Origin: Amycolatopsis keratiniphila subsp. keratiniphila
GTDB lineage: Bacteria; Actinomycetota; Actinomycetes; Mycobacteriales; Pseudonocardiaceae
Direction of reading: 5' to 3'
NCBI RefSeq assembly: GCF_001620365.2
Contig: NZ_LQMT02000036.1
Coordinates: forward strand, 62,001 to 126,000
Length of the DNA: 64,000 bases
Each line of letters begins with the position of its first letter. Positions within the stretch are counted from its first letter, which is position 1. Position numbers and translations under genes: made by a program. A model generated the notes under the pieces. It had not been told where the DNA came from. It ran no database searches and saw only the letters and a list, made by a program, of their open reading frames with translations. Shown piece by piece: positions 1 to 64,000 of this stretch.

Positions 1-90
1 CTGCGACCGTACGGACCAGCACCGACGCACAGGGCGGTTTCCGGCGTCCGCGGGTCGGATTCTGGAGCCTGATACGCGGCCGCTCGACGA

Positions 91-127
91 TGTGGGAATT
101 GGGACATTCAACGTCCCGATTCCCACA
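91..127. repeat. Intergenic palindrome, GGGAC/GTCCC family
   Basis: Inverted repeat with 15-nt arms (91-105 and 113-127) that pair throughout with a single G-T wobble. The loop is 7 nt. The core GGGAC-ATTCAAC-GTCCC recurs at 160-202 and 33349-33405 with different outer arms. Upstream context lies outside the window. Probably a gene-end hairpin. Confidence 0.75.
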
Positions 128-159
128 ACGTCGGCACCTGACACGGTCGGATGACTCAA

Positions 160-202
160 GCGTGGAGGATTCGGGACATTGAAGGTCCCAAATCCTCCAC
201 GC
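160..202. repeat. Intergenic palindrome, GGGAC/GTCCC family
   Basis: Arms of 18 nt (160-177 and 185-202) with one G-T wobble and a 7-nt loop. Same core as the palindrome 33 bp upstream, with a different outer stem (GCGTGGAGGATT). No gene is visible in 1-365; the stretch holds these two hairpins and the regulatory region of the SRPBCC gene. Confidence 0.75.
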
Positions 203-310
203 TCGACCGCTGACAGTCGCAGCACCCGGTGCGCGAAACCGCCTCGACCGCCGACACACTGGCGGGAGACCTCACGAACCGGGGTCGGGCGGTTGACAGC
301 CCCACTAGAG

Positions 311-344
311 TTCAACCAGGACATTGATTAACCTATCGGTTGAA
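311..344. promoter_or_regulatory. Inverted repeat upstream of SRPBCC gene
   Basis: TTCAACC (311-317) is mirrored by GGTTGAA (338-344), and a shorter AACC-TATC-GGTT lies inside it. A TTGACA hexamer (294-299) sits upstream, but no convincing -10 follows at the usual spacing. The repeat ends 21 bp before the start codon, a plausible place for an operator. The protein that binds it is unknown. Confidence 0.4.
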
Positions 345-365
345 TACCTGCGGAAGAGAACCACG

Positions 366-806
366 ATGACCGACCTGACGATCACCCGCCTCCTCGACGC
401 GCCGCGCGAGCTCGTCTTCCGCGTGTGGACCGACCCGGACCATCTCGCGCAGTGGTGGGGCCCGGCCGGCTTCACCGGCAAGTCCTGCACCGTCAACCTC
501 ACCGTGGGCGGAAAGTGGCGCACCTGCATCAGCGACGGCGAGACCGAGCTGTGGATGTCGGGCGTCTACCACGAGATCGTCGCGCCGGAGCGGCTCGTGT
601 TCAGCTTCGCCTGGGAGGAGCCCGAAGGCTTCCGCGGGCACGACACCCTCGTCACGGTCGCCCTTTCCGACCTCGACGGCAAGACGGAAATGTCGTTCCA
701 CCAGGCGATCTTCGAGACCGTGGCGGAGCGCGACAGTCACAACGAGGGCTGGCAGTCCTGCTTCGGCCGCCTCACGGAGCATTTAGCTGATGCGAGCGGT
801 CGATGA
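366..806 (+). CDS. SRPBCC/AHSA1-type START-like domain protein
   Basis: Small single-domain protein (146 aa) of the Bet v1-like SRPBCC superfamily, AHSA1 branch. Family marks are the opening ITRLLDAPRELVFRVWTDP, the WWGP motif and the GGKWR turn near residue 56. These folds form a hydrophobic cavity; the ligand cannot be predicted. The frame is open further upstream, but the ATG at 366 is preceded by GGAAGAG and begins the conserved domain. The 3' end overlaps the convergent MarR gene by 35 bp. Such genes usually sit beside an ArsR regulator; none is seen here. Cytosolic, no signal peptide. Confidence 0.85.
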   Translation: MTDLTITRLLDAPRELVFRVWTDPDHLAQWWGPAGFTGKSCTVNLTVGGKWRTCISDGETELWMSGVYHEIVAPERLVFSFAWEEPEGFRGHDTLVTVALSDLDGKTEMSFHQAIFETVAERDSHNEGWQSCFGRLTEHLADASGR

Positions 807-1203
807 GATCGCTCATGGCCCGCCGAAACTCGCTTCGCCGCTTCTCGCTCCAACCGTCGGTGAGCTGATCGAAAACCTGTTCCTGCCAACGGTGGGCCTG
901 GTCGAGCATCGACCGGCCCGCCGTGGTCAACGAAACCTCGCGGCGGCGCCCATCGTTCCGTGAGGCCTCCATGGACAGGTAGCCCGCCTCGATCGCGGCC
1001 TTGACCAGCCGCGACGCGCCGCTCTGGTCGAGGCCGATCTCGACGGCGATCGCGTTCACCGTCGTCTCGGCCCCGCGCCCGGCGAGGGAATGGGCCGCCT
1101 CGCAGACGAGGACGAGACGGCCCTGGTCGGCGACGGCCGCGGTCCGGCGCGACCAGTGCCGCACGAAGGCGAACAGGGCCTGGCCCGGACCTTGGGCGCT
1201 CAT
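772..1203 (-). CDS. MarR-family transcriptional regulator
   Basis: 143-aa winged-helix regulator. The helix-turn-helix (IAVEIGLDQSGASRLVKAA) and the wing (RNDGRRREVSLTTAG) are both legible, followed by the C-terminal dimerisation helix. The ATG at 1203 overlaps the stop of the upstream SnoaL-like gene by ATGA, so the two are translationally coupled. MarR proteins often control an adjacent gene and respond to small phenolic or lipophilic ligands. Here the partner gene and the convergent SRPBCC gene are possible targets (inference). Confidence 0.88.
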   Translation of the reverse strand: MSAQGPGQALFAFVRHWSRRTAAVADQGRLVLVCEAAHSLAGRGAETTVNAIAVEIGLDQSGASRLVKAAIEAGYLSMEASRNDGRRREVSLTTAGRSMLDQAHRWQEQVFDQLTDGWSEKRRSEFRRAMSDLIDRSHQLNAP

Positions 1204-1574
1204 TCGGTCGCCGCCATCTCGCGGCAGAGGTAGGCCAGTTCGAGCGCGGACTTCAGATCGGGCAGCCGGAGCGCCGCGGTGACCTTGCCGCCGCCCACCC
1301 GGAACACGGTCGCCACCCGGGTCGGCCCCGCGCTTTCGGGCCAGGTCGCGTCCTCCTCGACCACCATCAGGCGATCGCTGACCGGATGCCACGATCGCGG
1401 CTTCAGCCTGATCCCCGAGCGATCCACCCAGTCCGCGAACTGCGCGGACGTGATCGGCCCGGCGCCTTTCGGCCCGAGGACGACGACGGGATCGCCGACG
1501 GCGTCCGCCGACCGCTTCAGGTCGCCTTCGTTGACGCTCTCGTGCCATTCGTTGATCGCCGTCTCCAGGTCCAT
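1200..1574 (-). CDS. SnoaL/NTF2-like fold protein
   Basis: 124-aa protein starting MDLETAINEWHESVNEGD, the helical opening typical of NTF2-like/SnoaL-like proteins, followed by a mixed beta sheet (VVVLGPKGAG, RVATVFRVGGGKV). This fold serves as small cyclases, isomerases and stress proteins; no catalytic Asp/His pair stands out, so the activity is unknown. It is the first gene of a two-gene operon with the MarR regulator (4-bp overlap). Confidence 0.7.
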   Translation of the reverse strand: MDLETAINEWHESVNEGDLKRSADAVGDPVVVLGPKGAGPITSAQFADWVDRSGIRLKPRSWHPVSDRLMVVEEDATWPESAGPTRVATVFRVGGGKVTAALRLPDLKSALELAYLCREMAATE

Positions 1575-1603
1575 GACCCCAACTATATGCGAAACGCATA
1601 CAT

Positions 1604-2830
1604 TTAGCCCACCGGTCGCAGCACCTGCCGGGCCCGCTCCACCCCGTCCTCCTCACGCAGCCGCGCCGCGACGTACTGCGCGCCGCGGCGGAACAGGAGG
1701 TTGCCGGACAGCTCCAGCAGCCGCGCGGTCAGCGAGTCGGCGGTCAGCTCTCGCAGCGGGAGCGGTCGCGGCCCGGCGCCGAGCCGGAAGACCCGGTCGC
1801 CCCAGTAGGGCTGGTCGGAGAAGACCGGGCAGACCAGTGAGGGGACACCCGCGCGCAACGCGGCCGCGGTCGTGCCCGCGCCACCGTGGTGCACCACCGC
1901 CGCGGTGCGCGGGAACAGCCACGCGTGCGGAACGTCCCCGACGGTCAGCAGATCGTCTTCGTCGGCTCGGGCATCGGTACCGAGCAGGCCGCGCAACCCC
2001 ACCCGGCGCAACGCCGTGCGGACGGCCGCGAACGTCCGTTCCGCCTCCGACGGCCGCATACTTCCGAAACCGACGTACACCGGAGGCGGCCCGGACGCGA
2101 GGAAATCCCGCAGGCGCGGGTCCGGCCGCCAGGCGGCGGGCGCCTCGAGGAACCAGTACCCGGTGACGTGGACCCGCGCGGGCCAGTCCTTCGGCCGGGG
2201 CACCACGGCGTCGGAAAACCCGCACAGCACCGGGGTTTCCGTCCGCCGGGGTCCGCGCAAGCCTGCCGCGGGCAGGCCGAGTGTCCGCTCGCGCCACCGG
2301 TCGACCTCCGGCCGCAGCACCTGCCAGGCGACGGCGTCGACGGCGCGGAAGCTCAGCCGCCTGCCGCACGGCCCGGTCCTGGCCGCCCACGGCACCAGCG
2401 GATGCGCGAAGGCCCCCGTCGGCACGCTGGGCTGATAGTGCAGTTCGACGTCGGGAACGCCGAGCGACGCGCCCAGGTGCGCACCGAGAAAACCCAGCGT
2501 CGGGGCGAGCACGAGGTCCGCCCCCGCCGCGCCCTGGTGGACGTCGGCAAGCAGGCGCTCCATCACCGGGGCCAGCGCGCCGCGCAACCCGCGCAGGAAG
2601 GTCGCGGACGTGCGCCCCTCGGTCCATTCGCGTCCGCCGTCCGAACCGAGGATCTCCGCGGGATCTGCCGAAAGCGGCGCGAAATCCAGACCATGCGACG
2701 TCACCAGGGTCCGGAACCGTTCGGCCGCCAGCACCCGCACCCGGTCACCGTCGAGACCACGCCCCAAGGCGATGCACGGCTGGACGTCGCCCCGCGAGCC
2801 GGGGGCGACGATCACGACGAGCCGGCTCAT
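1604..2830 (-). CDS. GT1-family glycosyltransferase, UGT80/Rv1526c-like
   Basis: 408-aa GT-B glycosyltransferase. The N-terminal motif PGSRGDVQPCIALGRGL and the donor-site block HHGGAGTTAAALRAG, followed by P-F-DQ-WG, are typical of the sterol 3-beta-glucosyltransferase (UGT80) branch and mycobacterial relatives that glycosylate lipids. It is expected to transfer a nucleotide sugar to a lipid hydroxyl at the cytoplasmic face. It is the last gene of the minus-strand arm: its start overlaps the SDR stop (ATGA, 2827-2830). The arrangement suggests that the product of the neighbouring synthase or esterase is glycosylated (inference). Confidence 0.85.
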   Translation of the reverse strand: MSRLVVIVAPGSRGDVQPCIALGRGLDGDRVRVLAAERFRTLVTSHGLDFAPLSADPAEILGSDGGREWTEGRTSATFLRGLRGALAPVMERLLADVHQGAAGADLVLAPTLGFLGAHLGASLGVPDVELHYQPSVPTGAFAHPLVPWAARTGPCGRRLSFRAVDAVAWQVLRPEVDRWRERTLGLPAAGLRGPRRTETPVLCGFSDAVVPRPKDWPARVHVTGYWFLEAPAAWRPDPRLRDFLASGPPPVYVGFGSMRPSEAERTFAAVRTALRRVGLRGLLGTDARADEDDLLTVGDVPHAWLFPRTAAVVHHGGAGTTAAALRAGVPSLVCPVFSDQPYWGDRVFRLGAGPRPLPLRELTADSLTARLLELSGNLLFRRGAQYVAARLREEDGVERARQVLRPVG

Positions 2831-3660
2831 CGCTTCGCCGCCGTGAGCCGGTAACGGAGGCGGAACGGCAGGTTCGCCAGCACGGCGGCGATATGCGCGT
2901 CCCTGCCCACCAGGTACCGCGGCGCGGCACGGCGTGCGGTCAGCGCGTGGACCACGACCCGCGCCGCCCGCTCGGGTGGCACACCGTTCCGCGCGGACCG
3001 CTCGGCACTGCGTTCGGCCTCGTCCAGCTGCGCCGCATACCTTTCCCGCGCGGCTTCCGGCAGCGCGGCGCGCACCTCTTCGGCGGCGGTGCGAGCGCGC
3101 GACCAGATCGAGGTGGCGACGGCGCCGGGTTCGACGAGGACGACGCCGATCCCGGACGGGGCCAGCTCGGCGCGCAGGCTGTCGGTCAAACCGACCAAGG
3201 CGAACTTCGACGTGTGATACGGCCCGACCATCGGCCCCGCGATCCGCCCGCCCATCGACCCGACCGTGACCACCCTGGCACCGGACGCGGCACGCAGCGC
3301 GGGCAGCATCGCCTGCGTGACGGCCAGCTGGCCGGTGACGTTGACCTCCAGCTGTTGCCGGAAATCGTCCAGCGGGACATGTTCCAACGGTCCCGGCCTG
3401 GCCATCCCGGCGTTGTTCACCAGCCCCCGCAACGGGCCCGCCGCCGCGACCTTTTCCCCACAGGCGGCGATCGACGCCGGATCCCGCAGATCCATCCGCA
3501 GCACGGTGACCGCTTCACCGAAGGTCCGCGCGAGGTCGGTCTCGTCAGCGTCGGTGCGCACGCTGGCCCAGACGTGGGCGTCCCGCCGGACGAGTTCGGC
3601 CACGCACGCCCGGCCGATCCCGCTCGACGCCCCGGTGACCACAAAGGACGGACGGGTCAC
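2827..3660 (-). CDS. Short-chain dehydrogenase/reductase
   Basis: 277-aa classical SDR. TGASSGIG near the N-terminus binds the dinucleotide, NNAG marks the core strand, and the active site shows S (VGSMGG) and YHTSK. The C-terminal third is longer than a minimal SDR and ends in basic residues (RLRYRLTAAKR), as in 17-beta-HSD-like and lipid-acting SDRs. The start is GTG at 3660, overlapping the esterase stop by GTGA. In mycolate producers an SDR (CmrA) reduces the 3-oxo product of Pks13. This gene lies in the same locus as a Pks13-like synthase and could do the same; that is inference, as the sequence is not obviously a CmrA orthologue. Confidence 0.85.
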   Translation of the reverse strand: MTRPSFVVTGASSGIGRACVAELVRRDAHVWASVRTDADETDLARTFGEAVTVLRMDLRDPASIAACGEKVAAAGPLRGLVNNAGMARPGPLEHVPLDDFRQQLEVNVTGQLAVTQAMLPALRAASGARVVTVGSMGGRIAGPMVGPYHTSKFALVGLTDSLRAELAPSGIGVVLVEPGAVATSIWSRARTAAEEVRAALPEAARERYAAQLDEAERSAERSARNGVPPERAARVVVHALTARRAAPRYLVGRDAHIAAVLANLPFRLRYRLTAAKR

Positions 3661-4694
3661 GACGCCTCCCCCGCCTTCACCGGCTCGGCGAGGGCACGCA
3701 GCATCCGCGGCCACGTCTTGTGCAACTGGTCCTGCCAGTACGCCCAATGATGCGTACCCGCCCCGTAGAAGTCCGTCATGACCGGCACACCGAGCCGGTT
3801 CAGCCGGTCGGCCATCGCGGTCGTCTGGCCGGAACAGAGGAATTCGAGCAGCATCGCACCGGGCAGCACGTCGATCGGGAGCTTGCCGTCGAACGGCCCC
3901 GGAAGACCGTTGCCGGTGGACAGGTACAGCTCGGTGCCGCGCAGGCGATCGGCGTTCACCAGCGGATCGTGCGCGTCCCAGCGCGACGCCTCGCGACGGC
4001 GGTCGCCCCAGAGCGCTTCGGGGTCTTGCCGGGCGGAGGCGACGATCGCCCTGGTCAGCAGTTCGCCGTACGGACCCGTGGGGTTGAGGTTGCCGCTGAA
4101 CGATCCGGCGAACCGGAAGACCCCCGGCCGCCGGGCGGCGAGCTCGACCGCGCCGTAGCCGCCGAGCGAAAGCCCCGCCGCCACCCGGCGGCCGTCCCCG
4201 CGATAGCCGCGATCGATCAGCTGCGGGATCTCGACGGCGGTGAACGTCTCCCATTGATTGAGCACGACGTTCTTGCCGTAATTCCACCAGTCGGAAAAGA
4301 ACCCCGCGGAGCCCGAACCCGGCATCACCACCAGCGCGCCGGAGTCGTCGGCGAGCTTCCGGATGTCGGTGTTGGCGGTCCAGCCGCGATAATCCTGCAG
4401 CCGCGTCTCCCCGGCGAGCAGGTACACCGCCGGCCATTTCCGGTCCGGTTCGGCTGCCCACCCGGACGGCAGGATCAGCCGGACCATCGCGTAACTCCCG
4501 ACGCCGACCGAGCGCACGGTGAGGTCCAGCATCCGCGGGTCACCGTCCACAGTGGTCTGGGCCACGACGTGCGAGCCGTCGTCCGCCCTGGCGTCCGGGA
4601 CACCGCTCTCGGCTCGCGCCGGGGCCGCGACGACTCCCGGGAGCAGGCAGGTGACGGCCGCGACCGCCCACAGCCGCCTCGAAATATTGTGCAT
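3657..4694 (-). CDS. Secreted antigen-85-like esterase/acyltransferase
   Basis: 345-aa alpha/beta hydrolase of the esterase D/antigen 85 family. Residues 1-28 form a signal peptide (MHNISRRLWA, hydrophobic core, APARA cleavage site). Antigen-85 landmarks occur in order: GWTANTD, VVMPG, FFSDWW, WETF, the nucleophile elbow GLSLGGYGA (Ser176), a candidate Glu284 in MLLEFL and GTHHWAYW (His315). The spacing of Ser, Glu and His is close to that of Ag85 mycolyltransferases. Those enzymes move mycolic acids onto trehalose or arabinogalactan outside the membrane. Here the substrate is unknown; simple esterase activity is the alternative. First gene of a three-gene operon with the SDR and GT, with AAAGGA upstream of the ATG. 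Confidence 0.85.
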   Translation of the reverse strand: MHNISRRLWAVAAVTCLLPGVVAAPARAESGVPDARADDGSHVVAQTTVDGDPRMLDLTVRSVGVGSYAMVRLILPSGWAAEPDRKWPAVYLLAGETRLQDYRGWTANTDIRKLADDSGALVVMPGSGSAGFFSDWWNYGKNVVLNQWETFTAVEIPQLIDRGYRGDGRRVAAGLSLGGYGAVELAARRPGVFRFAGSFSGNLNPTGPYGELLTRAIVASARQDPEALWGDRRREASRWDAHDPLVNADRLRGTELYLSTGNGLPGPFDGKLPIDVLPGAMLLEFLCSGQTTAMADRLNRLGVPVMTDFYGAGTHHWAYWQDQLHKTWPRMLRALAEPVKAGEAS

Positions 4695-5141
4695 ACGTAA
4701 TCCTTTGTCCCGGTCGTTCGACAGAATTCGAAAATGTGACGGCGGTTACCCGAGAAAGAAAATCAGAGGTGGCGACACGTTAAGCGGAACGAGCCCCTCC
4801 AGGCAATTGTCCTGCCCACAATCCGGGAGGACAATATGAATGCCAGGGAAACAAGAAAACCATCGCCCTCCCCCAGTCGGGTGACCCATCGCTCACGGAC
4901 GGTGAGCGACTGTGGCACGGGAGTACCAGACCGGCTCGCATACCTGCGGAAAGTCCGAAATCCCCAGGTCACACCCTGTACACGAAGGACATTTACGTTC
5001 TCTTGACGCCTTCCGGTATTCGATTTCCCGTCGTAGCCTTCGTCGTGCCGCCCGGGTTCGGCGTTCCCCGACGCGACCCCGGCGCCCGCGTCCCACCGAA
5101 GGGACCACCCCTCCCCAAGGACCCTTCCGAAAGGGCTATTC
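4695..5141. promoter_or_regulatory. Divergent intergenic region of the lipid locus
   Basis: 447 bp between the start codons of the esterase operon (minus) and the FAAL/PKS operon (plus). It is more AT-rich than the flanking genes, especially 4700-4860. It must contain both promoters, but I cannot place -35/-10 hexamers confidently. Overlapping open frames here look non-coding. Confidence 0.5.
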
Positions 5142-5801
5142 ATGGCTGCCCGAATTCGCGCTCTCGTCGTGTCCGCCGCCGCGGTCGCGACCATTTCCGG
5201 CACCCCCGGAGAATCGATTCAGGCCGCGCCCGCACCGCCTCCCCCCGTCGTTCCGGAGGCCGCCCTGCTGCCACCGGAAACCGTCCCGCGAGCGTCCGCG
5301 CGCGACGGTTTCGACGTGGCCTCGGCACTGTCCACCCCGGACCGTCGAGAGAGCAGGGTCGACGTCGGCGGTTGCGAAGACGTCGTCCACGGCAGGCTGG
5401 TCCGCGACGGCGCCGCCGGCCAGGGCTTCCAGTCCGCCGTCCCCGGCGGCCAGGTCTCCGAACTGGTCGCCCGAATGACGAACCCGCCCGATCTGGCGGC
5501 CTGGGCCGCGCAGGCCGGGCGGTGCTCGAAGGTGACGGTCGACGACGCGGCGGGTACCGCGGTGTCGACCGTCACCGTCCATCCGGCTCCCGCCGTGCCG
5601 GGCGCGAAAACCCTTTCCTACGAACAACTCCTGACGCTTCCCGGGCAGCCCCCCGAGCTGCCGGGCCTGCGTCTGCGCACCGTCGCCATCGCCGCCGACG
5701 ACGTGCTGGTCGTGCTTCGTGACGCCGGGACCACCGGCCTCGATCTCGACGCGCTCGCCGTCGACGCCTGGCGGCACGCCGCCGGTCCGCTCGGCCGCTG
5801 A
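5142..5801 (+). CDS. Exported protein of unknown function
   Basis: 219 aa with an N-terminal export signal (MAARIRALVVSAAAVATISG), a Pro/Ala-rich stretch and a globular part with two cysteines (GGCEDVV and AGRCSKVTV). These may form a disulphide. The beta-rich C-terminal half loosely resembles the extracytoplasmic sensor or lipoprotein domains beside actinobacterial cell-envelope genes, but I do not recognise the family. It is the first gene of the arm leading into the FAAL (45-bp gap), so it may assist export or loading of the lipid product. GAAAGGG precedes the ATG. Confidence 0.6.
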   Translation: MAARIRALVVSAAAVATISGTPGESIQAAPAPPPPVVPEAALLPPETVPRASARDGFDVASALSTPDRRESRVDVGGCEDVVHGRLVRDGAAGQGFQSAVPGGQVSELVARMTNPPDLAAWAAQAGRCSKVTVDDAAGTAVSTVTVHPAPAVPGAKTLSYEQLLTLPGQPPELPGLRLRTVAIAADDVLVVLRDAGTTGLDLDALAVDAWRHAAGPLGR

Positions 5802-5846
5802 ATCCCTCGCACCACCCCGCCGAACGCCGAACCCCGAGGAGACGTC

Positions 5847-7583
5847 ATGTCCTTGGCCCCCGAAAACCTGCCCGCCACGGCCGGCCCCACCCTTCCCGAC
5901 TGCCTCCGGCATTGGGCGGACACCGACGGCGACCGGCCGGCGGTCACCTTCACCGACTTCGCGACCGATCGCGCCGGGCGACGGCGGACGCTGACGTGGA
6001 AACAACTCAAGGACCGCGTCGACGCCGTCGCGGGCGCGCTGCCCGTCCGGGCCGGTGACCGGGTGGCGATCCTGTGCCCGCAGAGCGCCGAGTACGTCGT
6101 CGCCTTCCTCGGCGCGATCACCGCGGGCGCGATCGCCGTGCCGCTGTTCGATCCCGGGCTGCCTGGGCACGCCGGACGGCTCGCCGCGGTACTGACCGAC
6201 TGCTCCCCCACCGCGGTGATCACCACCGCCGCGGCCGAGGACGCGGTCCGCGAGTTCCTGGCCGGCCTGCCCGGCGGCGAGCACGTCACGGTCGTCGCGG
6301 CCGACAAGGCCGGACCTGTCCGCGCCTGGCCCGCCCCGGCTCCGGCGCCGGACGACGTGGCGTATCTGCAATACACCTCCGGCTCGACGCGCAGCCCGGC
6401 CGGAGTGGTGCTGACCCACGAGAACGTGCTCGCCAACGTCCGCCAAGCGGTCCACGGGCTCGGGATCGCACCGACGGGGACCACGGTGTCGTGGCTGCCG
6501 TTGTTCCACGACATGGGTCTCGTGCTCGGCTTGATCACGCCGCTGGCGATGGGCATGCGATCGGTGCTGATGGATCCGCTGGCCTTCATCGAACGCCCGG
6601 TGCGCTGGCTGGAACTGCTCGGCGACCACAACGGGAGCTGGAGCGCCGCCCCGAACTTCGCCTTCCACTACACCGCGAGCCGGGTGCGCGAGGAAGACCG
6701 CGGCAAGCTCCGTCTCGACCGCGTCGCCGCGATCGTCAACGGCGCCGAGCCGATCAACCCCGGCGTGCTCGACCGGTTCCACGAAACCTTCGCCGAAGCC
6801 GGGTACACCCCGGACAAGACCCGGCCCGCGTACGGGCTGGCCGAGGCGACCGTGTTCGTCACCACCGGCCCCGGCGTTCCGCCTCGGGTCACCACGTTCG
6901 ACCGCGCCGCGCTGGGCGCCGGAACGGCACGGCCGTCGGACGACGGGCTCAAGCTGGTCGCCTGCGGTGTCCCGGTGGGCCAGCGAGTCGCGCTGGTCGA
7001 TCCCGAAACCGGCGTCGCCTTGAAGGACGGTTCGGTCGGCGAGATCTGGGTCCACGGTCCCAACGTCGGCACCGGCTACTGGCAGAAGCCCTTGGAGAGC
7101 ACCGAAACCTTCGGCGCGAGGCTGACCGGCGACCACGAGGGGCTGCCGGCCGGCCCTTGGTTGCGCACCGGCGACCTCGGCGTCCGGTACGACGGCGAGG
7201 TCTACATCGCGGGCCGGATCAAGGACCTGCTCATCGTCGACGGCCGCAACCACTACCCGCAGGACGTCGAAGCGACGGCGGCCTCGGCCGACCGCGACAT
7301 CCGCCCCGGCAGTGTCGCCGCGTTCGCCGTCGAAGGCACCGACACCGAAGCCGCGGTCGTCGTCGCCGAGCACCGCGGCCACAGCGCGCTGACCACCGAG
7401 GACGAGCGGGCGCTCGCCGCGGCGGTCCGGCGGCTCGTTTCCGACGCGCACGGCCTCGCGCTGCGCGACGTCGTGCTCGTCCCGGCGGGCCTGGTCCCGC
7501 GGACCTCCAGCGGCAAGATCGCGCGGAGCGCCTGCCGCGACCGTTACCTCGCCGGCGATTACGGAAAGGCCTTGGTGCGATGA
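5847..7583 (+). CDS. fadD32: Fatty acyl-AMP ligase, FadD32-like
   Basis: 578-aa adenylate-forming enzyme. The A3 loop YTSGSTRSPAG (176-186) with an Arg after the Thr, the WLPLFHDMGL block, YGLAEATVFV and the C-terminal SGKIAR lysine are all present. FadD32 has the same TR.PAGV and LAEAT signatures. FAALs activate long-chain acids as acyl-AMP and hand them to an ACP rather than to CoA. The gene overlaps the PKS by ATGA (7580-7583), and that PKS starts with an ACP, exactly as FadD32 loads the N-terminal ACP of Pks13. Orthology to fadD32 is inferred from sequence plus neighbourhood; another FAAL class remains possible. Confidence 0.85.
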   Translation: MSLAPENLPATAGPTLPDCLRHWADTDGDRPAVTFTDFATDRAGRRRTLTWKQLKDRVDAVAGALPVRAGDRVAILCPQSAEYVVAFLGAITAGAIAVPLFDPGLPGHAGRLAAVLTDCSPTAVITTAAAEDAVREFLAGLPGGEHVTVVAADKAGPVRAWPAPAPAPDDVAYLQYTSGSTRSPAGVVLTHENVLANVRQAVHGLGIAPTGTTVSWLPLFHDMGLVLGLITPLAMGMRSVLMDPLAFIERPVRWLELLGDHNGSWSAAPNFAFHYTASRVREEDRGKLRLDRVAAIVNGAEPINPGVLDRFHETFAEAGYTPDKTRPAYGLAEATVFVTTGPGVPPRVTTFDRAALGAGTARPSDDGLKLVACGVPVGQRVALVDPETGVALKDGSVGEIWVHGPNVGTGYWQKPLESTETFGARLTGDHEGLPAGPWLRTGDLGVRYDGEVYIAGRIKDLLIVDGRNHYPQDVEATAASADRDIRPGSVAAFAVEGTDTEAAVVVAEHRGHSALTTEDERALAAAVRRLVSDAHGLALRDVVLVPAGLVPRTSSGKIARSACRDRYLAGDYGKALVR

Positions 7584-10500
7584 GAAACCCGTCGTTCGAC
7601 ACCCCCACGCTGCGCCGCTGGCTGCTGGACACCGTCGCCGGGCACACCGGCGTCGACGCGGCCAGGCTCGAAGCCGACCGCCCGCTCAGCGACTACGGCC
7701 TGTCCTCCCGCCAGGCCGTCGGTATCGCCGCGGACCTCGAAGATCTGCTCGGCACCCCGCTCCCGGCCACCCTGCTGTGGGAGAGCCCGACCATCGACCA
7801 CCTGGCCCGCTCGCTCACCGGCGGCACCGAGCCCGAACCCGAACCGGCGGGCACCGACCGTCGCCGGACCGATCCGATCGCCGTCGTCGGCCTCGGCTGC
7901 CGCTGGCCGGGTGCGGACGGCCTCGACGAGTTCTGGGAACTGCTCCGCAGCGGGCGGGACGCCGTCCGGACCGCGCCGCCGGGCCGGTGGAGCGCCGACG
8001 CGGCACCGATCGTCGGCGGGTTCCTCGACGACGTGGCCGGTTTCGACGCGGACCACTTCGGCATCACTCCGCGTGAAGCGTCCACAATGGACCCACAACA
8101 GCGGATGCTGCTGGAGGTCGCCTGGGCCGCGCTCGAACACGCCGGGATCGCCCCGGCCTCCCTTCGCGGCAGCCGGACCGGCGTGTTCACCGGGATCTCG
8201 ACTCACGACTACGGCCACCTCACGATGGCGGGCGGCGGCGTGGATCTGTGGACCGCCACCGGCGCGGCCGGGAGTATCGCGGCCAACCGGCTCTCCTACG
8301 TCTACGACCTGCGCGGGCCGAGTATGGCGGTGGACACCGCCTGCTCCTCGTCGCTGGTCGCGGTGCACCACGCGGTCCGCGCGCTGCGTGACGGCGAGGC
8401 GGATCTGGCCTTGGCGGGCGGGGTGAACCTCATGCTGCTACCCGGCCCGACGGCCGCGTTCGCCGCGGCGGGGCTGCTCGCCGGGAACGGCCGATGCAAG
8501 ACGTTCGCCGCGGACGCCGACGGCATCGCGCGTGCCGAGGGCTGCGGTGTCGTCGTGCTCAAGCGGCTGGCGGACGCCGAATACGACGGGGACCGGGTGC
8601 TGGCGGTGATCCGCTCCACCGCGGTCAACTCCGACGGGCGCTCGCAGGGCATGGCCGCACCGAACCCCGTCGCGCAGCAGGACATGCTGCGCACGGCGTA
8701 CCACGGCGCCCGGCTCGATCCGTCCACTGTGGACTACGTCGAGGCGCACGGCACCGGCACGTTGCTGGGCGACCCGATCGAGGCCCGCTCGCTCGGCGCG
8801 GTGCTCGGCAAGGACCGTCCCGCCGACGCACCACTGCTGATCGGCTCGGTGAAGACGAACATCGCGCACGCGGAGGCGGCCGCGGGGATCGCCGGGCTGA
8901 TCAAGGTCGTCCTCGCGATGACCCGGGACGAACTGCCGCCTCAGCTGCACTTCACCGCCCCCAACCCGCATATCCCGTTCGACGACCTGCGCCTGAAGGT
9001 GGTGACCGAGCCGACGCCGTGGCCGCGCCGGTCCGGCCGCGCCACGGCAGGAGTGTCCGCGTTCGGTTTCGGCGGGACCAACGCGCACGTCGTCCTCGAA
9101 CAGGCGCCGCCGCCGGAGCCGGTCCCGGACCGCGGTGACGTCCGCATCGGCCTGCTGTCGGCCCGCACTCGCGACCGCCTCACCGAACGCGCGACGCAGC
9201 TGGCGAACTGGCTGGAGGCCACACCTTCGCTGTCCCTGGCCGACGTCACCCACACCCTCTCCCGGCGCGACAACGGCGGTCCGCACCGCGCGGCCGTCGT
9301 CGCCGGGGACACGGCCGAGCTGGCCGGGCTGCTGCGCGCCGTCGGCTCCGGCGCCGATCCGCTGCCCGCGGGCGCGGTCACCGGCACCGCGCGGAGTACC
9401 GACGGGCCGGTGTTCGTGTTCTCCGGCCACGGCTCGCAGTGGCCGGGCATGGGGCAGGGACTGCTGGCCGCCGAACCCGCGTTCGCCGCACAGGTCGACA
9501 AGCTCCACGACCTGTTCACCGAACACACCGGCCGCTCGCTGCGCGCCCTGCTCACCAGCGGGGATCCCTTGTCCCTGCCCGAAACCCAGACGGCCATTTT
9601 CGGGATCCAGATCGCGCTCGCCGCCCAGTGGGAGGCACTCGGCGTCCGGCCCGCGGCCGTCGTCGGGCACTCCCTCGGCTCCGCGGCGGCCGCCGTGGTG
9701 AGCGGCGTGCTCACGCCCGACGAGGCCGTCCACCTGGTCGCGACCCGGGCCCGGCTCCTGGGCACCATCGGGCCCGGCGGCGCGATGGCGGCGGTCGAAC
9801 TCGCGCCGGAAGAGCTGGACCTGTACCCGGACATCGAACTCGCCGTCGAATCCGCACCCGGTCAGCTGACCGTGGCCGGGGACGCGCTCGTGCTCGACCT
9901 CCTGGTCGCGGAACTCGAAGCCGCAGGACTGCGGGCACGTCGGCTGCCGGTCGAGGTCGCCGGGCACTCCGCCCGTGTCGACCCGGTGCTGCCCGCGCTG
10001 CGGGAGGCGCTCGTCGAACTGGGCGGCCGTCGTCCGACGGTTCCTTGGTACGACACGGTTCTGGCCGATCCGCGGGAGCTGCCGGACTTCGACGCCGGGT
10101 ACTGGGCCACGCATCTGCGGCGTCCGGTGCGGTTCCGGCAGGCCGTGGCGGCCGCCGCCGCGGACGGGCACCGCGTGTTCCTCGAAGTGTCGCCGCATCC
10201 GATCCTGCGGGGTTCGGTGGCGAGGACGCTCGAAGCAGAGGGGATCGACGACGCGCTCGTCACCGGCACCTTGCGCCGGGGCCAGGACGAGGTCCGCGCG
10301 CTGGGCGCCGCCGCGGCCGAGCTGTACTGCGCGGGAACCCGGATCACCACCGCCGATCCGGACGACGGGGCCCGGCTGGTCGACGTCCCGCCGATGCCGT
10401 GGCGGCACGAACGGCACTGGTACACCTCCGCCGAGGAAACACCGTCGTTCGCGGCAAGCACTCCCGAGCCCGAGCCCGTGCGGAGCGGCGGAGGCGACCG

Positions 10501-11776
10501 GCTCACCGAGATCGTCGCCGCCGTCATGGGGCTGCGTCCCGACCGCCTCGACGCCCACGTCCCGCTGGTGGAACTCGGACTGGATTCCCTGATGGCGAAC
10601 CGGATCCGCGAGGCCGTCCGCCGGGAGTTCGGCACCGAACCCGACTCGGCCGCCGTGCTCCGGGGCGCCACGCTCGCCGATCTCAGCCGCGATCTCGCGC
10701 CCCGCGAGAACGAGGAACCGCTGCCGTCCCGCGGTCGCGCCTGGGACGCGGCGGACCGGCTGGTGCTGCGCCTGTGGCAGGAGCACACCGGCACCGAAGC
10801 GGCGGGCACGCACGTCCGGCTGACCGAGACAGCCGCACCGGACCGGCTGGCCGAGCTGCTCGCCAAGGGGCTCGGCACCGAACTCGCCACGCCTGTCGAC
10901 GCCGCCGAACTCCGTCGGCACGACACGCTCGCGGCCATCGCCGACGTCGCCCGAACGGTTCTCGACACGCGGGAGGAGCGAGGGCCGGTGCACGTCCTCG
11001 CGCCCGGTGAGGCCGGAGTCGCGCCGCTGCTGCTGTTCCACCCCGGCGGCAGCACCTGCACGGTGTACCGGCCGCTGCTGGAGCGGCTGCCCACCGGTGT
11101 GCCGTGCGTCGGGTTCGAACGCGTTCCCGGTGTCAGCATCGAGGAACGGGTCGAGCAGTTGCTGCCGTTGGTGCGGGAACAACGTCGCGACCGGCCGTAC
11201 CGGCTGGCGGGCTGGTCGTTCGGCGGGGCGTTGGCGTACGGCGTCGCCGCGCGGCTCGCCGAAGAAGGCGAGGAGGTCGAGTTCGTCGCGCTGATCGACA
11301 CGATGCTCCCGCTTCCGGAGCCGGACCTCGATCCGCGGGCGTCATCGGCCCGGCGGTTCCTGCGCTTCACCGGATACGTCGAAGGGACCTACGGCCGCGA
11401 AGTGCGGCTCGGCCACGAAGAGCTCGCACCGCTACCCGAAGAGGAGCAGATCGAGCTGACCATGCGACGGGTGGCCGAAGCGGGCTTGCTCAGCCCAGGC
11501 GTGCTCCGGCACCAGCGTCAGTCCTTTTTGGACACACTGGCGGCCGAACGCGGTACGCCCCGCCGCTACGACGGACGGGTCGTGCTCTACCGGGCGACCG
11601 AGCAGTACGCGGCCGGGCTGGCGATGGAACCCCGGTACTCGCGCACGGATCTCGCGGCGGGCTGGGCGGAACTGTGCCCGGGGCTGGAGATCGTGCCGGT
11701 CGAGGCGCATCACCTGTCGGTGGTCGACCCGCCCCACGTCGATGTCGTGGCGAGGCATCTGACGGAACTCCTGTGA
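7580..11776 (+). CDS. pks13: Pks13-like condensing polyketide synthase (ACP-KS-AT-ACP-TE)
   Basis: 1398-aa type I PKS. ACP1 spans about 8-80 (DYGLSSRQA, Ser42/43). KS spans 97-507 (Cys255 in DTACSSS, His390 in EAHGTGT, His430 in NIAHAEAAAG). AT spans about 611-930 (VGHSLG, Ser698). ACP2 spans about 972-1040 (LGLDSL, Ser1003). TE spans about 1140-1398. There is no KR, DH or ER. This order is that of mycobacterial Pks13, which condenses a meroacyl chain with a carboxyacyl chain and passes the product to trehalose. The TE is especially close: LLFHPGGST, GFERVPG, SIEER and GWSFGG, with Ser1213, Asp1240 and His1377 spaced like the Pks13 triad. Shorter than Pks13 (about 1730 aa), mainly in linkers. 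Coupled to the FAAL upstream and the exporter downstream. No carboxylase subunit (AccD4) is seen in the window. Confidence 0.88.
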   Translation: MRNPSFDTPTLRRWLLDTVAGHTGVDAARLEADRPLSDYGLSSRQAVGIAADLEDLLGTPLPATLLWESPTIDHLARSLTGGTEPEPEPAGTDRRRTDPIAVVGLGCRWPGADGLDEFWELLRSGRDAVRTAPPGRWSADAAPIVGGFLDDVAGFDADHFGITPREASTMDPQQRMLLEVAWAALEHAGIAPASLRGSRTGVFTGISTHDYGHLTMAGGGVDLWTATGAAGSIAANRLSYVYDLRGPSMAVDTACSSSLVAVHHAVRALRDGEADLALAGGVNLMLLPGPTAAFAAAGLLAGNGRCKTFAADADGIARAEGCGVVVLKRLADAEYDGDRVLAVIRSTAVNSDGRSQGMAAPNPVAQQDMLRTAYHGARLDPSTVDYVEAHGTGTLLGDPIEARSLGAVLGKDRPADAPLLIGSVKTNIAHAEAAAGIAGLIKVVLAMTRDELPPQLHFTAPNPHIPFDDLRLKVVTEPTPWPRRSGRATAGVSAFGFGGTNAHVVLEQAPPPEPVPDRGDVRIGLLSARTRDRLTERATQLANWLEATPSLSLADVTHTLSRRDNGGPHRAAVVAGDTAELAGLLRAVGSGADPLPAGAVTGTARSTDGPVFVFSGHGSQWPGMGQGLLAAEPAFAAQVDKLHDLFTEHTGRSLRALLTSGDPLSLPETQTAIFGIQIALAAQWEALGVRPAAVVGHSLGSAAAAVVSGVLTPDEAVHLVATRARLLGTIGPGGAMAAVELAPEELDLYPDIELAVESAPGQLTVAGDALVLDLLVAELEAAGLRARRLPVEVAGHSARVDPVLPALREALVELGGRRPTVPWYDTVLADPRELPDFDAGYWATHLRRPVRFRQAVAAAAADGHRVFLEVSPHPILRGSVARTLEAEGIDDALVTGTLRRGQDEVRALGAAAAELYCAGTRITTADPDDGARLVDVPPMPWRHERHWYTSAEETPSFAASTPEPEPVRSGGGDRLTEIVAAVMGLRPDRLDAHVPLVELGLDSLMANRIREAVRREFGTEPDSAAVLRGATLADLSRDLAPRENEEPLPSRGRAWDAADRLVLRLWQEHTGTEAAGTHVRLTETAAPDRLAELLAKGLGTELATPVDAAELRRHDTLAAIADVARTVLDTREERGPVHVLAPGEAGVAPLLLFHPGGSTCTVYRPLLERLPTGVPCVGFERVPGVSIEERVEQLLPLVREQRRDRPYRLAGWSFGGALAYGVAARLAEEGEEVEFVALIDTMLPLPEPDLDPRASSARRFLRFTGYVEGTYGREVRLGHEELAPLPEEEQIELTMRRVAEAGLLSPGVLRHQRQSFLDTLAAERGTPRRYDGRVVLYRATEQYAAGLAMEPRYSRTDLAAGWAELCPGLEIVPVEAHHLSVVDPPHVDVVARHLTELL

Positions 11777-13263
11777 CCACGGCCCGGGCCGAGCGAGCGG
11801 TCGACCGCGCCTGGCCGCTTTTGGCGGTACTCGGCGCCGGGCTCTTCCTCGTGGCGGTCGACGCGACCGTGCTGCACGTCGCGTTGCCCGACCTCGTCCG
11901 GCAGCTGCGGCCGGGCGCGGCGGCTCAGGTGTGGATCGTGGCGATCTACCCGCTGACCGCCGCGCCGCTGCTGCTGCCGTTCGGCACCCTCGGCGACCGG
12001 TACGGGCGGCGGCGCGTACTGGTCGCCGGGTACGTCGTGTTCGGGATCGCGTCGCTCGGCTGCGCGTTCGCGCCGAACGTGCCGGTGCTGCTGGCCTGCC
12101 GCGCGCTGCTCGGCTGCGGCGGCGCGATGATCATGCCGGTGACGATGTCGCTGCTCCGCGAACTGTTCCCGGATCAGCGGCGTCGTCGCACGGCGATCGC
12201 GGTGTGCAGCGGGATCGCGGGCACCGGCTCGGTGTTCGGGCCGATCCTCGGCGGCGTGCTCGTCGAGGTGTGGGGCTGGCGGGCCACGTTCCTGCTGAAC
12301 CCGCCGGTGATCCTGGCCGCGGTGGTGCTTGCGGTGCGCTGGCTCCCCCGGAATCCGCCCGGGCGGCGGCCGTGGGACGCGGTCAGTGCGGCGCTCGCGG
12401 CTGGCGGTGTCCTCGGGATCGCTTTCGCCGTCGGGCATCCGGGCGCCTGGAGCACGGCCGTCACCTCCGGCCTGACCGGATGTGTCCTCATCGGACTGTT
12501 CCTGCGCCGCCAGCGCCGGACCGACCCGCCGCTGCTGGACCTCGCCCTGTTCCGGCGGCCGGGAGTGCGGCCCGCGGTCGGCGGAGTGCTGCTGGTGATG
12601 AGCACACTCGTCGGGCTCGGCCTGCTGTTCGCCCAATATCTGCAGGTGGTGCTCGGGCTTTCGCCTACAGCGGCGGCGGGCCGGCTGCTCCTCGTGTTGG
12701 GCGCGTCGGCCGTCGGCAGTGTGGTCACGCCTTCGCTGCTGGGCCGTTTCGGCAACGCCCGGGTCCGTACGGCCGGGTTCGCGGTGGCGGCGGTCTCCTT
12801 GCTGGTCCCGGCGGCGGGTTCGGCGGCGCTGACGTCACCAGTGCTGCTGGGTGCGGGGCTGACCGGGCTGGGCCTGGGGATGGCGCTCGCGCTGACTTCC
12901 AGCACCGACACCCTGCTTTCGGCGACGTCGGCGGACCAGGCGGGTGGTGCCGCGGCGGTGGAGAAGACCGGCTACGAATTGGGTGCCGGCTTCGGGACGA
13001 CGGTGTTCGGTTCCCTGGCCGCCGCCGTGTACGCGGGACACCTGGCAGTCCCGGCGGGCGTGCCGGAACCGGCGCGAGCGCTCGCGTTGTCAGGCCCGGC
13101 TCAAGCGGAGGCGGCCGCCTCAGGCCTCACGTCGCATTTAGCCGACGAATTGCTCGACGCCGCGAAAGCCGCCTGCACCACAGGGCTTCAGGTGTCGGCG
13201 GCGGTCGCTTGTGGGGCGTTCGTGGTGGCCGTGCTCGTCAGCTCGGGCGTGCCTCGTCGGTGA
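11773..13263 (+). CDS. MFS exporter, DHA2 (14-TM) family
   Basis: 496-aa polytopic membrane protein. Motif A appears as [11 protein letters not shown] between TM2 and TM3, motif C-like [12 protein letters not shown] lies in TM5, and the hydrophobic segments fit 14 TMs. DHA2 members export drugs and, in some actinobacteria, lipids. The GTG start at 11773 overlaps the PKS stop by GTGA, so it is the last gene of the exported protein-FAAL-PKS operon and the likely exporter of that product (inference). The 3' end overlaps the convergent VOC gene by 26 bp. Confidence 0.88.
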
Positions 13264-13657
13264 ACTGCCCGGCGTACTCTCCGGTCGGCGGGATCTCCTG
13301 GATCACGTCGATCAGAACGCCGTTGGGGTCGGCGACGATGAAGTGCCGTTGCCCGAACTCCTCGCTGCGCAGGGAAAGCGCCTCGGGCAGCCCGGCGTCT
13401 CCGACCAGCCGCCGGTGCTCGGCATCGACGTCTTCGACCTCGAAGTTCAGCAACAGTCCCTGCACGGGTTTGCCCGCCCCGCCGGGAATGGTGTCGTGCC
13501 CCGGGGCGAGGATCGCGAGCTCCCACTCGCCGCGTTTGAGGCTGACGTACCAGTCGGCCTCGAAGGTGAGCTCGAAGCCGAAGTGATCGCGGTAGAAGTC
13601 CCGTGTCTCGGCGATCTTCTCGGTCATGAGAACGGGATAGAAGCTGGTCAGACGCAT
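13238..13657 (-). CDS. VOC-family (glyoxalase/bleomycin-resistance fold) protein
   Basis: 139-aa two-module betaalphabetabetabeta protein: [24 protein letters not shown] opens the first module and [15 protein letters not shown] ends the second, carrying the usual metal-ligand acids. Members act as glyoxalases, dioxygenases or drug-binding proteins; the ligand is unknown. The ATG at 13657 follows a GGTGG ribosome site; the frame extends further upstream but across the operator. Divergent from the TetR gene with twin operators between them, so it is the probable target of that repressor. Confidence 0.85.
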
Positions 13658-13680
13658 GATGCCACCTTGTCTCGCTAACA

Positions 13681-13696
13681 ATACCGACCGTCGGTT
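13681..13696. promoter_or_regulatory. TetR operator O1
   Basis: ATACCGACCGTCGGTT, containing the near-symmetric ACCGAC-C-GTCGGT. It is an exact reverse complement of 13716-13731 and lies 24 bp upstream of the VOC start codon, where a bound repressor would block transcription of that gene. Confidence 0.75.
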
Positions 13697-13715
13697 TGTT
13701 TTTTCGAAGTTAGCC

Positions 13716-13731
13716 AACCGACGGTCGGTAT
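13716..13731. promoter_or_regulatory. TetR operator O2
   Basis: AACCGACGGTCGGTAT, the mirror copy of O1, 15 bp upstream of the TetR start codon. Two copies, one next to each divergent gene, suggest repression of the VOC gene and autoregulation of the TetR gene. Confidence 0.75.
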
Positions 13732-13745
13732 GTCAAGATCCGGGT

Positions 13746-14330
13746 ATGGCCCGCACGAAACAGCAGCAACGCGAAGAGACGATGGAGGCGTTGACCGCCA
13801 CCGCCCGGCGGCTGTTCGCCGAGCACGGGTACGGCAAGGTCGGCCTGGAGACCATCGCGCAGACCGCGGGCGTGAGCAAAGGCGCGCTCTACCATCACTT
13901 CAGCAGCAAGGCGGAGCTGTTCCGGCACGTGCTCGGCGTCGTACAGCACGACGTCGGCGAGCAGATCGCGCGAGCCGCGGACGCCGCGCCGGACGCGTGG
14001 GCCGGACTGCTCGCCGGCTGCCGCGCGTTCCTCGCCGCCGCGACCGATCCGGAGACGCAGCAGATCATGCTGCTGGACGGCCCGTCCGTCGTCGGCTGGC
14101 AGGACTGGCGCGAGCTGGACGCGGAGTCCTCCGCCCGGCACCTCGCCGAAGCCCTGACCGGGCTGATGACCGAAGGCGTCCTGGCGAAGCGGCCCGTCGA
14201 ACCGTTGGTACGCCTGCTTTCCGGCGCGATGAACGAGGCCGCCGTCTGGCTCGCCCACTCCCCCGACCCGAAGGCCGACCTCGCCGCGACCATGGACACC
14301 CTGACGCCGATGATCGAAGCGCTCCGCTAG
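13746..14330 (+). CDS. TetR/AcrR-family transcriptional regulator
   Basis: 194-aa repressor. The helix-turn-helix ETIAQTAGVSKGALYHHFSSK is a textbook TetR recognition helix, followed by a helical ligand-binding domain (AWAGLLAGCRAFLAAATDPE and a C-terminal MIEALR). The ATG at 13746 is chosen because it starts the conserved domain; the upstream extension would run through both operators. Divergently arranged with the VOC gene; the paired palindromes in between are its likely binding sites. The inducer is unknown. Confidence 0.9.
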   Translation: MARTKQQQREETMEALTATARRLFAEHGYGKVGLETIAQTAGVSKGALYHHFSSKAELFRHVLGVVQHDVGEQIARAADAAPDAWAGLLAGCRAFLAAATDPETQQIMLLDGPSVVGWQDWRELDAESSARHLAEALTGLMTEGVLAKRPVEPLVRLLSGAMNEAAVWLAHSPDPKADLAATMDTLTPMIEALR

Positions 14331-14404
14331 GCGGCCTCGTGAGTCCTGACCGACTCGGCACCGGCGCCTTGCCCGCTTCGCGAGGTGCCAGACCTGGGGG
14401 AAGG

Positions 14405-14457
14405 GTTGCGAAAGCCACTTTCGCAACGTTGAAGGTTGCGAAAGTGGCTTTCGCAAC
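14405..14457. repeat. Nested gene-end palindrome, GCGAAAG family
   Basis: Arms of 23 nt (14405-14427 and 14435-14457) are exact reverse complements. Each arm is itself near-palindromic (GTTGCGAAAG-CCA-CTTTCGCAAC), so the element can form one long hairpin or two short ones. It lies 74 bp after the TetR stop. The same arm recurs at 60281-60333, and close variants occur at 24615, 33125 and 33206. Confidence 0.85.
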
Positions 14458-14510
14458 GTCGACCGCGCGACACCGCCCGCGCGCTCCGGTAAGTCCACTC
14501 ACGAGACGCG

Positions 14511-14541
14511 AAAAAGCCCCACCCGGCGTCGGGTGGGGCCT
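14511..14541 (-). terminator. Rho-independent terminator after the tRNA-Val genes
   Basis: On the minus strand, a GCCCCACCC / GGGTGGGGC stem (arms 14516-14524 and 14531-14539) with a 6-nt loop is followed by TTTTT. It lies 10 bp beyond the 3' end of the first tRNA gene, so it ends the tRNA transcript. Confidence 0.85.
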
Positions 14542-14550
14542 TCAGTGCGG

Positions 14551-14622
14551 TGGGCGATACTGGGATCGAACCAGTGACCTCTTCGGTGTGAACGAAGCGC
14601 TCTCCCCCTGAGCTAATCGCCC
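14551..14622 (-). tRNA. tRNA-Val (anticodon CAC)
   Basis: 72 nt without encoded CCA. The acceptor stem GGGCGAT/ATCGCCC pairs perfectly, the discriminator is A, the anticodon arm is CTTCG-TTCACAC-CGAAG (anticodon CAC, decodes GUG), and the T arm contains GGTTCGATCC. Followed by a strong terminator. Confidence 0.95.
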
Positions 14623-14661
14623 GTGGTACGAACTTCGGTCCACCGGAGGAAGCGAACCTGG

Positions 14662-14733
14662 TGCGCGATACTGGGATTGAACCAGTGACCTCTTCCGTGT
14701 CAGGGAAGCGCTCTCCCGCTGAGCTAAACGCGC
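14662..14733 (-). tRNA. tRNA-Val (anticodon GAC)
   Basis: 72 nt. The anticodon arm is CTTCC-CTGACAC-GGAAG (anticodon GAC, decodes GUC/GUU), and the T loop is GGTTCAATCC. The acceptor stem GCGCGTT/ATCGCGC has one U-U mismatch at position 6:67. It lies 39 bp upstream of the CAC tRNA and is probably co-transcribed with it; no CCA is encoded. Confidence 0.93.
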
Positions 14734-14812
14734 GTGGTGTTTCGTTCGTACTGCGGATAGCTTAGCGGACCCCGTTTCCGAGGCCTCACAGGGGGTTCCC
14801 TTTCCGCGAAGC

Positions 14813-16657
14813 TCAAGGTCCCGGCAGCCGCGAGGCGATCGAGCCCGCGATCTCCTTCGCCCGGTCGCAAGGGCTTCCGCTCCCCTCGCGCGCCAGGAGA
14901 CGGACGGCGACGTGTTCGGCCTCGCGGTCCGGCAGCGGACGATGCTGCCAGGTGACGGCGCAGTTCGAACCGCCGAACTCCCGCAGGTCACCGGTGACAC
15001 CGCTGCCGAGATCGACCGGCGATCCCTCCGGCACGTAGGCGCCTCGCTGCAACTCGACGGTCAGCGTGTCCCCGCCGCCCACCCACTCGCAGATCCGCAG
15101 TGTCCGCGGCGCGGGCTGCGCGTTGGGCATCGCCTTGCCGAGCACAGCGGGGTCGCCGACCGTGCACGGGTCGAGCGGCAGGATGCTCGCCGGATCACCC
15201 GTACGGTCGACCTCGTGCGTGCGCAGCCGGGTGAGCGCGGCGCTCAGCATGTCGTCGGCGGCCTTGCAGGGATCGCCTTCCCGCCCCGGATGGGAGACGA
15301 CGACGCCGAGCCGCCGGTCCGCCGGCAGTTGCGCGACCGAATCACAGCCGCCGCTGATCGTGCTGCGCAGCAACGGCAGCCCTTCGGCCGTGCGGTCCGT
15401 CCGTTCGACGCTGCTGGTGCTCACCCCTTCGCCGAGCCGGAGTTCGAAGCTGACGCCCTTGAGCCCGGTGTACTTGCAGCGCGCCGGGTAGATCGGGCCC
15501 GTTTCCGGTTTCAGGGTGCCGAATTCCTGCACGAACCGGCCGGCGAGCACCTTGCACGGATCCACCAGCCGCAGGCGTTCCGCGGCGAGTGCATCGTTCG
15601 CCGACAGCGAGGTGACTCCGGGATTCTCGGGTTTGGCGTGCTCGGCGATGGCGAGGCCGAGCGCGACCATCCCGGCGACGACGAGCAGGACGACCGCGGC
15701 GAGCGAGCCGAACAGGATCTTCTTCGTCCGCGGCGCCATCTTCTTGGGCGGCGGCCGCCAGATCGGCAGCGGCAGGGCCAGCACCGAGCGCACTTCGGTG
15801 TCCTGCTGCCGGATCCGGGCGTGCACGGCGGGCGGCCAGGGCGCCATACCTGGCGGCACGGGGCCGAGGAAGTCCAGGATCTGTTCCGGGGTCGGCCGTC
15901 GTGCCGGGTCCTTGGCCAGACAGGGTTCGGCGACCCGCCGGATCTCGTCCGGGACGGCACTGAAATCCGCCTCGGCGTGCACGACGTTATACAGTGTCTG
16001 CGGCGCGGTCGGGCCGGTGAACGGGCCGCGGCCGGTCGCGGCCATGACCAGGATCGCGCCGAGGGAGAACACGTCGCTGGCGCCGGTGATCTGCCCGCTG
16101 CCCGCCTGTTCCGGGGACATGAACGCGGGCGAGCCGATGATCGCGCCCGTCCCGGTGAGGTCCTGCGCGTCCTCCGCCACCCGCGCGATGCCGAAGTCGA
16201 TCACCCTCGGGCCGTCACTCGTCAGGATGATGTTGCTGGGTTTGAGATCCCGGTGGATCAGCCCGGCACGGTGGATCTCGGTCAGCGCCGCGGCGAGCCC
16301 GGACGCCAGCAGCCGCACCGACTCGGCGGGCAGCGGTCCGGCCGCGTCCACGGCCTCCTTCAACGACGGTCCCGTGACGAAGACCGAGGCGAGCCACGGG
16401 GTTTCCGCTTCCGCGTCGGCGTCCATGACCGCGGCCGTGTACGCGCCGGAGACCAGCCGCGACGTGGCGACCTCGCGCCGGAACCGTTCACGGAAGCGCG
16501 GGTCGTGCGCGAACTGGGCGTGCAGCTGTTTGACCGCGACGAGCCTGCCGTCCGGGGCGAGCCCGAGCACGACGCGGCCCATCCCGCCTTCGCCGAGTTC
16601 GGCGATGATCCGGTACGGGCCGATCTGCCGGGGTTCGCCGGGGTTCAACGGTTTCAC
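14813..16657 (-). CDS. PknB-type transmembrane Ser/Thr protein kinase
   Basis: 614 aa. The kinase domain occupies roughly 13-275: glycine loop LGEGGMGRV, catalytic HRDLKPSN, DFG metal site and SPEQA activation segment end. One TM segment follows near 315-340 (ILFGSLAAVVLLVVAGMVAL). The extracytoplasmic part has two cysteine-bearing repeats of DPC...C type (LVDPCKV and LDPCTVG), resembling DUF3558 modules rather than PASTA. It is a sensor kinase with an external ligand site. It starts 9 bp after its paralogue's stop, so the two form an operon made by tandem duplication. Confidence 0.9.
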   Translation of the reverse strand: MKPLNPGEPRQIGPYRIIAELGEGGMGRVVLGLAPDGRLVAVKQLHAQFAHDPRFRERFRREVATSRLVSGAYTAAVMDADAEAETPWLASVFVTGPSLKEAVDAAGPLPAESVRLLASGLAAALTEIHRAGLIHRDLKPSNIILTSDGPRVIDFGIARVAEDAQDLTGTGAIIGSPAFMSPEQAGSGQITGASDVFSLGAILVMAATGRGPFTGPTAPQTLYNVVHAEADFSAVPDEIRRVAEPCLAKDPARRPTPEQILDFLGPVPPGMAPWPPAVHARIRQQDTEVRSVLALPLPIWRPPPKKMAPRTKKILFGSLAAVVLLVVAGMVALGLAIAEHAKPENPGVTSLSANDALAAERLRLVDPCKVLAGRFVQEFGTLKPETGPIYPARCKYTGLKGVSFELRLGEGVSTSSVERTDRTAEGLPLLRSTISGGCDSVAQLPADRRLGVVVSHPGREGDPCKAADDMLSAALTRLRTHEVDRTGDPASILPLDPCTVGDPAVLGKAMPNAQPAPRTLRICEWVGGGDTLTVELQRGAYVPEGSPVDLGSGVTGDLREFGGSNCAVTWQHRPLPDREAEHVAVRLLAREGSGSPCDRAKEIAGSIASRLPGP

Positions 16658-16666
16658 TGACCAGCC

Positions 16667-18550
16667 CTAGGGTTTCGGAAGTTTCTGCAGCAGCACCCCG
16701 GCGAAGGCCTTGGCCTTCTCGCAGGCTTCGTCGGCGGTCATCTTCGTACCACTGGTCCCGACGGTGAGCTCGACGTTCTCGCCGTCTCGGTCGCTGACGG
16801 ACCGATGCTGCCAGGTCAGCGAACAGGTGGAACGGGCGACGCCGTCGTCCTTCTTCGCCAGGTACACCGTGGCACCGCCGAGATCCAGGGTGGCCGTCCC
16901 CGTGTAGTACGAGTCCTTCGACTGGGACGGCGGGTACGCCCGCACCAGGCTCAGCCGGACATTGCCCGCCGCGTCGTACCGGCATTGGTGCAGATGTTCG
17001 CGGATCGTTTCGACGACCGGCCCGATCAGCCGGTCCGTGGTCACGGGGCCGACCAGCGCACACGGGTCCAGCGGCGCCAGGGTCCCGGCGGGGAGCTCGC
17101 GTTCCTGGCCGCCTGCCCGGATCCGCTTCACCGCGTCGGCGAGCGCGGCCTTCACCACCGAGCACGCCGCGTCCTTTGTGGACATCGAGTTCACGTCGGC
17201 GGTGAGTTTGGTGTTCGGCAGGCCGGAGACCGGGACGGCGACCGCGCACGCGTCGTCGGATCCCTTGATCCGCGACGGAAGTCCTTCCAGCTCGCCGCCT
17301 GCTTCGCCCTCGACCAGGTCTCCGCCGACCGCGAGTTCCAGCCATTTGCCGTCGGGCGAAGAGTACGTGCACGAGTCGAACTGCATGTCGATCTTGGTGC
17401 TGAGCTTGCCGAACCCGGGCACGTCGCGGCCTTTCAGGACCTTGCACAGGTCGACCCGGCGCAGGTTGTCCGGGCCGAGTGGATCCTGGTTGACCGGGGT
17501 GGTGATCGGCTCGTCCGGTTGCGGCGGCGAACTCGGTGCGACGGCCACCGGCGGCGGATCGTCCCCGGACAAGGAGACCGCTGCGACGACACCGCCGACG
17601 AGCAGCACAACGGCGGCCGCGGCGATTCCGGCGTACAGGCCACGCCGGGATCGCTTCGGCGGTGGCGGGTTCAGCAGCCGCTGGACCTCGGCCTGTTGCG
17701 TCGCGATGAGGTGCGACACCACCGGCGGCCACGGGCCTGCCATCGGCGGGATCGGGCCCAGCCGCTCCAGTACCCAGGCCGGGGACGGCCGGTCCGCCGG
17801 GTTCTTCGCCAGGCACGGCTCGACGATCTGCCGCAGCTCGGGCGCGAGATGCCGCAGATCGGGGTGGACGTGGACGACGTTGTACAAGGTGTGCGGGGTG
17901 GACGTCCCGGTGAAGGGATTCGTTCCGGTCGCGGCCATCACCAGCAGCGCGCCGAACGAGAACATATCGCTCGCCGGGGTCAGCGGCTTGCCCTCGGCCT
18001 GTTCCGGCGACATGAACCCGGGCGAACCGATGACGGCGCCGGTATGCGTGAGTTCGGAGTCGCCTTCGACGGCGCGGGCGATACCGAAGTCGATCACCCT
18101 GGGACCGTCACCGGTGAGGATGACGTTGCTCGGCTTCAGGTCACGGTGGATCAGCCCGGCCCGGTGGATGTCACCGAGCGCCAACGCGAGCCCCGCGGCG
18201 AGATGCCGGACCGCCACCGGAGGCAGCGGACCGCCGGCCGAGACCGCCTCGGACAGTGCCGGCCCCGGCACGAACACCGACGCCAGCCACGGCGTCGGCG
18301 CGTTCGGGTCGGCGTCCATGACCGGTGCGGTGTACGCGCCGGACACCAGGCGGGAGGTTTCGACCTCGCGGCGGAATCGCTCGCGGAAGCCGGGGTCCTG
18401 CGCGAAACCGGGATGGACCTGCTTGATCGCGACCAGGCGCCCGTCGGAGGAGGTCCCTAGCAGTACCCGGCCCATCCCGCCCTCGCCGAGCGCGGCGAAC
18501 ACCCGGTAGCGCCCCACGCCGGTGGGTTCGCCGGTGTTCAACGGCTTCAC
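16667..18550 (-). CDS. PknB-type transmembrane Ser/Thr protein kinase (paralogue)
   Basis: 627 aa with the same plan as its downstream neighbour: MKPLNTGEP opening, LGEGGMGRVLLG, HRDLKPSN, DFGIAR, SPEQA, then a proline-rich juxtamembrane region, one TM helix (about 320-340) and an external domain with DPC...C repeats (VDLCKVL and LDPCALVG). The kinase halves are clearly alike while the external halves have drifted, as expected if the two sense different ligands after duplication. The copper ATPase lies upstream on the same strand (49-bp gap), so read-through is possible. Confidence 0.9.
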   Translation of the reverse strand: MKPLNTGEPTGVGRYRVFAALGEGGMGRVLLGTSSDGRLVAIKQVHPGFAQDPGFRERFRREVETSRLVSGAYTAPVMDADPNAPTPWLASVFVPGPALSEAVSAGGPLPPVAVRHLAAGLALALGDIHRAGLIHRDLKPSNVILTGDGPRVIDFGIARAVEGDSELTHTGAVIGSPGFMSPEQAEGKPLTPASDMFSFGALLVMAATGTNPFTGTSTPHTLYNVVHVHPDLRHLAPELRQIVEPCLAKNPADRPSPAWVLERLGPIPPMAGPWPPVVSHLIATQQAEVQRLLNPPPPKRSRRGLYAGIAAAAVVLLVGGVVAAVSLSGDDPPPVAVAPSSPPQPDEPITTPVNQDPLGPDNLRRVDLCKVLKGRDVPGFGKLSTKIDMQFDSCTYSSPDGKWLELAVGGDLVEGEAGGELEGLPSRIKGSDDACAVAVPVSGLPNTKLTADVNSMSTKDAACSVVKAALADAVKRIRAGGQERELPAGTLAPLDPCALVGPVTTDRLIGPVVETIREHLHQCRYDAAGNVRLSLVRAYPPSQSKDSYYTGTATLDLGGATVYLAKKDDGVARSTCSLTWQHRSVSDRDGENVELTVGTSGTKMTADEACEKAKAFAGVLLQKLPKP

Positions 18551-18599
18551 GAAGGCCCCCTTGTTCCGAGGGGCGATGGTACAAAACCACCCGGAAGTG

Positions 18600-20810
18600 T
18601 CACGCGGCGCGTCGGAAGTCCTTGAGCCGGAGGCTGTTGGACACGACGAGCACCGAGGACAGCGACATCGCCGCCCCGGCGATCAGCGGGTTCAGCAGGC
18701 CCAGCGCGGCCAGCGGGATCGCGGCGACGTTGTACCCGAACGCCCAGGCCAAGTTCCCCCGGATGATCCGCAGCGTGCGATCGGCGAGCCGGATGGCGTC
18801 GGGGACCACGCGCAGGTCTTCGCGGACCAGCACCATGTCGGCGGAGCGGACCGCGATGTCGCTGCCCCGCGCCATCGCCATGCCGAGATCCGCGGTGGCC
18901 AGCGCCGGACCGTCGTTGATCCCGTCGCCGACCATCGCGACCCGCGCTCCCCCGGCCCGCAGTTCCTCGATGACCGCGGCCTTCTCCGCGGGCAGCACCC
19001 CGGCGCGCACGTCGGAGACGCCGATCTCCTCCGCGACCACACGCGCGGCGGCTTCGTTGTCGCCGGTCAGCAGCACGGTCCGCAGGCCGAGCGCGTGCAG
19101 GGCCTCGACGGCGGCCGGTGCCGACGGCTTCACGACGTCCCGGACCTCCAGCTGCCCGGCGACCCGGCCGTCCACCGCGACGAGGATCGCCGTCGCGCCG
19201 TCCGCCACCGTGAAGTCGCAGGGGATCCCTCGATCGGCGAACAACCGCGCGTTGCCGACGACGACGTCTTGCCCCTCGACCTCACCCTGCGCGCCGAGCC
19301 CGGGCAGCGCGGTGAAGCGTTCGACCTGGGGCAGGTCCGGCAGCTCGGCCCGCGCCGCGGTCACCACGGCCGTCGCGATGGCGTGCTCCGAACCGGCCTC
19401 CACGGCCCCGGCGAACCGCAGCAGCTCGCCGGTGGTGAACCCGTCGGCGGGACGGCACGCGGTGACGGTCATCTTCCCGGTGGTGACGGTGCCGGTCTTG
19501 TCCAGCACGACGGTGTCCACCGTGCGGCTCGCCTCGAGCGCGTCCGGCCCCTTGATGAGGATGCCGAGCTGGGCGCCGCGACCGACCCCGGCCATCAGCG
19601 CGGTCGGCGTCGCGAGCCCCAGCGCGCACGGGCAGGCGATGATCAGGACGGCGACGGCCGCCGCGAACCCGTCGCGTGCGGGTGCCCCGCCGAGCAGCCA
19701 GACCGCAAGCGTCAGAGCGGCAACGCCGAGCACGGCGGGGACGAACACCGCGCAGATCCGGTCGACCAGACGCTGCACCGCGGCCTTGCGTGCCTGCGCG
19801 CGTTCCGCGAGCGCGGTCATCTGGGCCAGCTGGGTATGCGTGCCGACCGCGGTCGCGCGGACGACGAGCCTGCCGTCCCGGTTCACCGAAGCACCGATGA
19901 CCCGGTCCCCGGTGGTGACCTCCGCGGGCACCGGTTCACCGGTCACCGCACTGACATCCACAGTGGACAGTCCGTTGTGGACGACGCCGTCGGCGGCGAT
20001 CGACTCCCCCGGCTTGACCACGAACAGGTCACCGACGGCCAGTTCGCCGATCGGGACCATCCGCTCGGCTCCGTCCCGCAGCACCCGGACGTCCTTGGCG
20101 GCCAAGGCGTCCAGCGCGGCGAGAAGTCCGGCGGCACTGCGCCGGGACCGGCTCTCGAAGTACCGCCCGGCCAGCAGGAAGGTGGTCACTCCGGCGGCGA
20201 CGTCGAGATAGATGGCGTCGGCACCGGCCGCCGTCGGGCCGAAGCCGATCCAGTAGCCGGGTTCGGTGCCGCCGGCGAAGGCGGACCACGCCGACCACGC
20301 GAACGACGAAAGCACGCCCAGCGAGACCAGGGTGTCCATACTGGACGACCGATGGCGGAGGTTCCGCAGCGTGGCGCGATGGAACGGCAGCGCGGACCAG
20401 AAGACGACGGGCACGGCCAGCACGAGGCACAGCAGTTCCCAGCCGGGGAACCGCAGCCGCGGCACCAGGGCGAGCGTGATCGAGAGGTTCCCCAGCGGAA
20501 TCGCCAGCAGCGCGGCGACGACCAGCCGACGGCGGAGATCCCGGACCCGCGCGAAACCGGTGTCCGGATCCTCGTCGCCGCGGATCTCCGCCGTGTAGCC
20601 GGATTTGCGAACCCGCTCGATGAGCACGTCGTCGGCCAGCGTTCCGGGGACCTGCACGGTGGCCCGCTCGGTCGCGTAGTTCACCGACGCGCGCACCCCG
20701 TCGAGTTTGTTCAGCGTGCGTTCCACCCGCGCCGAACAAGCGGCGCAGGTCATCCCCGACACGGTCAGCTCCACCGTGCGGACGGCGGCCTCCGGCGCGG
20801 AAATCGTCAT
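18600..20810 (-). CDS. copA: Cu+-transporting P1B-type ATPase
   Basis: 736 aa. An N-terminal HMA domain carries GMTCAAC (Cys22, Cys25). The actuator has TGEP (290-293), TM6 has CPC (393-395), the phosphorylation site DKTGT has Asp437, and the hinge shows GDGINDGPAL. Near the C-terminus YN (TM7) and MSLSS (TM8) match the P1B-1 Cu+ signature. It exports cytosolic Cu+ across the membrane. No CsoR or CopZ gene is adjacent, so regulation must come from elsewhere or from the 301-bp upstream spacer. Confidence 0.92.
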   Translation of the reverse strand: MTISAPEAAVRTVELTVSGMTCAACSARVERTLNKLDGVRASVNYATERATVQVPGTLADDVLIERVRKSGYTAEIRGDEDPDTGFARVRDLRRRLVVAALLAIPLGNLSITLALVPRLRFPGWELLCLVLAVPVVFWSALPFHRATLRNLRHRSSSMDTLVSLGVLSSFAWSAWSAFAGGTEPGYWIGFGPTAAGADAIYLDVAAGVTTFLLAGRYFESRSRRSAAGLLAALDALAAKDVRVLRDGAERMVPIGELAVGDLFVVKPGESIAADGVVHNGLSTVDVSAVTGEPVPAEVTTGDRVIGASVNRDGRLVVRATAVGTHTQLAQMTALAERAQARKAAVQRLVDRICAVFVPAVLGVAALTLAVWLLGGAPARDGFAAAVAVLIIACPCALGLATPTALMAGVGRGAQLGILIKGPDALEASRTVDTVVLDKTGTVTTGKMTVTACRPADGFTTGELLRFAGAVEAGSEHAIATAVVTAARAELPDLPQVERFTALPGLGAQGEVEGQDVVVGNARLFADRGIPCDFTVADGATAILVAVDGRVAGQLEVRDVVKPSAPAAVEALHALGLRTVLLTGDNEAAARVVAEEIGVSDVRAGVLPAEKAAVIEELRAGGARVAMVGDGINDGPALATADLGMAMARGSDIAVRSADMVLVREDLRVVPDAIRLADRTLRIIRGNLAWAFGYNVAAIPLAALGLLNPLIAGAAMSLSSVLVVSNSLRLKDFRRAA

Positions 20811-21111
20811 TTCGTGGCACTCCCAGGTTTCACCGATGGTTCCTCGGTGGTGGAACAGGTGTCCCTGGTGGTGTCGCGACGCAGATTACCGGCGGCGGGA
20901 ACCGGACCCGCCGCCGGGCCGACTACTGCGGTGGTGGTGGAAACAGATGTCCCTGTCAGGCTTCGGTAAAGGTGGTCGTGAGTGGCGTTCAGGGCCTGCC
21001 GCGCGTGAAGGACGCCATCCCCAAGTACATGAAGGCCCCCATCCTTGCGCCTAGCTACAGGAAGGGGGCCTTCACGTACTTCAACCGCGCCAGTTACGAC
21101 CAGCGCGACCA
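20811..21111. promoter_or_regulatory. Spacer upstream of copper ATPase
   Basis: 301 bp between the copA start and the stop of the upstream secreted-protein gene. It holds the palindrome at 21023-21081 and, by position, the copA promoter. No CsoR-like GC-rich dyad is obvious to me, and no convincing gene is present. Confidence 0.4.
21023..21081. terminator. Gene-end palindrome, GAAGGCCCCC family
   Basis: AAGTACATGAAGGCCCCC (21023-21040) faces GGGGGCCTTCACGTACTT (21064-21081), with a mismatch near the ATG/CGT step and a 23-nt loop. It lies 31 bp past the stop of the minus-strand secreted-protein gene. Almost the same arms occur 39 kb away at 60148-60212. Confidence 0.75.
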
Positions 21112-22233
21112 CTAAGCCTGGCGTGGGGTCAGTGCGAGTTCGAAGGTGTTGCCGTCTCCCTGGAAGAGGGTGCTCACGTACGAGGTGAACGCGCCGCAGC
21201 CGGTCAGCGGCGCGAGCGAGTAGGTGCCGGCGAGCGCGCCGCCTTTCGCCATGGTGAAACCGTCACCGGTGCGCAGTTCCGCCGTCGAGGGCGCCGACGT
21301 CCGGCAGGACGGCCCAGTGCTGACCGGCATGCCGACGAGCGTGACGAGTGGAAGCACGGTGGTGAACCGGGACCGCGCGACGAAACCGGGGCCGTCGAGG
21401 TCACCTCCCTGCGGTCCATCGGCGACGAACTCCAGATCGGCCGTGCCCGGCAGGAAGCCGAAGAGCCGGAAGTCGGCGTGCGCCTTGTCGAACACCGGGC
21501 CGCCGCTGAACACGGTGGCCGCGGTGGGGCTCAGGTCGAAGGTGCCGGTGAGCGGCGCCGCGGCACCGAGGGCTTTGATGCCGGTCTTCCCGGCGACCGC
21601 GTACCGGTGTCCCGCGGGTTTGTCACCGAGTTCGAAGGACAGCAGGACCGGGTCCTGGCCGGGGTCGAGCGTGCAGTCCGAGGTGAACGAGCCGAGCCCG
21701 GTGAAGGAACCGTCGGCCTTCTTCGGGGTGAGACGGGTGGTGAAGTCGCCGACGGTCAGCGTCGTCTTGCCCGGTTTCGCCAGCGTGATGGTGGGGACCG
21801 AGCCGGTCGCCACCGTGGCGAACGTGCCGGACGGCGGGAGATCGGTCTTCGCGACGTTGAGCGGGATGCGTACGGGAAGCGGATTCGCGTCGCCGTTGAC
21901 CAGTGTCACGCCCGCCGCCGCGGTGCCTTCGATGGTGGTGGCGCCGACGAGGTTCAGCCCGCGGGCCGCCTTGTCCGGCACGGTCACCGTGATGGTCAGC
22001 CCGGAGGTGGTGAGCGTGCCGCCGGGCGCCGTCGGCACCTCGAAGTCGGCCTTGATGTTCACATCGAGCTTCTGCAGCCCGATCAGCGGGAACGGGCAGG
22101 TGAACGACAGCTTCTTGTCGACCGGCGTACCGGCCGCCGCGCTGCGGACGGCGACGAACAGCAGGCAGCCGGCGGTGATCAGCACGACGAGGCCCGCCGC
22201 GAGCAGCATCCGGACGTTGGCACGAAGGGGCAT
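21112..22233 (-). CDS. Secreted DUF6801-like protein
   Basis: 373 aa. An N-terminal hydrophobic segment (about 8-27) directs export or anchoring; the rest is two beta-rich halves. The first half opens with FTCPFPLIGLQ and contains LNLVGATTIEG, matching its upstream paralogue (YHCNLPLVGSQ, LNLIGATTLEG); the second ends GTYSLAPLTGCG. I place it in the actinobacterial DUF6801 family from memory; function unknown, probably a cell-surface protein. Paired cysteines suggest disulphides outside the cell. 63 bp downstream of its paralogue on the same strand. Confidence 0.75.
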   Translation of the reverse strand: MPLRANVRMLLAAGLVVLITAGCLLFVAVRSAAAGTPVDKKLSFTCPFPLIGLQKLDVNIKADFEVPTAPGGTLTTSGLTITVTVPDKAARGLNLVGATTIEGTAAAGVTLVNGDANPLPVRIPLNVAKTDLPPSGTFATVATGSVPTITLAKPGKTTLTVGDFTTRLTPKKADGSFTGLGSFTSDCTLDPGQDPVLLSFELGDKPAGHRYAVAGKTGIKALGAAAPLTGTFDLSPTAATVFSGGPVFDKAHADFRLFGFLPGTADLEFVADGPQGGDLDGPGFVARSRFTTVLPLVTLVGMPVSTGPSCRTSAPSTAELRTGDGFTMAKGGALAGTYSLAPLTGCGAFTSYVSTLFQGDGNTFELALTPRQA

Positions 22234-22296
22234 GGTCGCCTTCCCGAAAACGGCACCGGTCCCCGTCGCGGGAGGCGACGGGGACCGGCTGCTGAC

Positions 22297-23529
22297 TTAC
22301 TTCTTGGTGAGGTTCAGGTCCAGCGTGTTGCCGTCGCTCTTGGCGAACGCGCTGATCCAGTCGTTCAGCTGACCGCAGTTCTGCAGCGCGGACAGCGAGT
22401 AGGTGCCGGTGAGCTTCCCGCCCTTGAGCAGGTCGAAGTCCGGCCCCGTGGTCATCTCGCTGGTGGACGGGCTGACCGTGCCGCACTTCGGGTCGGTGCT
22501 GATGGGGATCCCGAAGATCTGCACGCTCGGCAGGAACACGTTGAACTTGATGTGCGCCTTGAACCCGGTGCCGACGAGCTCACCGGACTGCTTGCCGACC
22601 TGCTCGACCTTGATCTCCGACCGGCCGTCGATGAACCCGAACAGCTTGAACTGGGTGGACGACGGGTCGAGCTTCAGGTCACCGGTGAACGTCTTCGAGG
22701 CGAGGTCCACGTCCGCGTCGAACCCACCGTTGATCGCCGCCGTGCTGCCGAGCGACTTCAGCGCGGTCTGTCCCTTGATGCCGAACGCGTACTTGATTCC
22801 GCCGCCACCGGGGGTGGAGGTGGGCGGAGTCGTCGGCGTGGTCGGCGTCGTGGGGGTGGTGGGCGTGGTCGGAGTGGTGGGTGTGGTCGGGGTGGTCGTG
22901 CCGCCACCACCCTCACCGATCTTGATCGTGGCCAGGGTGTTGTTCTGGCCGGGATCCTGCGTGCACGGCGCGTCGATCGTGCCGTCCGGCGTGATGCCGG
23001 TGACCGAACCGTCGGCCTTGCGCGGGGTGACCTTCAGCTGAATGTCACCCACGGTGATCTTCGCCTCGCCGGGCTGGTTGAAGGTCAGCGAAGGCGTCTT
23101 GCCCGCCGCGTTGACCGTCATCTCGCCCGAGGTGGGGATGTTCTGCTTGGCGATGTCGTTCGGGACCTTGACCGGGAGGTTGAGCCCCGGCGCCGCCACG
23201 GTCGCCGCCGCGATGGCCTGGCCTTCCAGCGTGGTCGCACCGATCAGGTTGAGCCCGCTGACCGTGTCCGCGTTGATCGTGGAGACGGCCTTGATGTCGA
23301 ACGTGCCGGTCGGCTGACCGGTCTTGACCGACAGCGGGAGATCGGTGTTGATCACCACCTTGAGCGACTGCGACCCCACGAGCGGCAGGTTGCAGTGATA
23401 GTTGAGCGGGAGCGAGATCGGATCGGCGACACTGGACTGTGCCCCGACCACGAGTACCGCGGTGGCAAGCCCCACGGCACCGGCAGCGGCGGCGGCGACC
23501 GCCTTCTTGGTTCCTCTACGGTGACTCAC
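22297..23529 (-). CDS. Secreted DUF6801-like protein with Pro-Thr-Thr linker
   Basis: 410 aa with a clear signal peptide (KKAVAAAAAGAVGLATAVLV, cleavage near SVA-DP). It has the same two halves as its downstream paralogue, but they are joined by a low-complexity linker of about ten PTT/TTP units flanked by glycine runs, encoded by a 9-bp tandem repeat near 22810-22905. Such linkers are extended and often O-glycosylated in actinobacteria. The C-terminal half ends GTYSLSALQNCGQ. Function unknown; probably surface-exposed. Upstream, GTATCA-ACGA-TGATAC (23545-23560) is a small dyad 16 bp from the start. Confidence 0.75.
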   Translation of the reverse strand: MSHRRGTKKAVAAAAAGAVGLATAVLVVGAQSSVADPISLPLNYHCNLPLVGSQSLKVVINTDLPLSVKTGQPTGTFDIKAVSTINADTVSGLNLIGATTLEGQAIAAATVAAPGLNLPVKVPNDIAKQNIPTSGEMTVNAAGKTPSLTFNQPGEAKITVGDIQLKVTPRKADGSVTGITPDGTIDAPCTQDPGQNNTLATIKIGEGGGGTTTPTTPTTPTTPTTPTTPTTPTTPPTSTPGGGGIKYAFGIKGQTALKSLGSTAAINGGFDADVDLASKTFTGDLKLDPSSTQFKLFGFIDGRSEIKVEQVGKQSGELVGTGFKAHIKFNVFLPSVQIFGIPISTDPKCGTVSPSTSEMTTGPDFDLLKGGKLTGTYSLSALQNCGQLNDWISAFAKSDGNTLDLNLTKK

Positions 23530-24007
23530 GATCGTCCTTCCGTGGTATCAACGATGATACGAAACGGCGTACAATTCCCCAGAGCAATGAATATCGGCCC
23601 AGGAGAATTCTCCGGGTAGCGACGATGTCTGACGGATCGCAACCGAACAGTAAACTAACGACGCGTCCGCACCGCTATCAAGTGCTTCCCCGGAAAAGTT
23701 GACGCGCCACCGGTAAATTGTCACGCTGGCACGGTGCGCCGGGGGTGTTCCTAGTAGCGACACATGGGTTTCCCCAGTTCAGAGCCGGATCAAGCCACTC
23801 GCCGAACCGCTGACGAGGGTGACAATCGCACCCCGGAAAACTATCTCGCGCATGCCAATCCGCCTTTTCCGCCCGTCACCTGCCTTGCCTGCCCGATTCT
23901 TTCGTGAGTAACCTCGCGGTTCAGCAAGCCGGTCGCCGCCGACCATCGCGGAATCCCGCTCGTCGCGCCGGGGCAGGCCCTCTTTCGCCGAATTCGACGG
24001 GGAAACC
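23530..24007. promoter_or_regulatory. Divergent intergenic region
   Basis: 478 bp between the DUF6801-like operon (minus) and the lipoprotein gene (plus). It is visibly less GC-rich than the genes. Two dyads are present: GTATCA-ACGA-TGATAC (23545-23560) and GGAGAATTCTCC (23602-23613). A TTGACG hexamer near 23699 may be a -35. No coding region is convincing. Confidence 0.45.
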
Positions 24008-24589
24008 ATGAAAAGAATGCGCCGCACGGCAGCGCGAATCGCGTTCGCCACCGTCTCCGTGACCGCCGCGTCGGTCCTGCTGACCGCCTGCGGGCCGGAC
24101 GACCCCGCCGACGCGGGCAGGCACGCCGACCCGGCCGCGCTCGCGTGGGTGGACAAGGTGTGCTCGGGCGTCGCGACGGGCTCGGCGAAGCTGTCCCAGC
24201 CGCCCGCGTTCGATCCAGGCAACCCGCAGGCGACGAAGACCGCCATGGTGAGCTTCCTGAACTCGCTGTCCGCCGCGCTCGACGACATGGCGGGCGGGAT
24301 CCGCAACGCCGGCGTGCCGCCGGTCCCGGATGGACAGTCCGCCGTGGACAAGGCCACCACCACACTCGGCGAGACCAAGTCGAAGGTGTCCGCCACCTTG
24401 ACCCGGATGCAGGACGCGAAGGTCACCGACCAGGCGAGCCTGCAGAAGGTCGTCGCCGACGCGGACAGCACGATGAGCGGGCTGAGCGAGCCGGAAGGCC
24501 CGATCAAGCACCTGCGCACCAACCCGGAACTGGATCTCGCTTTCACCGAGTCCACGACTTGCCGCCAGGTCTACGGCGGCAACGCCTGA
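24008..24589 (+). CDS. Putative lipoprotein
   Basis: 193 aa. Signal peptide with basic start (MKRMRRTAARI) and lipobox LLTAC, so Cys28 should be diacylated and the protein anchored on the outer membrane face. The mature part is mostly helical (SFLNSLSAALDDMAGGIRNAG, a heptad-like middle and LQKVVADADSTMSGL) with two further cysteines, CSG near the start and TTCRQ near the end, which may pair. This is a common actinobacterial small-lipoprotein type of unknown role. A 55-bp palindrome follows, then the lipase. Confidence 0.75.
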   Translation: MKRMRRTAARIAFATVSVTAASVLLTACGPDDPADAGRHADPAALAWVDKVCSGVATGSAKLSQPPAFDPGNPQATKTAMVSFLNSLSAALDDMAGGIRNAGVPPVPDGQSAVDKATTTLGETKSKVSATLTRMQDAKVTDQASLQKVVADADSTMSGLSEPEGPIKHLRTNPELDLAFTESTTCRQVYGGNA

Positions 24590-24614
24590 TCCCCCGACCA
24601 CGAAGTCCGAACGG

Positions 24615-24669
24615 TGTCGCGAAAGCCACTTTCGGGACATCGGATGTCCCGAAAGTGGCTTTCGCGACA
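24615..24669. terminator. Gene-end palindrome, GCGAAAG family
   Basis: Arms of 27 nt (24615-24641 and 24643-24669) are exact reverse complements around a single G. The stem contains the shared block GCGAAAGCCACTTTCG joined to GGGACATC. It begins 26 bp after the lipoprotein stop and ends 36 bp before the lipase start, so it probably separates the two transcription units. Confidence 0.85.
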
Positions 24670-24705
24670 TCTATTCAGTCATCCATCCGCTCTGGAGGCC
24701 CGGCC

Positions 24706-25923
24706 GTGCCGACCCCGTTCCCCCGTCCGTCCCGCCGGGCGCTAGCCGTCGCGCTGGCGATCGTCCTGTCCGCGGGTCTCCTGACCGTGCTGACCGGAAG
24801 CCCGGCGAGCTCCGCCGTCCCGGCGGCGTCCGACGACTCCTTCTACACTCCGCCTTCACCGCTCCCAGCGGGCAAACCGGGTGACATCATCCGCTCGCGT
24901 GTCTCGAAAGCCGGTCCGCGTAAGGATTCCGTCAACGCGTGGCAGGTGATGTACCTGTCGACGAACGCGCTCGGGCAGCCGGACGCGGTGACCGGGACCG
25001 TGCTGGTGCCGAAGAACGTGGACCCGGCGAAGGCGCCGATCGTCTCGTTCGCCGCCGGTACGCACGGTCCCGCGTTCGACTGCACGCCGTCGAAGATGAT
25101 CGACATCGGCGCGTTCTACGAGCAGTCCGGTCTCGACGACGCGCTCGACGCCGGGTACGCCGTCGCTCTCACCGACTACGAGGGCTACCGCCAGGATCCG
25201 AAGACGACGTACGTGGTCGGGCGTTCGGAAGGCCCGGCGGTGATCGACGCCGTCCGCGCCGCGCAGCGTCTGCCGGAGGCGAAACTGTCGGCCGACGCCA
25301 AGGTGCTCTTCCGCGGGTACTCGCAGGGCGGCGGGGCGGCGGCCTGGGCCGGGGAACTTCAGCCCGCCTACGCGCCGGAGCTGAACCTCGTCGGCGTCGC
25401 CGCCGGCGGTGTGCCCGCCGACCTCGTCCAGGTCACCCTGCAGCTCGACGGGAAGTTCGGTTTCGGGGTCTTCGCCTACGCCCTGATCGGCCTGGACAAC
25501 GCCTACCCCGAACTGAAACTGGACTCGTTCCTCAGCGACAACGGCCGCGTGAAACTCGCGGAGATGCAGAAGAGCGCGTGCACGTTCGAGCTGCTCACCA
25601 CCTACGCGAACAACAAGATCGCCGACTACACGACCAGCGCCGGGTACGTTCGTCCGGAATGGGTGAAACGCCTCAACGAGAACAAACTCGGCGGCACTCC
25701 CCCCAAGGTCCCGGTGTTCCTCTACCACGCCACCCATGACCAGCTCGTGCAGTTCGCCCAGGCCGACGCGTTGCACAAGGCCTACTGCACCGCCGGGGTG
25801 AAGACAACCTGGAAGACCTTCGAGACCGACCACATCACGGCGGTCTACACCGGGAACGCCGACGTGCTCGCCTTCCTCAAGGACCGGGTCGCGGGCGCTC
25901 CGGCGACGTCGAACTGCGCCTGA
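24706..25923 (+). CDS. Secretory lipase family protein
   Basis: 405 aa. Signal peptide (about 1-35, RRALAVALAIVLSAGLLTVL, cleavage near SSA). The mature part opens DDSFYTPPSPLPAGKPGDII, typical of the LIP/secretory lipase family. It has the nucleophile elbow GYSQGGGA and a late acid/His pair (HATHD, FETDHI). It should hydrolyse extracellular acylglycerols or other esters. Start chosen as GTG at 24706 because GGAGG (24693-24697) sits 8 bp upstream and the signal peptide begins there. A perfect palindrome follows the stop by 7 bp. Confidence 0.88.
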   Translation: MPTPFPRPSRRALAVALAIVLSAGLLTVLTGSPASSAVPAASDDSFYTPPSPLPAGKPGDIIRSRVSKAGPRKDSVNAWQVMYLSTNALGQPDAVTGTVLVPKNVDPAKAPIVSFAAGTHGPAFDCTPSKMIDIGAFYEQSGLDDALDAGYAVALTDYEGYRQDPKTTYVVGRSEGPAVIDAVRAAQRLPEAKLSADAKVLFRGYSQGGGAAAWAGELQPAYAPELNLVGVAAGGVPADLVQVTLQLDGKFGFGVFAYALIGLDNAYPELKLDSFLSDNGRVKLAEMQKSACTFELLTTYANNKIADYTTSAGYVRPEWVKRLNENKLGGTPPKVPVFLYHATHDQLVQFAQADALHKAYCTAGVKTTWKTFETDHITAVYTGNADVLAFLKDRVAGAPATSNCA

Positions 25924-25930
25924 CGCCCAG

Positions 25931-25976
25931 GTCGTGAGTGGCGATTCGGCTTAAAACCCGAATCGCCACTCACGAC
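25931..25976. terminator. Perfect gene-end palindrome
   Basis: GTCGTGAGTGGCGATTCGG (25931-25949) pairs exactly with 25958-25976 around an 8-nt AT-rich loop. It begins 7 bp after the lipase stop codon. This is the expected position of a terminator, though no T-run follows. Confidence 0.85.
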
Positions 25977-26021
25977 CCCGTGTCGCTTCGGCGATTGCGC
26001 GTGTTCGGCGGGACGGCGCAC

Positions 26022-26146
26022 GTGATCAGACGGACGACACGCGTGACTGGACGGACGACACACGCGCAGCCGGAGCCGGTCCCGTGTCGTCCGTCTGGAC
26101 ACGCGTGTCGTCCGTCTGATCACACGTGTCGCCCATCCAGTCACGC
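26022..26146. repeat. Multi-unit inverted repeat built on GGACGACAC/GTGTCGTCC
   Basis: The outer 23-nt arms (26022-26044 and 26101-26123) are exact reverse complements. Inside, a second copy of the unit (GACGGACGACAC in one direction, GTGTCGTCCGTC in the other) lies on each side, and a degenerate fifth copy runs to 26146. The whole sits between the convergent lipase and pucR1 genes, 28 bp from the pucR1 stop, and could fold as a branched or two-tier hairpin. Confidence 0.8.
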
Positions 26147-26174
26147 GATCTATCCGTCCTTTGTGGACAAACCG

Positions 26175-27371
26175 TCACACGTCGGCGGGGCGCAGCCGTT
26201 CCGCGCGCAACGCCAGCTCGATCCGCAGCCGCTGATCCGGTTCGTCCAGCCGCTCGCCGAACAGTTCCGAAAGCCGCCGCAGCCGCGCCCGCACCGTCTG
26301 GGGGTGCACGGCGAGCTGCCGGGCGATCTCGGGCGCGCTCCCCCGCGTCTGCACCTGGGTGAGCAGGGTCGCGGACAGCTCGTCGTGCTGACGCGGCGCC
26401 AGCCCCGACAACGGTTCCAGTGCCTCGCCCGCCAGCCGGTCGAGCAGGAACTCGTCGGCGAGCAACAGCAGCGTGGTGATGTGCTCCTCGCACCACAGCA
26501 CCGGCCCGACCGTGGTGATCATGCCCCGCTGGGCGAGCTCGGACGCGCGGCGCGCGATCCGGTACGACTCGGCGGCCTGCGCGGTCGGAACGGACACCCC
26601 GACCGTCGCAGTCCAGCCGGACGGCAGTTCCCGCAGACCGCTCAGGTCGGCTTCGGGGCACGCCACCAGCGCACCGGGCAGGTCGGAGACGAGATCGACG
26701 GGAACCGCCGAGGGCAGCAGCCCGGCCGGGAACGGGGGCGCTCCGGGTGACGCGGTGAAGACGACCGCCGTGATCCGCTCCGGGATCCGCCAGCCGATGG
26801 CGACGGCGAGCGCCCCGGCGTCGGCCTGGCTGTACCCGGTGCCGCCGGCCAGTAGCCGGAACAACCGCGCCCGCTGCTCCGCGGGGCCGGTCGCCTCCGC
26901 CTGCGCGGCGTTGTAGCCGTCCGCCAGCGCCATCGTCACCTCGACGACGTCGCCGAAGAGGCACTCGGCCGCGCCGTAGAGGACGTCGCCCGGCAGCTGG
27001 AGCTGACGGCCGATCGAAGCGATCGAACGCCACAGCACCCGGCTCGAGACCCTGAACGCCGCCTGCGCGGCTTCCCGACTGAGTCCTTGATGGAACGCGA
27101 TCCGCCCCTGTGCGCGGAAATCGACCAGCAGGTCGTTCTGCAGCAGTTCGGGGACACCGACCCGGTCGATGGCGCGTTCGATACTGCGCCTGGTCAGCTC
27201 GACGGCCGCCGCGCGGGCCTCGCCGTCGCTGAACACCTCGGCGCATTCACCGATCTCGGACACCACGCCTTCGACGCAGTGCCGGGCGATCGCCGGGATC
27301 CGCGGACGGACGGCGTCGCCGAGTTCCCTCGGCAGGCGCGCCCAGAGGGCGCCGACGGGCTGCCAGGTCAC
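26175..27371 (-). CDS. PucR/CdaR-family transcriptional regulator 1
   Basis: 398 aa. An N-terminal all-helical sensing domain (LWARLPRELGDAVRPRI, about 1-165) is followed by a GGDEF-like middle domain and a C-terminal PucR-type HTH (AVHPQTVRARLRRLSELFGE). Members bind metabolites or phosphodonors and activate catabolic or stress genes. Start chosen as GTG at 27371, with GGGGGA 8 bp upstream; the upstream frame is open but unlike the family. It is the only one of the four paralogues on the minus strand and is divergent from pucR2. Confidence 0.82.
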   Translation of the reverse strand: MTWQPVGALWARLPRELGDAVRPRIPAIARHCVEGVVSEIGECAEVFSDGEARAAAVELTRRSIERAIDRVGVPELLQNDLLVDFRAQGRIAFHQGLSREAAQAAFRVSSRVLWRSIASIGRQLQLPGDVLYGAAECLFGDVVEVTMALADGYNAAQAEATGPAEQRARLFRLLAGGTGYSQADAGALAVAIGWRIPERITAVVFTASPGAPPFPAGLLPSAVPVDLVSDLPGALVACPEADLSGLRELPSGWTATVGVSVPTAQAAESYRIARRASELAQRGMITTVGPVLWCEEHITTLLLLADEFLLDRLAGEALEPLSGLAPRQHDELSATLLTQVQTRGSAPEIARQLAVHPQTVRARLRRLSELFGERLDEPDQRLRIELALRAERLRPADV

Positions 27372-27685
27372 GTGTGCGATCCCCCGTTGAGAAGTAGGCC
27401 GACGATTACGGGCACCAATTCCCTTTCGTCCGCGCGCCACCGGCGCACTCGAATGCACGGAGCGTAGAACCGTCGACACATCCGTGTCAAAAGACGTCAC
27501 ACCGAAACGCCCGTCCGTTGTCACCTCGGTGAGCCCCGCGACTTTCCGTTGCAAATTCAACGTCACATTCGGGGTACAGGCCGTCCGCCGATCCAGTACA
27601 AACGGCCCCGCACCGTTCCCGTCGATCCGACGCGGTCATGTAAACGGATTCATGTTCTTCTCCCCGGTTCGAAGAAAATCAAAGG
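27372..27685. promoter_or_regulatory. Divergent spacer between pucR1 and pucR2
   Basis: 314 bp shared by two divergent regulator genes. AT content rises towards 27640-27680. No clear operator dyad is visible to me; shared autoregulation is possible from position alone. Confidence 0.4.
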
Positions 27686-28897
27686 GTGGTCTTGGTGGTC
27701 GAGTACCGCGGTTTCGGCATGCTGGCGACGTTGCCGCGTTCGCTCGGCGAAGAACTGCGTCCGTATACCGGGCACGCCGCGGCAGCCATGGTCAAGCAGG
27801 TGCAGCGATCGGTCACCGCGTATTCGCAGCCGTTGCGCGGTGTCTTCGGCCGCGTCCTGGTCGTCTCGTGCGAGCGGGCGGTGCGGCATTACGTCGACTG
27901 CATCGGCGATCCGGATCTCCCCCACGACCGCTGGATCGACTTCTACCGCATGCGCGGGCGGATGGAATTCGCCGAGGGCCGGAGCCTGGAACCGTTGCAC
28001 GACAGCGTGACCGTCGGCGCGCGGGCGGCATGGCGGGCGATGCGGCCCATCGTGCGCGGGCTCGGCGTCGGTCCCGACGTCATCGCGCTCGCGGCGGAGT
28101 CCGTCTTCGTCTACGTCGACGAGCTGTGCGCCACGACGATCGAGGGCTACCAGCAGGCGGAAGCGAGGGCGGCCGGCGCGATCCCGCTCCGGCGGCGACG
28201 CCTGCTGGAGCTGATCGCCCAGGCACCGGACGGCTCGGCCTGCAGCATCGCCAGCCTGGCCGACGGCGCGGGCTGGCGGGTTCCGAGCGCCGCCGCGATG
28301 GTCGCCCTCCAGCGCGCCGCGGGCGCTCCCGCCTTCCCTGCGCACCTCCTGGACGACACCGTGCTGGCCGACGTCGACACCGCGGAGCCGTATCTGCTCA
28401 CCGCGGATCCCGACACCGACCTCGCCCCGCTGAAGGACGCGCTGGACGGCTGGCGAGTGGCGGTGTCCCCCGTCGTACCGCTCACCGACGCGCCGGCCGC
28501 CCTCCGCACCGCCCGCCGCGCGCTCCTGCTGACCGGCGAGGACGCGCCAGGCCCGATCATCTGGTGCCGGGACCACCTCGCCACGCTGTGGCTGCTCGCC
28601 GAAGACTTCCTCGGCGCCGAACTCGCCAAGCAGAGCCTCGACCCGTTCACCTCGCTGAGCGAGAAACAGCAGGAACGGCTCAGCGAAACCCTGCTGGCGT
28701 GGCTGGAAACCCGTGGCGGGGCGCCGGAGATCGCACAACGGCTCGGCGTGCACCCGCAGACCGTGCGGAACCGTCTCCGTCAGCTGGAGGACCTGTTCGG
28801 CGACCGCCTCAGGGACGCCGACGACCGATTGAACATGCAGCTCGCCCTGCGCGCCCAGCGCCTCATGCGCGCCCACCGGCGCGACGAAGGGACCTGA
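27686..28897 (+). CDS. PucR/CdaR-family transcriptional regulator 2
   Basis: 403 aa with the paralogous layout: helical N-domain (LATLPRSLGEELRPYTGH), a middle domain with WCRDHLATLWLLAEDFLGAE, and the C-terminal HTH GVHPQTVRNRLRQLEDLFGD. It starts with GTG at 27686; an alternative GTG lies 9 bp further in. The 341-bp region after the stop (28898-29238) holds no gene I can support. The ligand is not predictable. Confidence 0.82.
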   Translation: MVLVVEYRGFGMLATLPRSLGEELRPYTGHAAAAMVKQVQRSVTAYSQPLRGVFGRVLVVSCERAVRHYVDCIGDPDLPHDRWIDFYRMRGRMEFAEGRSLEPLHDSVTVGARAAWRAMRPIVRGLGVGPDVIALAAESVFVYVDELCATTIEGYQQAEARAAGAIPLRRRRLLELIAQAPDGSACSIASLADGAGWRVPSAAAMVALQRAAGAPAFPAHLLDDTVLADVDTAEPYLLTADPDTDLAPLKDALDGWRVAVSPVVPLTDAPAALRTARRALLLTGEDAPGPIIWCRDHLATLWLLAEDFLGAELAKQSLDPFTSLSEKQQERLSETLLAWLETRGGAPEIAQRLGVHPQTVRNRLRQLEDLFGDRLRDADDRLNMQLALRAQRLMRAHRRDEGT

Positions 28898-29238
28898 TGC
28901 GCCGCACTCGTCGTTCCGGTGGCCGCACGGTGGGGAGCACCCAGCGGAGGCCGCGGCGGGCGCGCTTCGCCCTCGGCTGTTCGACGTGGAAGTCCGCCCG
29001 GCAGGCCATTGCGTTTCTCCCCGTGGTGACGGGTGTTTACCGACGCTTTCCTGAATACCGGGACGGTGGGAAAATGTCGATGCGCAATAGCCCGTCGTCC
29101 CCGCTTTTGGCATCCGCCTCGGGGTCGGTCCCGGCATTCTTGTCACGCGGGTCGCAATCGCCCGACGTGTCCCGCGACACGCTGACGAACCGGCCGTTCC
29201 ACACGTTATTTTGACGCCTGACAACGGAAAGGCGGGAC
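28898..29238. other. Intergenic region with no recognised feature
   Basis: 341 bp between pucR2 and the hydrolase gene. I see no gene, RNA or strong dyad. The stretch just before 29238 should carry the hydrolase promoter and its ribosome site (GGAAAGGCGG). Confidence 0.4.
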
Positions 29239-30228
29239 ATGGCCCTCCAAACGCGCACACTGACCCTGCACGGCAGGGAAATCCGGCTGCGGGAATACGT
29301 TCCGTCCACAAAGGACACCGCGAGCGAGCCGCTCGTGCTGCTGCACGGGATCTCGGGCAGCGGCGAGACCTGGGTCCCGTTGCTCGACCACTTCGAGCGA
29401 AGCGGATTCGGGCGCCGCGTCCTCGTCCCGGACCTTCCCGGCCACGGCGATTCGGCCGCCCCGCGGGCCGACTACGGCCTCGGCGCGATGGCGAGCGTGG
29501 TACGCGACGTCCTCGCGCTCACCGGGAACCGGCACGCCACCATCGTCGGGCATTCCCTCGGCGGCGGGATCGCGATGCAGTTCGCCTACCAGTTCCCCGA
29601 GATGTGCGCCCGCCTGGTGCTCGTGGGCAGCGCCGGGCTCGGCCCGCAGGTGACCCCGGTGCTGCGCGCGACGGCGCTGCCGGGGGCCAAAGTGACCCTT
29701 TCCCTCGCGGTCAACCCGGTCACCGTCGCGATCGCACGCGGACTCGCCGCGGCATGCCGGGCCCTCGGCGGGAAACTTTCCCCCGAGACCCGCGAGCTGA
29801 CCCGTCACCTTGCGTCACTGGCGGACCCGGGCAGGCGGCGCGCCTTCCTGTTCATCGCCCGCAGCCTGATCGACCTCCGCGGCCAGCGCGCGAGCGCGAT
29901 CGACAAGCTCTACCTCGCCAGGGAGGTGCCGACGTTCGTCGTCTGGGGCGCGCACGATCCGCTCATCCCGGTCGCGCACGGCCGGAAGACGGCGGAAGTG
30001 CTGCCGGACAGCCGATTGACCGTGTTCGAAAATGCGAAACACTTTCCACATGTGGCCGACCCGGCCAGGTTCGCCGGCGAGCTCGAACGCTTCCTCGCCG
30101 CGACCGCGCCCGCCAGGCTGAGCCTGGACGAGGTCGTCGAGGTACTCATCCGCGCCAGCGAGGCGGCGGAAGCGCCCGAAAACGTCCAGGAAAAGTTGTC
30201 ATCCGGACGCCATCTCAGGCCCGCCTAA
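29239..30228 (+). CDS. Alpha/beta hydrolase
   Basis: 329 aa, no signal peptide. LLHGISGSGETW forms the oxyanion turn, PDLPGHGDS the strand-4 loop, VGHSLGGG the nucleophile elbow (Ser106), and a late acid and His (WGAHDPL, AKHFPHV) complete the triad. This is the general haloperoxidase/lipase-like branch; the substrate cannot be told. It lies between the second and third PucR genes on the same strand; 177 bp separate it from pucR3. A regulated catabolic role is possible but unproven. Confidence 0.85.
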   Translation: MALQTRTLTLHGREIRLREYVPSTKDTASEPLVLLHGISGSGETWVPLLDHFERSGFGRRVLVPDLPGHGDSAAPRADYGLGAMASVVRDVLALTGNRHATIVGHSLGGGIAMQFAYQFPEMCARLVLVGSAGLGPQVTPVLRATALPGAKVTLSLAVNPVTVAIARGLAAACRALGGKLSPETRELTRHLASLADPGRRRAFLFIARSLIDLRGQRASAIDKLYLAREVPTFVVWGAHDPLIPVAHGRKTAEVLPDSRLTVFENAKHFPHVADPARFAGELERFLAATAPARLSLDEVVEVLIRASEAAEAPENVQEKLSSGRHLRPA

Positions 30229-30405
30229 ATGTCACTCGCCGCCGGTTCGGACCACCCGTTCGGGTGTAGTCCATCCAGGTGGCCGATCAAGCTCCCGCCA
30301 GCCGTTGACAGTCCTCTCGGCCGGATTTTATGTTGCGTGAGCCACAAAATCTGGATCGGCTTCACCGTTGAAGAGGCTGATTTTGTTGCCAGCAAGGATA
30401 AAAAC

Positions 30406-31758
30406 ATGACCGACTTGGATACCGGATTCTCGCGGCACGATCTGCGGACCGCACGACCCGACCCCGACGTGCGCCACCCCGCCACCCCGCACCGCCAGCC
30501 ACCGGGTCCGGTCCAGCGACCGCGCGCCTTCACGCCGGCACCGAGAACCCCAGTGGAGAACCGACCTGTGCGCAGCACCGGTGCGAATGGACTGTGGGCG
30601 TCACTGCCCAGAGACCTGGGCGAGCGGTTCCGGCCGCGGGCCGACCCCTTGGCACGAGCCATCCTGCAGGAGGTGCAACGAGCCGTCCCCGAATACGCGC
30701 AGCCGTTGGAAGGCGCGTTCGGACAGATGATCACGCAGGGTATCCGGCAGGCGATCCTGCACTGCCTCGACACCGTCGGTCAGGGGACGGCGCCGCTCGA
30801 CAAATGGTCGGCGGTGTTCCGCAACCTCGGGAAGGTCGAATTCAGCGAAGGACGCAGTCTCGACTGCCTTCAGACGGCGTACCGCGTCGGCGGCCGTGTC
30901 GCGTGGCGGCACGTTTCGGAATTCGGGCAGGCGATCGGAGCGGACGCCGATCTCCTGTGCACCGCGGCCGAGGCGATTTTCGCTTACGTGGACGAGATTT
31001 CCGCATTGTCCATCGAGGGCTACACGGCCGCGCAGGAACGGGCCGCGGGCACGAGGGCGAGACGTAGGCGCCGGTTGCTCGAACTGATGCTCTCCGATCC
31101 CCCGTCCTCACCGCAGTCGATCGCGTCGCACGCCGCGAACGCACAGTGGGCACTGCCCACGGAGGTCACGGTCGTCGCGCTGGAGCGACGGCTCGGCCCG
31201 CTGGACCCCGACAGCGCCGATCTGGACGCCGACGTCCTGGTCGACTTCGAAGGTCCGAAGCCCTGCCTGGTCACCGGCGACCCGGACAAGCACTTGAAGG
31301 ACCTCGCCGAGCGGCTTCCCGGCTGGCGCGCGGTGATCGGCCCGGCCGTGCGGCTCACCGAAGCGCCGCGTTCCCTGCTGTGGGCCCGCCGCACGCTGCG
31401 GCTGGTCCAGCGCGGGGTCCTGCCGGACAATCCGGTCACGCGGTACAGCGACCACCTGTCCACCCTGTGGCTGCTCGCCGACGAGTTCCTGGTCCGTGAG
31501 CTGTGCACGCGCAGCCTCGCCCCGTTCGACGACCTCACGCCCAAACAGCGGGCGCGGCTCGGGGAGACGTTGCTGATCTGGCTCCAGTCCCGGGGCAGCG
31601 CCCCGGAGATCGCGAAGAAACTCAAGGTCCACCCGCAGACCGTCCGCTACCGCATGCACCAGCTCATCGATCTCTTCGGCGACCGGTTGAACAACGCCGA
31701 CGACCGGCTCGACATGGAGATCGCGCTGCGCGCGGAGGCCCTGCTCGCCGACGACTGA
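30406..31758 (+). CDS. PucR/CdaR-family transcriptional regulator 3
   Basis: 450 aa, the longest paralogue. A disordered Pro/Arg-rich N-terminal tail of about 60 residues precedes the helical domain (LWASLPRDLGERFRPRADPL), the middle domain and the HTH KVHPQTVRYRMHQLIDLFGD. Start set at ATG 30406 because AAGGA lies just upstream; the longer frame from 30229 would add a non-conserved tail. 38 bp upstream of pucR4, so the last two are probably one operon. Confidence 0.82.
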   Translation: MTDLDTGFSRHDLRTARPDPDVRHPATPHRQPPGPVQRPRAFTPAPRTPVENRPVRSTGANGLWASLPRDLGERFRPRADPLARAILQEVQRAVPEYAQPLEGAFGQMITQGIRQAILHCLDTVGQGTAPLDKWSAVFRNLGKVEFSEGRSLDCLQTAYRVGGRVAWRHVSEFGQAIGADADLLCTAAEAIFAYVDEISALSIEGYTAAQERAAGTRARRRRRLLELMLSDPPSSPQSIASHAANAQWALPTEVTVVALERRLGPLDPDSADLDADVLVDFEGPKPCLVTGDPDKHLKDLAERLPGWRAVIGPAVRLTEAPRSLLWARRTLRLVQRGVLPDNPVTRYSDHLSTLWLLADEFLVRELCTRSLAPFDDLTPKQRARLGETLLIWLQSRGSAPEIAKKLKVHPQTVRYRMHQLIDLFGDRLNNADDRLDMEIALRAEALLADD

Positions 31759-31796
31759 CCGGATTCAGCGTTTCCCACTCACAACGAGGTGACGAG

Positions 31797-33032
31797 GTGA
31801 CCCGACCGCAGGACGCCCGCAGCGGGGTCGAGGCGACGTACGGACCGCTGCTCACGCCCGCCCGACCGGGTGGGTCGGGCGGGCGTCCGGTCCAGCTCTG
31901 GGCGCTGCTGCCGAGAGAACTGGCGACCGTGTTCCGGCCGGGGCTGGGCGATACGGCCGGGGAGGTGGTCCGGGAGATCCAGCGGACCATCCCCGAGTAC
32001 GCACGGCCACTGGACGGCGCGTTCGGGAAGGCGCTCAAGACCGGCGTGCAGATGGCGTTCGTGCAGTTCCTCGAGCGCCTTGGCAACCCCGAGGCTCCGC
32101 CGGAGGACCGTCGGAGCGTGTTCGTGAGCCTGGGTGTCCAGGAGTTCCATCAGGGCCGCAACGTCGACGTCCTCCAGGCGGCCTACCGGGTGGGCGCCAG
32201 GGTGACCTGGCGCCGGATGGCCGAACTGGGGCGCCGGGCGGGGGTGCCTTCCGCCACGCTGTGCTTGCTCGCGGAAGCCATCTTCGCCTACATCGACGAG
32301 CTTTCGGCACTCTCGGTCGAAGGCCATGCGGAGGCACGGGAAAAGGCCGCCGGCGCACTCGAGCGCCGGCGGCACCGGCTGATGGAGCTCCTGCTCGCCG
32401 AACCCCCATCGCCGCCAGAGGTCGTCAAACACGCCGCCGACCTCGCCCGCTGGCAACTACCGGACCTGCTCGTCGCCGTCGCCCTCGACCAGCCGCCGGA
32501 CGAGGCCCCGCCGGCTGCGCTGACCGACTTCGAGAGCACCTCGCCCTGCCTGCTGATGCCCGCTCCGGAACCGGACGAACGGGAGCAATTCGCGGAAGCA
32601 CTGGCGGGCAGGCGGGCCGCGATCGGCCCCGCGGTCCCGCCCGTCTTCGCGGCCCGCTCGTTGCGTGCCGCGCGCGAGGCCCTGCGGCTCGTCGACTCCG
32701 GCGCGCTCGTGGACGAGCCCGTGACGTGGTGTGTCGACCATCTTTCGCGCCTGTGGCTGCTCAAGGAACCGTTTCTGGCCGCCGAACTCGTCCGGGAACG
32801 GCTCGGGCCGCTGGCCGGGCTGACCGGCAAGCAGCATTCACGGCTGGCAGGGACGCTGCTGGCGTGGCTGGAGACCTGTGGCAACGTCCGCGAGGTGGCG
32901 GAGCGGCTGGCGGTGCATCCGCAGACGGTGCGTTCCCGCGCCCAGGAACTGGAGGCGCTGTTCGCGGACGGGCTGCGGGATCCTGAGCGGCGGTTCGAGA
33001 TGATCCTGGCTTTGCGGGCTGCTCCTTCTTGA
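31797..33032 (+). CDS. PucR/CdaR-family transcriptional regulator 4
   Basis: 411 aa: helical N-domain (LWALLPRELATVFRPGLGD), middle domain (CVDHLSRLWLLKEPFLAAEL), and HTH AVHPQTVRSRAQELEALFAD. The GTG at 31797 follows GAGGTGACGAG. Similarity to pucR3 runs the full length, consistent with tandem duplication. A perfect 55-bp palindrome starts 8 bp after its stop. Convergent with the mce operon; control of that operon is conceivable but has no direct support. Confidence 0.82.
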   Translation: MTRPQDARSGVEATYGPLLTPARPGGSGGRPVQLWALLPRELATVFRPGLGDTAGEVVREIQRTIPEYARPLDGAFGKALKTGVQMAFVQFLERLGNPEAPPEDRRSVFVSLGVQEFHQGRNVDVLQAAYRVGARVTWRRMAELGRRAGVPSATLCLLAEAIFAYIDELSALSVEGHAEAREKAAGALERRRHRLMELLLAEPPSPPEVVKHAADLARWQLPDLLVAVALDQPPDEAPPAALTDFESTSPCLLMPAPEPDEREQFAEALAGRRAAIGPAVPPVFAARSLRAAREALRLVDSGALVDEPVTWCVDHLSRLWLLKEPFLAAELVRERLGPLAGLTGKQHSRLAGTLLAWLETCGNVREVAERLAVHPQTVRSRAQELEALFADGLRDPERRFEMILALRAAPS

Positions 33033-33039
33033 CGGTTTT

Positions 33040-33094
33040 GCGCGTGAAGGCCCCCTTCCCTCGGCTGAGCCGAGGGAAGGGGGCCTTCACGCGC
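33040..33094. terminator. Perfect gene-end palindrome, GAAGGCCCCC family
   Basis: 27-nt arms (33040-33066 and 33068-33094) around a single G, exact reverse complements. The stem includes GCGTGAAGGCCCCCTTCCC. It starts 8 bp after the pucR4 stop. Shares its core with 21023-21081 and 60148-60212. Confidence 0.88.
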
Positions 33095-33124
33095 TGGCGC
33101 GTCTCGGTACCGCAAGGTTCCGGT

Positions 33125-33177
33125 GTCGCGAAAGCCACTTTCGGGACATCTGAGGTCGCGAAAGTGGCTTTCGCGAC
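33125..33177. repeat. Nested palindrome, GCGAAAG family
   Basis: Arms 33125-33147 and 33155-33177 (23 nt) pair with one mismatch; each contains GTCGCGAAAG and CTTTCG. Second of four palindromes in the pucR4-mce spacer. Confidence 0.8.
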
Positions 33178-33205
33178 GTTAGATCGCTGAGCGGCCGCGA
33201 GCGAC

Positions 33206-33258
33206 GTTGTGAAAGCCACTTTCGCAACGTTGAAGCTTGCGAAAGTGGCTTTCGCAAC
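33206..33258. repeat. Nested palindrome, GCGAAAG family
   Basis: Arms 33206-33228 and 33236-33258 pair with two imperfect positions; loop GTTGAAG. Same nested design as 14405-14457. Third palindrome of the cluster. Confidence 0.78.
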
Positions 33259-33348
33259 CTTCGGACCAGGCGCAACTCCCGGTCATATCAAGGCTGCAGC
33301 ACGGGAAGGTCACTCACGGAAGCGATTGGGGGACCTTGGTTGCGTTGA

Positions 33349-33405
33349 GTGAGGGGTGTGTGGAAATAGGGACGTTGAACGTCCCTATTTCCACACACCC
33401 CTCAC
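33349..33405. terminator. 57-bp perfect palindrome ending the mce operon
   Basis: 28-nt arms (33349-33376 and 33378-33405) are exact reverse complements around one G. The centre GGGACGTT-G-AACGTCCC matches the core of the palindromes at 91-127 and 160-202. It starts 18 bp beyond the last mce-operon stop (minus strand), so it is the likely terminator for that operon. Confidence 0.88.
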
Positions 33406-33423
33406 CAAGGCGGCCCCCCGACG

Positions 33424-34047
33424 TCAGGCGGCAGCCAAAGCGGTCACCCGCCACTTCCCCTCGGCCCGTTCCGCACTCACGCTCAGCTGAGCCGCCCCCG
33501 TGCTCCGCTGGCCGTCACCCCGAACACCGGTCTGGTCGAGAAACACCAGCAGCGACGCCCGATCCCCGTCGAGGACCTTGACGCCCGAGACCACCGCAGT
33601 CGAGGTCACCACCAGCTTCTGCTCCGCCGCGAGCCCTCGCACCTGCGCGAAAAGCTGGTCGTACTGTCCCAGCGCCGGCCCGGTGAGGACCGCCTTCGCG
33701 GCTTGCTCGCTCTTGGCGGGGTCGTCGTAGCGGTAGGAGAAGACCGTGCCGAGCGCCTTGCCGATCTGGTCGCTGACCTCGGCGGTGGTGGCGACGTCGG
33801 TCAGCGCGGTGTTGTGTGTCAGCGCCGCCGTGGCGTCCCGCGCCTCGATGGCGAACCACCCCGCGAGGCCCGCCATCACCAGCGCGACCGCGCCGAACAC
33901 CATCGCGCCCCGCCGGCGCACCGGAACCACGACCGGATCATCGGGGACTTCCTCGACAGGAGCGTCGAGCACCCGGGTGGTCCCGCCCATCTTCCCGGCC
34001 ACCTTCACCGCGCGCCGTGCCGGTTTGTCGGCTCGTTTCGTGGTCAT
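33424..34047 (-). CDS. Mce-associated membrane protein (second)
   Basis: 207 aa: basic N-terminal tail, one TM helix (AMVFGAVALVMAGLAGWFAI, about 48-68), then a periplasm-side VirB8/NTF2-like domain with conserved LTDVATTAEVSDQIGKAL and FSYRYDDPAKSE. Mam proteins close actinobacterial mce operons and are thought to stabilise the transporter. Last gene of the operon; the start ATG at 34047 lies 11 bp after the preceding stop. Confidence 0.85.
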   Translation of the reverse strand: MTTKRADKPARRAVKVAGKMGGTTRVLDAPVEEVPDDPVVVPVRRRGAMVFGAVALVMAGLAGWFAIEARDATAALTHNTALTDVATTAEVSDQIGKALGTVFSYRYDDPAKSEQAAKAVLTGPALGQYDQLFAQVRGLAAEQKLVVTSTAVVSGVKVLDGDRASLLVFLDQTGVRGDGQRSTGAAQLSVSAERAEGKWRVTALAAA

Positions 34048-34058
34048 CGCGTCCTCCG

Positions 34059-34562
34059 TCAGGGCTTTCCGGTGTCGGTCACCGGCACCTGGCCGAGCGA
34101 CGTGACGCGCCACCCGTCCGGCGTCCGCGTCAGGCCGGCGCGGAACCGGTTGTGCTTGGTCACCGCTTCCCCGCCTTCGGGCCGCACTTCGAGTTCGACC
34201 GAAGCGATCACCTCGGCCGTCCCGCCGCCACTGTCCACTTCGGTCACCGCGGCATCGACGACCCGGCCGGTGGTGACGGTCTTCGCCTGGCCGATCCGGC
34301 CGAGGCCGCCTTCCCGGTCCCGCGCCAGCTCTTCGTGGAGCGCACCGCCGGACAGGTTCAGCCAGTTCTGGTAACCCTGTTCCGCCTGCCGGTAGTCCAA
34401 AGTGGTCAGTGCGGCGACCGATTGCCTGCCCGCCTGCAAGGCCTCGTCGCGGACCGTGGCCCGCGCGACGCCGTCGTCGTGGCTCGCGTCCCACCACGAG
34501 TAGCCGAACCAGGCCGCCGCCGCGGTGGCGACGGCGGCGAGAAATGCGGCGATCCGGGTCAT
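34059..34562 (-). CDS. Mce-associated membrane protein (first)
   Basis: 167 aa: a TM helix at the N-terminus (IAAFLAAVATAAAAWFGYSW), then an NTF2-like extracytoplasmic domain (TLDYRQAEQGYQNWLNLSGG, later GWRVTSLGQVPV). Same family as the next gene. Begins 5 bp after mceF, so it is translated with the operon. Confidence 0.85.
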   Translation of the reverse strand: MTRIAAFLAAVATAAAAWFGYSWWDASHDDGVARATVRDEALQAGRQSVAALTTLDYRQAEQGYQNWLNLSGGALHEELARDREGGLGRIGQAKTVTTGRVVDAAVTEVDSGGGTAEVIASVELEVRPEGGEAVTKHNRFRAGLTRTPDGWRVTSLGQVPVTDTGKP

Positions 34563-34567
34563 GGCCT

Positions 34568-35668
34568 TCACCTCCTGGGCACGTTCTGCGAGCCGCGCAC
34601 GTTCGTCGGGTTGCCCTTCGGCAGGGCACAGCGCGCCGCGGTGTTCAGCGGACGCGGCGAGGTGTCGAGTCCGTCCCGATAGCCGGTCCCGTAGCCGGTG
34701 ACGCATGGCGGCGGATCGAAGAACGTCAGCGAGAGACCGACGTGCGCGCCGTCCGGCCCCATGATCGCGTGCCCGGCGGCGACCGCTTTCGGCGCGGTGA
34801 CCAGCAGCTGCTCGATGCCGTCCTGCCGCGTTTCCAGGACGTCCGCGGTGGTCAACAGGTTCGCCAGCAGGATGCCGAGGCTGGGCCCGGTCTCCCGCAG
34901 CAGCGTGCTGACCTCGTTCGCGGCCGCCGGGACGGCCGGGATCAGCCGTCGCAGATCGCCGTCGGAGCTCTTCAACGTCGCGGCGAGCAGTTTCGCGTTC
35001 GCGCCGAACGAGCGGATCGCGTCCGCCTGCGAGACCTGGGTGTCGAGCACGGTCTGCGCGTCGGTCACGAACCTGGTCAGCGGGCCGACGTGCGCGCTCG
35101 CCGCCTGCACGAACTCGATTCCCCTGCCGACGAGTTGGTCCAGCGCCGGGCCCGCGTCGGACGTCGCGTTGTACAGCTCGTCGACCACGGTCCGCAGCGC
35201 GGGCTTCGGCACCGAGTTCGCGAAAGAGTCCACACTGGACAGGACGACGTCCACCGGCAGCGGGATCTTCGTATCCGCCTCGGCGATCACCGAACCGTCC
35301 CGCAGCATGGCGCCGTTGTCGCGGCGCGGCCGCAGGTCGACATACTGCTCGCCGACGGCGGATCTGTTGGCGACGACGGCTTCGGTGTCCGCGGGTACCT
35401 CCGGGCCGCCCGGCTCGATTTCGAGATCCACCTCCATGCCGGAAGCGGTCAGACGCAGTTCGCCGACCCGGCCGATCGGCACGCCCCGATAGGTGACCTC
35501 GGCGTTGCTGAAGATGCCGCCGCCGGTGGCGAGCCGCACCTTGACGGTGTACCCGCGATCGAGCACCAGTTTGTCGAGCCCCGCGTACGTCGCGCCGACG
35601 TACGCGACGCCGACGACCGCGATGGTCACGAAGACCACCAGCTGCACGCGGACGAACTTGGTCAACAT
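34568..35668 (-). CDS. mceF: MCE family protein, MceF position
   Basis: 366 aa. One N-terminal TM helix (VQLVVFVTIAVVGVAYVGAT), the MCE/MlaD domain (about 35-115, with VTYRGVPIGRV), and a long helical needle domain (about 120-290) that in MCE complexes forms the lipid channel. The C-terminus is short and polar. Sixth MCE subunit of the operon; its ATG overlaps the MceE stop by one base. Confidence 0.88.
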   Translation of the reverse strand: MLTKFVRVQLVVFVTIAVVGVAYVGATYAGLDKLVLDRGYTVKVRLATGGGIFSNAEVTYRGVPIGRVGELRLTASGMEVDLEIEPGGPEVPADTEAVVANRSAVGEQYVDLRPRRDNGAMLRDGSVIAEADTKIPLPVDVVLSSVDSFANSVPKPALRTVVDELYNATSDAGPALDQLVGRGIEFVQAASAHVGPLTRFVTDAQTVLDTQVSQADAIRSFGANAKLLAATLKSSDGDLRRLIPAVPAAANEVSTLLRETGPSLGILLANLLTTADVLETRQDGIEQLLVTAPKAVAAGHAIMGPDGAHVGLSLTFFDPPPCVTGYGTGYRDGLDTSPRPLNTAARCALPKGNPTNVRGSQNVPRR

Positions 35669-36645
35669 CAGCGGCCACCACTGTTCTTGAAGGTCAGGAA
35701 GGTGTTCAGGTAGTCGCCGCGGATGGCCTCCAGCGCGGCGTCGGGGAACGGGAAGGTGAAGATCATCTCCATCGCCTTCGGCAGTTTGTCCCCGGAGTCG
35801 GCCAGCTTCCGCAGCAACGGTTCGAGTGCCTTGAGGTCGGCGACGAGGTCGTCCTTGCTGCGATTCACCGTCTCGACCGCGACCGAAGTGAGCCCGTCCA
35901 ACGACTTCAACATCCCGACCAGCGCCTGACGCTGCTGATTCAGCACCTCGATGCCGGGGGTGAGTCCGTTCAGCGTCGCCTTGATCTCTTCGGTGTTCGC
36001 GTTCAGGGTCGCCGCGAGCCTGTTGACGCTCTCGATGGCGCGGGTGATCTCCGCCTTGTGTTCGTCGAGCCCGCGGACGAACACGTCCAAATTGGACAGC
36101 AGGCTGCGGGCCGCGCTCTCCTTGCCGCCGAGCGCGTCGTTGAGTTCGCGGGTGATGTTCTGCACCTGCGCGACACCACCGCCGTTGAGCAGCAGGGAAA
36201 GCGCGCCGAAGACCTCCTCGATCTCAGGGGTCAGCGAAGAACTGGCCAACGGGATCACCGCGCCGTCGGCCAGCCGTCCGCTCGGCGTCCCCTCCGGAGG
36301 CGGCGCGAGCTCGACGAACTTCTCGCCGAGGATGCTCGCCTGCCGCAGTCGCGCGACCGCGTTGGCAGGCAGGTTCACGTCCCCGTTGATGATCAGGCCG
36401 ACCACCGCGCTGCGGCCGTCAGGTGCCAGATCGACGGTCCGCACCTGGCCGACCGGGACGTCGTTGACCTTCACCCCGGACTGGGGCACGAGGTCCAGCA
36501 CGTTGGTGAAACTCGCCGTGACGTGGATCGGGCGCTCCCCCAGTGCGGCCCCGCCCGGTAGCGGGATGTCGTAGACGTCGACGCCGTCGCTGCAGCCGGT
36601 GGCGGCCAGCACGAGGACGAGTACCGCGGCGATCCGGGTTTTCAT
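35668..36645 (-). CDS. mceE: MCE family lipoprotein, MceE position
   Basis: 325 aa. Signal peptide with lipobox LAATGC (Cys18), as in the LprK/MceE subunit, which is the only lipidated MCE. The MCE domain (about 38-118) contains VKVNDVPVGQVRTV and LRQASILGEKFVEL; a helical channel segment follows (ITRELNDALGG onward). It has no long C-terminal tail. Overlaps the MceD stop by 4 bp. Confidence 0.9.
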   Translation of the reverse strand: MKTRIAAVLVLVLAATGCSDGVDVYDIPLPGGAALGERPIHVTASFTNVLDLVPQSGVKVNDVPVGQVRTVDLAPDGRSAVVGLIINGDVNLPANAVARLRQASILGEKFVELAPPPEGTPSGRLADGAVIPLASSSLTPEIEEVFGALSLLLNGGGVAQVQNITRELNDALGGKESAARSLLSNLDVFVRGLDEHKAEITRAIESVNRLAATLNANTEEIKATLNGLTPGIEVLNQQRQALVGMLKSLDGLTSVAVETVNRSKDDLVADLKALEPLLRKLADSGDKLPKAMEMIFTFPFPDAALEAIRGDYLNTFLTFKNSGGR

Positions 36646-37646
36646 TTCGCCCCCGAGAATTCGGTGAGGTTCCCTCGTCCGTCCAGCGTTCCCGCGCCCT
36701 GGTTGTACGCGCCGAGCACGTTCGTCAGCGCGTTCGGCGCGGCGTCGAGTGCTTCGCTCAGCGACGCCTTCTGCTGCGTGAGGAGCTTGGTGATCTCAGC
36801 GAGTTTGTCCACATCGGACTTGACCTTGCCCCGGTTGTCCTTGATGAAGCCCTGCACCACGCTGAGCGCCTCGGTGAGTTCGGTCATCGCGCCGGAGAAC
36901 TGGTCCCGCTGGTCGGCCAGGATCTTGCTGAGCGAGGAGATCTGCTGGATCGCCTGCTTCACCTTGCCGTCGTTCGCGGCGAGCATCGCGGTGAACTTGC
37001 TGATGTTGTCGACGGAGTTGAAGAGATCGTCCTTGGAGTCGCTCGCCGTCCTGGCGAACTCGCCGAGGTTCTTGATCGCCTCGCCGAGTTTGCCACCGTT
37101 GCCGTCGAGGTAGGTCGCGGCCTTGGTGAGGACGTCGCTGACCGCGCCGTCCCGGTTGGCTCCCTTCGGCCCCAGCGCGGTCATCAGCTGGTTGAGGCTG
37201 CCCAGGAGTTCGTCGACCTCGACCGGGGTGACGGTGCGCTCGGGCGGGATCCGCGCGTCGCCGCCCAGCTCCGGTCCGCCGAGGTACACCGGGGTGAGCT
37301 GCACGTATCGGTCTGCGACCAGGCTCGGCGTGATCACGACGGCGCCGACGTCCGCGGGCAACTTGACGTCGGGCCGCACGGTCATGGTCACCTCGACGTT
37401 CGTGCCGCGCGGTTCGACCTTGGTGACCGAGCCGATCGGGACGCCGAGCACCCGCACCTCGGTGTTCGGGTACACCCCGACGGTCGCGGTGAAGAACCCG
37501 GTCACGACGCGGTCGGCCTGTCTGGTCAGCAGCGGCCAGGCCGCCGTCACCAGCAGACCCGCGACCACGGCGACCGCTAGCCGCCGCACCCAGGCCCGCC
37601 GCCGGGCGTGGGCGCCGAGATCCGTGAGTGTGAAGTGGCGTCCCAT
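36642..37646 (-). CDS. mceD: MCE family protein, MceD position
   Basis: 334 aa. Basic N-terminus and TM helix (LAVAVVAGLLVTAAWPLL, about 21-38), MCE domain (TEVRVLGVPIGSVTKV), then a long coiled helical region to near the end. Start set to ATG 37646, which overlaps the MceC stop; the longer open frame upstream runs into MceC. Confidence 0.88.
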   Translation of the reverse strand: MGRHFTLTDLGAHARRRAWVRRLAVAVVAGLLVTAAWPLLTRQADRVVTGFFTATVGVYPNTEVRVLGVPIGSVTKVEPRGTNVEVTMTVRPDVKLPADVGAVVITPSLVADRYVQLTPVYLGGPELGGDARIPPERTVTPVEVDELLGSLNQLMTALGPKGANRDGAVSDVLTKAATYLDGNGGKLGEAIKNLGEFARTASDSKDDLFNSVDNISKFTAMLAANDGKVKQAIQQISSLSKILADQRDQFSGAMTELTEALSVVQGFIKDNRGKVKSDVDKLAEITKLLTQQKASLSEALDAAPNALTNVLGAYNQGAGTLDGRGNLTEFSGAK

Positions 37647-38656
37647 CAGCGTCCCCCTTGCCTCGAAGGCATGCAGCTGCCCGGCGTGCCGCCGGTCGGG
37701 ACGAGCCCGCAGATGTAGGTGTCGATCCACCGGCCGTTGCCGACGGCGTTGCCGAGCAGCCGGTAGAAGGGGCCGGCGAGCCGCAGGCTCTCGTTGAGCT
37801 TGTCCTGGTTGCGCAGCAGCACGGTGGCGACGCGATCGAGCTGGTCGAGCGCGGGACCGAGCGTCTTCTGGTTGTCCGCCACCAGTCCCTTCAGCTGGAT
37901 CGACAGGTTCTTCACCCCGCTGAACAGTTTCGCGATCGCGTCCTTGCGCGCGTTCAGCTCCGTGAGGAGCGTGTTGCCGTCGCGGATCAGCGCCTCGATC
38001 TGCTGCGAGCGGTCCCCGAGGGTCTTGGACACCTTGTTCGTGTTCGCGAACAGCTTCACCAGTTCCTGATCCCGGGAAGCGAGCGTCTTGGACAGCGCGG
38101 TGATGCCGTCGAAAGCGGTCCGGACGTCCTGCGGAGTGGAAGCACCGAGGGTTTCCGACAGCGTTCCGAACGCCTTCGCCAGCTGATCGGTGTCGATCGC
38201 GCCCACCGTGTTCGCGAGGTCGTTGAACACCGTGGTGACGTCGTAGGGCGAGCTCGTGCGCTGCACCGGGATCGGCTCGTCCGGATCCAGTTCCGCGTTG
38301 CCGACCGGATCCAGGACCAGGTTCTTCTGTCCCAGCAGGGTTTTGATCTTGATCGACGCGGTGGTCCGGTTCCCGACCCAGGTGTCCTTGACCCGGAACA
38401 GGACCTTGACCTTGGCGCCGTCCAGCAGGACGTCGGAGACCTCGCCGACCTTCACCCCGGCGACGCGGACCTCGTCGTTGCGTTTGAGCCCGGCCGCTTC
38501 GGTGAACTCCGCCGCGTACGTGGTGCCGCCGCCGATCACCGGGAGATCGTCGGAGAAGAACACCGCCGAACCCGTGATGGTCATCAGCAGCGCCGTGATG
38601 GCACCGACGACGATGGGATTGCGGCTGCGGAAGGGTTTGATCCTCGGCGCTTTCAT
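37646..38656 (-). CDS. mceC: MCE family protein, MceC position
   Basis: 336 aa. N-terminal TM helix (VGAITALLMTITGSAVFF), MCE domain with VRVAGVKVGEVSDV and TLLGQKNLVL, then the helical needle (FNDLANTVGAIDTDQLAKAF onward) and a C-terminal CGLVPTG segment. Start ATG 38656, overlapping mceB by 4 bp. Confidence 0.88.
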   Translation of the reverse strand: MKAPRIKPFRSRNPIVVGAITALLMTITGSAVFFSDDLPVIGGGTTYAAEFTEAAGLKRNDEVRVAGVKVGEVSDVLLDGAKVKVLFRVKDTWVGNRTTASIKIKTLLGQKNLVLDPVGNAELDPDEPIPVQRTSSPYDVTTVFNDLANTVGAIDTDQLAKAFGTLSETLGASTPQDVRTAFDGITALSKTLASRDQELVKLFANTNKVSKTLGDRSQQIEALIRDGNTLLTELNARKDAIAKLFSGVKNLSIQLKGLVADNQKTLGPALDQLDRVATVLLRNQDKLNESLRLAGPFYRLLGNAVGNGRWIDTYICGLVPTGGTPGSCMPSRQGGR

Positions 38657-39666
38657 CGGCACCGTCCCTGGGTCAGCGGGATACCGACCGGCGGGCCGCC
38701 GGGGGCGGGCGGCGCGTCCGACTTCACCGAGCACAGGTAGAAGTTGAACCACGAACCGTACGAGACCATCGCGCCCATGCGGTCGAGTTTCTTGGGCAGG
38801 TTCGCCAGGAACTGCTCGAACACCGGGGTGTTGTCGGCGAGGTTCTTCGACAGGTCGCCGAGAGTGTTGATGCTGTCCTTCAACGGCGCGCGGCCGTCCT
38901 GGAGCAGATCCGCGGTGGCCGTGGTGAGCTCGCCGAGCCCGCCGATCGCCTGCCCGATCGGTTTCGCGTCACCTGCCAGCCCGGAGACCAGTTGCGCGGT
39001 GACGTCGACGAGCTTGTCGAACTGGTCGCCCTGCGAGTTGAGCGTGTCGAGCACCGTGTTGAGGTTCCCGATCACCTGGCCGATCACCTGATCCTTGCCC
39101 GCCAGGGTGCTGGTGAGCGACGCGGTGTGCTCGACGAGGCTGTCGATGGTGCTCCCCTCGCCCTGCAGCACCTGGACGATCTCGAACGACAACTGGTTGA
39201 CGTCGCTCGGCGAAAGCGCCTGGAACAGCGGTTTGAACCCGTTGAACAACGCCGTCAGATCCAGCGCCGGATGGGTCCGCTCCGGCGGGATCAGCGCGCC
39301 TTCCTCCAGCGGCGCCGGCCCGTCGGGGCCCGGGTCGATCGAGAGATACCGCTGACCGACGAGGTTGCGGTACCGGATGGTGACCGTGGCCCCGGCCGTG
39401 AGACGGCGCTTGTTCTCGACCGAGAACCGCACGTCCGCCAGCCGCCGCTCGACCACGCCGACCGAATCGACCTGGCCGATGCGGACACCGGACATCCGGA
39501 CCTCGTCGCCGGGGTTGACCGACGTCGCGTCGGTGAACCTCGCGGTGTAGCCGACCGTCGTGCCGACCCCCGAGTTGGCGATGGTGATGGCCAGGATCCC
39601 GGTCGCCACCGCGGTGATCACGAAGAAGATCAGGCCTTTGATCGCCGGCCCCGCGACACCCCTCAT
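38653..39666 (-). CDS. mceB: MCE family protein, MceB position
   Basis: 337 aa. TM helix (LIFFVITAVATGILAITIA), MCE domain (VRMSGVRIGQVDSVG, RYRNLVGQRYLSI), helical needle and a C-terminal stretch with SYGSWFNFYLCSV, which is conserved in several MCE subunits. Overlaps MceA by 4 bp. Confidence 0.88.
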   Translation of the reverse strand: MRGVAGPAIKGLIFFVITAVATGILAITIANSGVGTTVGYTARFTDATSVNPGDEVRMSGVRIGQVDSVGVVERRLADVRFSVENKRRLTAGATVTIRYRNLVGQRYLSIDPGPDGPAPLEEGALIPPERTHPALDLTALFNGFKPLFQALSPSDVNQLSFEIVQVLQGEGSTIDSLVEHTASLTSTLAGKDQVIGQVIGNLNTVLDTLNSQGDQFDKLVDVTAQLVSGLAGDAKPIGQAIGGLGELTTATADLLQDGRAPLKDSINTLGDLSKNLADNTPVFEQFLANLPKKLDRMGAMVSYGSWFNFYLCSVKSDAPPAPGGPPVGIPLTQGRCR

Positions 39667-40886
39667 CGGACGGTCACCTCCGTACCGCGCAGTGCCGGGC
39701 CCACGAGCACGCTGCTCCAGTCCGGGACCTCGGCCGGCTTCATCCCGAGCGACGGCGCCAGGATCTCGGCGACCAGCCCCCGCTCCCCCTTCGAATTGGC
39801 CGGGCCGAGGTCCCCATCGGCGGCGAACGCGACCGCCACCGAAGACCCACCCCCGCCATAGCAGCGCGGCCCGCCCTTCTGGTCGAACCGCGGATCGTCC
39901 CGGCCCGGCACGTACTTGTCGCGCGGGTCGTGGACGGACAGCGTCACGTGCAGCCCGGGTTCGCCGGTGCCCTTGCCCAACGCCTTCTCCATCACCGGCT
40001 TGAGCCGGTTGACCGCGTCGAACAGGCAGGGGAATTCGGGTGCATACCGGGACAGCAGTTCCAGGGTCGGCCTGCTCTTCACGCTGACACCGATGATGTT
40101 GTCCTTGTTCTGTACGAGGAATTTGTTGAGGTCGCCGCTCGCGGTGGTGACGCTCGTGTACAGCTTGTCGAGGTCCGCGCGAGTGTCCACAATGGTCTTC
40201 GCGGTCGTCGAGAGATCCGAGAGGGCCTTGAGGATGTCCGGCGCCGCACCGGTGTACAGATCCGCCACGTCGGCGAGACCGCTGACGTCGGCCTTGAACT
40301 GCGGCATCAGCGGGTTCACCTGGTTGAGGAGGTCGTTGAGCTGGACGATGCTGTCTCCCAAGGACTTCCCGCGGTTGTCGAGCGCGAGCGAGATCGCGCC
40401 CAGTGAACTGTTCAGCTTCTGCGGCTGCACCGCCCGCAGCAGTGGCAGCAGGTCGCCGAGGACACGTTCGAGTTCGATCGCGTTGGCCGACCGGTCTTGC
40501 CCGATTACGTCGCCGTCCCGCAGCGATCCGCCGGCGGGCCGCTCCGGGAGCACGAGGTTGACGTAACGCTCGCCGAACACCGTCTTCGGCAGCAACCGCG
40601 CCGAGACGTTGCGCGGTAGCTGATCGATCTTCGCCGGGTCGATGGCGAGGTCGATCTCCGCGCCCTCCGCCGTGCCCCGGACCGCCCGGACCTCGCCGAA
40701 CGGCACACCCCGGACCTTGACCTCGGCGGGCGGGGCCAGCTGGTTGCCGACGCGGTCGGTCTTGAGCGTGACCAGTTCCGCGCGCTCGAAGTCCTTGTTG
40801 AAGATCGCGACGGCGAGCCAGCCCAGCAGCACCAGGATGACGAGGAAGATCACCCCCGCCGCCTGCGTCCGTGCCCGCGCGCTCAT
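39663..40886 (-). CDS. mceA: MCE family protein, MceA position
   Basis: 407 aa, first MCE subunit after the permeases. TM helix (AGVIFLVILVLLGWLAVAIF), MCE domain (VKVRGVPFGEVRAV, LLPKTVFGERYVNL), helical channel region to about 300, then a C-terminal domain with paired cysteines (FPCLFDAV, GPRCYGGGG). Six different MCE chains form a hexamer that carries lipids through the envelope; in mycobacteria substrates include sterols and fatty acids. The substrate here is unknown. Confidence 0.9.
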   Translation of the reverse strand: MSARARTQAAGVIFLVILVLLGWLAVAIFNKDFERAELVTLKTDRVGNQLAPPAEVKVRGVPFGEVRAVRGTAEGAEIDLAIDPAKIDQLPRNVSARLLPKTVFGERYVNLVLPERPAGGSLRDGDVIGQDRSANAIELERVLGDLLPLLRAVQPQKLNSSLGAISLALDNRGKSLGDSIVQLNDLLNQVNPLMPQFKADVSGLADVADLYTGAAPDILKALSDLSTTAKTIVDTRADLDKLYTSVTTASGDLNKFLVQNKDNIIGVSVKSRPTLELLSRYAPEFPCLFDAVNRLKPVMEKALGKGTGEPGLHVTLSVHDPRDKYVPGRDDPRFDQKGGPRCYGGGGSSVAVAFAADGDLGPANSKGERGLVAEILAPSLGMKPAEVPDWSSVLVGPALRGTEVTVR

Positions 40887-41722
40887 CCGGACACCTTCAC
40901 CGTGGTGGTCGCGCCCCAGATCGCCAGGCTGAGAAAGAGATCGAGCACGCTGATCAGCACGATCGACGTGCGCACCGCGCGGCCGACCGCGACGCCGACG
41001 CCGGCCGGGCCGCCCGCGGCGCGATAGCCGTAGAAGCAGTGCGTGAGGATCACGCCGACGCTGAACACGAGCACCTTGCCGAACGACCACAAGACGTCTT
41101 CTGGAGGCAAGAACAGGGAGAAGTAATGGTCGTAGGTGCCGCCGGACTGTCCGAAGAAGACCACCGTCGTCACCCGCGAACCCAAGTACGAGATCAGCAG
41201 GCCGATCACGTAGAGCGGGATGATCGCGATGAACCCGGCCACGATCCGCGTGGTGACGAGGTACGGCATGCTGCGCACGGCCATCACTTCGAGCGCGTCG
41301 ATCTCTTCGGAGATCCGCATGGCGCCCAGTTGCGCGGTGAACCCGGCGCCGACCGTCGCGGACAACGCGAGCCCCGCCGAGAGCGGCGCGATCTCGCGGG
41401 TGTTGAAGTACGCGGTGAGGAAGCCGGTCATCGCGGAGATGTTGATCTGGTTCAGCGCGCTGAAACCCTGAAGCCCCACCGTGATCCCGGTGAACACGCA
41501 CAGCCCGACCATCACGCCGACGGTGCCGCCGATCACCGCGAGCGCCCCACTGCCGAAGGTCACTTCGGCGAGGAGGCGCACCACTTCGCGGAAGTAGCGG
41601 GTGACGGCCATCGGGATCGCCGCGAGCGCGCGGATGTAGAACAGCAACTGGTCGCCCAGCTCGAAAAGACTGTTCCCGGGGCGTTTGAACGCCTCGCGGG
41701 CCCGTTCGGGGACGCTGGTCAC
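40883..41722 (-). CDS. yrbEB: MlaE/YrbE-family permease (YrbEB)
   Basis: 279 aa integral membrane protein. Core motif ISEEIDALEVMAVRSMPYLVT is the EQ-loop-like signature that docks the ATPase; five to six TM helices surround it. Works with YrbEA and an MceG-type ATPase to energise the MCE channel. Overlaps mceA by ATGA; 4 bp separate it from yrbEA. Confidence 0.9.
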   Translation of the reverse strand: MTSVPERAREAFKRPGNSLFELGDQLLFYIRALAAIPMAVTRYFREVVRLLAEVTFGSGALAVIGGTVGVMVGLCVFTGITVGLQGFSALNQINISAMTGFLTAYFNTREIAPLSAGLALSATVGAGFTAQLGAMRISEEIDALEVMAVRSMPYLVTTRIVAGFIAIIPLYVIGLLISYLGSRVTTVVFFGQSGGTYDHYFSLFLPPEDVLWSFGKVLVFSVGVILTHCFYGYRAAGGPAGVGVAVGRAVRTSIVLISVLDLFLSLAIWGATTTVKVSG

Positions 41723-41726
41723 GGGA

Positions 41727-42530
41727 TCAGGTTCCCTTCGCCGGGACGAGCTGCAGGTACAGCGCGGTCAGGATCGTGTTGACGAAGAACAGGAGCAGGA
41801 ACGTGATCACCACCGACTGGTTGACGACGTCGCCGACCCCCTTGGGGCCGCCTCTCGGGTTGAGGCCCCGGTAGGCCGCGACGACACCGGCGAGGAAACC
41901 GAAGATGAACGCCTTGATCGAGCTGACGACGAGGTCGGGCAGCTGGGCCAGCGCGTTGAAACTCGCGAGGTACGCCCCCGGCGTGCCGCCCTGCACGATG
42001 ACGTTGAAGAAGTAGCCGCCGAGCACGCCGACGACGCTGACCAAACCGTTCAGCAGCACCGAAACGCCGATGGCCGCTTGTACGCGGGGCACGATCAGCC
42101 GGTGGATCGGCGAGACGCCGAGCACCTCCATCGCGTCGATCTCTTCGCGGATGGAGCGGGCGCCGAGGTCCGCGCAGATCGCCGACCCGCCCGCTCCCGC
42201 GATGATCAGCGTGGTCACGATCGGACTGGCCTGCTGAACCACCGCGAGGACGCTCGCGGCACCGTTGAACTGCTGCGCGCCGATCTGGCTCGTGAGCGAA
42301 CCCAGCTGCAGCGAGATGACCGCGCCGAACGGGATCGACACGAGGATCGCGGGCGTGATCGACACACTCGCGATGAACCAGAACTGCTGGATGAACTCGC
42401 GGACCTGCACCGGGCGGCGGAACATCCCGAGGACGACGTCGATCCCCATGGCGCACATGCGGCCGAATTCGCGCAGTCCCGCGGCGGCCTTCTCCGGCGC
42501 GCGGGCGAGCAGGGCGACTGGATTGGCCAT
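41727..42530 (-). CDS. yrbEA: MlaE/YrbE-family permease (YrbEA)
   Basis: 267 aa. Signature SIREEIDAMEVLGVSPIHRLI and GAGGSAICADLGA mark the family. The C-terminal helices include LLLFFVNTILTALYLQL. Start ATG 42530, two bases after the stop of the upstream exported-protein gene. The matching ATPase is not in the operon; the ABC ATPase at 43585 belongs to another family. Confidence 0.9.
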   Translation of the reverse strand: MANPVALLARAPEKAAAGLREFGRMCAMGIDVVLGMFRRPVQVREFIQQFWFIASVSITPAILVSIPFGAVISLQLGSLTSQIGAQQFNGAASVLAVVQQASPIVTTLIIAGAGGSAICADLGARSIREEIDAMEVLGVSPIHRLIVPRVQAAIGVSVLLNGLVSVVGVLGGYFFNVIVQGGTPGAYLASFNALAQLPDLVVSSIKAFIFGFLAGVVAAYRGLNPRGGPKGVGDVVNQSVVITFLLLFFVNTILTALYLQLVPAKGT

Positions 42531-42532
42531 CG

Positions 42533-43246
42533 TCAGGCTCCACATCCGTTGGGGGGCGGGCCATCGCCGACGCATCGCAGCCTGAGGTCGGTGACCGGGG
42601 TGTTGCCGGGTCCGGACACCAGCCCGGTCAGCAACGGCCTCAGCTCCTCACGCACCCCGCATCCGGCGAATCCCGGTGTGGTGAAGGTGCTCGTGACCTT
42701 CACCGGCGGCGCGGGGAACGCGAGCGGCACCAGGGCCTTGATGTTCACCGCGACCGATCGCGCGGTCCGGCAGTTCGGGCCGACGTCGAGGACCTTGCCG
42801 TCCACCTTGGCGTTCGAGAGCTTGACGAACACCTTGTTCGTGACGTCGGTGAGCGCGCAGATGTTGGTGCCGACCGCTTTGCAGTCGCCGGTGGCGGGCA
42901 TGAACCGGAAGGACACGAAATAGCTCGACGTCGGCGGGATGGCGAGTTTGCCGGTGATCGGCACCTGCCCGGAGAAACCGAGGATCTTGCCGTCCAACCG
43001 GTCCTGCGGGAAGGTGATGTCCGAACCGAGTTTCGCGACGCGGCTGGTCGTGGGCTGTTGTTCGTCGCCGACGTAGAACCCGAACGTCAGCCCGGCTTGC
43101 GCGATGGCGGGTTCCTGCGCGACGGCTTCTCGCGTCTGCTGCGTCCGCGCGGGATCGGCGGAGGCGGAAGCCAAGGAAAGCGCCCCCAGCCCCAGCACCG
43201 CCGGGAGCAGGAAGGCGCGCAGAACGCGCCCGGTCAGCACTGACAT
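42533..43246 (-). CDS. Exported protein at the head of the mce operon
   Basis: 237 aa. Signal peptide (LRAFLLPAVLGLGALSLASA, cleavage after ASA), then a beta-rich domain with three to four cysteine pairs (GDCKAV/NICAL, PNCRTA, AGCGV, LRCVG). It faintly resembles the second half of the DUF6801-like proteins at 21-23.5 kb: ITGKLAIPPTSSYF matches their TGDLKLDPSSTQF region and a late GCG is shared. It may capture or deliver lipid outside the membrane for the Mce channel (inference). Only 2 bp from yrbEA, hence the first gene of the operon. Confidence 0.7.
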   Translation of the reverse strand: MSVLTGRVLRAFLLPAVLGLGALSLASASADPARTQQTREAVAQEPAIAQAGLTFGFYVGDEQQPTTSRVAKLGSDITFPQDRLDGKILGFSGQVPITGKLAIPPTSSYFVSFRFMPATGDCKAVGTNICALTDVTNKVFVKLSNAKVDGKVLDVGPNCRTARSVAVNIKALVPLAFPAPPVKVTSTFTTPGFAGCGVREELRPLLTGLVSGPGNTPVTDLRLRCVGDGPPPNGCGA

Positions 43247-43584
43247 TCGGGCTTCCTCATTTCGATTGTCCGGCCGAACGGCCAACTGGTGCAGCACGCT
43301 ACTGACGGAATGCCGGAGGGACAAGTAATGCGCGGCCGGAGGATCCGCGACACGGAAAGGTTGTCACGGGCATCACTGTTTCGCGTTCTTTTCCGTGCGT
43401 GGCAATGACGGTTCTTCGAGACGCGAGTGGCAGCGACGCGGCAGGCCCGGCCATCTTTCTCTTTTTCTTACGGCGATCACTTTTGTCACCCGCGTCAGCC
43501 GACACGTGCGGGGAATTGTCACGCGTAACTTGAGTCCTCCCACGCTCATTGCGGCCGCACCGAAACCCCCGCTACGTTCGGCGA
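43247..43584. promoter_or_regulatory. Divergent spacer between the mce operon and the ABC exporter
   Basis: 338 bp shared by the mce operon (minus) and the exporter operon (plus). AT content is raised around 43440-43520. No dyad or promoter pair is clear enough to call. Confidence 0.4.
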
Positions 43585-44529
43585 ATGGAGCAGGCTGCCA
43601 TCGAGGTGACCGGCCTCGCCAAGCACTACGGTGAAGTGACGGCCCTCGCCGGCGTCAGTCTCCGGGTCGGCCGCGGCACCGTGCTCGCGGTGCTCGGCCA
43701 CAACGGCGCGGGCAAGACGACGTTGATCGACATCCTCAGCACCCGGGTCAAGCCGACCGGCGGAAGCGCGAAGGTGTGCGGTTTCGACGTCGTGCGCGCC
43801 GGGCATCACGTCCGGCGGAGGATCGGTGTCACCGGCCAGTTCGCGGCGGTCGACGACGCGCTTTCCGGCCGCGGCAACCTCGAACTCGTCGCCAGGCTGC
43901 TGGGCGCGAACCGGCGCCAGGCCAGGGCCCGCGCGGCCGAACTGCTCGCCATGTTCGGCCTCGACGACGCGGCGGACCGGCCGGCGCGGACGTACTCCGG
44001 CGGGATGCGGCGGCGGCTCGATCTGGCAGCCGGCCTGGTCGGCTCCCCCGACGTCCTGTTCCTCGACGAACCGACCACCGGGCTCGACCCGCTCAGCCGG
44101 GCGGGGCTCTGGGACGGCGTCGAGCGCCTCGCCGCGCGCGGCACCACCGTCGTGCTCACCACGCAGTACCTCGAGGAGGCGGACAGACTGGCGGACCACG
44201 TCATCGTGCTGGGGCTGGGGCATGTCACGGTTTCCGGGCGGCCGTCGGAGCTGAAGGCGCGGCTCGGGGAAAGGACCGCGACGCTGACCTTCGGCACCGA
44301 TTTGGCCGCCCGCCGGGCGCTGGCCGCGCTGCACCGGCTCGGGATGAGCTGTACGACGTCGGCCTCCGGGCTGGTGATCGGCGTCGCGCTGTCCGGGCCC
44401 GCCGACATCACGGTGCTGGTCCGCGCGCTCGACGCGGCGGGCGCGCCCATGAAGGACCTCACCGTCGCCGAGCCGACACTCGACGACGTCTACCTTTCAC
44501 TGCACCGGAATCCGGCGGCCGCGCCATGA
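43585..44529 (+). CDS. DrrA-type ABC exporter ATP-binding protein
   Basis: 314-aa ABC ATPase. Walker A GHNGAGKTT, Q-loop region TGQFAAVDDAL, signature YSGGMRRR, Walker B VLFLDEP followed by TTGLDP, and the H-loop TTQYLEEAD are intact. The C-terminal extension (about 230-314) is that of DrrA-like daunorubicin/lipid exporters. The ATG at 43585 is at the domain start. It overlaps its permease by 4 bp. Likely exports the product of the PKS cluster that follows. Confidence 0.92.
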   Translation: MEQAAIEVTGLAKHYGEVTALAGVSLRVGRGTVLAVLGHNGAGKTTLIDILSTRVKPTGGSAKVCGFDVVRAGHHVRRRIGVTGQFAAVDDALSGRGNLELVARLLGANRRQARARAAELLAMFGLDDAADRPARTYSGGMRRRLDLAAGLVGSPDVLFLDEPTTGLDPLSRAGLWDGVERLAARGTTVVLTTQYLEEADRLADHVIVLGLGHVTVSGRPSELKARLGERTATLTFGTDLAARRALAALHRLGMSCTTSASGLVIGVALSGPADITVLVRALDAAGAPMKDLTVAEPTLDDVYLSLHRNPAAAP

Positions 44530-45380
44530 CCGAGGCACGGCACCGCGCACCGTCGCAGCCGGTGCTGACCGATCCGGCGACCTGGCCGCCGAGTACTTTC
44601 GCCACCCAGGTCCGGGTGCTCGCGGTCCGCTCGCTGAAGACGGCGTTCGGAGACCGGAGGCTGGTGTTCTTCGGGCTGCTGCAACCGATCGTGCTGCTCC
44701 TGCTGTTCAGCCAGGTGTTCACCGGGGTCAGCACGCTGCCCGGGGTCGCGGCGTATCAGGGATACGTGAACTTCCTCGTCCCGGCGACACTGGTGAACAT
44801 CGCGATGACCACGGCGATGAGTTCGGGTGCCGGCCTGCTCGCGGAGATCTACAGCGGCTTCACCGGACGTCTGCGGTGCATGCCCATCAGCCTTTCCGCC
44901 GTCCTGGTGGCGCGCACGATTTCGGATTCCGCCCGGCTCGGCGTGCAGCTGCTGGTGACCACGCTCGCCAGCGTGGTGCTGCTGGGATTCCGGCCGACCG
45001 GCGGCGTTTTCGGTGTCACCGCGGCATTGCTGCTCACGCTCGTCGTCGGCTGGTGCCTGAGCTGGATCTTCGTCGCCATCACGACCTGGCTGCGCAAGGC
45101 CGAGACCCTGCAGATGGCGTCGTTCGTGGTGATGTTCCCGCTGATGTTCTCGTCCAGCGCGTACATGCCGCTGGAGACGATGCCGTCCTGGCTGCGGATG
45201 GTCTCGGCGCTCAACCCGCTGACCTACGCGATCGACGCGACCCGTGCACTCGCGCTGGGACGTCCGTCGGGCTGGTCGATCCCGATCTCGCTGGCGATCG
45301 CCGCCGTCGCCGCGGCCGCCGGTGGGTGGATCGCGGCCCGGACCTTCCGGACCCCGCGCGACGTCACACCGATGACCTGA
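44526..45380 (+). CDS. DrrB-type ABC-2 permease
   Basis: 284 aa with six predicted TM segments: LVFFGLLQPIVLLLLFSQVF starts the first, and the ABC-2 landmark LNPLTYAIDATRALALG lies before the last. Pairs with the ATPase upstream (ATGA overlap). A large nested palindrome begins 13 bp after its stop. Confidence 0.9.
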   Translation: MTEARHRAPSQPVLTDPATWPPSTFATQVRVLAVRSLKTAFGDRRLVFFGLLQPIVLLLLFSQVFTGVSTLPGVAAYQGYVNFLVPATLVNIAMTTAMSSGAGLLAEIYSGFTGRLRCMPISLSAVLVARTISDSARLGVQLLVTTLASVVLLGFRPTGGVFGVTAALLLTLVVGWCLSWIFVAITTWLRKAETLQMASFVVMFPLMFSSSAYMPLETMPSWLRMVSALNPLTYAIDATRALALGRPSGWSIPISLAIAAVAAAAGGWIAARTFRTPRDVTPMT

Positions 45381-45393
45381 CCCGAACCCGTCA

Positions 45394-45485
45394 CTCGCGT
45401 GATTGAAGACCGAACTCGCGTGATTGAAGGCGGAACTCATGAGTTCCGCCTTCAATCACGCGTGTTACGCCTTCAATCACGCGAG
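45394..45485. terminator. Nested double palindrome between convergent genes
   Basis: The inner palindrome has 23-nt arms with no loop (45417-45439 and 45440-45462), centred on AACTCATGAGTT. An outer pair of 15-nt arms (45394-45408 and 45471-45485, CTCGCGTGATTGAAG) encloses it and repeats part of the inner arm. It fills the 118-bp gap between the convergent permease and GT genes, so it can serve both strands. Confidence 0.85.
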
Positions 45486-45498
45486 ATACGGCTAGCCG

Positions 45499-46629
45499 TC
45501 AGTGCGGCAGGGACTCGAGGTGGTCCGCGGCGGCCACGACTCCCCCGGCCGCCGCGAACGAGGCCCGCACCCGTGCGGCCGCCGCGGCGTAGGCGGGATC
45601 GGTCAGCACTTCGGTGACCGTGTCGCGGATGTCGGGCGCCTTCGCGCGGTCGAAACGCAGCCGCAGCCCGGCGCCGGCCGCCTCGACCTGCTGAGCCAGC
45701 ATCGACTGGTCGTCCCGGATCGGGGCGATGACCAGCGGCAGCCCGGAGGCCAGGGTCTCGCTCACGGTGTTGTGCCCGCCGTGACAGATCACCGCCGCCG
45801 CTTTCCGCACCACTTCCGCCTGCGGGATCCGCTTGACGACCAGCACGTCGTCGCTGAGCAGTTCGCCGCATCCGTCGACGACGAGGCCCTGGACGTCCGG
45901 CATCCCGGCGAGGGCGTCGACGCATTCGGACAGGAACCGGCGGCCGAGGGCGGCGTTGGCGGTGCCGAGGGTGGCGATGACGAGCGGGCGGCCGTCGAGC
46001 CGGTCCCACGAGAAGCCCACCGGCGGCGCGGGAGCCAGCGCGGGGCCGACGAACCGGACCGCGCCGACGTCGGCGATCGGGCCCGTCAGGGACACGGTGG
46101 TGAACGCGAGGATGAGGTCCGGTGAGAACCGCAGGTCGCCACAGGACACCTTGTGCCGGGTGCGGAGGCCCTCCTGCAAGCCGTCGACCCAGGCGGCGAT
46201 CTTCGGCATGGCGCCCAGCGGATCACCGAGTTCGGTGGACGTCGACGCCGACGTCACCCACGGCAGGGAGCGGCGGCTCGCCACGAGGGCGCCCGCGAAG
46301 GCCTGCTGGTCGGCGAGCACGACGTCGGGCCGGAAAGCCTCCACCGCCTTCTCGACACCCGGGACCATCGCGTCCGCGAGCGGGACCAGATACTGCTCCC
46401 ACAGGTACTTCAGCGCCGCGAACCCGCGCAAACCTTCGGGACGCCGTTCGACGGCGAACTCCAGCGCGTCCCCCGCCGCGTACACCCGGCCCGCCCGCGT
46501 CAGTTCGGACGTCGTGGGTTCCGGGCCGCACCAGGCGACGTCGTGGCCTCGGTCCACCAGCTCGGCGGCCACCGCGCGCAACGGCGCGACATGTCCGGTG
46601 AGCGGCGGGACGACCAGCAGGTACTTCAT
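45499..46629 (-). CDS. GT1-family glycosyltransferase (natural-product type)
   Basis: 376-aa GT-B enzyme. PPLTGHVAPLRAVA at the N-terminus and the donor-binding HGGHNTVSETLASG, P, DDQ block near 285-315 match macrolide/polyketide glycosyltransferases. It should attach an activated sugar to the product of the adjacent PKS. No deoxysugar genes are present, so a common nucleotide sugar is the likely donor. Last gene of the PKS operon, overlapping the hydrolase by ATGA. Confidence 0.87.
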   Translation of the reverse strand: MKYLLVVPPLTGHVAPLRAVAAELVDRGHDVAWCGPEPTTSELTRAGRVYAAGDALEFAVERRPEGLRGFAALKYLWEQYLVPLADAMVPGVEKAVEAFRPDVVLADQQAFAGALVASRRSLPWVTSASTSTELGDPLGAMPKIAAWVDGLQEGLRTRHKVSCGDLRFSPDLILAFTTVSLTGPIADVGAVRFVGPALAPAPPVGFSWDRLDGRPLVIATLGTANAALGRRFLSECVDALAGMPDVQGLVVDGCGELLSDDVLVVKRIPQAEVVRKAAAVICHGGHNTVSETLASGLPLVIAPIRDDQSMLAQQVEAAGAGLRLRFDRAKAPDIRDTVTEVLTDPAYAAAAARVRASFAAAGGVVAAADHLESLPH

Positions 46630-47411
46630 CCGCGCGGCCTCCCGTGCCGGTCGATCCAGTTCAGCAGCAGCTCCCGGACCTCGCGGTGCTGCTCGACGAG
46701 CACCGAATGCCCCTGGCCCTCGAACACGTGCAGCTCGCCGCGGGGCAGCAGCGAGGTCAGCGCGGTGAGATCGTCGGCCTGGTAGCCGTGACTGCCCAAA
46801 ATGGACAGTACGGGGCAGCCGATTCCGGCCACCTGGTCCAGCGTCAGCAAGGGACCGAGCGGGACCTCCTCGGCCATCGACGTCGACATGATCCGCTCGG
46901 CGGCCATTCTCGCCAGCCGCCGGTGATGCGCGCTGTAGTTGGCCTCGATCCAGTCGAAGCTCTCCTCGACCTTCAAGAACCGCACGGTGTGTTCGAGGAT
47001 CTGCGACATCTTGCCCGCCCACAGTTCGGTGGCGGGCTCCGACTCGATGCACACGATGCTGCGCACGCGTTCCGGTTTCGCCACGGCGTAGCTGTAGGCG
47101 AGGGTGCCACCGAAACTGTTGCCGACCAGGTGCACGGGCCGGTCGAGGTCGAGCTGGTCGAGCAGGTCGTCGAGATCGGCGACGAAGTCCGCGATCGTGT
47201 ACCCGCGCTCGGGGCGTTCGGTCTTCCCGTGCCCGCGCAGGTCGTAGCTGACCACGTCCACCCCGGCGGCGGCGACCGGCGGAGCGAGCGTGAGGTAGAA
47301 GCTCGCGAGGCTGTCGGTGCCCATCCCGTGCAGGAACACCACGGTCTCCGTGCCCCCGCCGGGCACGAGCTGCACGTTGGTGCGCAGCCCGTTGACGGTC
47401 ATGGTCGGCAC
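46626..47411 (-). CDS. Alpha/beta hydrolase of the PKS cluster
   Basis: 261 aa. FLHGMGTDS, YDLRGHGKTE, nucleophile elbow GNSFGG (Ser99) and late GQGHSVL histidine. Its position between the ACP and the glycosyltransferase suggests chain release or product hydrolysis, in place of a thioesterase missing from the PKS proteins (inference). An alternative start three codons in is possible. Confidence 0.83.
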   Translation of the reverse strand: MPTMTVNGLRTNVQLVPGGGTETVVFLHGMGTDSLASFYLTLAPPVAAAGVDVVSYDLRGHGKTERPERGYTIADFVADLDDLLDQLDLDRPVHLVGNSFGGTLAYSYAVAKPERVRSIVCIESEPATELWAGKMSQILEHTVRFLKVEESFDWIEANYSAHHRRLARMAAERIMSTSMAEEVPLGPLLTLDQVAGIGCPVLSILGSHGYQADDLTALTSLLPRGELHVFEGQGHSVLVEQHREVRELLLNWIDRHGRPRG

Positions 47412-47415
47412 CGGC

Positions 47416-47715
47416 TCAGCCCCGTTCGGCGAGGCGGGCGGCCACGTAGTCGGCGATGTCGCCGACCCGGAGTTCGATCACGTCGTCGAGATCCTTCTCC
47501 GCCAGGAACTCCGCGAGGTTGACGTCCGCGCCGAAGAACTCGGCGAGGATGCTCGCGAAGGTCACCAGATCGATGCTCTCCAGCTGGAGATCCTCGTGGA
47601 AGGTGGTCTGCGGGGTGATCTCGATGCCGAGGACGTCGGTGTCCCCGACCAGTTCCTTCAGCAACTCGGCCACGGTGCCGAAGACCGACGCCGGGCTCTG
47701 CTGTTCGATCGTCAT
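47416..47715 (-). CDS. Discrete acyl carrier protein
   Basis: 99-aa ACP. The phosphopantetheine site is DLQLESIDLV, in a helix II context normal for ACPs; the acidic body (VGDTDVLG, FLAEKDLDDVIEL) fits too. It has the SID motif rather than the DSL motif of ordinary type I PKS, as in PUFA-type systems. The ATG at 47715 has AAGGAG upstream and lies 16 bp after PKS B. It may serve as a second carrier or a loading/unloading ACP. Confidence 0.9.
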   Translation of the reverse strand: MTIEQQSPASVFGTVAELLKELVGDTDVLGIEITPQTTFHEDLQLESIDLVTFASILAEFFGADVNLAEFLAEKDLDDVIELRVGDIADYVAARLAERG

Positions 47716-47731
47716 GCTCTGCTCCTTGCTC

Positions 47732-50700
47732 TTACCCGCGGTTCCAGGCCACCACGTGCCCGGGGATTCCGGCGAATTCCGCCCCGATACCGATCTCCTC
47801 GGCCAGCCCCGCCAGCTCGCCTTCGGCCCGGACCGCGATCCGGGGCGGCGTCGCGGTCTCTTCCCTGACCAGTGCGACCGCGACCTCGCCCGCCGACGCG
47901 ACGGCCACCGCCAGCGGCGGCACGACCCGGCCGTGCAGCCCGGTCACCCTCGTCCCGTCGGCGCTCACGCGGAGTTCCGCCGGGTACACGCCATCGAGGC
48001 CGAGCTTCGCGCGGACCGCGTCCTTGATCGCGATCCGCTCCAGCAGCCAGCCGCGCTGCCGCCGCGGCGCGCAGGCGGCGAACTCGGCGCGTTCCTCCGC
48101 GCCGAGGTAGATGCCGGCGTAGATGTCCCGTGCGGCCGGGCTCGGCCACCGGTCCGTGACCACGGTCCAGCCGCCGTGGTGGTCCTCGGAAAGCCGATGC
48201 CGGTCGGGGAAGGCGTAGACGCGGTGGGCGGGCCGGTCGCACGGGAACCGGATGTCCCGCCACTGTTCGATCCTGGCCAGGACGGTGCCGTCCAGCACCA
48301 GTTCCGCGTCCATCTCCAGCACGTCCGGCCGCGGCAGCCGAACCCGGACGACGCAGCGCAGTTTGGTGCCCGGCGCCGGTTCCGGCGCGAACCAGGTGAC
48401 CCGGCCCATCGACGTCGGGAACGCCAGCAGCGCGTCCGCCTTGGTCGCCATCAGCCAGCAGCCCAGCAGCTGGCCGACGTTGTCGAGCAGCGCGCCGGGC
48501 GCGGACGGTACGACGAGGTCGCCGCGGATGTGCCGCTCGCCGAGCCCGATGAGTTTGTCGAGCCCCTGGTACGCGGGGCCGTGGAACATCTCGCGGCGGG
48601 TGTAGATCTCGGCGGCGCTCAGCGGCGGCGCCGTTTCCGGACCCGGCGGCGGAGACGGCCGCGGAGCCGTGGGATAACGCTGCGCCAGATGGACGTCCAT
48701 ACTGGCGTGCGGTCCGATTTGGACACTGATCCGGTCGCCTTCGCGGGTCATCGAAAGCGGCACACGCACCGCCGGGGCGGCGATCAGCCAGCGGGAGAAC
48801 GCCGCGTTGCTCACCCCCGTCGCGACCGTGCCCGGCCACGCCCGTTCCGCTTCCCGGCAGGCCAGGTCCACCAACGTCGTCGCGGGCACGGTGGGACGGA
48901 AGTCGGATTCGTCGGGCCAGTCCGCGCGCTGGCGGAAGAACCGGTGATCGACCAGATACGGCATCGTCGCCAACGATACGTCCACAGTGGACTCGACCGT
49001 GCGCCGTGCCGCCGCGTTGACGACGCTCGCCGCGGCCTCCCGCGTCTCCGCGAGCAGCGCGGTGAACTCCGCGACGATCGCGTCCGGGATCCCGTCGGCC
49101 AGTTCGGGCACCTCACCGGCACCCGCGAACATGCCCTTGACGTCACCCTCGACCGAAAGCAGCGTGCCCGCCGTGTCGATCCGCGTCCGGCGCGGCTCCA
49201 GCGCGTCGAACGCGGGCCGCCCGCCCTCCACCCAGACCGCGGTGGCGACCCGGCGCAATTGGGAGAGGCCTGCCCGCGTGCCGGAGGACGCGGGGATGAC
49301 CAGGTGCGGCCGTGAGCCCAGCGTGTCCGACACGAACGAACCCAGCTGACCGGCGCCCGCCTGCACGAACACCCGGGCGCCGTCGGCGTAGAGCGCGTCG
49401 ACGAGTTCCCGGAACCGGACCTTGCGCACCAGATGGGCCAGGTACAGCTCGCGGACCTCCACCGGATCCGCGGGATACGGCCGGGCCGTGGTCGCCGACC
49501 ACACCGGGATCCGCGGCGGCTTCAGGTCCAGTTCGGTCGCGAGCCGGGTGAACGGGCCGAGCCGCGACCGCATCAGCGGGGTGTGGAAGCCGGACCGGAA
49601 CGGCAGTGTCCTGGCGACGACGCCGTGCTGGGCGCACAGCTTGGCGAGCCGGGCCGCGGCGGCCGGATCCCCGCAGACGATCGTCTGCCGCGGCGCGTTC
49701 TCGTGGGAGATCATCAGCTCCGGCTCTGCGGCGAGCAGCGCCTCCGCCCGCTCCGCGGAACAGCCGAGCACGAGGAACTCGGCGTCCGGCAGGGTGAACC
49801 CCTGCGGCCAGTACCGGTTCAACATGTCCTCTGTGGACTGTCCGGGATACATCCCCGCCGCCTGCATCGCGGTCCATTCGCCGACGCTGTGCCCGGCGAG
49901 CAGATCCGGCTCGATCGCGAGCCGCCGCAGCGCGGTGTCGAGCAGCAGCCCGACCTGGGACACGCTGGAAGCGCGGGCGAGCACGCTCGCCGTCGACCAT
50001 TCGGGCCGTTCGAGGCCGAAATGCCGGGCGACGTCGGCGCAGCGCGGTTCCGCGTCCGCTTCCAGCCCCGGGTAGACGAACGCGGTCTTCGCCCCGGCCT
50101 GCTCCAGCAAAGGCGCGGTCGTGCACCAGATGTCGTTGGGCCCGTGCCAGGAACCGCCCTCGGCCGCGATCTTCGCCAGTACCCTCCGCGCGACTTCGAG
50201 CCGCTTTTCGGTAGGCCCGACGATCCCGATCCGGCACGGGCCGTGCCCGCCGGACTCCGGATCCGGGCGATCGAGCAGCGTGCGCAATCCGTCGAGGGTG
50301 GACGCCGCGAGCAGGAGGACCCGCTCGGGCTCCCCGGTCACCTTGGCCCGTTTCGGCCGTGACGGCGCGGGGTCGGCCTCCTCCAGCACCACGTGCGCGT
50401 TGACCCCGCCGAAACCGAAGGCGTTGACCGCGGCCCGCCGCGGGACGTCACCCGACCGCCACCGCTCGGCTTCGGCCAAGGCACGGAACCGGGTCTTGTC
50501 CAGGAGCGGACTCGGGTCGGCGCAGTTCAAGGTCGGCGGCAGGACGGCGTGGTGCAGCGCGAGCGCCACCTTGACCAGACCGGCGGCCCCGGCGGTCGGC
50601 ATGGTGTGCCCGATCATCGCCTTCACCGCGCCGATCGCCGCGCGGGGACCGTCCGGAGGGCCGAACACCTCGGCGAGAGTGGCCAGTTCCGCGGCGTCCC

Positions 50701-51757
50701 CGGTCGGGGTCGCGGTCCCGTGCGCCTCCAGCAGGCCGAGCGCGCCGGGAGCGGTGGGATCGAGGCCCGCCGACGCCCACGCGCGCCGCAGGGCCAGCGT
50801 CTGACCGGCGACGGCCGGGCTGAGCAGGCTCGCGCCCTTCCCGTCGCTCGACGTCCCCGAGCCGCGCAGCACCGCGTAGACCCGGTCGCCGTCGCGGCGC
50901 GCGTCGTAGAACCGTTTCAGCACGACCATCGCGGTGCCCTCGCCGATCAGGAGGCCGTCCGCATCACGCGAGAACGGGCTGATCCGCTGGCTCGGCGAGA
51001 GGGCGCCGAGCTGGGTGAACATCGACCAGAGCGTGTCGTCGTGGCAGTGGTGCACGCCGCCGGCCAGCACGACGTCACAGCGGCGGCGGGCGAGTTCGCC
51101 GATCGCCTGGTCCACGGCGAGCAGCGAGGACGCGCAGGCGGCGTCCACCGTGTACGCGGGGCCGCCGAAGTCCAGCCGATTGGCGACCCGCGACGCGGCG
51201 AGGTTCGGCACCAGCCCGATCGCGGTGTCCGGCCGGAACTCGCCGAGCGGCTCCAGCAACGCGTCCCGCAGCCTGTCCAGCATCTCCGGACGCGCCGACG
51301 GCAGGAGATCCCGGACGGCGCCGGTGATCTGGCGGACCGACCGGACCCGCTGGTCGAACCGCTGGAGCCCGGGCGAGAGATAACCTCCCCGGCCGAGGAT
51401 CACACCCACGCGTTCGAGGTCGCCCAGCCGTCGCAGGCCACCGGCGTCGTCGACCGCGGCGGCGGCCACGGCCAGCGCGACCAGCTGGTCCGGCTCCATC
51501 CCGGCGACGGTGCTGGGGGCGATACCGAGCGCCGTCGCGTCGAAGTCCAGGCTGTCGGCGACGAACCCGCCGCGTCGCCCGTAGGTGCGGTCCGGGGTGC
51601 GGCCGTCCCCGTCGTGGAAGCTCGGGTCCCAGCGGTGCGGCGGGATCTCGGTGATCGCGTCGGTACCCGAAACGATGTTCTGCCAGTATTCGTCCACAGT
51701 GGACGAGCCGGGAAGGAAGACACCCATCCCGACGATCGCGACCGGCTCCTGGTTCAC
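47732..51757 (-). CDS. PUFA-synthase-like PKS B (KS-AT-DH-AcpS-like)
   Basis: 1341 aa. KS 5-460 (Cys208 in VDAACASS, His345 in EAHGTAT, His384 in IGHT). AT about 555-830 (GHSVGE, Ser624; GFHTP suggests malonyl). Double-hotdog DH about 920-1195 (His938 in LVDHRFF, Asp1092 in LLDNVG). The tail 1220-1295 resembles AcpS phosphopantetheinyl transferase (WLLERIAIKDAVRAKLG) but lacks the SISH motif, so it may be inactive. No ACP or KR. The GTG at 51757 overlaps PKS A by GTGA (a second GTG is one codon upstream), so both are made together and probably form one iterative complex. Confidence 0.85.
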   Translation of the reverse strand: MNQEPVAIVGMGVFLPGSSTVDEYWQNIVSGTDAITEIPPHRWDPSFHDGDGRTPDRTYGRRGGFVADSLDFDATALGIAPSTVAGMEPDQLVALAVAAAAVDDAGGLRRLGDLERVGVILGRGGYLSPGLQRFDQRVRSVRQITGAVRDLLPSARPEMLDRLRDALLEPLGEFRPDTAIGLVPNLAASRVANRLDFGGPAYTVDAACASSLLAVDQAIGELARRRCDVVLAGGVHHCHDDTLWSMFTQLGALSPSQRISPFSRDADGLLIGEGTAMVVLKRFYDARRDGDRVYAVLRGSGTSSDGKGASLLSPAVAGQTLALRRAWASAGLDPTAPGALGLLEAHGTATPTGDAAELATLAEVFGPPDGPRAAIGAVKAMIGHTMPTAGAAGLVKVALALHHAVLPPTLNCADPSPLLDKTRFRALAEAERWRSGDVPRRAAVNAFGFGGVNAHVVLEEADPAPSRPKRAKVTGEPERVLLLAASTLDGLRTLLDRPDPESGGHGPCRIGIVGPTEKRLEVARRVLAKIAAEGGSWHGPNDIWCTTAPLLEQAGAKTAFVYPGLEADAEPRCADVARHFGLERPEWSTASVLARASSVSQVGLLLDTALRRLAIEPDLLAGHSVGEWTAMQAAGMYPGQSTEDMLNRYWPQGFTLPDAEFLVLGCSAERAEALLAAEPELMISHENAPRQTIVCGDPAAAARLAKLCAQHGVVARTLPFRSGFHTPLMRSRLGPFTRLATELDLKPPRIPVWSATTARPYPADPVEVRELYLAHLVRKVRFRELVDALYADGARVFVQAGAGQLGSFVSDTLGSRPHLVIPASSGTRAGLSQLRRVATAVWVEGGRPAFDALEPRRTRIDTAGTLLSVEGDVKGMFAGAGEVPELADGIPDAIVAEFTALLAETREAAASVVNAAARRTVESTVDVSLATMPYLVDHRFFRQRADWPDESDFRPTVPATTLVDLACREAERAWPGTVATGVSNAAFSRWLIAAPAVRVPLSMTREGDRISVQIGPHASMDVHLAQRYPTAPRPSPPPGPETAPPLSAAEIYTRREMFHGPAYQGLDKLIGLGERHIRGDLVVPSAPGALLDNVGQLLGCWLMATKADALLAFPTSMGRVTWFAPEPAPGTKLRCVVRVRLPRPDVLEMDAELVLDGTVLARIEQWRDIRFPCDRPAHRVYAFPDRHRLSEDHHGGWTVVTDRWPSPAARDIYAGIYLGAEERAEFAACAPRRQRGWLLERIAIKDAVRAKLGLDGVYPAELRVSADGTRVTGLHGRVVPPLAVAVASAGEVAVALVREETATPPRIAVRAEGELAGLAEEIGIGAEFAGIPGHVVAWNRG

Positions 51758-54700
51758 CACAGCGACGCCGTGTACAGCACCGAGCGGACGTCGGCCGAGC
51801 CGTAGGCCAGCTCGCGCAGGAGCGCGGCGGTGCCTTCGTCCGGATCGATCAGCGCCACCTCGCGGCGCTCGTATTCGCGTGCGAGCTCGGGCGACACCAT
51901 GCCCGCGTGATCGTCCGAGGGCGCCCACGGTCCCCAGTGGACGGTCAGCGCGCGGCAGCCGGTGCGGTCCGCCCACTGTCCGCCGAGGGTTTCGAGCGCG
52001 TCGTTCGCCGCCGCGTAGTCGGTCTGCCCCCGGTTGCCCAGCACCGCGGAGATACTGCCGAAGAAGGTCACGAACCCGGGCCGCACGCCGAAATGCTCCA
52101 GCGCGTCGAGCAGTGCCCGCGCACCGTCCACTTTGGTCCCGTAGACCGTGCGGAACGACTGCTCGTCCTTGTCGGTCATCAGCTTGTCGTCGATCACCCC
52201 GGCCGCGTGGACGACGCCGTCGATGCGGCCGTAGCGGGTATGCAGATCCTTGACCACCTGCCGGACGGCGGCGGCGTCGCGCACGTCGAGCTGCCGGTAC
52301 GCCGCGGTACCGCCCGCCGCGGTGATCTGGTCGAGCGTCCGCGCGATCTCACGCTGGGCCAGCACGGTGCGCACCCGGCGTTCGATGTCCGCCAGCGAAC
52401 CGCCACGCGTGGCCAGCGCCGAGCGCATACCCGGCGCGTCACCGGGAAGGTCTTCGTCGCCGGGCTCGGCCGGCCACGGGGTGCGGCCCGCCAGCTCGAT
52501 CCGGCAGCCGCTCGCCGCCAGCGCGACCGCCGCCCGCGCGGTGATCCCGCGGGCACCACCGATCAGCAGCAGCACGGAATCCGCGTCGAGGCCCAGCGCC
52601 TTGACCTCTCCCCCACCGGGACCCGCGCCCGCGTACGCGACAGAACCGAGCGAACCCGCGGAAGGCTCGAACGCCGCGCGCCCCGCGGTGTCGTAGCGGA
52701 CGGCCGCCGGCCCGTCGGCGATCGCCTCTTCCAGCGCGATCCGGCCGAGGTCCACTGTGGACTCGACTTCGACCAGCCTGGTCGCCTCGCTCCGTTCCCG
52801 CGCGGCGGCGCGGACCAGACCGCGCAGCCCGGCGGTGTGCCCGGCGCCCGTCTCCGCCACCACGACCACCGCGCCCTTGGCGCTTTTGACGAGGCCGAAC
52901 ACCTGGGCGGCGACGGGTTCTTCGGCGTCCGACAGTGGGTTCAGCACGATGACGATGTCGGCATCGCTCTCTTCGGCCGGAAGACCGCCCGCGTCGGCGA
53001 ACACCGCGCGGACCGACTCGGCCAACTCCTCTTGGCCGGGCTCGAAGCTCACCGAGACGGTTTTGCCCGCCACCTTGGCGAGGTCGGGCGTGCCGAGCGG
53101 CGCCGACACGCGGTCGAGCAGGTACCGGGCGGGGGCGGTACCCGCGGGAGCCTCATAGAGGGTCGCCGCCACGGTGACCGGGGCGGCCGGTTCGAGCCAC
53201 TTCCGCAGCCGCGCGGCCAGCGCGCTCGCCGTCCGGTCGCGGCTGAGCTGATCCTGGGCGTCGTCGTGCACTCGTCCGGAGAGGCCGAGCTTCGCGAGCA
53301 GCGAGCCCGCGATCTCGGTGCGTTTGATCGAGTCGATGGAAAGATCCGCTTCCAGATCGAGATCGGCGTCGATCATCTCGGCCGGATAGCCGGTGCGTTC
53401 GCTGATCGCGCCGATCACGGTGGCCAGGACATCCGTGACAGGAGCCTCCGCGACCGGTTCCGGCTCGGGCACGACGACCGGGGCTTCGACCGGCGGCAGC
53501 AACGCGGGCACGACCGGCGCCTGCACCGGAGCGGGGACGAGCGGCGCGGTGCCGAGGTATCCCAGCATCACGTCCCGTTGCGCCGCCAGCAGTTCGCGGC
53601 TGGTGCGGAGGAATTCGACGACGGCCTGGTCACGACCGGGCGCGGGCTGGTTCATGGTCGTCCTCGGGATTCGTCGGGCGGGCACGAGCCCATGGGCGGG
53701 GACCTCGCCACCGGGCGCGCGGACGGTCTGGCCGTCCACGGTCCAGGCGGGTTCGGGGAGCGGGCCGACGCGGACACGGCCGCGGAAGAGCCGTTCGGTA
53801 CGCACATCGACGCCGGTGAGCGCCAGGCGCGCGAGCGCGGTGAGGAATCCGCGCAGCCCCGGTCCACCGGGGTCGCACGCGATCACGGTGTGCGGACGGT
53901 CGCCGAGGATCTCCCTGGCCAGCCGGGAAAGCACCTGCCCCGGGCCCGCCTCGACGAACGTGCGCGCGCCCGCCGCGTACATGTCCTCGATCAGTTCCAC
54001 GAAGCGAACCGGCGAGCCGATCTGCGCGGCGAGTTCGGCGCGGACCGCCCCGGCTTCGTACGGCCGTGCGGTGCGGTTCGACCACACCGGCGGCCCCGGC
54101 TCACCGATCTCGGCGTTGTCGAGATCGACGGCGAACACGTCGCTCGCCCCGGCCACCAGCGGGCTGTGGAAGGCGCAGGCGACCGGGATCCGTTTGGCGC
54201 CGATCCCCTGTGCCCGCAGTTCGCGGACCGCCTCCTCGATGGCGGCCGTCGGTCCGGAAAGGACGGTCTGGCCGGGTGCGTTGTGGTTGGCCAGTACCAC
54301 GTCCGGATGGTCGAGGGCGGCGGCCAGTTCGTCACGGGACGCCTTCACCGCGGCCATCGCGCCCGGGTCGGCGCCCGCGACTTCGGCGATCGAACGGGCC
54401 CTCGCCCGGCTGAGCGCCACCAAGGTCGCGGTGTCGAACGCGCCCGCCACCGACAGCGCGGTCAGTTCGCCGTAGCTGTGCCCTGCCAGCAGATCCGGCC
54501 GGACACCGAGGTCGGCGAGCAGGCGGCAGACCGCCGATTCCACGAGCCCGAGCGCGGGCTGCGCGACACGAGTGTCCTTGAGCGCCTCGTCTTGCGCGGT
54601 GCGAGCGTCCTCAGTGAAGGCCCGTGGCGGGAACGCGGTCGCGGCGACGTCGGGAGCGAGCCCCAGAACGTCCGCCAGTTCGGGGAAGTGCACGAACAGC

Positions 54701-57700
54701 TCCGCCAGCATCCCCGTCCGCTGGCTGCCCTGTCCGGGGAACAGGAACGCGACCGCGCCGGCCTCGGTGTCCTGCGCGACGAGCCCTCCGCCGTTCTCGG
54801 CGGCGTCACGCAGTTCGGCGAGATCACTTGCGACGACCGCGAGGCGCACCGGCTCGGATCCGCCTCGCTCGGCGGCGAGGGCGGCGATCTCCCGCAGCGG
54901 ACGACCTTCGTTGGCCGCCAGCAGATCCCGCAGCGCGGCCCGAGCGGTCTCCACGTCGGCGCCGCGGAGCAGGACCAGCTCGGCGTCCCAGTCACGCGGG
55001 CCGTGCCGCCGTCCCGGCGGGACTCCCGGGGCGGCGAGCACCGCGTGGAAGTTGGTCCCACCGAACCCGAACGCGCTCACTCCGGCGAACTCGCGTCCGC
55101 GCGGAACCGGCGCCGGCCGGGCGCCGGTGGAGAAGGTGAAGGGACTGCTCTCGGCGTCCCAGGCGGGGTTCGGCCTGCTCAGGTGCAGCGTGGGCGGCAC
55201 GACCTCGTGCCACAGCGCCAGCGCCGCCTTCATCAGGCCCGCCAGCCCCGCGGCGCATTTCGTGTGCCCGATCTGGCTCTTCACCGAACCCAGCGCGCAC
55301 GTGCCGGGCCCGGCACCCGCGGCGAGGAAGAACTCGGTGAGCGTCGTCAGTTCGGTGGCGTCGCCGACGACCGTGCCGGTGCCGTGCGCCTCCACCAGCG
55401 AGACGTCCGCCGGGGACACCCCGGCGTCGCGATAGGCCCGCGCGAGGGCTCGCCGTTGTCCCTCGGGACGCGGCGCGGTGAGACCGAGCGCCTTGCCGTC
55501 GCTGGCGGCGCCGACCCCCTTGACCACGGCGTACACCCGGTCGCCGTCGCGTTCGGCGTCGGAACGCCGCTTGAGCACGAGGCACGCGACGCCCTCGCCG
55601 AGCGCGATCCCGTCCGCCGACGCGTCGAACGGACGGCATCGCCCGGTCGGCGACAGCGCACCCGCGGAGGTGAACATGAGGTAGTCGTTGACCCCGTTGT
55701 GCAGGTCGACGGCGCCGCACAGGACCATCGAGCTCGTGCCCGCCCGCAGTTCCTTCACCGCGAGGTCGAGCGCGGCCAGCGAGGAACCGCAAGCGGCGTC
55801 CACCGTGTAGTTGGTGCCGCCGAGGTCGAGCCGGTTCGCGATCCGGCCGGAGATGACGTTGGCGAGTGTGCCGGGGAACGAGTCCTCGGTCAGTTCCGGC
55901 AACTGCGCGAGGAGTTCTTCGGGGACGTCCTCGAGATAGCTCGGCAGCAGCGCGCGCAGGACACCGGCGTTCGCCAGGTCTCCTCCGGCCTCGGCACCGA
56001 AGATGACGCTGGTGCGCTCGCGGTCGAAGCCGCCTTCGCCATAGCCCGCGTCTTCGAGGGCACGCCGCGCCGTCTGCAGGGAGACCAGCTGGGCCGGGTC
56101 GATACTGCCCATCGACTTGGGCGGGATCCCGTACGCGAGCGGGTCGAAGTCCACCGGAGGCAGGAAACCTCCCCACTTCGACGTCGACTGGCCGGCGTAG
56201 ATCTCCTTGTCCCAGCGCTGATCCGGCACCTCGGTGACCGCGTCGGCGCCGCGCAGGACGTTCGACCAGAAGGCCGGGAGATCGGGTGCGCCGGGGAAGA
56301 CGCACGCCATCCCGACGATCGCGATGTCACCGTCCACAACGGACTCTTCGGCGGGAGCGCGGGCGGCGAGCAGTTCCGCCGCGCCCGCGGTGACGTCCCG
56401 GTGCAACGCGGCGATGTCGGTACGGTCTTCGCGCAGGACGGTCACCTGCCCCGCCATGTACATCCCCTCGGCGAGCTGGCCGAGCGTGTCGACCTCGACG
56501 AGCGCGTCGCCTTCCCGCCGGATGCCCTTGCTGGCGATCCGCAGCCGTCCGGTGTTCAGCTCCTCCAGCCGTTGCCAGACCTCCTGCGGCGGGACGCCGT
56601 CCGCGCGGAGCCCGGCCTTCAGCGCGGCGAACTCGTCGGTGTACGGGCTGGGCAGGCACCGGGTGAGGTGCCCGGGCGCCGTCTCCAGGGTGACCGTGGA
56701 CCCGGCGCCGAGCACCCGGTCCTGGAAGGTTTCGGTGATGGCGCCGTGGGTCACGGCTTCCTCGGTGAACAGGTACGCGGTGCCCATCAGGACGCCGACG
56801 CCGCCGCTCAGGGGCTCGGCCATCGCCGACACCATGGCGGCGGAGCGGGCGTCGTGGATCCCGCCCGCGAGCAGGATCTCGACGTCATCGGCGCCGTGTT
56901 CGCGTAGGACGTCCAGCTGCTGCTCCCACAGCACGAAGCTCGACCGCGGGCCGATGTGCCCGCCGCATTCGGCGCCCTCGAAGACGAACCGGCGGATCCC
57001 GGCGTCGAGGAACTGACGTAGCAGGATCGGTGACGGCACGTGGAGGAAGGTCGCGATGCCCTCGGCCTCCAGCGCCTTGGCCTGCGCTGGTTTCCCGCCC
57101 GCGATCAGCACGCAGCGCGGGCGCGCGGCCCGGATCGCCGCGAGCTGCTCGGCGCGCAGCGCCTCCGGGACGAAGCCGAGGATGCCCGCTCCCCAAGGCC
57201 GTTCGCCGAGCGCTTCGGCCGTGCGCCCGAGCAGTTCGGTGGTCTTGGCGCCGTTCGCGGTGGCCACCGCGACGAACGGGAAGCCGTCGTTCGCGGCGAC
57301 AGCGGCGGCGAAACCGGGCTGGTCGCTCACCCGCGTCATCGGCCCCTGCACGACCGGCAGCCGGGTCCCCAACGTGCGGCACAGCCGTACGCCTTGGTCC
57401 GAGGGGATCACTGACGGCGCCGCGAGCGACCGCACGACCGAACGAACAGCGCTTTCCGCGTCCTCGAAGCGTTTCGCGAACAACGCGCTGAGTCCGTCGT
57501 CCGCCCTGGCGAGCTCGTTCCGGGCCGCCGCGGGCACGTCGGCCTCGGGGAACAGGCCGAGTCCGTCGAGCACCACCCCCGCCGCGCCGCCGGCGATCGC
57601 GGCCGCCGCCGTGCGCGGCCCGATGCCCCCGTACGCCCACACCGGGACGTCCTCGCCGAACCGCTCCAGCAACCGTTGCAGCAGGACGAACGTGGTGAGG

Positions 57701-58065
57701 TCGGAGCCGCCCGCTTCGGCTCCCTTCGCCACCAGACCGGAGGCGCCGGCGTCGAGCATGCGGACGGCCTGCTCGGCACCGGTCACCTCGGCCAGCACGG
57801 GGAGGCCGGCCCTGCCCCGCCAGACCGCCCCCTCGGCCAGCAGCACGAGCCCCGCGCCGCTTTCCCGCACTTCTTCGTCCCGCACGGTGCGACCGGCCGG
57901 GATCCGGACACCGAACGGGACTCGTCTGTCCGATGTGGACACTGTGGACCCGATTTCGACGATCCCGAGCCCGCCGCCCCTGGCGACGGCGGCCGCCAGC
58001 CCCGGATCCGGACGTCCGAGCGGGTTGACGCCGAGTACCCGCGTGCGCGCCGTCGCATGACTCAC
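51754..58065 (-). CDS. PUFA-synthase-like PKS A (tandem NMO/ER-KS-AT-ACP-KR)
   Basis: 2103 aa. Two nitronate-monooxygenase/PfaD-type FMN-barrel segments open the protein: about 1-215 (GAEAGG at 115-120, probably degenerate) and 225-530 (GAECGGH at 364-370). Then KS 580-1010 (Cys759, His894, His934), AT 1104-1400 (GHSYGE, Ser1197; AFHS suggests malonyl-CoA), ACP with the PUFA-type motif LSIDSIKRTEI (Ser1579), and KR about 1830-2050 (GGARGITA, Ser2004, Tyr2017). With DH from PKS B the pair has every activity for iterative, partly reducing chain growth, as in PUFA or heterocyst-glycolipid synthases. Start GTG 58065 with GGAGG 7 bp upstream. The product is not predictable. Confidence 0.87.
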   Translation of the reverse strand: MSHATARTRVLGVNPLGRPDPGLAAAVARGGGLGIVEIGSTVSTSDRRVPFGVRIPAGRTVRDEEVRESGAGLVLLAEGAVWRGRAGLPVLAEVTGAEQAVRMLDAGASGLVAKGAEAGGSDLTTFVLLQRLLERFGEDVPVWAYGGIGPRTAAAAIAGGAAGVVLDGLGLFPEADVPAAARNELARADDGLSALFAKRFEDAESAVRSVVRSLAAPSVIPSDQGVRLCRTLGTRLPVVQGPMTRVSDQPGFAAAVAANDGFPFVAVATANGAKTTELLGRTAEALGERPWGAGILGFVPEALRAEQLAAIRAARPRCVLIAGGKPAQAKALEAEGIATFLHVPSPILLRQFLDAGIRRFVFEGAECGGHIGPRSSFVLWEQQLDVLREHGADDVEILLAGGIHDARSAAMVSAMAEPLSGGVGVLMGTAYLFTEEAVTHGAITETFQDRVLGAGSTVTLETAPGHLTRCLPSPYTDEFAALKAGLRADGVPPQEVWQRLEELNTGRLRIASKGIRREGDALVEVDTLGQLAEGMYMAGQVTVLREDRTDIAALHRDVTAGAAELLAARAPAEESVVDGDIAIVGMACVFPGAPDLPAFWSNVLRGADAVTEVPDQRWDKEIYAGQSTSKWGGFLPPVDFDPLAYGIPPKSMGSIDPAQLVSLQTARRALEDAGYGEGGFDRERTSVIFGAEAGGDLANAGVLRALLPSYLEDVPEELLAQLPELTEDSFPGTLANVISGRIANRLDLGGTNYTVDAACGSSLAALDLAVKELRAGTSSMVLCGAVDLHNGVNDYLMFTSAGALSPTGRCRPFDASADGIALGEGVACLVLKRRSDAERDGDRVYAVVKGVGAASDGKALGLTAPRPEGQRRALARAYRDAGVSPADVSLVEAHGTGTVVGDATELTTLTEFFLAAGAGPGTCALGSVKSQIGHTKCAAGLAGLMKAALALWHEVVPPTLHLSRPNPAWDAESSPFTFSTGARPAPVPRGREFAGVSAFGFGGTNFHAVLAAPGVPPGRRHGPRDWDAELVLLRGADVETARAALRDLLAANEGRPLREIAALAAERGGSEPVRLAVVASDLAELRDAAENGGGLVAQDTEAGAVAFLFPGQGSQRTGMLAELFVHFPELADVLGLAPDVAATAFPPRAFTEDARTAQDEALKDTRVAQPALGLVESAVCRLLADLGVRPDLLAGHSYGELTALSVAGAFDTATLVALSRARARSIAEVAGADPGAMAAVKASRDELAAALDHPDVVLANHNAPGQTVLSGPTAAIEEAVRELRAQGIGAKRIPVACAFHSPLVAGASDVFAVDLDNAEIGEPGPPVWSNRTARPYEAGAVRAELAAQIGSPVRFVELIEDMYAAGARTFVEAGPGQVLSRLAREILGDRPHTVIACDPGGPGLRGFLTALARLALTGVDVRTERLFRGRVRVGPLPEPAWTVDGQTVRAPGGEVPAHGLVPARRIPRTTMNQPAPGRDQAVVEFLRTSRELLAAQRDVMLGYLGTAPLVPAPVQAPVVPALLPPVEAPVVVPEPEPVAEAPVTDVLATVIGAISERTGYPAEMIDADLDLEADLSIDSIKRTEIAGSLLAKLGLSGRVHDDAQDQLSRDRTASALAARLRKWLEPAAPVTVAATLYEAPAGTAPARYLLDRVSAPLGTPDLAKVAGKTVSVSFEPGQEELAESVRAVFADAGGLPAEESDADIVIVLNPLSDAEEPVAAQVFGLVKSAKGAVVVVAETGAGHTAGLRGLVRAAARERSEATRLVEVESTVDLGRIALEEAIADGPAAVRYDTAGRAAFEPSAGSLGSVAYAGAGPGGGEVKALGLDADSVLLLIGGARGITARAAVALAASGCRIELAGRTPWPAEPGDEDLPGDAPGMRSALATRGGSLADIERRVRTVLAQREIARTLDQITAAGGTAAYRQLDVRDAAAVRQVVKDLHTRYGRIDGVVHAAGVIDDKLMTDKDEQSFRTVYGTKVDGARALLDALEHFGVRPGFVTFFGSISAVLGNRGQTDYAAANDALETLGGQWADRTGCRALTVHWGPWAPSDDHAGMVSPELAREYERREVALIDPDEGTAALLRELAYGSADVRSVLYTASLW

Positions 58066-58368
58066 CGGCGGACCTCCTGTTCGGCTGGGGCTGGTCGAAC
58101 CTCGCCGGGTTCGGCGATCTTTCAGCGGGATTCACAAGAAATAACCTACTTGCCGCAGAGAGCGCAATACTTTCGTGTGAAAACTCGGAAAACAAGGGAA
58201 CGCATGCTAAAGTCCGGCGCCGGAAACAAATATGTCGACACCGCCAGAACAAGCCTCCGACCTGCACTTTTATCACGGCCGTCGGCGATTTCGACAACGC
58301 ATTGCTCACCGATATAACAAAACACAAGAATTGTCATCGAACGCAGAATCGATAACCATGGAGCGCAT
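58066..58368. promoter_or_regulatory. AT-rich divergent promoter region of the PKS cluster
   Basis: 303 bp between the PKS operon (minus) and the SDR/AKR operon (plus). From about 58130 it is markedly AT-richer than anything nearby. A possible plus-strand promoter is TTGTCA (58331-58336), 16 bp, TAACCA (58353-58358), which is weak. Such spacers are typical targets of nucleoid silencers and pathway regulators; no regulator gene is in the cluster. Confidence 0.45.
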
Positions 58369-59169
58369 GTGGAAGTGACAGGACGGGTCGTCGTGCTGAC
58401 CGGCGCGGCACACGGTATCGGCGCCGCCATGGCCAGGCGGTTCGCCGCCGAAGGCGCCGCCGGGGTGGTGGTCTCCGATCTCGATCTCGAGGGCGCGGAA
58501 GAGGTCGTCGCCGGGATCACCGCCGCGGGCGGCACCGCGATCGCGCGCCACGCCGACGCGTCGTCCAAAGAGGACTTGAAGATGCTGGTGACCGAGGCCC
58601 GCGCGGCGTTCGGCCCGGTGGACCTCTTCTGCTCCAACGCCGGGGCCGCGTTCGGGACCGGGGTGCACGCCGCGGACGAGCAGTGGACGCGGTCGTGGGC
58701 GATCAACGTCATGCAGCATGTGCACGCCGCACAGGTCGCGCTCCCCGCGATGCTGAGCCGGGGCCACGGATACCTGCTGATCACGGCCTCGGGCGCGGGT
58801 CTGCTGGGCACGCCCGGCGACGCGCCGTACTCGGTGACCAAGCACGCGGCCGTCGGCCTCGCCGAATGGCTGGCCATCACCTACCGTCCGCGCGGGGTGC
58901 GGGTCAGCGCGCTGTGCCCGCTCGGCGTGCGGACCGCGCTGCTGGAGCCGGGTATCGCCGCCGGCCACCCCGCCGCGCTCGCGATCGCCGCCGCGGCGCC
59001 GCTGCTGGAACCGGAGGACGTCGCGGAGTCCGTCGTGCACGGGCTGGCGTCGGAGGAGTTCCTGATCCTGCCGCACGAATCGGTGCGGGAGACCTACGCC
59101 CGCAAGGCGGCCGGGCTCGACGAATGGATCGACCGCACCATCCTCGAAACCGGCGCGCGGAAGAGGTGA
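58369..59169 (+). CDS. Short-chain dehydrogenase/reductase of the PKS cluster
   Basis: 266-aa SDR: TGAAHGIG cofactor loop, SNAG, catalytic Ser in ITASGAG and YSVTK. LCPLGVRT follows the active site. Likely oxidises or reduces a hydroxyl or ketone of the cluster product. Start GTG 58369, five bases after GGAG; an overlapping six-codon frame (58358-58378) precedes it. Ends 2 bp before the AKR-fold gene, so the two are co-translated. Confidence 0.87.
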   Translation: MEVTGRVVVLTGAAHGIGAAMARRFAAEGAAGVVVSDLDLEGAEEVVAGITAAGGTAIARHADASSKEDLKMLVTEARAAFGPVDLFCSNAGAAFGTGVHAADEQWTRSWAINVMQHVHAAQVALPAMLSRGHGYLLITASGAGLLGTPGDAPYSVTKHAAVGLAEWLAITYRPRGVRVSALCPLGVRTALLEPGIAAGHPAALAIAAAAPLLEPEDVAESVVHGLASEEFLILPHESVRETYARKAAGLDEWIDRTILETGARKR

Positions 59170-59171
59170 CC

Positions 59172-60137
59172 ATGGAGTACCGCAGGCTCGGCGCGAGCGG
59201 GCTGTCCGTCAGTGAGATCTCCTACGGCAACTGGCTCACCCACCCCGACGGCGCGGAATGCGTGCAGGCCGCGCTCGACGCGGGCATCACGACGTTCCAC
59301 ACCGCGGCCGCTTGGGACGGCGGTGCCGCCGAAGAGAACCTCGCCGCGGCGCTGAGCCACGCGCGCCGCGACGATCTCGTGCTGTGCACCGGTGTCTTCT
59401 GGCCGGAAGGCCCGGGCGTCAACGCCGCCGGTCTCAGCCGCAAGCACCTGATGACTTCGGTGAACGGCTCGCTGCGACGGCTGCGCACCGACTACCTCGA
59501 CGTCTACCAGTTGCTGCGGTTCGACTACCGCACGCCGCTGGAGGAGACCTTCCTCGCGCTGTCGGATCTGGTGCGGCAGGGGAAGATCCTCTACGCGGGT
59601 ACCGCGGAATGGACCGCGGAACAGCTGCTGGAAGCGCGGCCGATCGCCGAGCGGCACGGTGTCCCGCTGGTGGCGAACCAGCCGCACTACTCGATGCTCT
59701 GGCGGGTCGCCGAGGCCCAGGTGATGCCGGTGTGCGAACGGTCCGGGATCGGCCAGTTCGCGTCGGTCCCCCTCGCGCAGGGCGTGCTGACCGGCAAGTA
59801 CCGGCCGGGCGAGATCCCGCCGGACTCCAGGGGCGCGAAGGCTGTCGAGACGAGGCCGCTGCTGCTGCCGGATCTCCTCGAACGCGTCGGCATGCTGCGC
59901 GGCGTCGCCGACGAGGCCGGGCTGACCATGGCCCAGCTGGCGCTCGCGTGGACGTTGCAGCACAACACCGTCGCGTCGGTGGTGATGGGCGCGAGCACCG
60001 CCGCCCAGGTGACCGAGAACGCGAAGGCGGCCGGGGTGGTGCTGGACCTCGACGCGCTGACGCGCATCGATCACCTGCTGGGCAGCTTCGTGCAGACGGA
60101 TCCGCGGCTGACCTGGTCGCCGCCGGCGACCACCTGA
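59172..60137 (+). CDS. Aldo/keto-reductase-fold protein lacking the catalytic tetrad
   Basis: 321 aa with the AKR barrel throughout: MEYRRLGASGLSVSEISYGN start, GLSRKHL, PLEETF, NQPHYSM and SPLAQG-like PLAQGVLTGKY, closest to the Kv-beta/EryBII group. The four catalytic positions are changed: the DTA...Y motif reads FHTAAAW (Asp to His, Tyr to Trp), the Lys strand reads LCTGVFW (Lys to Gly), and the His/Asn strand reads YQLLRFD (to Leu). Normal hydride transfer with acid catalysis is therefore unlikely; a binding role or different chemistry is possible. Followed by a strong palindrome 11 bp after the stop. Confidence 0.85.
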   Translation: MEYRRLGASGLSVSEISYGNWLTHPDGAECVQAALDAGITTFHTAAAWDGGAAEENLAAALSHARRDDLVLCTGVFWPEGPGVNAAGLSRKHLMTSVNGSLRRLRTDYLDVYQLLRFDYRTPLEETFLALSDLVRQGKILYAGTAEWTAEQLLEARPIAERHGVPLVANQPHYSMLWRVAEAQVMPVCERSGIGQFASVPLAQGVLTGKYRPGEIPPDSRGAKAVETRPLLLPDLLERVGMLRGVADEAGLTMAQLALAWTLQHNTVASVVMGASTAAQVTENAKAAGVVLDLDALTRIDHLLGSFVQTDPRLTWSPPATT

Positions 60138-60147
60138 CGCCTCGCTT

Positions 60148-60212
60148 CACAAGTACGTGAAGGCCCCCTTCATTGCGTCTAGCGCAGTGAAGGGGGCCTT
60201 CACGTACTTGTG
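60148..60212. terminator. Gene-end palindrome, GAAGGCCCCC family
   Basis: 30-nt arms (60148-60177 and 60183-60212) with one G-T pair and the 5-nt loop TCTAG. The stem includes AAGTACGTGAAGGCCCCC, nearly identical to 21023-21081. It starts 11 bp after the AKR stop. Together with the next element it fills most of the 309-bp gap to the TetR gene. Confidence 0.85.
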
Positions 60213-60280
60213 TTCGTGCTCGTGAATGGGGTGCTGGAGGTGTGTCGCGAAAGCGGTACCGGCCCGGCCACGCAGCCGAC

Positions 60281-60333
60281 GTTGCGAAAGCCACTTTCGC
60301 AACCTTCAACGTTGCGAAAGTGGCTTTCGCAAC
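60281..60333. repeat. Nested palindrome, GCGAAAG family
   Basis: Arms 60281-60303 and 60311-60333 are exact 23-nt reverse complements and identical to the arms at 14405-14457. Just after it, near 60364-60380, stands an unpaired ACGTCCCAAATCCTCC, one arm of the palindrome type seen at 160-202 without its partner. Confidence 0.85.
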
Positions 60334-60446
60334 CCCGGTCGAGGCCGACACCCGGCACCACTCAACGTCCCAAATCCTCCCCGCCCGACCAAGCCACGGC
60401 GGTCTTGCGGTGCCATCAAGCTCCGAGGCCCGACCGCTCCTGCCAC

Positions 60447-61010
60447 TCACGAGGCCAAAGCGGTCCGCAGAAGGGCCTCGAACCGTTCCGCCGTCGGCGG
60501 TTCGTCGCGCAGCAATCCCTGCAGCAGAACACCGTCCACCAACGCGACCAGCATCTCGACCCGTACCGGATCACGGGTGTATCGGCGTGCGAAATCCGCC
60601 AAGGCCGCCATCCAGCGATCGGTCGACTCGCGGAGCTTCGGCTCCCGTGCCGCCAAGAGATACAGCTCGTACTCCGCCAGCAGATGGCCGGGTCTGGCGA
60701 CGACTTCGGCCAGCAAGGCGGCGAACCGCCGCAACGCGTCCTCACCGCCGTCGGCCTCGGCGGCGAGCGCCCGCATCCGCTCGGCGTCCTCGTTCATGCA
60801 CCAGGTGAGCGCGGCGGTCAGCAGTTCCTCGATCCCCTGGAAGTGGTACGCGGCCGCGGTCGCGGGCAAGCCGGCCTCGCGGGCGACGGTGCGATGACTG
60901 ACTCCCGAAACCCCGTCCCTCGCGACGATGCGCAGGGTGGCCTCGATCAATTCCCGTTTGCGTCGCTCCCCTTTGGCGAGACGGCCGTCGGTGATCGGCT
61001 CGTTCAGCAC
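60447..61010 (-). CDS. TetR-family regulator of the MFS exporter
   Basis: 187 aa. HTH HRTVAREAGLPATAAAYHFQ and a helical effector domain (LLAEYELYLLAAREPKLRES). Start GTG 61010, preceded by AGGAGGTGG and overlapping the exporter stop by 7 bp. Co-transcription with an exporter behind an operator-like repeat (62226-62259) suggests that it represses its own operon. Confidence 0.88.
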   Translation of the reverse strand: MLNEPITDGRLAKGERRKRELIEATLRIVARDGVSGVSHRTVAREAGLPATAAAYHFQGIEELLTAALTWCMNEDAERMRALAAEADGGEDALRRFAALLAEVVARPGHLLAEYELYLLAAREPKLRESTDRWMAALADFARRYTRDPVRVEMLVALVDGVLLQGLLRDEPPTAERFEALLRTALAS

Positions 61011-62209
61011 GCCACCTCCTCGCTGGTCACGGTCTTCCTGCTCAGCAGAGGATACGAGAGCACGGCGACGAGGATGATCGAAGCACCGGCGGCGACCGCC
61101 ACGGCGAATCCGCCGCCGGGTCCGAACCGGTCGACGGCCTCACCGGACACGGCGGCGCCCAGTGCGACACCGACGCTGAGACCCGTGATCGCCCAGGTCA
61201 TCCCCTCGGTCAGCTTGTCCGCCGAGACGACCGTTTCGATCATCCCCATGACGACGATCATCGTGGGAGAGAAGAACAACCCGGCGACGAACACCACCGC
61301 GCACAGACCCACGACGCCGTCCACGAACAACAGCGGCACCGAGCTCGCGGCCGTGCCCGCGGTACCGATCAGGAGCAGCCGAGGCGGTGTCATGGCCGGT
61401 TTGAGCGTCCCGAAGACCAGTCCTGAGATGGCGGAGCCCACCGCGTAAACGGACACGACGACACCCGCTGCCGACGGCGAACCGGATCGCTCCGCGAACG
61501 CCACGCTGACGACGTCGACCGTGCCGACGATGATGCCGCCCGCCATCAACGTCAGCACCAGTACCCGCACCGCGCCCATCCGGACAGGCGAACTCCCGGC
61601 CGATCCGGTCGCCGGCCGCACGGGCGGTTCCGTCCCGCGTTGCGCGACGAACAGCACCACTCCGATCGCGAGGAACACCACGGCGACCAGCGGCCCGGCC
61701 TCGGGGAACACTGTGGTGCACAACGCCACCGACAGCGCGGGCCCGATGACGAACGTCAGTTCGTCGACCACCGACTCCAACGCGAAAGCCGTGTGCAGCC
61801 GGGGCGAGCCGTGGTACAGCCACGACCACCTGGCCCGGACCATCGCCGCCATGCTGGGCATGAACCCGGCCAGGACCGCGGACACGTACAGCGTCCAGAC
61901 CGGCGCCCCGAAGCGGGCACAGAGCAGGAGCGCGCCGAGCGCCATCACACTGATCCCCGTCGCCGGCACCAGGATCCGGCTCTGTCCCCGGCGATCCACC
62001 AGCCGCGAGACCTGAGGCCCGAGCAGCGCCATGGACAGCGTGAACGTCGCCGAGACCAGCCCGGCGAGCCCGTAGTCGCCCCGCGTCTGCGCCAGCATCG
62101 TGATGATGCCGATTCCCGTCATGGGGACCGGCATCCTGGCGACCAACCCCGCGGCGAAGAAGGCGAGTGAGCCCTTCGTGGAGAACAGCTCTCGATACCG
62201 GCCTGACAC
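61004..62209 (-). CDS. MFS transporter (12-TM)
   Basis: 401 aa with twelve hydrophobic segments; motif A appears as SRLVDRRGQSRIL between TM2 and TM3. It lacks the DHA2 extra helices, so it differs from the exporter at 11.8 kb. Probably exports a small toxic compound sensed by the overlapping TetR protein. Start GTG 62209 (GGGGGTG upstream); a TTG five codons earlier is also possible. Confidence 0.85.
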   Translation of the reverse strand: MSGRYRELFSTKGSLAFFAAGLVARMPVPMTGIGIITMLAQTRGDYGLAGLVSATFTLSMALLGPQVSRLVDRRGQSRILVPATGISVMALGALLLCARFGAPVWTLYVSAVLAGFMPSMAAMVRARWSWLYHGSPRLHTAFALESVVDELTFVIGPALSVALCTTVFPEAGPLVAVVFLAIGVVLFVAQRGTEPPVRPATGSAGSSPVRMGAVRVLVLTLMAGGIIVGTVDVVSVAFAERSGSPSAAGVVVSVYAVGSAISGLVFGTLKPAMTPPRLLLIGTAGTAASSVPLLFVDGVVGLCAVVFVAGLFFSPTMIVVMGMIETVVSADKLTEGMTWAITGLSVGVALGAAVSGEAVDRFGPGGGFAVAVAAGASIILVAVLSYPLLSRKTVTSEEVAC

Positions 62210-62225
62210 GGCACACCCCCACAAG

Positions 62226-62259
62226 TTGAACGACCGTTACATTTTGAACAGTCGTTACA
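62226..62259 (-). promoter_or_regulatory. Tandem repeat operator candidate
   Basis: TTGAACGACCGTTACA (62226-62241) and TTGAACAGTCGTTACA (62244-62259) form a direct repeat with an 18-bp period. They lie just downstream of the -10 box of the MFS/TetR operon. Bound protein would block transcription initiation or early elongation. Confidence 0.6.
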
Positions 62260-62260
62260 C

Positions 62261-62289
62261 TTTATACCTGTGGCTCACCCTCCCCGCAA
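62261..62289 (-). promoter_or_regulatory. Promoter of the MFS/TetR operon
   Basis: On the minus strand: TTGCGG (62289-62284), a 17-bp spacer, then TATAAA (62266-62261). This fits a housekeeping sigma promoter and is the clearest one in the window. It lies 52-80 bp upstream of the chosen MFS start. Confidence 0.65.
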
Positions 62290-62305
62290 ACGGCCCGGGA
62301 CACGA

Positions 62306-62342
62306 CGAGGGGTCCCTCCAAGACCTCTGGAAGGACCCCTCG
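62306..62342 (-). terminator. Hairpin after the GH3 gene
   Basis: CGAGGGGTCC (62306-62315) pairs exactly with 62333-62342; a small inner TCCA/TGGA stem lies in the loop. It starts 9 bp after the GH3 stop and isolates that gene from the MFS promoter. There is no T-run. Confidence 0.7.
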
Positions 62343-62351
62343 CGGTGAAAC

Positions 62352-64000
62352 TCAGTTCAGACTCGAGCAGGGTCTCGCGTCAGGATCCTGCGCTCCCTTG
62401 GGCACCCACCGCACGTTCGCGAACGAAGCCGAGAACCGGCCGTCGGTGTACACCAGGAACGGCGTGTTGACGTTCTCCAGATCCAGCCCGTTCGCGAAGC
62501 ACGACACCGGGATCTTCACCGTCGACTTCGGCGCCCCCGCCAGATCGGTGAACAGCTTGGTCGCGTTCACCTCGGAGAAGCACGGGTAGACGCAGTGCAT
62601 GCTGATCACCGTCCGGTTGGCAGGCGCCTCGTGCACGATCGCGTCGAACTCCAGCGCCGCGTCGGCGTTGAGGTAGCCGCGCAGATCGTTGGTACCGGCC
62701 GGGTTCTGGAAGTAGATCTGCGCCGGGCCGGTGCCGGTCCAGGTCGACTTGAGCCCGTCCTGCTGCACGTTCACGTCCGACTGCACGACGCTGATCTCGG
62801 CGTGCGACGCGGTGCCGTCGGGGCCGATCTCGGTACCGCCCCAGTTCTCCGCGGAACCGATGAAACCCTTGTACGGCGCGACATCGGTGCGGTTGAACAC
62901 CTCGAGATCCTCGGTCGCGGTGCCGCCGCCACCGGTCGAGCCACAAGTCACCGGCCCGGCCGTCTCGTCCAGCTGCCCGATGGTGACACGCTGCCCGGTC
63001 TTGAGGCCGTAGCCGAGTTTGAACAGCGGGTCGTAGTCCGCCGAACCCGCGTTCAGCGGCGTCTGGCACGCGCTCTTCGGCCACGAGTACGGCAGCGTGG
63101 CCTTGAAGCCGCCCTTGACCAGGACATCGGCGACGCCGCCGCCTTCGGTGCCCGGCAGCCAGGCCGCGACGAACGCGTCGGAGCGGTTGATCTCCTTGTT
63201 CATGTACAGCGGACGGCCACCGACGTAGACGGTCACCACGGGAGCGCCCTTCCCGCGGACCTTGTCCAGCACGGCCAGGTCCTCGGGGTAGAGCCTCGAC
63301 GCCTCCAGGGTCTTGCGCGTCAGGTCGCCGACGCCTTCCGCGTACGGGGTCTCACCGATGACGGCGATGACCGCGTCGTAGCCCTTCGGGTCGGTGTCGC
63401 CCTTTTCGTCGAAGGTGACGTTGACGTCGCCGAGCTGCTGCTTGAGCCCGGCCAGGATCGACGTGGCGTTCGGGAAGTCGGCGTTGGTGTTGCCGGTCCC
63501 CTGCCAGCTCAGCGTCCAGCCGCCGGTCTGGTTCTGGATGCTGTCCGCGCTCTTGCCGACCACGAGCACCTTCGACTTCGGCTTGAGCGGCAGCACGTTG
63601 CCGTTGTTCTTCAGCAGCGTCTGCGAGGAGCGGACCGCGTCGCGCGCCAGCCAGGTCTCCTTCAGCGCTTCGTCGGAGTTGGCGTAAGAACGGTCCGACG
63701 GCTTCTGCGACTCGTACAGCCCGGAGCGCAGCTTCACGCGCAGGATGCGGGTCACCGCGTCGTCGATCCGCGAGAGCGGGATCTGGCCGCCGTTGACCTG
63801 GGCGACCGTGTTGGTGATGAACGCCTTCCAGTCGTTCGGCACCATCACGATGTCGATGCCGGCGTTGATCGCCTGCGGACAGGAGGCGTTGGTGCAGCCC
63901 GGAACCTGGCCGATACCGTTCCAGTCGGACACGACGAGGCCGTCGAAGCCCATCTTGCCCTTGAGGATCTGGTTCAGCGCCTTGTCGCTGCCGTGCAGCT
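62352..64000 (-). CDS. Glycoside hydrolase family 3 protein (5' end cut off)
   Basis: At least 549 residues; the frame is open to the window edge, so the start lies beyond 64000. VVSDWNG (near 63935) holds the GH3 nucleophile Asp, followed by the second alpha/beta sandwich domain (TLLKNNGNVLPL, VLVVGKSAD, GETPYAEGVGD). A Gly/Thr linker leads to a C-terminal beta-sandwich (about the last 180 residues, GFIGSAENWGG onward), like the carbohydrate-binding tail of ExoP-type beta-glucosidases. Probably secreted and active on beta-glucans or oligosaccharides; no signal peptide can be checked here. Confidence 0.88.
   Translation of the reverse strand, partial: LHGSDKALNQILKGKMGFDGLVVSDWNGIGQVPGCTNASCPQAINAGIDIVMVPNDWKAFITNTVAQVNGGQIPLSRIDDAVTRILRVKLRSGLYESQKPSDRSYANSDEALKETWLARDAVRSSQTLLKNNGNVLPLKPKSKVLVVGKSADSIQNQTGGWTLSWQGTGNTNADFPNATSILAGLKQQLGDVNVTFDEKGDTDPKGYDAVIAVIGETPYAEGVGDLTRKTLEASRLYPEDLAVLDKVRGKGAPVVTVYVGGRPLYMNKEINRSDAFVAAWLPGTEGGGVADVLVKGGFKATLPYSWPKSACQTPLNAGSADYDPLFKLGYGLKTGQRVTIGQLDETAGPVTCGSTGGGGTATEDLEVFNRTDVAPYKGFIGSAENWGGTEIGPDGTASHAEISVVQSDVNVQQDGLKSTWTGTGPAQIYFQNPAGTNDLRGYLNADAALEFDAIVHEAPANRTVISMHCVYPCFSEVNATKLFTDLAGAPKSTVKIPVSCFANGLDLENVNTPFLVYTDGRFSASFANVRWVPKGAQDPDARPCSSLN

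Follow-up and report, generated by a model that had tools for sequence, protein, structure and literature searches.

Why does a soil actinomycete carry a set of genes resembling those which condense and transfer mycolic acids in the mycolata? The question is raised by a stretch of 64,000 nucleotides (hereafter the window) from Amycolatopsis keratiniphila subsp. keratiniphila, since PMC8930869 describes the genus as being without mycolic acids. Our reading, which we hold to be reasonably probable, is that this locus and the mycolate condensation/transfer system are sisters, that the locus is not itself a mycolate system, and that it makes an alpha-branched beta-hydroxy acid that would probably be glycosylated, exported and transesterified outside.

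The locus (positions 1604-13263) comprises two divergent transcription units separated by an intergenic region (4695-5141). The minus strand encodes a GT1-type glycosyltransferase with an EryCIII-like C-terminal and a GT28 N-terminal domain (1604-2830; PF06722, 1e-16; PF03033, 2e-6), a short-chain dehydrogenase/reductase (SDR) that is a probable beta-keto reductase (2827-3660; PF00106, 1.9e-43), and a mycoloyltransferase-like esterase of PS1/Ag85 kinship (3657-4694). As read from the sequence, the SDR likely begins at a GTG (3660) that overlaps the stop of the esterase gene. On the plus strand lie a small protein with a PknH extracellular-domain-like fold (5142-5801), a FadD32-like fatty acyl-AMP ligase (FAAL; 5847-7583; PF00501, PF23024), a Pks13-like synthase of 1398 amino acids ordered ACP-KS-AT-ACP-TE (7580-11776), and an MFS transporter that is a putative exporter (11773-13263; PF07690, 7.2e-47). 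Both the esterase and the small protein look secreted, their N-termini being judged by eye. An earlier, sequence-only reading had described a FAAL overlapping such a synthase, with an antigen-85-like esterase and an SDR divergent from them. The ATGA overlap of the FAAL and PKS genes, the Pfam domains and their order, and the coordinates and strands all bear this out. The mycolate-type module is thus real, and it is larger than first stated: the conserved block also takes in the glycosyltransferase, the small protein and the MFS transporter.

The synthase contains a ketoacyl synthase, an acyltransferase, two PP-binding stretches and a thioesterase according to Pfam. In searches of solved proteins the whole PKS matched Pks13 at E 1.5e-268, scoring 897 bits where the next family, MAS, reached 654, and the TE of the PKS matched Pks13 at 1.1e-44 (next protein, 4.5e-10). 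Judged by sequence, Pks13 is therefore the closest solved relative of both, by wide margins. All 11 catalytic positions checked are kept (S42; C255/H390/H430; S698/R723/H796; S1003; S1213/D1240/H1378) and match those of one mycobacterial Pks13 and of two paralogues in the same genome (modules B and C, described below). The TE blocks that had been noted as common to Pks13 are indeed present (FHPGGST, GFERV, SIEER and GWSFGG at PKS residues 1153, 1178, 1186 and 1211). The Ser-Asp spacing of 27 (Ser1213-Asp1240), cited in the same vein, does equal that of one mycobacterial Pks13, but it is also found in the two paralogues and so marks the whole family, not Pks13 alone. As far as sequence can tell, the window synthase is not Pks13 itself: it scores 1278.7 bits against the 2100-bit cut-off of the Pks13 equivalog NF040607 in NCBIfam, which all three mycolata controls exceed (2826.8, 2583.5 and 2239.8 bits), and it falls outside the mycolata clade.

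Pks13 condenses two long acyl chains, and its acceptor is trehalose. The AT of the window PKS is merely 33% identical to that of a mycobacterial Pks13, so its extender may differ greatly in length. An Arg is present in all 79 aligned ATs, the window AT included, and the motif HAFH in none of these rows. The motif VAGH occurs in 9/9 window-type (type A) rows, and GAGH or GASH in 15/15 mycolata rows. We rejected the motif as a guide to the extender: VAGH, which is also found in 7/49 DH-KR-type rows, is reported in PMC10646177 to allow no precise specificity prediction, and among relatives the group g42 has VACH and locus L061 the methylmalonyl-type YASH.

The best solved matches of the FAAL were 5d6j/5ey8 (labelled acyl-CoA synthase), 5hm3 (FadD32), 8hd4 (FadD23) and 3e53 (FadD28), with E values from 1e-137 to 1e-105; 5EY8 is given as FadD32 in PMC11837247. 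The first CoA ligase labelled by substrate, an oxalate-CoA ligase, appeared at 1.1e-26, which places the protein nearer to FAALs than to acyl-CoA ligases in this search. It is nearly equidistant from FadD23 and FadD32 and scores under the FadD32 equivalog NF038339 (552.9 against a cut-off of 975 bits). In the FAAL tree the type A and g42 proteins stand apart, g42 joining FadD28-like rows at 90.

The esterase had been proposed to be Ag85-like as opposed to FrmB-like, and both sequence and fold agree. It matched PS1 at 8.5e-52 and Ag85A at 2.3e-29, with the best match outside that family at 1.3e-12. The first 29 Foldseek rows were all mycoloyltransferases, Ag85 or MPT51 (best 4.9e-26), with esterase D just behind MPT51 (2.5e-16 vs 2.1e-16). 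We therefore rejected an ordinary FrmB/esterase D-type enzyme. The protein shares the mycoloyltransferase fold and, by analogy, the Ser-Glu-His positions of Ag85 and PS1, with a putative triad Ser176-Glu284-His315 in conserved columns. It differs from them in being only about 30% identical to the best solved structures, and its acyl-transfer activity is putative.

To place the locus among its relatives we surveyed genomes, scoring 5-25 candidates in each, so that absences are uncertain. Type A orthologues (at least 82%) were found in 38/80 genomes of the genus, and relatives in 20/46 sampled genera of the host family as well as in other actinomycete families. From the survey matches we hand-picked 80 loci for diversity, and counts over them are no census; genes in these loci were called by a custom script, with uncertain starts, and the architecture counts exclude L051, L062, L063 and L125, in which no complete PKS was called. 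Most relatives examined, including those of Saccharopolyspora, Actinokineospora, Crossiella, Frankia, Thermomonospora and others which bear DH and KR, have a KR in the synthase; the window type has none, like Pks13, but has the separate SDR. Homologues of this SDR occur in 11/15 KR-less non-mycolata loci as against 0/49 with a KR, a pattern carried by a single clade (9 type A and 2 g42 loci); the four KR-less loci of group S have no such SDR. The 25 NCBIfam matches listed for the SDR were to generic SDR models, all below cut-off, and the likeness to CmrA proposed earlier is not established as orthology. All 9 type A loci whose PKS is complete have a glycosyltransferase homologue alongside, and 5 clusters of another family have one at 47-52%. 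The small protein is matched in 10/10 type A loci, albeit as fragments in L051 and with a frame-shifted end in L046; its Foldseek matches were 4tmd (3e-5), 7cu9 (3e-4) and 4esq (1.3e-3), and the Pfam families DUF5642 and PknH_C both scored below cut-off. The MFS protein, best matched in NCBIfam by efflux MFS models, has a counterpart in 49/64 non-mycolata loci vs 1/15 mycolata loci. Of the 64 non-mycolata synthases, 52 have a mycoloyltransferase-like esterase no more than 7 kb away, and 21/64 non-mycolata loci have their own AccD (4 of the 21 belong to group S).

Trees of AccD, FAAL, KS-AT and concatenated sequences were built from thinned sets with near-duplicates and far rows dropped. In the KS-AT tree the whole family is recovered at 98/85 with true Pks13 nested inside it, type A and g42 group at 100/99, and the 8 mycolata rows are monophyletic (100/100) to the exclusion of type A. 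The 12 modules taken as hits from four genomes lie outside the family, the nearest (L288) sitting just beyond it. This rejects an ordinary modular PKS as the identity of the KS and, with the solved-protein searches, upholds the predicted kinship of KS and TE with Pks13. A grouping of type A, g42 and the mycolata has support of only 23/6 in the best KS-AT tree and reaches 90 in a concatenated quick tree only with one extra row, and we treat a sister relation of type A and Pks13 as tentative. The converse arrangement, with true Pks13 as sister of all other members, was rejected weakly (AU p 0.033) and so is not relied on alone. Of the suggestion that the locus is an ancestral or diverged version of the mycolate system, the part on kinship holds; the ancestry of the window type stays conjectural, and loss of DH-KR may account for a domain order like that of Pks13.

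The claim of a mycolate-type module in a non-mycolate actinomycete also holds, although the module is not isolated: the genome has three related ones, in the window and at B and C. Among named relatives, those closest to the window module and to module C belong to Amycolatopsis. The synthases of B and C have DH and KR domains and score under the Pks13 equivalog cut-off (1193.8 and 1331.8 vs 2100 bits). Module C runs FAAL-PKS-carboxyltransferase-esterase, an order resembling that of fadD32-pks13-accD4, and the AccD of this module joins AccD4 in one clade (100/97, rebuilt AccD tree). The genome thus encodes an AccD4-type carboxyltransferase, while the window block contains no carboxyltransferase.

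In the route we infer, the FAAL would adenylate a fatty acid and load it on the N-terminal ACP, and the AT would load a carboxylated acyl extender, probably from an AccD-type carboxyltransferase encoded elsewhere, such as the AccD4-type enzyme of module C. The KS would then join both chains to give an alpha-branched beta-keto acyl group on the second ACP, which the Pks13-type TE would release to an acceptor, on the model of Pks13 and trehalose. The stand-alone SDR would reduce the beta-keto group in place of the synthase KR of most relatives, the glycosyltransferase may add or supply a sugar, the MFS protein would export the product, and the secreted esterase would shift the acyl group to its final acceptor outside. 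The substrates, the order of release, reduction and glycosylation, and the direction of transport are predictions of this scheme, as is the product, which the sequence-only reading pictured as a short lipid with an alpha branch and a beta-keto or beta-hydroxy group, perhaps esterified to a sugar. The likeness to the fadD32-pks13-accD4 operon of mycolata extends to the FAAL overlapping an ACP-KS-AT-ACP-TE synthase, the Pks13-type TE, the catalytic residues and the neighbouring mycoloyltransferase-like protein, and module C adds the AccD4-type subunit in the same order. In contrast, the window proteins fail the Pks13 and FadD32 cut-offs, no AccD is linked, an MFS protein takes the place of MmpL3, a stand-alone SDR and a glycosyltransferase lie beside the synthase, and the genus is described as mycolate-free. 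Like the window locus, the DH-KR-bearing clusters have a PKS and an esterase, in most cases with a homologous FAAL and frequently with an MFS protein, but there reduction falls within the synthase (KR, usually DH). A glycosyltransferase adjoins a beta-hydroxy-acid-forming enzyme in rhamnolipid-type or phenolic-glycolipid pathways, as here; to our knowledge, those pathways have no Pks13-type synthase with a mycoloyltransferase-like esterase.

Some features fit our preferred reading poorly, namely the want of a linked carboxyltransferase, a FAAL almost as near to FadD23 as to FadD32 and separated from that of g42 in the FAAL tree, an SDR/KR pattern carried by a single clade, the low AT identity to Pks13, and the uninformative VAGH motif. 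The first and last of these, together with YASH in one relative, an MFS transporter and a patchy occurrence that resemble a biosynthetic cluster, would suit an ordinary FAAL-primed, one-module secondary-metabolite cluster. Such a cluster would use a malonyl- or short alkylmalonyl-CoA extender to make a simple (glycosylated) beta-hydroxy or 2-alkyl lipid, for example a biosurfactant, with the esterase as a maturation or clean-up hydrolase. We think this unlikely, if still deserving of weight, given the frequent proximity of mycoloyltransferase-like esterases to these synthases, the Pks13-type TE, and the AccD4-type enzyme of paralogue C.

Two further accounts keep the mycolate pathway itself. 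That the organism makes true mycolic acids missed by chemotaxonomy, with one module a functional fadD32-pks13-accD4 orthologue, is encouraged by the gene set and order of module C, and PMC5936774 treats fadD32-pks13-accD4 (with cmrA) as the gene set marking mycolate capacity. Moreover, the mycolate test in PMC8930869 matched masses to known mycolic acids, and unusual chains could escape it. We nevertheless find this improbable: all three synthases score below the cut-off that the mycolata controls pass, those of B and C include DH and KR, and all 8 proteins in the genome that match MMPL stay below the curated MmpL3 cut-off (best 267 vs 1400 bits), the last three being an RND permease and SecD/SecDF. 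It is highly improbable that the locus is a dead remnant of a mycolate pathway which the lineage once had and then lost. Of the 10 type A loci fetched, L051 is degraded, and the frame-shift in L046 points the same way, but the window locus is intact with its catalytic residues kept, it recurs in nearly half of the genus genomes surveyed, and true Pks13 is nested, not basal. Moreover, in six genes divergence is concentrated at the third codon position, with far less at the first two, a signal of purifying selection. A plasmid search returned partial matches only, none over 80% of the query.

Our searches of the open-access PMC literature turned up no report of clusters of the Pks13 kind in Amycolatopsis or in other actinomycetes without mycolates, and the locus hints at a lipid class for which we found no description. 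Kin of the operon in a genus described as mycolate-free and in other actinomycete families mean that homologues alone are unusable as a mycolate marker. Pks13- and Ag85-type enzymes are tuberculosis drug targets, and these relatives open them to study outside pathogens. The similar clusters in many other actinomycetes also make the origin of the mycolic acid pathway testable. We tentatively suggest, at somewhat less than even confidence, that mycolic acid synthesis arose from widespread actinomycete clusters for secreted (glyco)lipids, in which FAAL, Pks13-type synthase, AccD4-type carboxylase and mycoloyltransferase-like esterase were already acting in concert in the absence of a mycomembrane. 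The window type would then be a living sister of that transition, making a secreted glycosylated mycolate-like lipid, and such loci provide outgroups for tracing how mycolic acids and the mycomembrane originated.

The locus occupies 1604-13263 of the window, in a genome of 9.09 Mb in 72 contigs, and by Pfam and sequence reading comprises seven genes in two divergent units. The minus-strand unit encodes a GT1-type glycosyltransferase (GT), an SDR and an esterase, and the plus-strand unit a small protein, a FAAL, a synthase (PKS) and an MFS transporter. At their likely starts the genes overlap by a few bases within esterase-SDR-GT and within FAAL-PKS-MFS, and the esterase and small protein have N-termini that look secreted as judged by eye. 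Pfam and a domain scan resolve the 1398 aa PKS as ACP-KS-AT-ACP-TE and, together with the sequence, confirm that a FAAL overlaps such a synthase, as the sequence-only reading had proposed. The block is common to a set comprising the window and L046-L048 and to a second set of loci (L049, L050 and L052-L054), and between the two sets no flanking gene is shared at >55% identity; because distant window-type loci share the block and not its flanks, we place its limits at approximately 1604-13263. Comparison of six genes of the window with those of the distant window-type loci L050, L053 and L054 gives differences of 9-19% at codon positions 1 and 2 and of 32-50% at position 3. The small protein has matches in 10/10 window-type loci, with its frame shifted at the end in L046. 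Its structural model (mean pLDDT 80) resembles three mycobacterial proteins at a TM of ~0.5: TiME, an orthologue of Rv0999, and PknH in its extracellular domain. L051 (genome G061) is a degraded window-type locus which shares one flanking gene with L046 and L047, retains the FAAL, a PKS fragment and only pieces of the small protein, lacks the esterase and GT from the expected place and has only a distant SDR match (35%). Elsewhere in the window, a second lipid-like cluster (45499-57870) has two large KS/AT proteins near an EryCIII-like glycosyltransferase, one of them with a KR and a weakly matched nitronate-monooxygenase-like domain, and is possibly a PUFA/hglE-type synthase. A mce-type operon lies at 33424-43240, where Pfam confirms two genes (an MlaE-like permease and a Mce4_CUP1/MlaD protein) and the remainder are assigned by position.

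Among solved proteins the window PKS matches Pks13 first (897 bits) and mycocerosic acid synthase next (654 bits). The likeness of its TE to Pks13 was borne out, with a match at 1e-44 against 4.5e-10 for the next protein, as was the Ser-Asp spacing of 27, which is common to the window, both paralogues and one mycobacterial Pks13. All of the checked catalytic positions in ACP1, KS, AT, ACP2 and TE (11/11) are those of one mycobacterial Pks13, to which identity is 53% in the KS, 33% in the AT and 39% in the TE; the corresponding values for the module C paralogue are 66%, 48% and 45%. The antigen-85-like character claimed for the esterase also stands: its E-values are 8.5e-52 to PS1 of C. glutamicum and 2.3e-29 to Ag85A, against 1.3e-12 for the best match outside that family. 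Its AlphaFold model has a mean pLDDT of 83, and rows 1-29 of the fold search are mycoloyltransferases, Ag85 or MPT51 (4.9e-26 to 2.1e-16). Row 30 is esterase D (2.5e-16), and since the fold is shared with that enzyme, sequence similarity carries more weight than structure here. The module C esterase as query matched 18/19 PF00756 proteins from three mycolata genomes (33.7-154.4 bits; one gave no match), versus seven non-cluster PF00756 proteins from this genome and one f33 genome, of which five gave no match and two scored 13.8 and 16.0 bits (short hits were excluded from the score test). The top solved matches of the FAAL are to FadD32, with FadD23 close behind. By curated membership tests the window proteins are nevertheless not Pks13 and not FadD32: the PKS scores 1278.7 bits, below the 2100-bit cut-off of the NCBIfam Pks13 equivalog model, on which three mycolata controls reach 2239.8-2826.8 bits, and the FAAL scores 552.9 bits, below the FadD32 cut-off of 975.

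Searching the genome with the window TE revealed two more loci, each adjoining a PF00756 esterase. Module B (L042) consists of an MFS, a FAAL, a PKS of 2048 aa and the esterase, and module C (L043) of an MFS, a FAAL, a PKS of 2138 aa, a carboxyltransferase and the esterase; both PKSs carry DH and KR (ACP-KS-AT-DH-KR-ACP-TE). Module C has the fadD32-pks13-accD4 gene order with a mycoloyltransferase-like gene adjoining, and in corynebacteria the operon of that order is described as adjoining the PS1 gene (PMC5936774). In the carboxyltransferase tree, the 22 enzymes encoded in these clusters form one clade (100/97) with 15 AccD4 proteins of mycolata. The sister of this clade (99/95) is a group which we take to be AccD5/PccB-like. 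The genome also encodes a fourth KS-AT relative (L299, G000:C4:49925-52459; 50% to the window PKS), which falls outside the Pks13-like family and groups there with L293, a mycobacterial module.

We compared 83 loci, namely the window locus, both paralogous modules (B and C) and 80 that were hand-picked from surveys. A complete PKS was called in 79 of them, of which 15 belong to the mycolata family (f8, taken as mycolata because 3/3 tested f8 PKSs pass the Pks13 model) and 64 do not. Within 7 kb, the non-mycolata loci have a FAAL in 58/64, an esterase in 52/64, an MFS in 49/64 and a carboxyltransferase in 21/64, with FAAL, carboxyltransferase and esterase together in 16/64; KR was detected in 49/64 of their synthases and DH in 39/64. 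The mycolata loci have FAAL and AccD in 15/15 and esterase in 14/15, with KR and GT each in 0/15 and MFS in 1/15. The 15 KR-less non-mycolata loci comprise nine of the window type, two (L081, L082) from g42, another genus of the same family, and four (L066-L069, group S) from another family. A window-type SDR (at least 45% identity) lies near 11/15 KR-less and 0/49 KR-bearing loci (Fisher p 2e-9), the four S loci being the exceptions; because the 11 form one clade, this pattern amounts to nearly one event. Homologues of the GT occur in five clusters from another family (47-52%) and in the named clusters L129 and L180 (54-57%), which supports the GT as part of such pathways. L066 and L068 (family f33) hold, at 4.4-15 kb of the locus, a carboxyltransferase, FAAL, PKS without DH/KR and esterase, then a PucR-type regulator and a cutinase, the last two assigned by Pfam in L066 (cutinase PF01083, 1.6e-41) and by likeness in L068. 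They resemble the mycobacterial Rv3799c-Rv3804c neighbourhood, which also holds a cutinase-like gene, and are possibly the closest gene-content match outside the mycolata. Family f31 has Pks13-like clusters with esterase, GT and MFS (L070, L072, L083, L084), in which no FAAL was called within the fetched stretch. The Pks13-like TE matches of L062 and L063 (genomes G089 and G189; 35-37%) end multi-protein PKS clusters and do not belong to one-module synthases, and a KS-AT from the G089 cluster region (L288) falls just outside the Pks13-like family in the tree.

In a KS-AT tree of 60 rows, 12 of them outgroup PKS modules, the Pks13-like family is one clade (98/85), the mycolata Pks13 clade (100/100) is nested within it (in a 40-row clade, 99/94, and a 34-row clade, 92/93), and the window type joins g42 at 100/99. 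The best KS-AT tree joins these two to Pks13 with support of 23/6. A topology in which Pks13 is sister to the rest of the family was weakly rejected (AU p 0.033), and a quick tree of concatenated FAAL, KS-AT and TE (41 rows, with seven DH-KR rows chosen as root) unites Pks13 with the window type, g42 and the DH-KR locus L114 at 90. The nesting, the AU result and the concatenated tree therefore suggest that Pks13 probably represents a derived branch of a wider family, with the window type as its possible closest sister. The FAAL tree conflicts in part with the KS-AT tree, placing the g42 FAALs with FadD28-like rows (90), away from the window type.

With the window TE as query, 64/80 genomes of the genus are positive (E<=1e-15), and at E<=1e-25 so are 87/297 genomes and 20/46 genera in the family, 65/249 and 14/69 in the order (true Pks13 included) and 49/345 and 15/127 in the class, in overlapping samples with 5-25 candidates scored per genome. 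A window-type orthologue (at least 82%) occurs in 38/80 genus genomes, and a second family member (E<1e-45) in 37/38 of these versus 24/42 of the others. Among the best 80 of at least 458 matches (37 of these 80 loci were annotated), Amycolatopsis kentuckyensis has a window-type relative, A. thailandensis, A. coloradensis, A. roodepoortensis and A. regifaucium have module C-type relatives, and others come from Saccharopolyspora, Actinopolyspora, Actinokineospora, Crossiella, Actinosynnema, Frankia, Streptomyces, Actinacidiphila, Thermomonospora and a Patulibacter MAG. The contig labelled Patulibacter carries a FAAL-PKS(ACP-KS-AT-DH-ACP-TE)-carboxyltransferase-MFS cluster (L137); if the binning is right, this cluster belongs to a genus outside the class Actinomycetes. 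Our searches of the open-access (PMC) literature turned up no description of such clusters, and a recent FAAL review (PMC11837247) does not contain the words Pks13, Amycolatopsis or Pseudonocardi-.

The Pks13 route, described in part in PMC7065075 and PMC8733736, runs through FAAL loading, an AccD4 carboxyacyl extender, condensation and TE transfer to trehalose, with CmrA reduction as a later step. By analogy, the product expected from the window synthase is an alpha-branched ester or acid with a beta-keto group, built with a carboxylated extender that an unlinked AccD, for instance the one in module C, would supply. Keto reduction would fall to the SDR, glycosylation to the GT, export to the MFS protein and acyl transfer to the esterase. 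We infer these substrates and this product for a pathway whose homology, residues, linkage and conservation are observed. The AT motif is VAGH in 9/9 window-type rows, GAGH or GASH in 15/15 mycolata and VACH in g42, and among 49 DH-KR-type rows mostly GAGH (21), with VAGH in 7, VAAH in 7, YASH in one and HAFH in none; the AT Arg is retained in 79/79. VAGH is reported to permit no precise specificity prediction (PMC10646177). None of the eight MMPL-matching genome proteins reaches the MmpL3 cut-off of 1400 bits (best 267 bits), and three of them are an RND permease and SecD/SecDF. That the host genus is described as mycolate-free proved correct: its description gives mycolic acids as absent (PMC8930869), as does that of A. 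solani, which records an unidentified glycolipid (PMC11004387). Because the tests described were comparison of masses with known mycolic acid structures (PMC8930869) and TLC (PMC11004387), a short or glycosylated lipid of an unusual kind could have gone unnoticed. The window locus probably belongs to a lineage that is sister to the mycolate condensation/transfer module, and probably works in a similar way.
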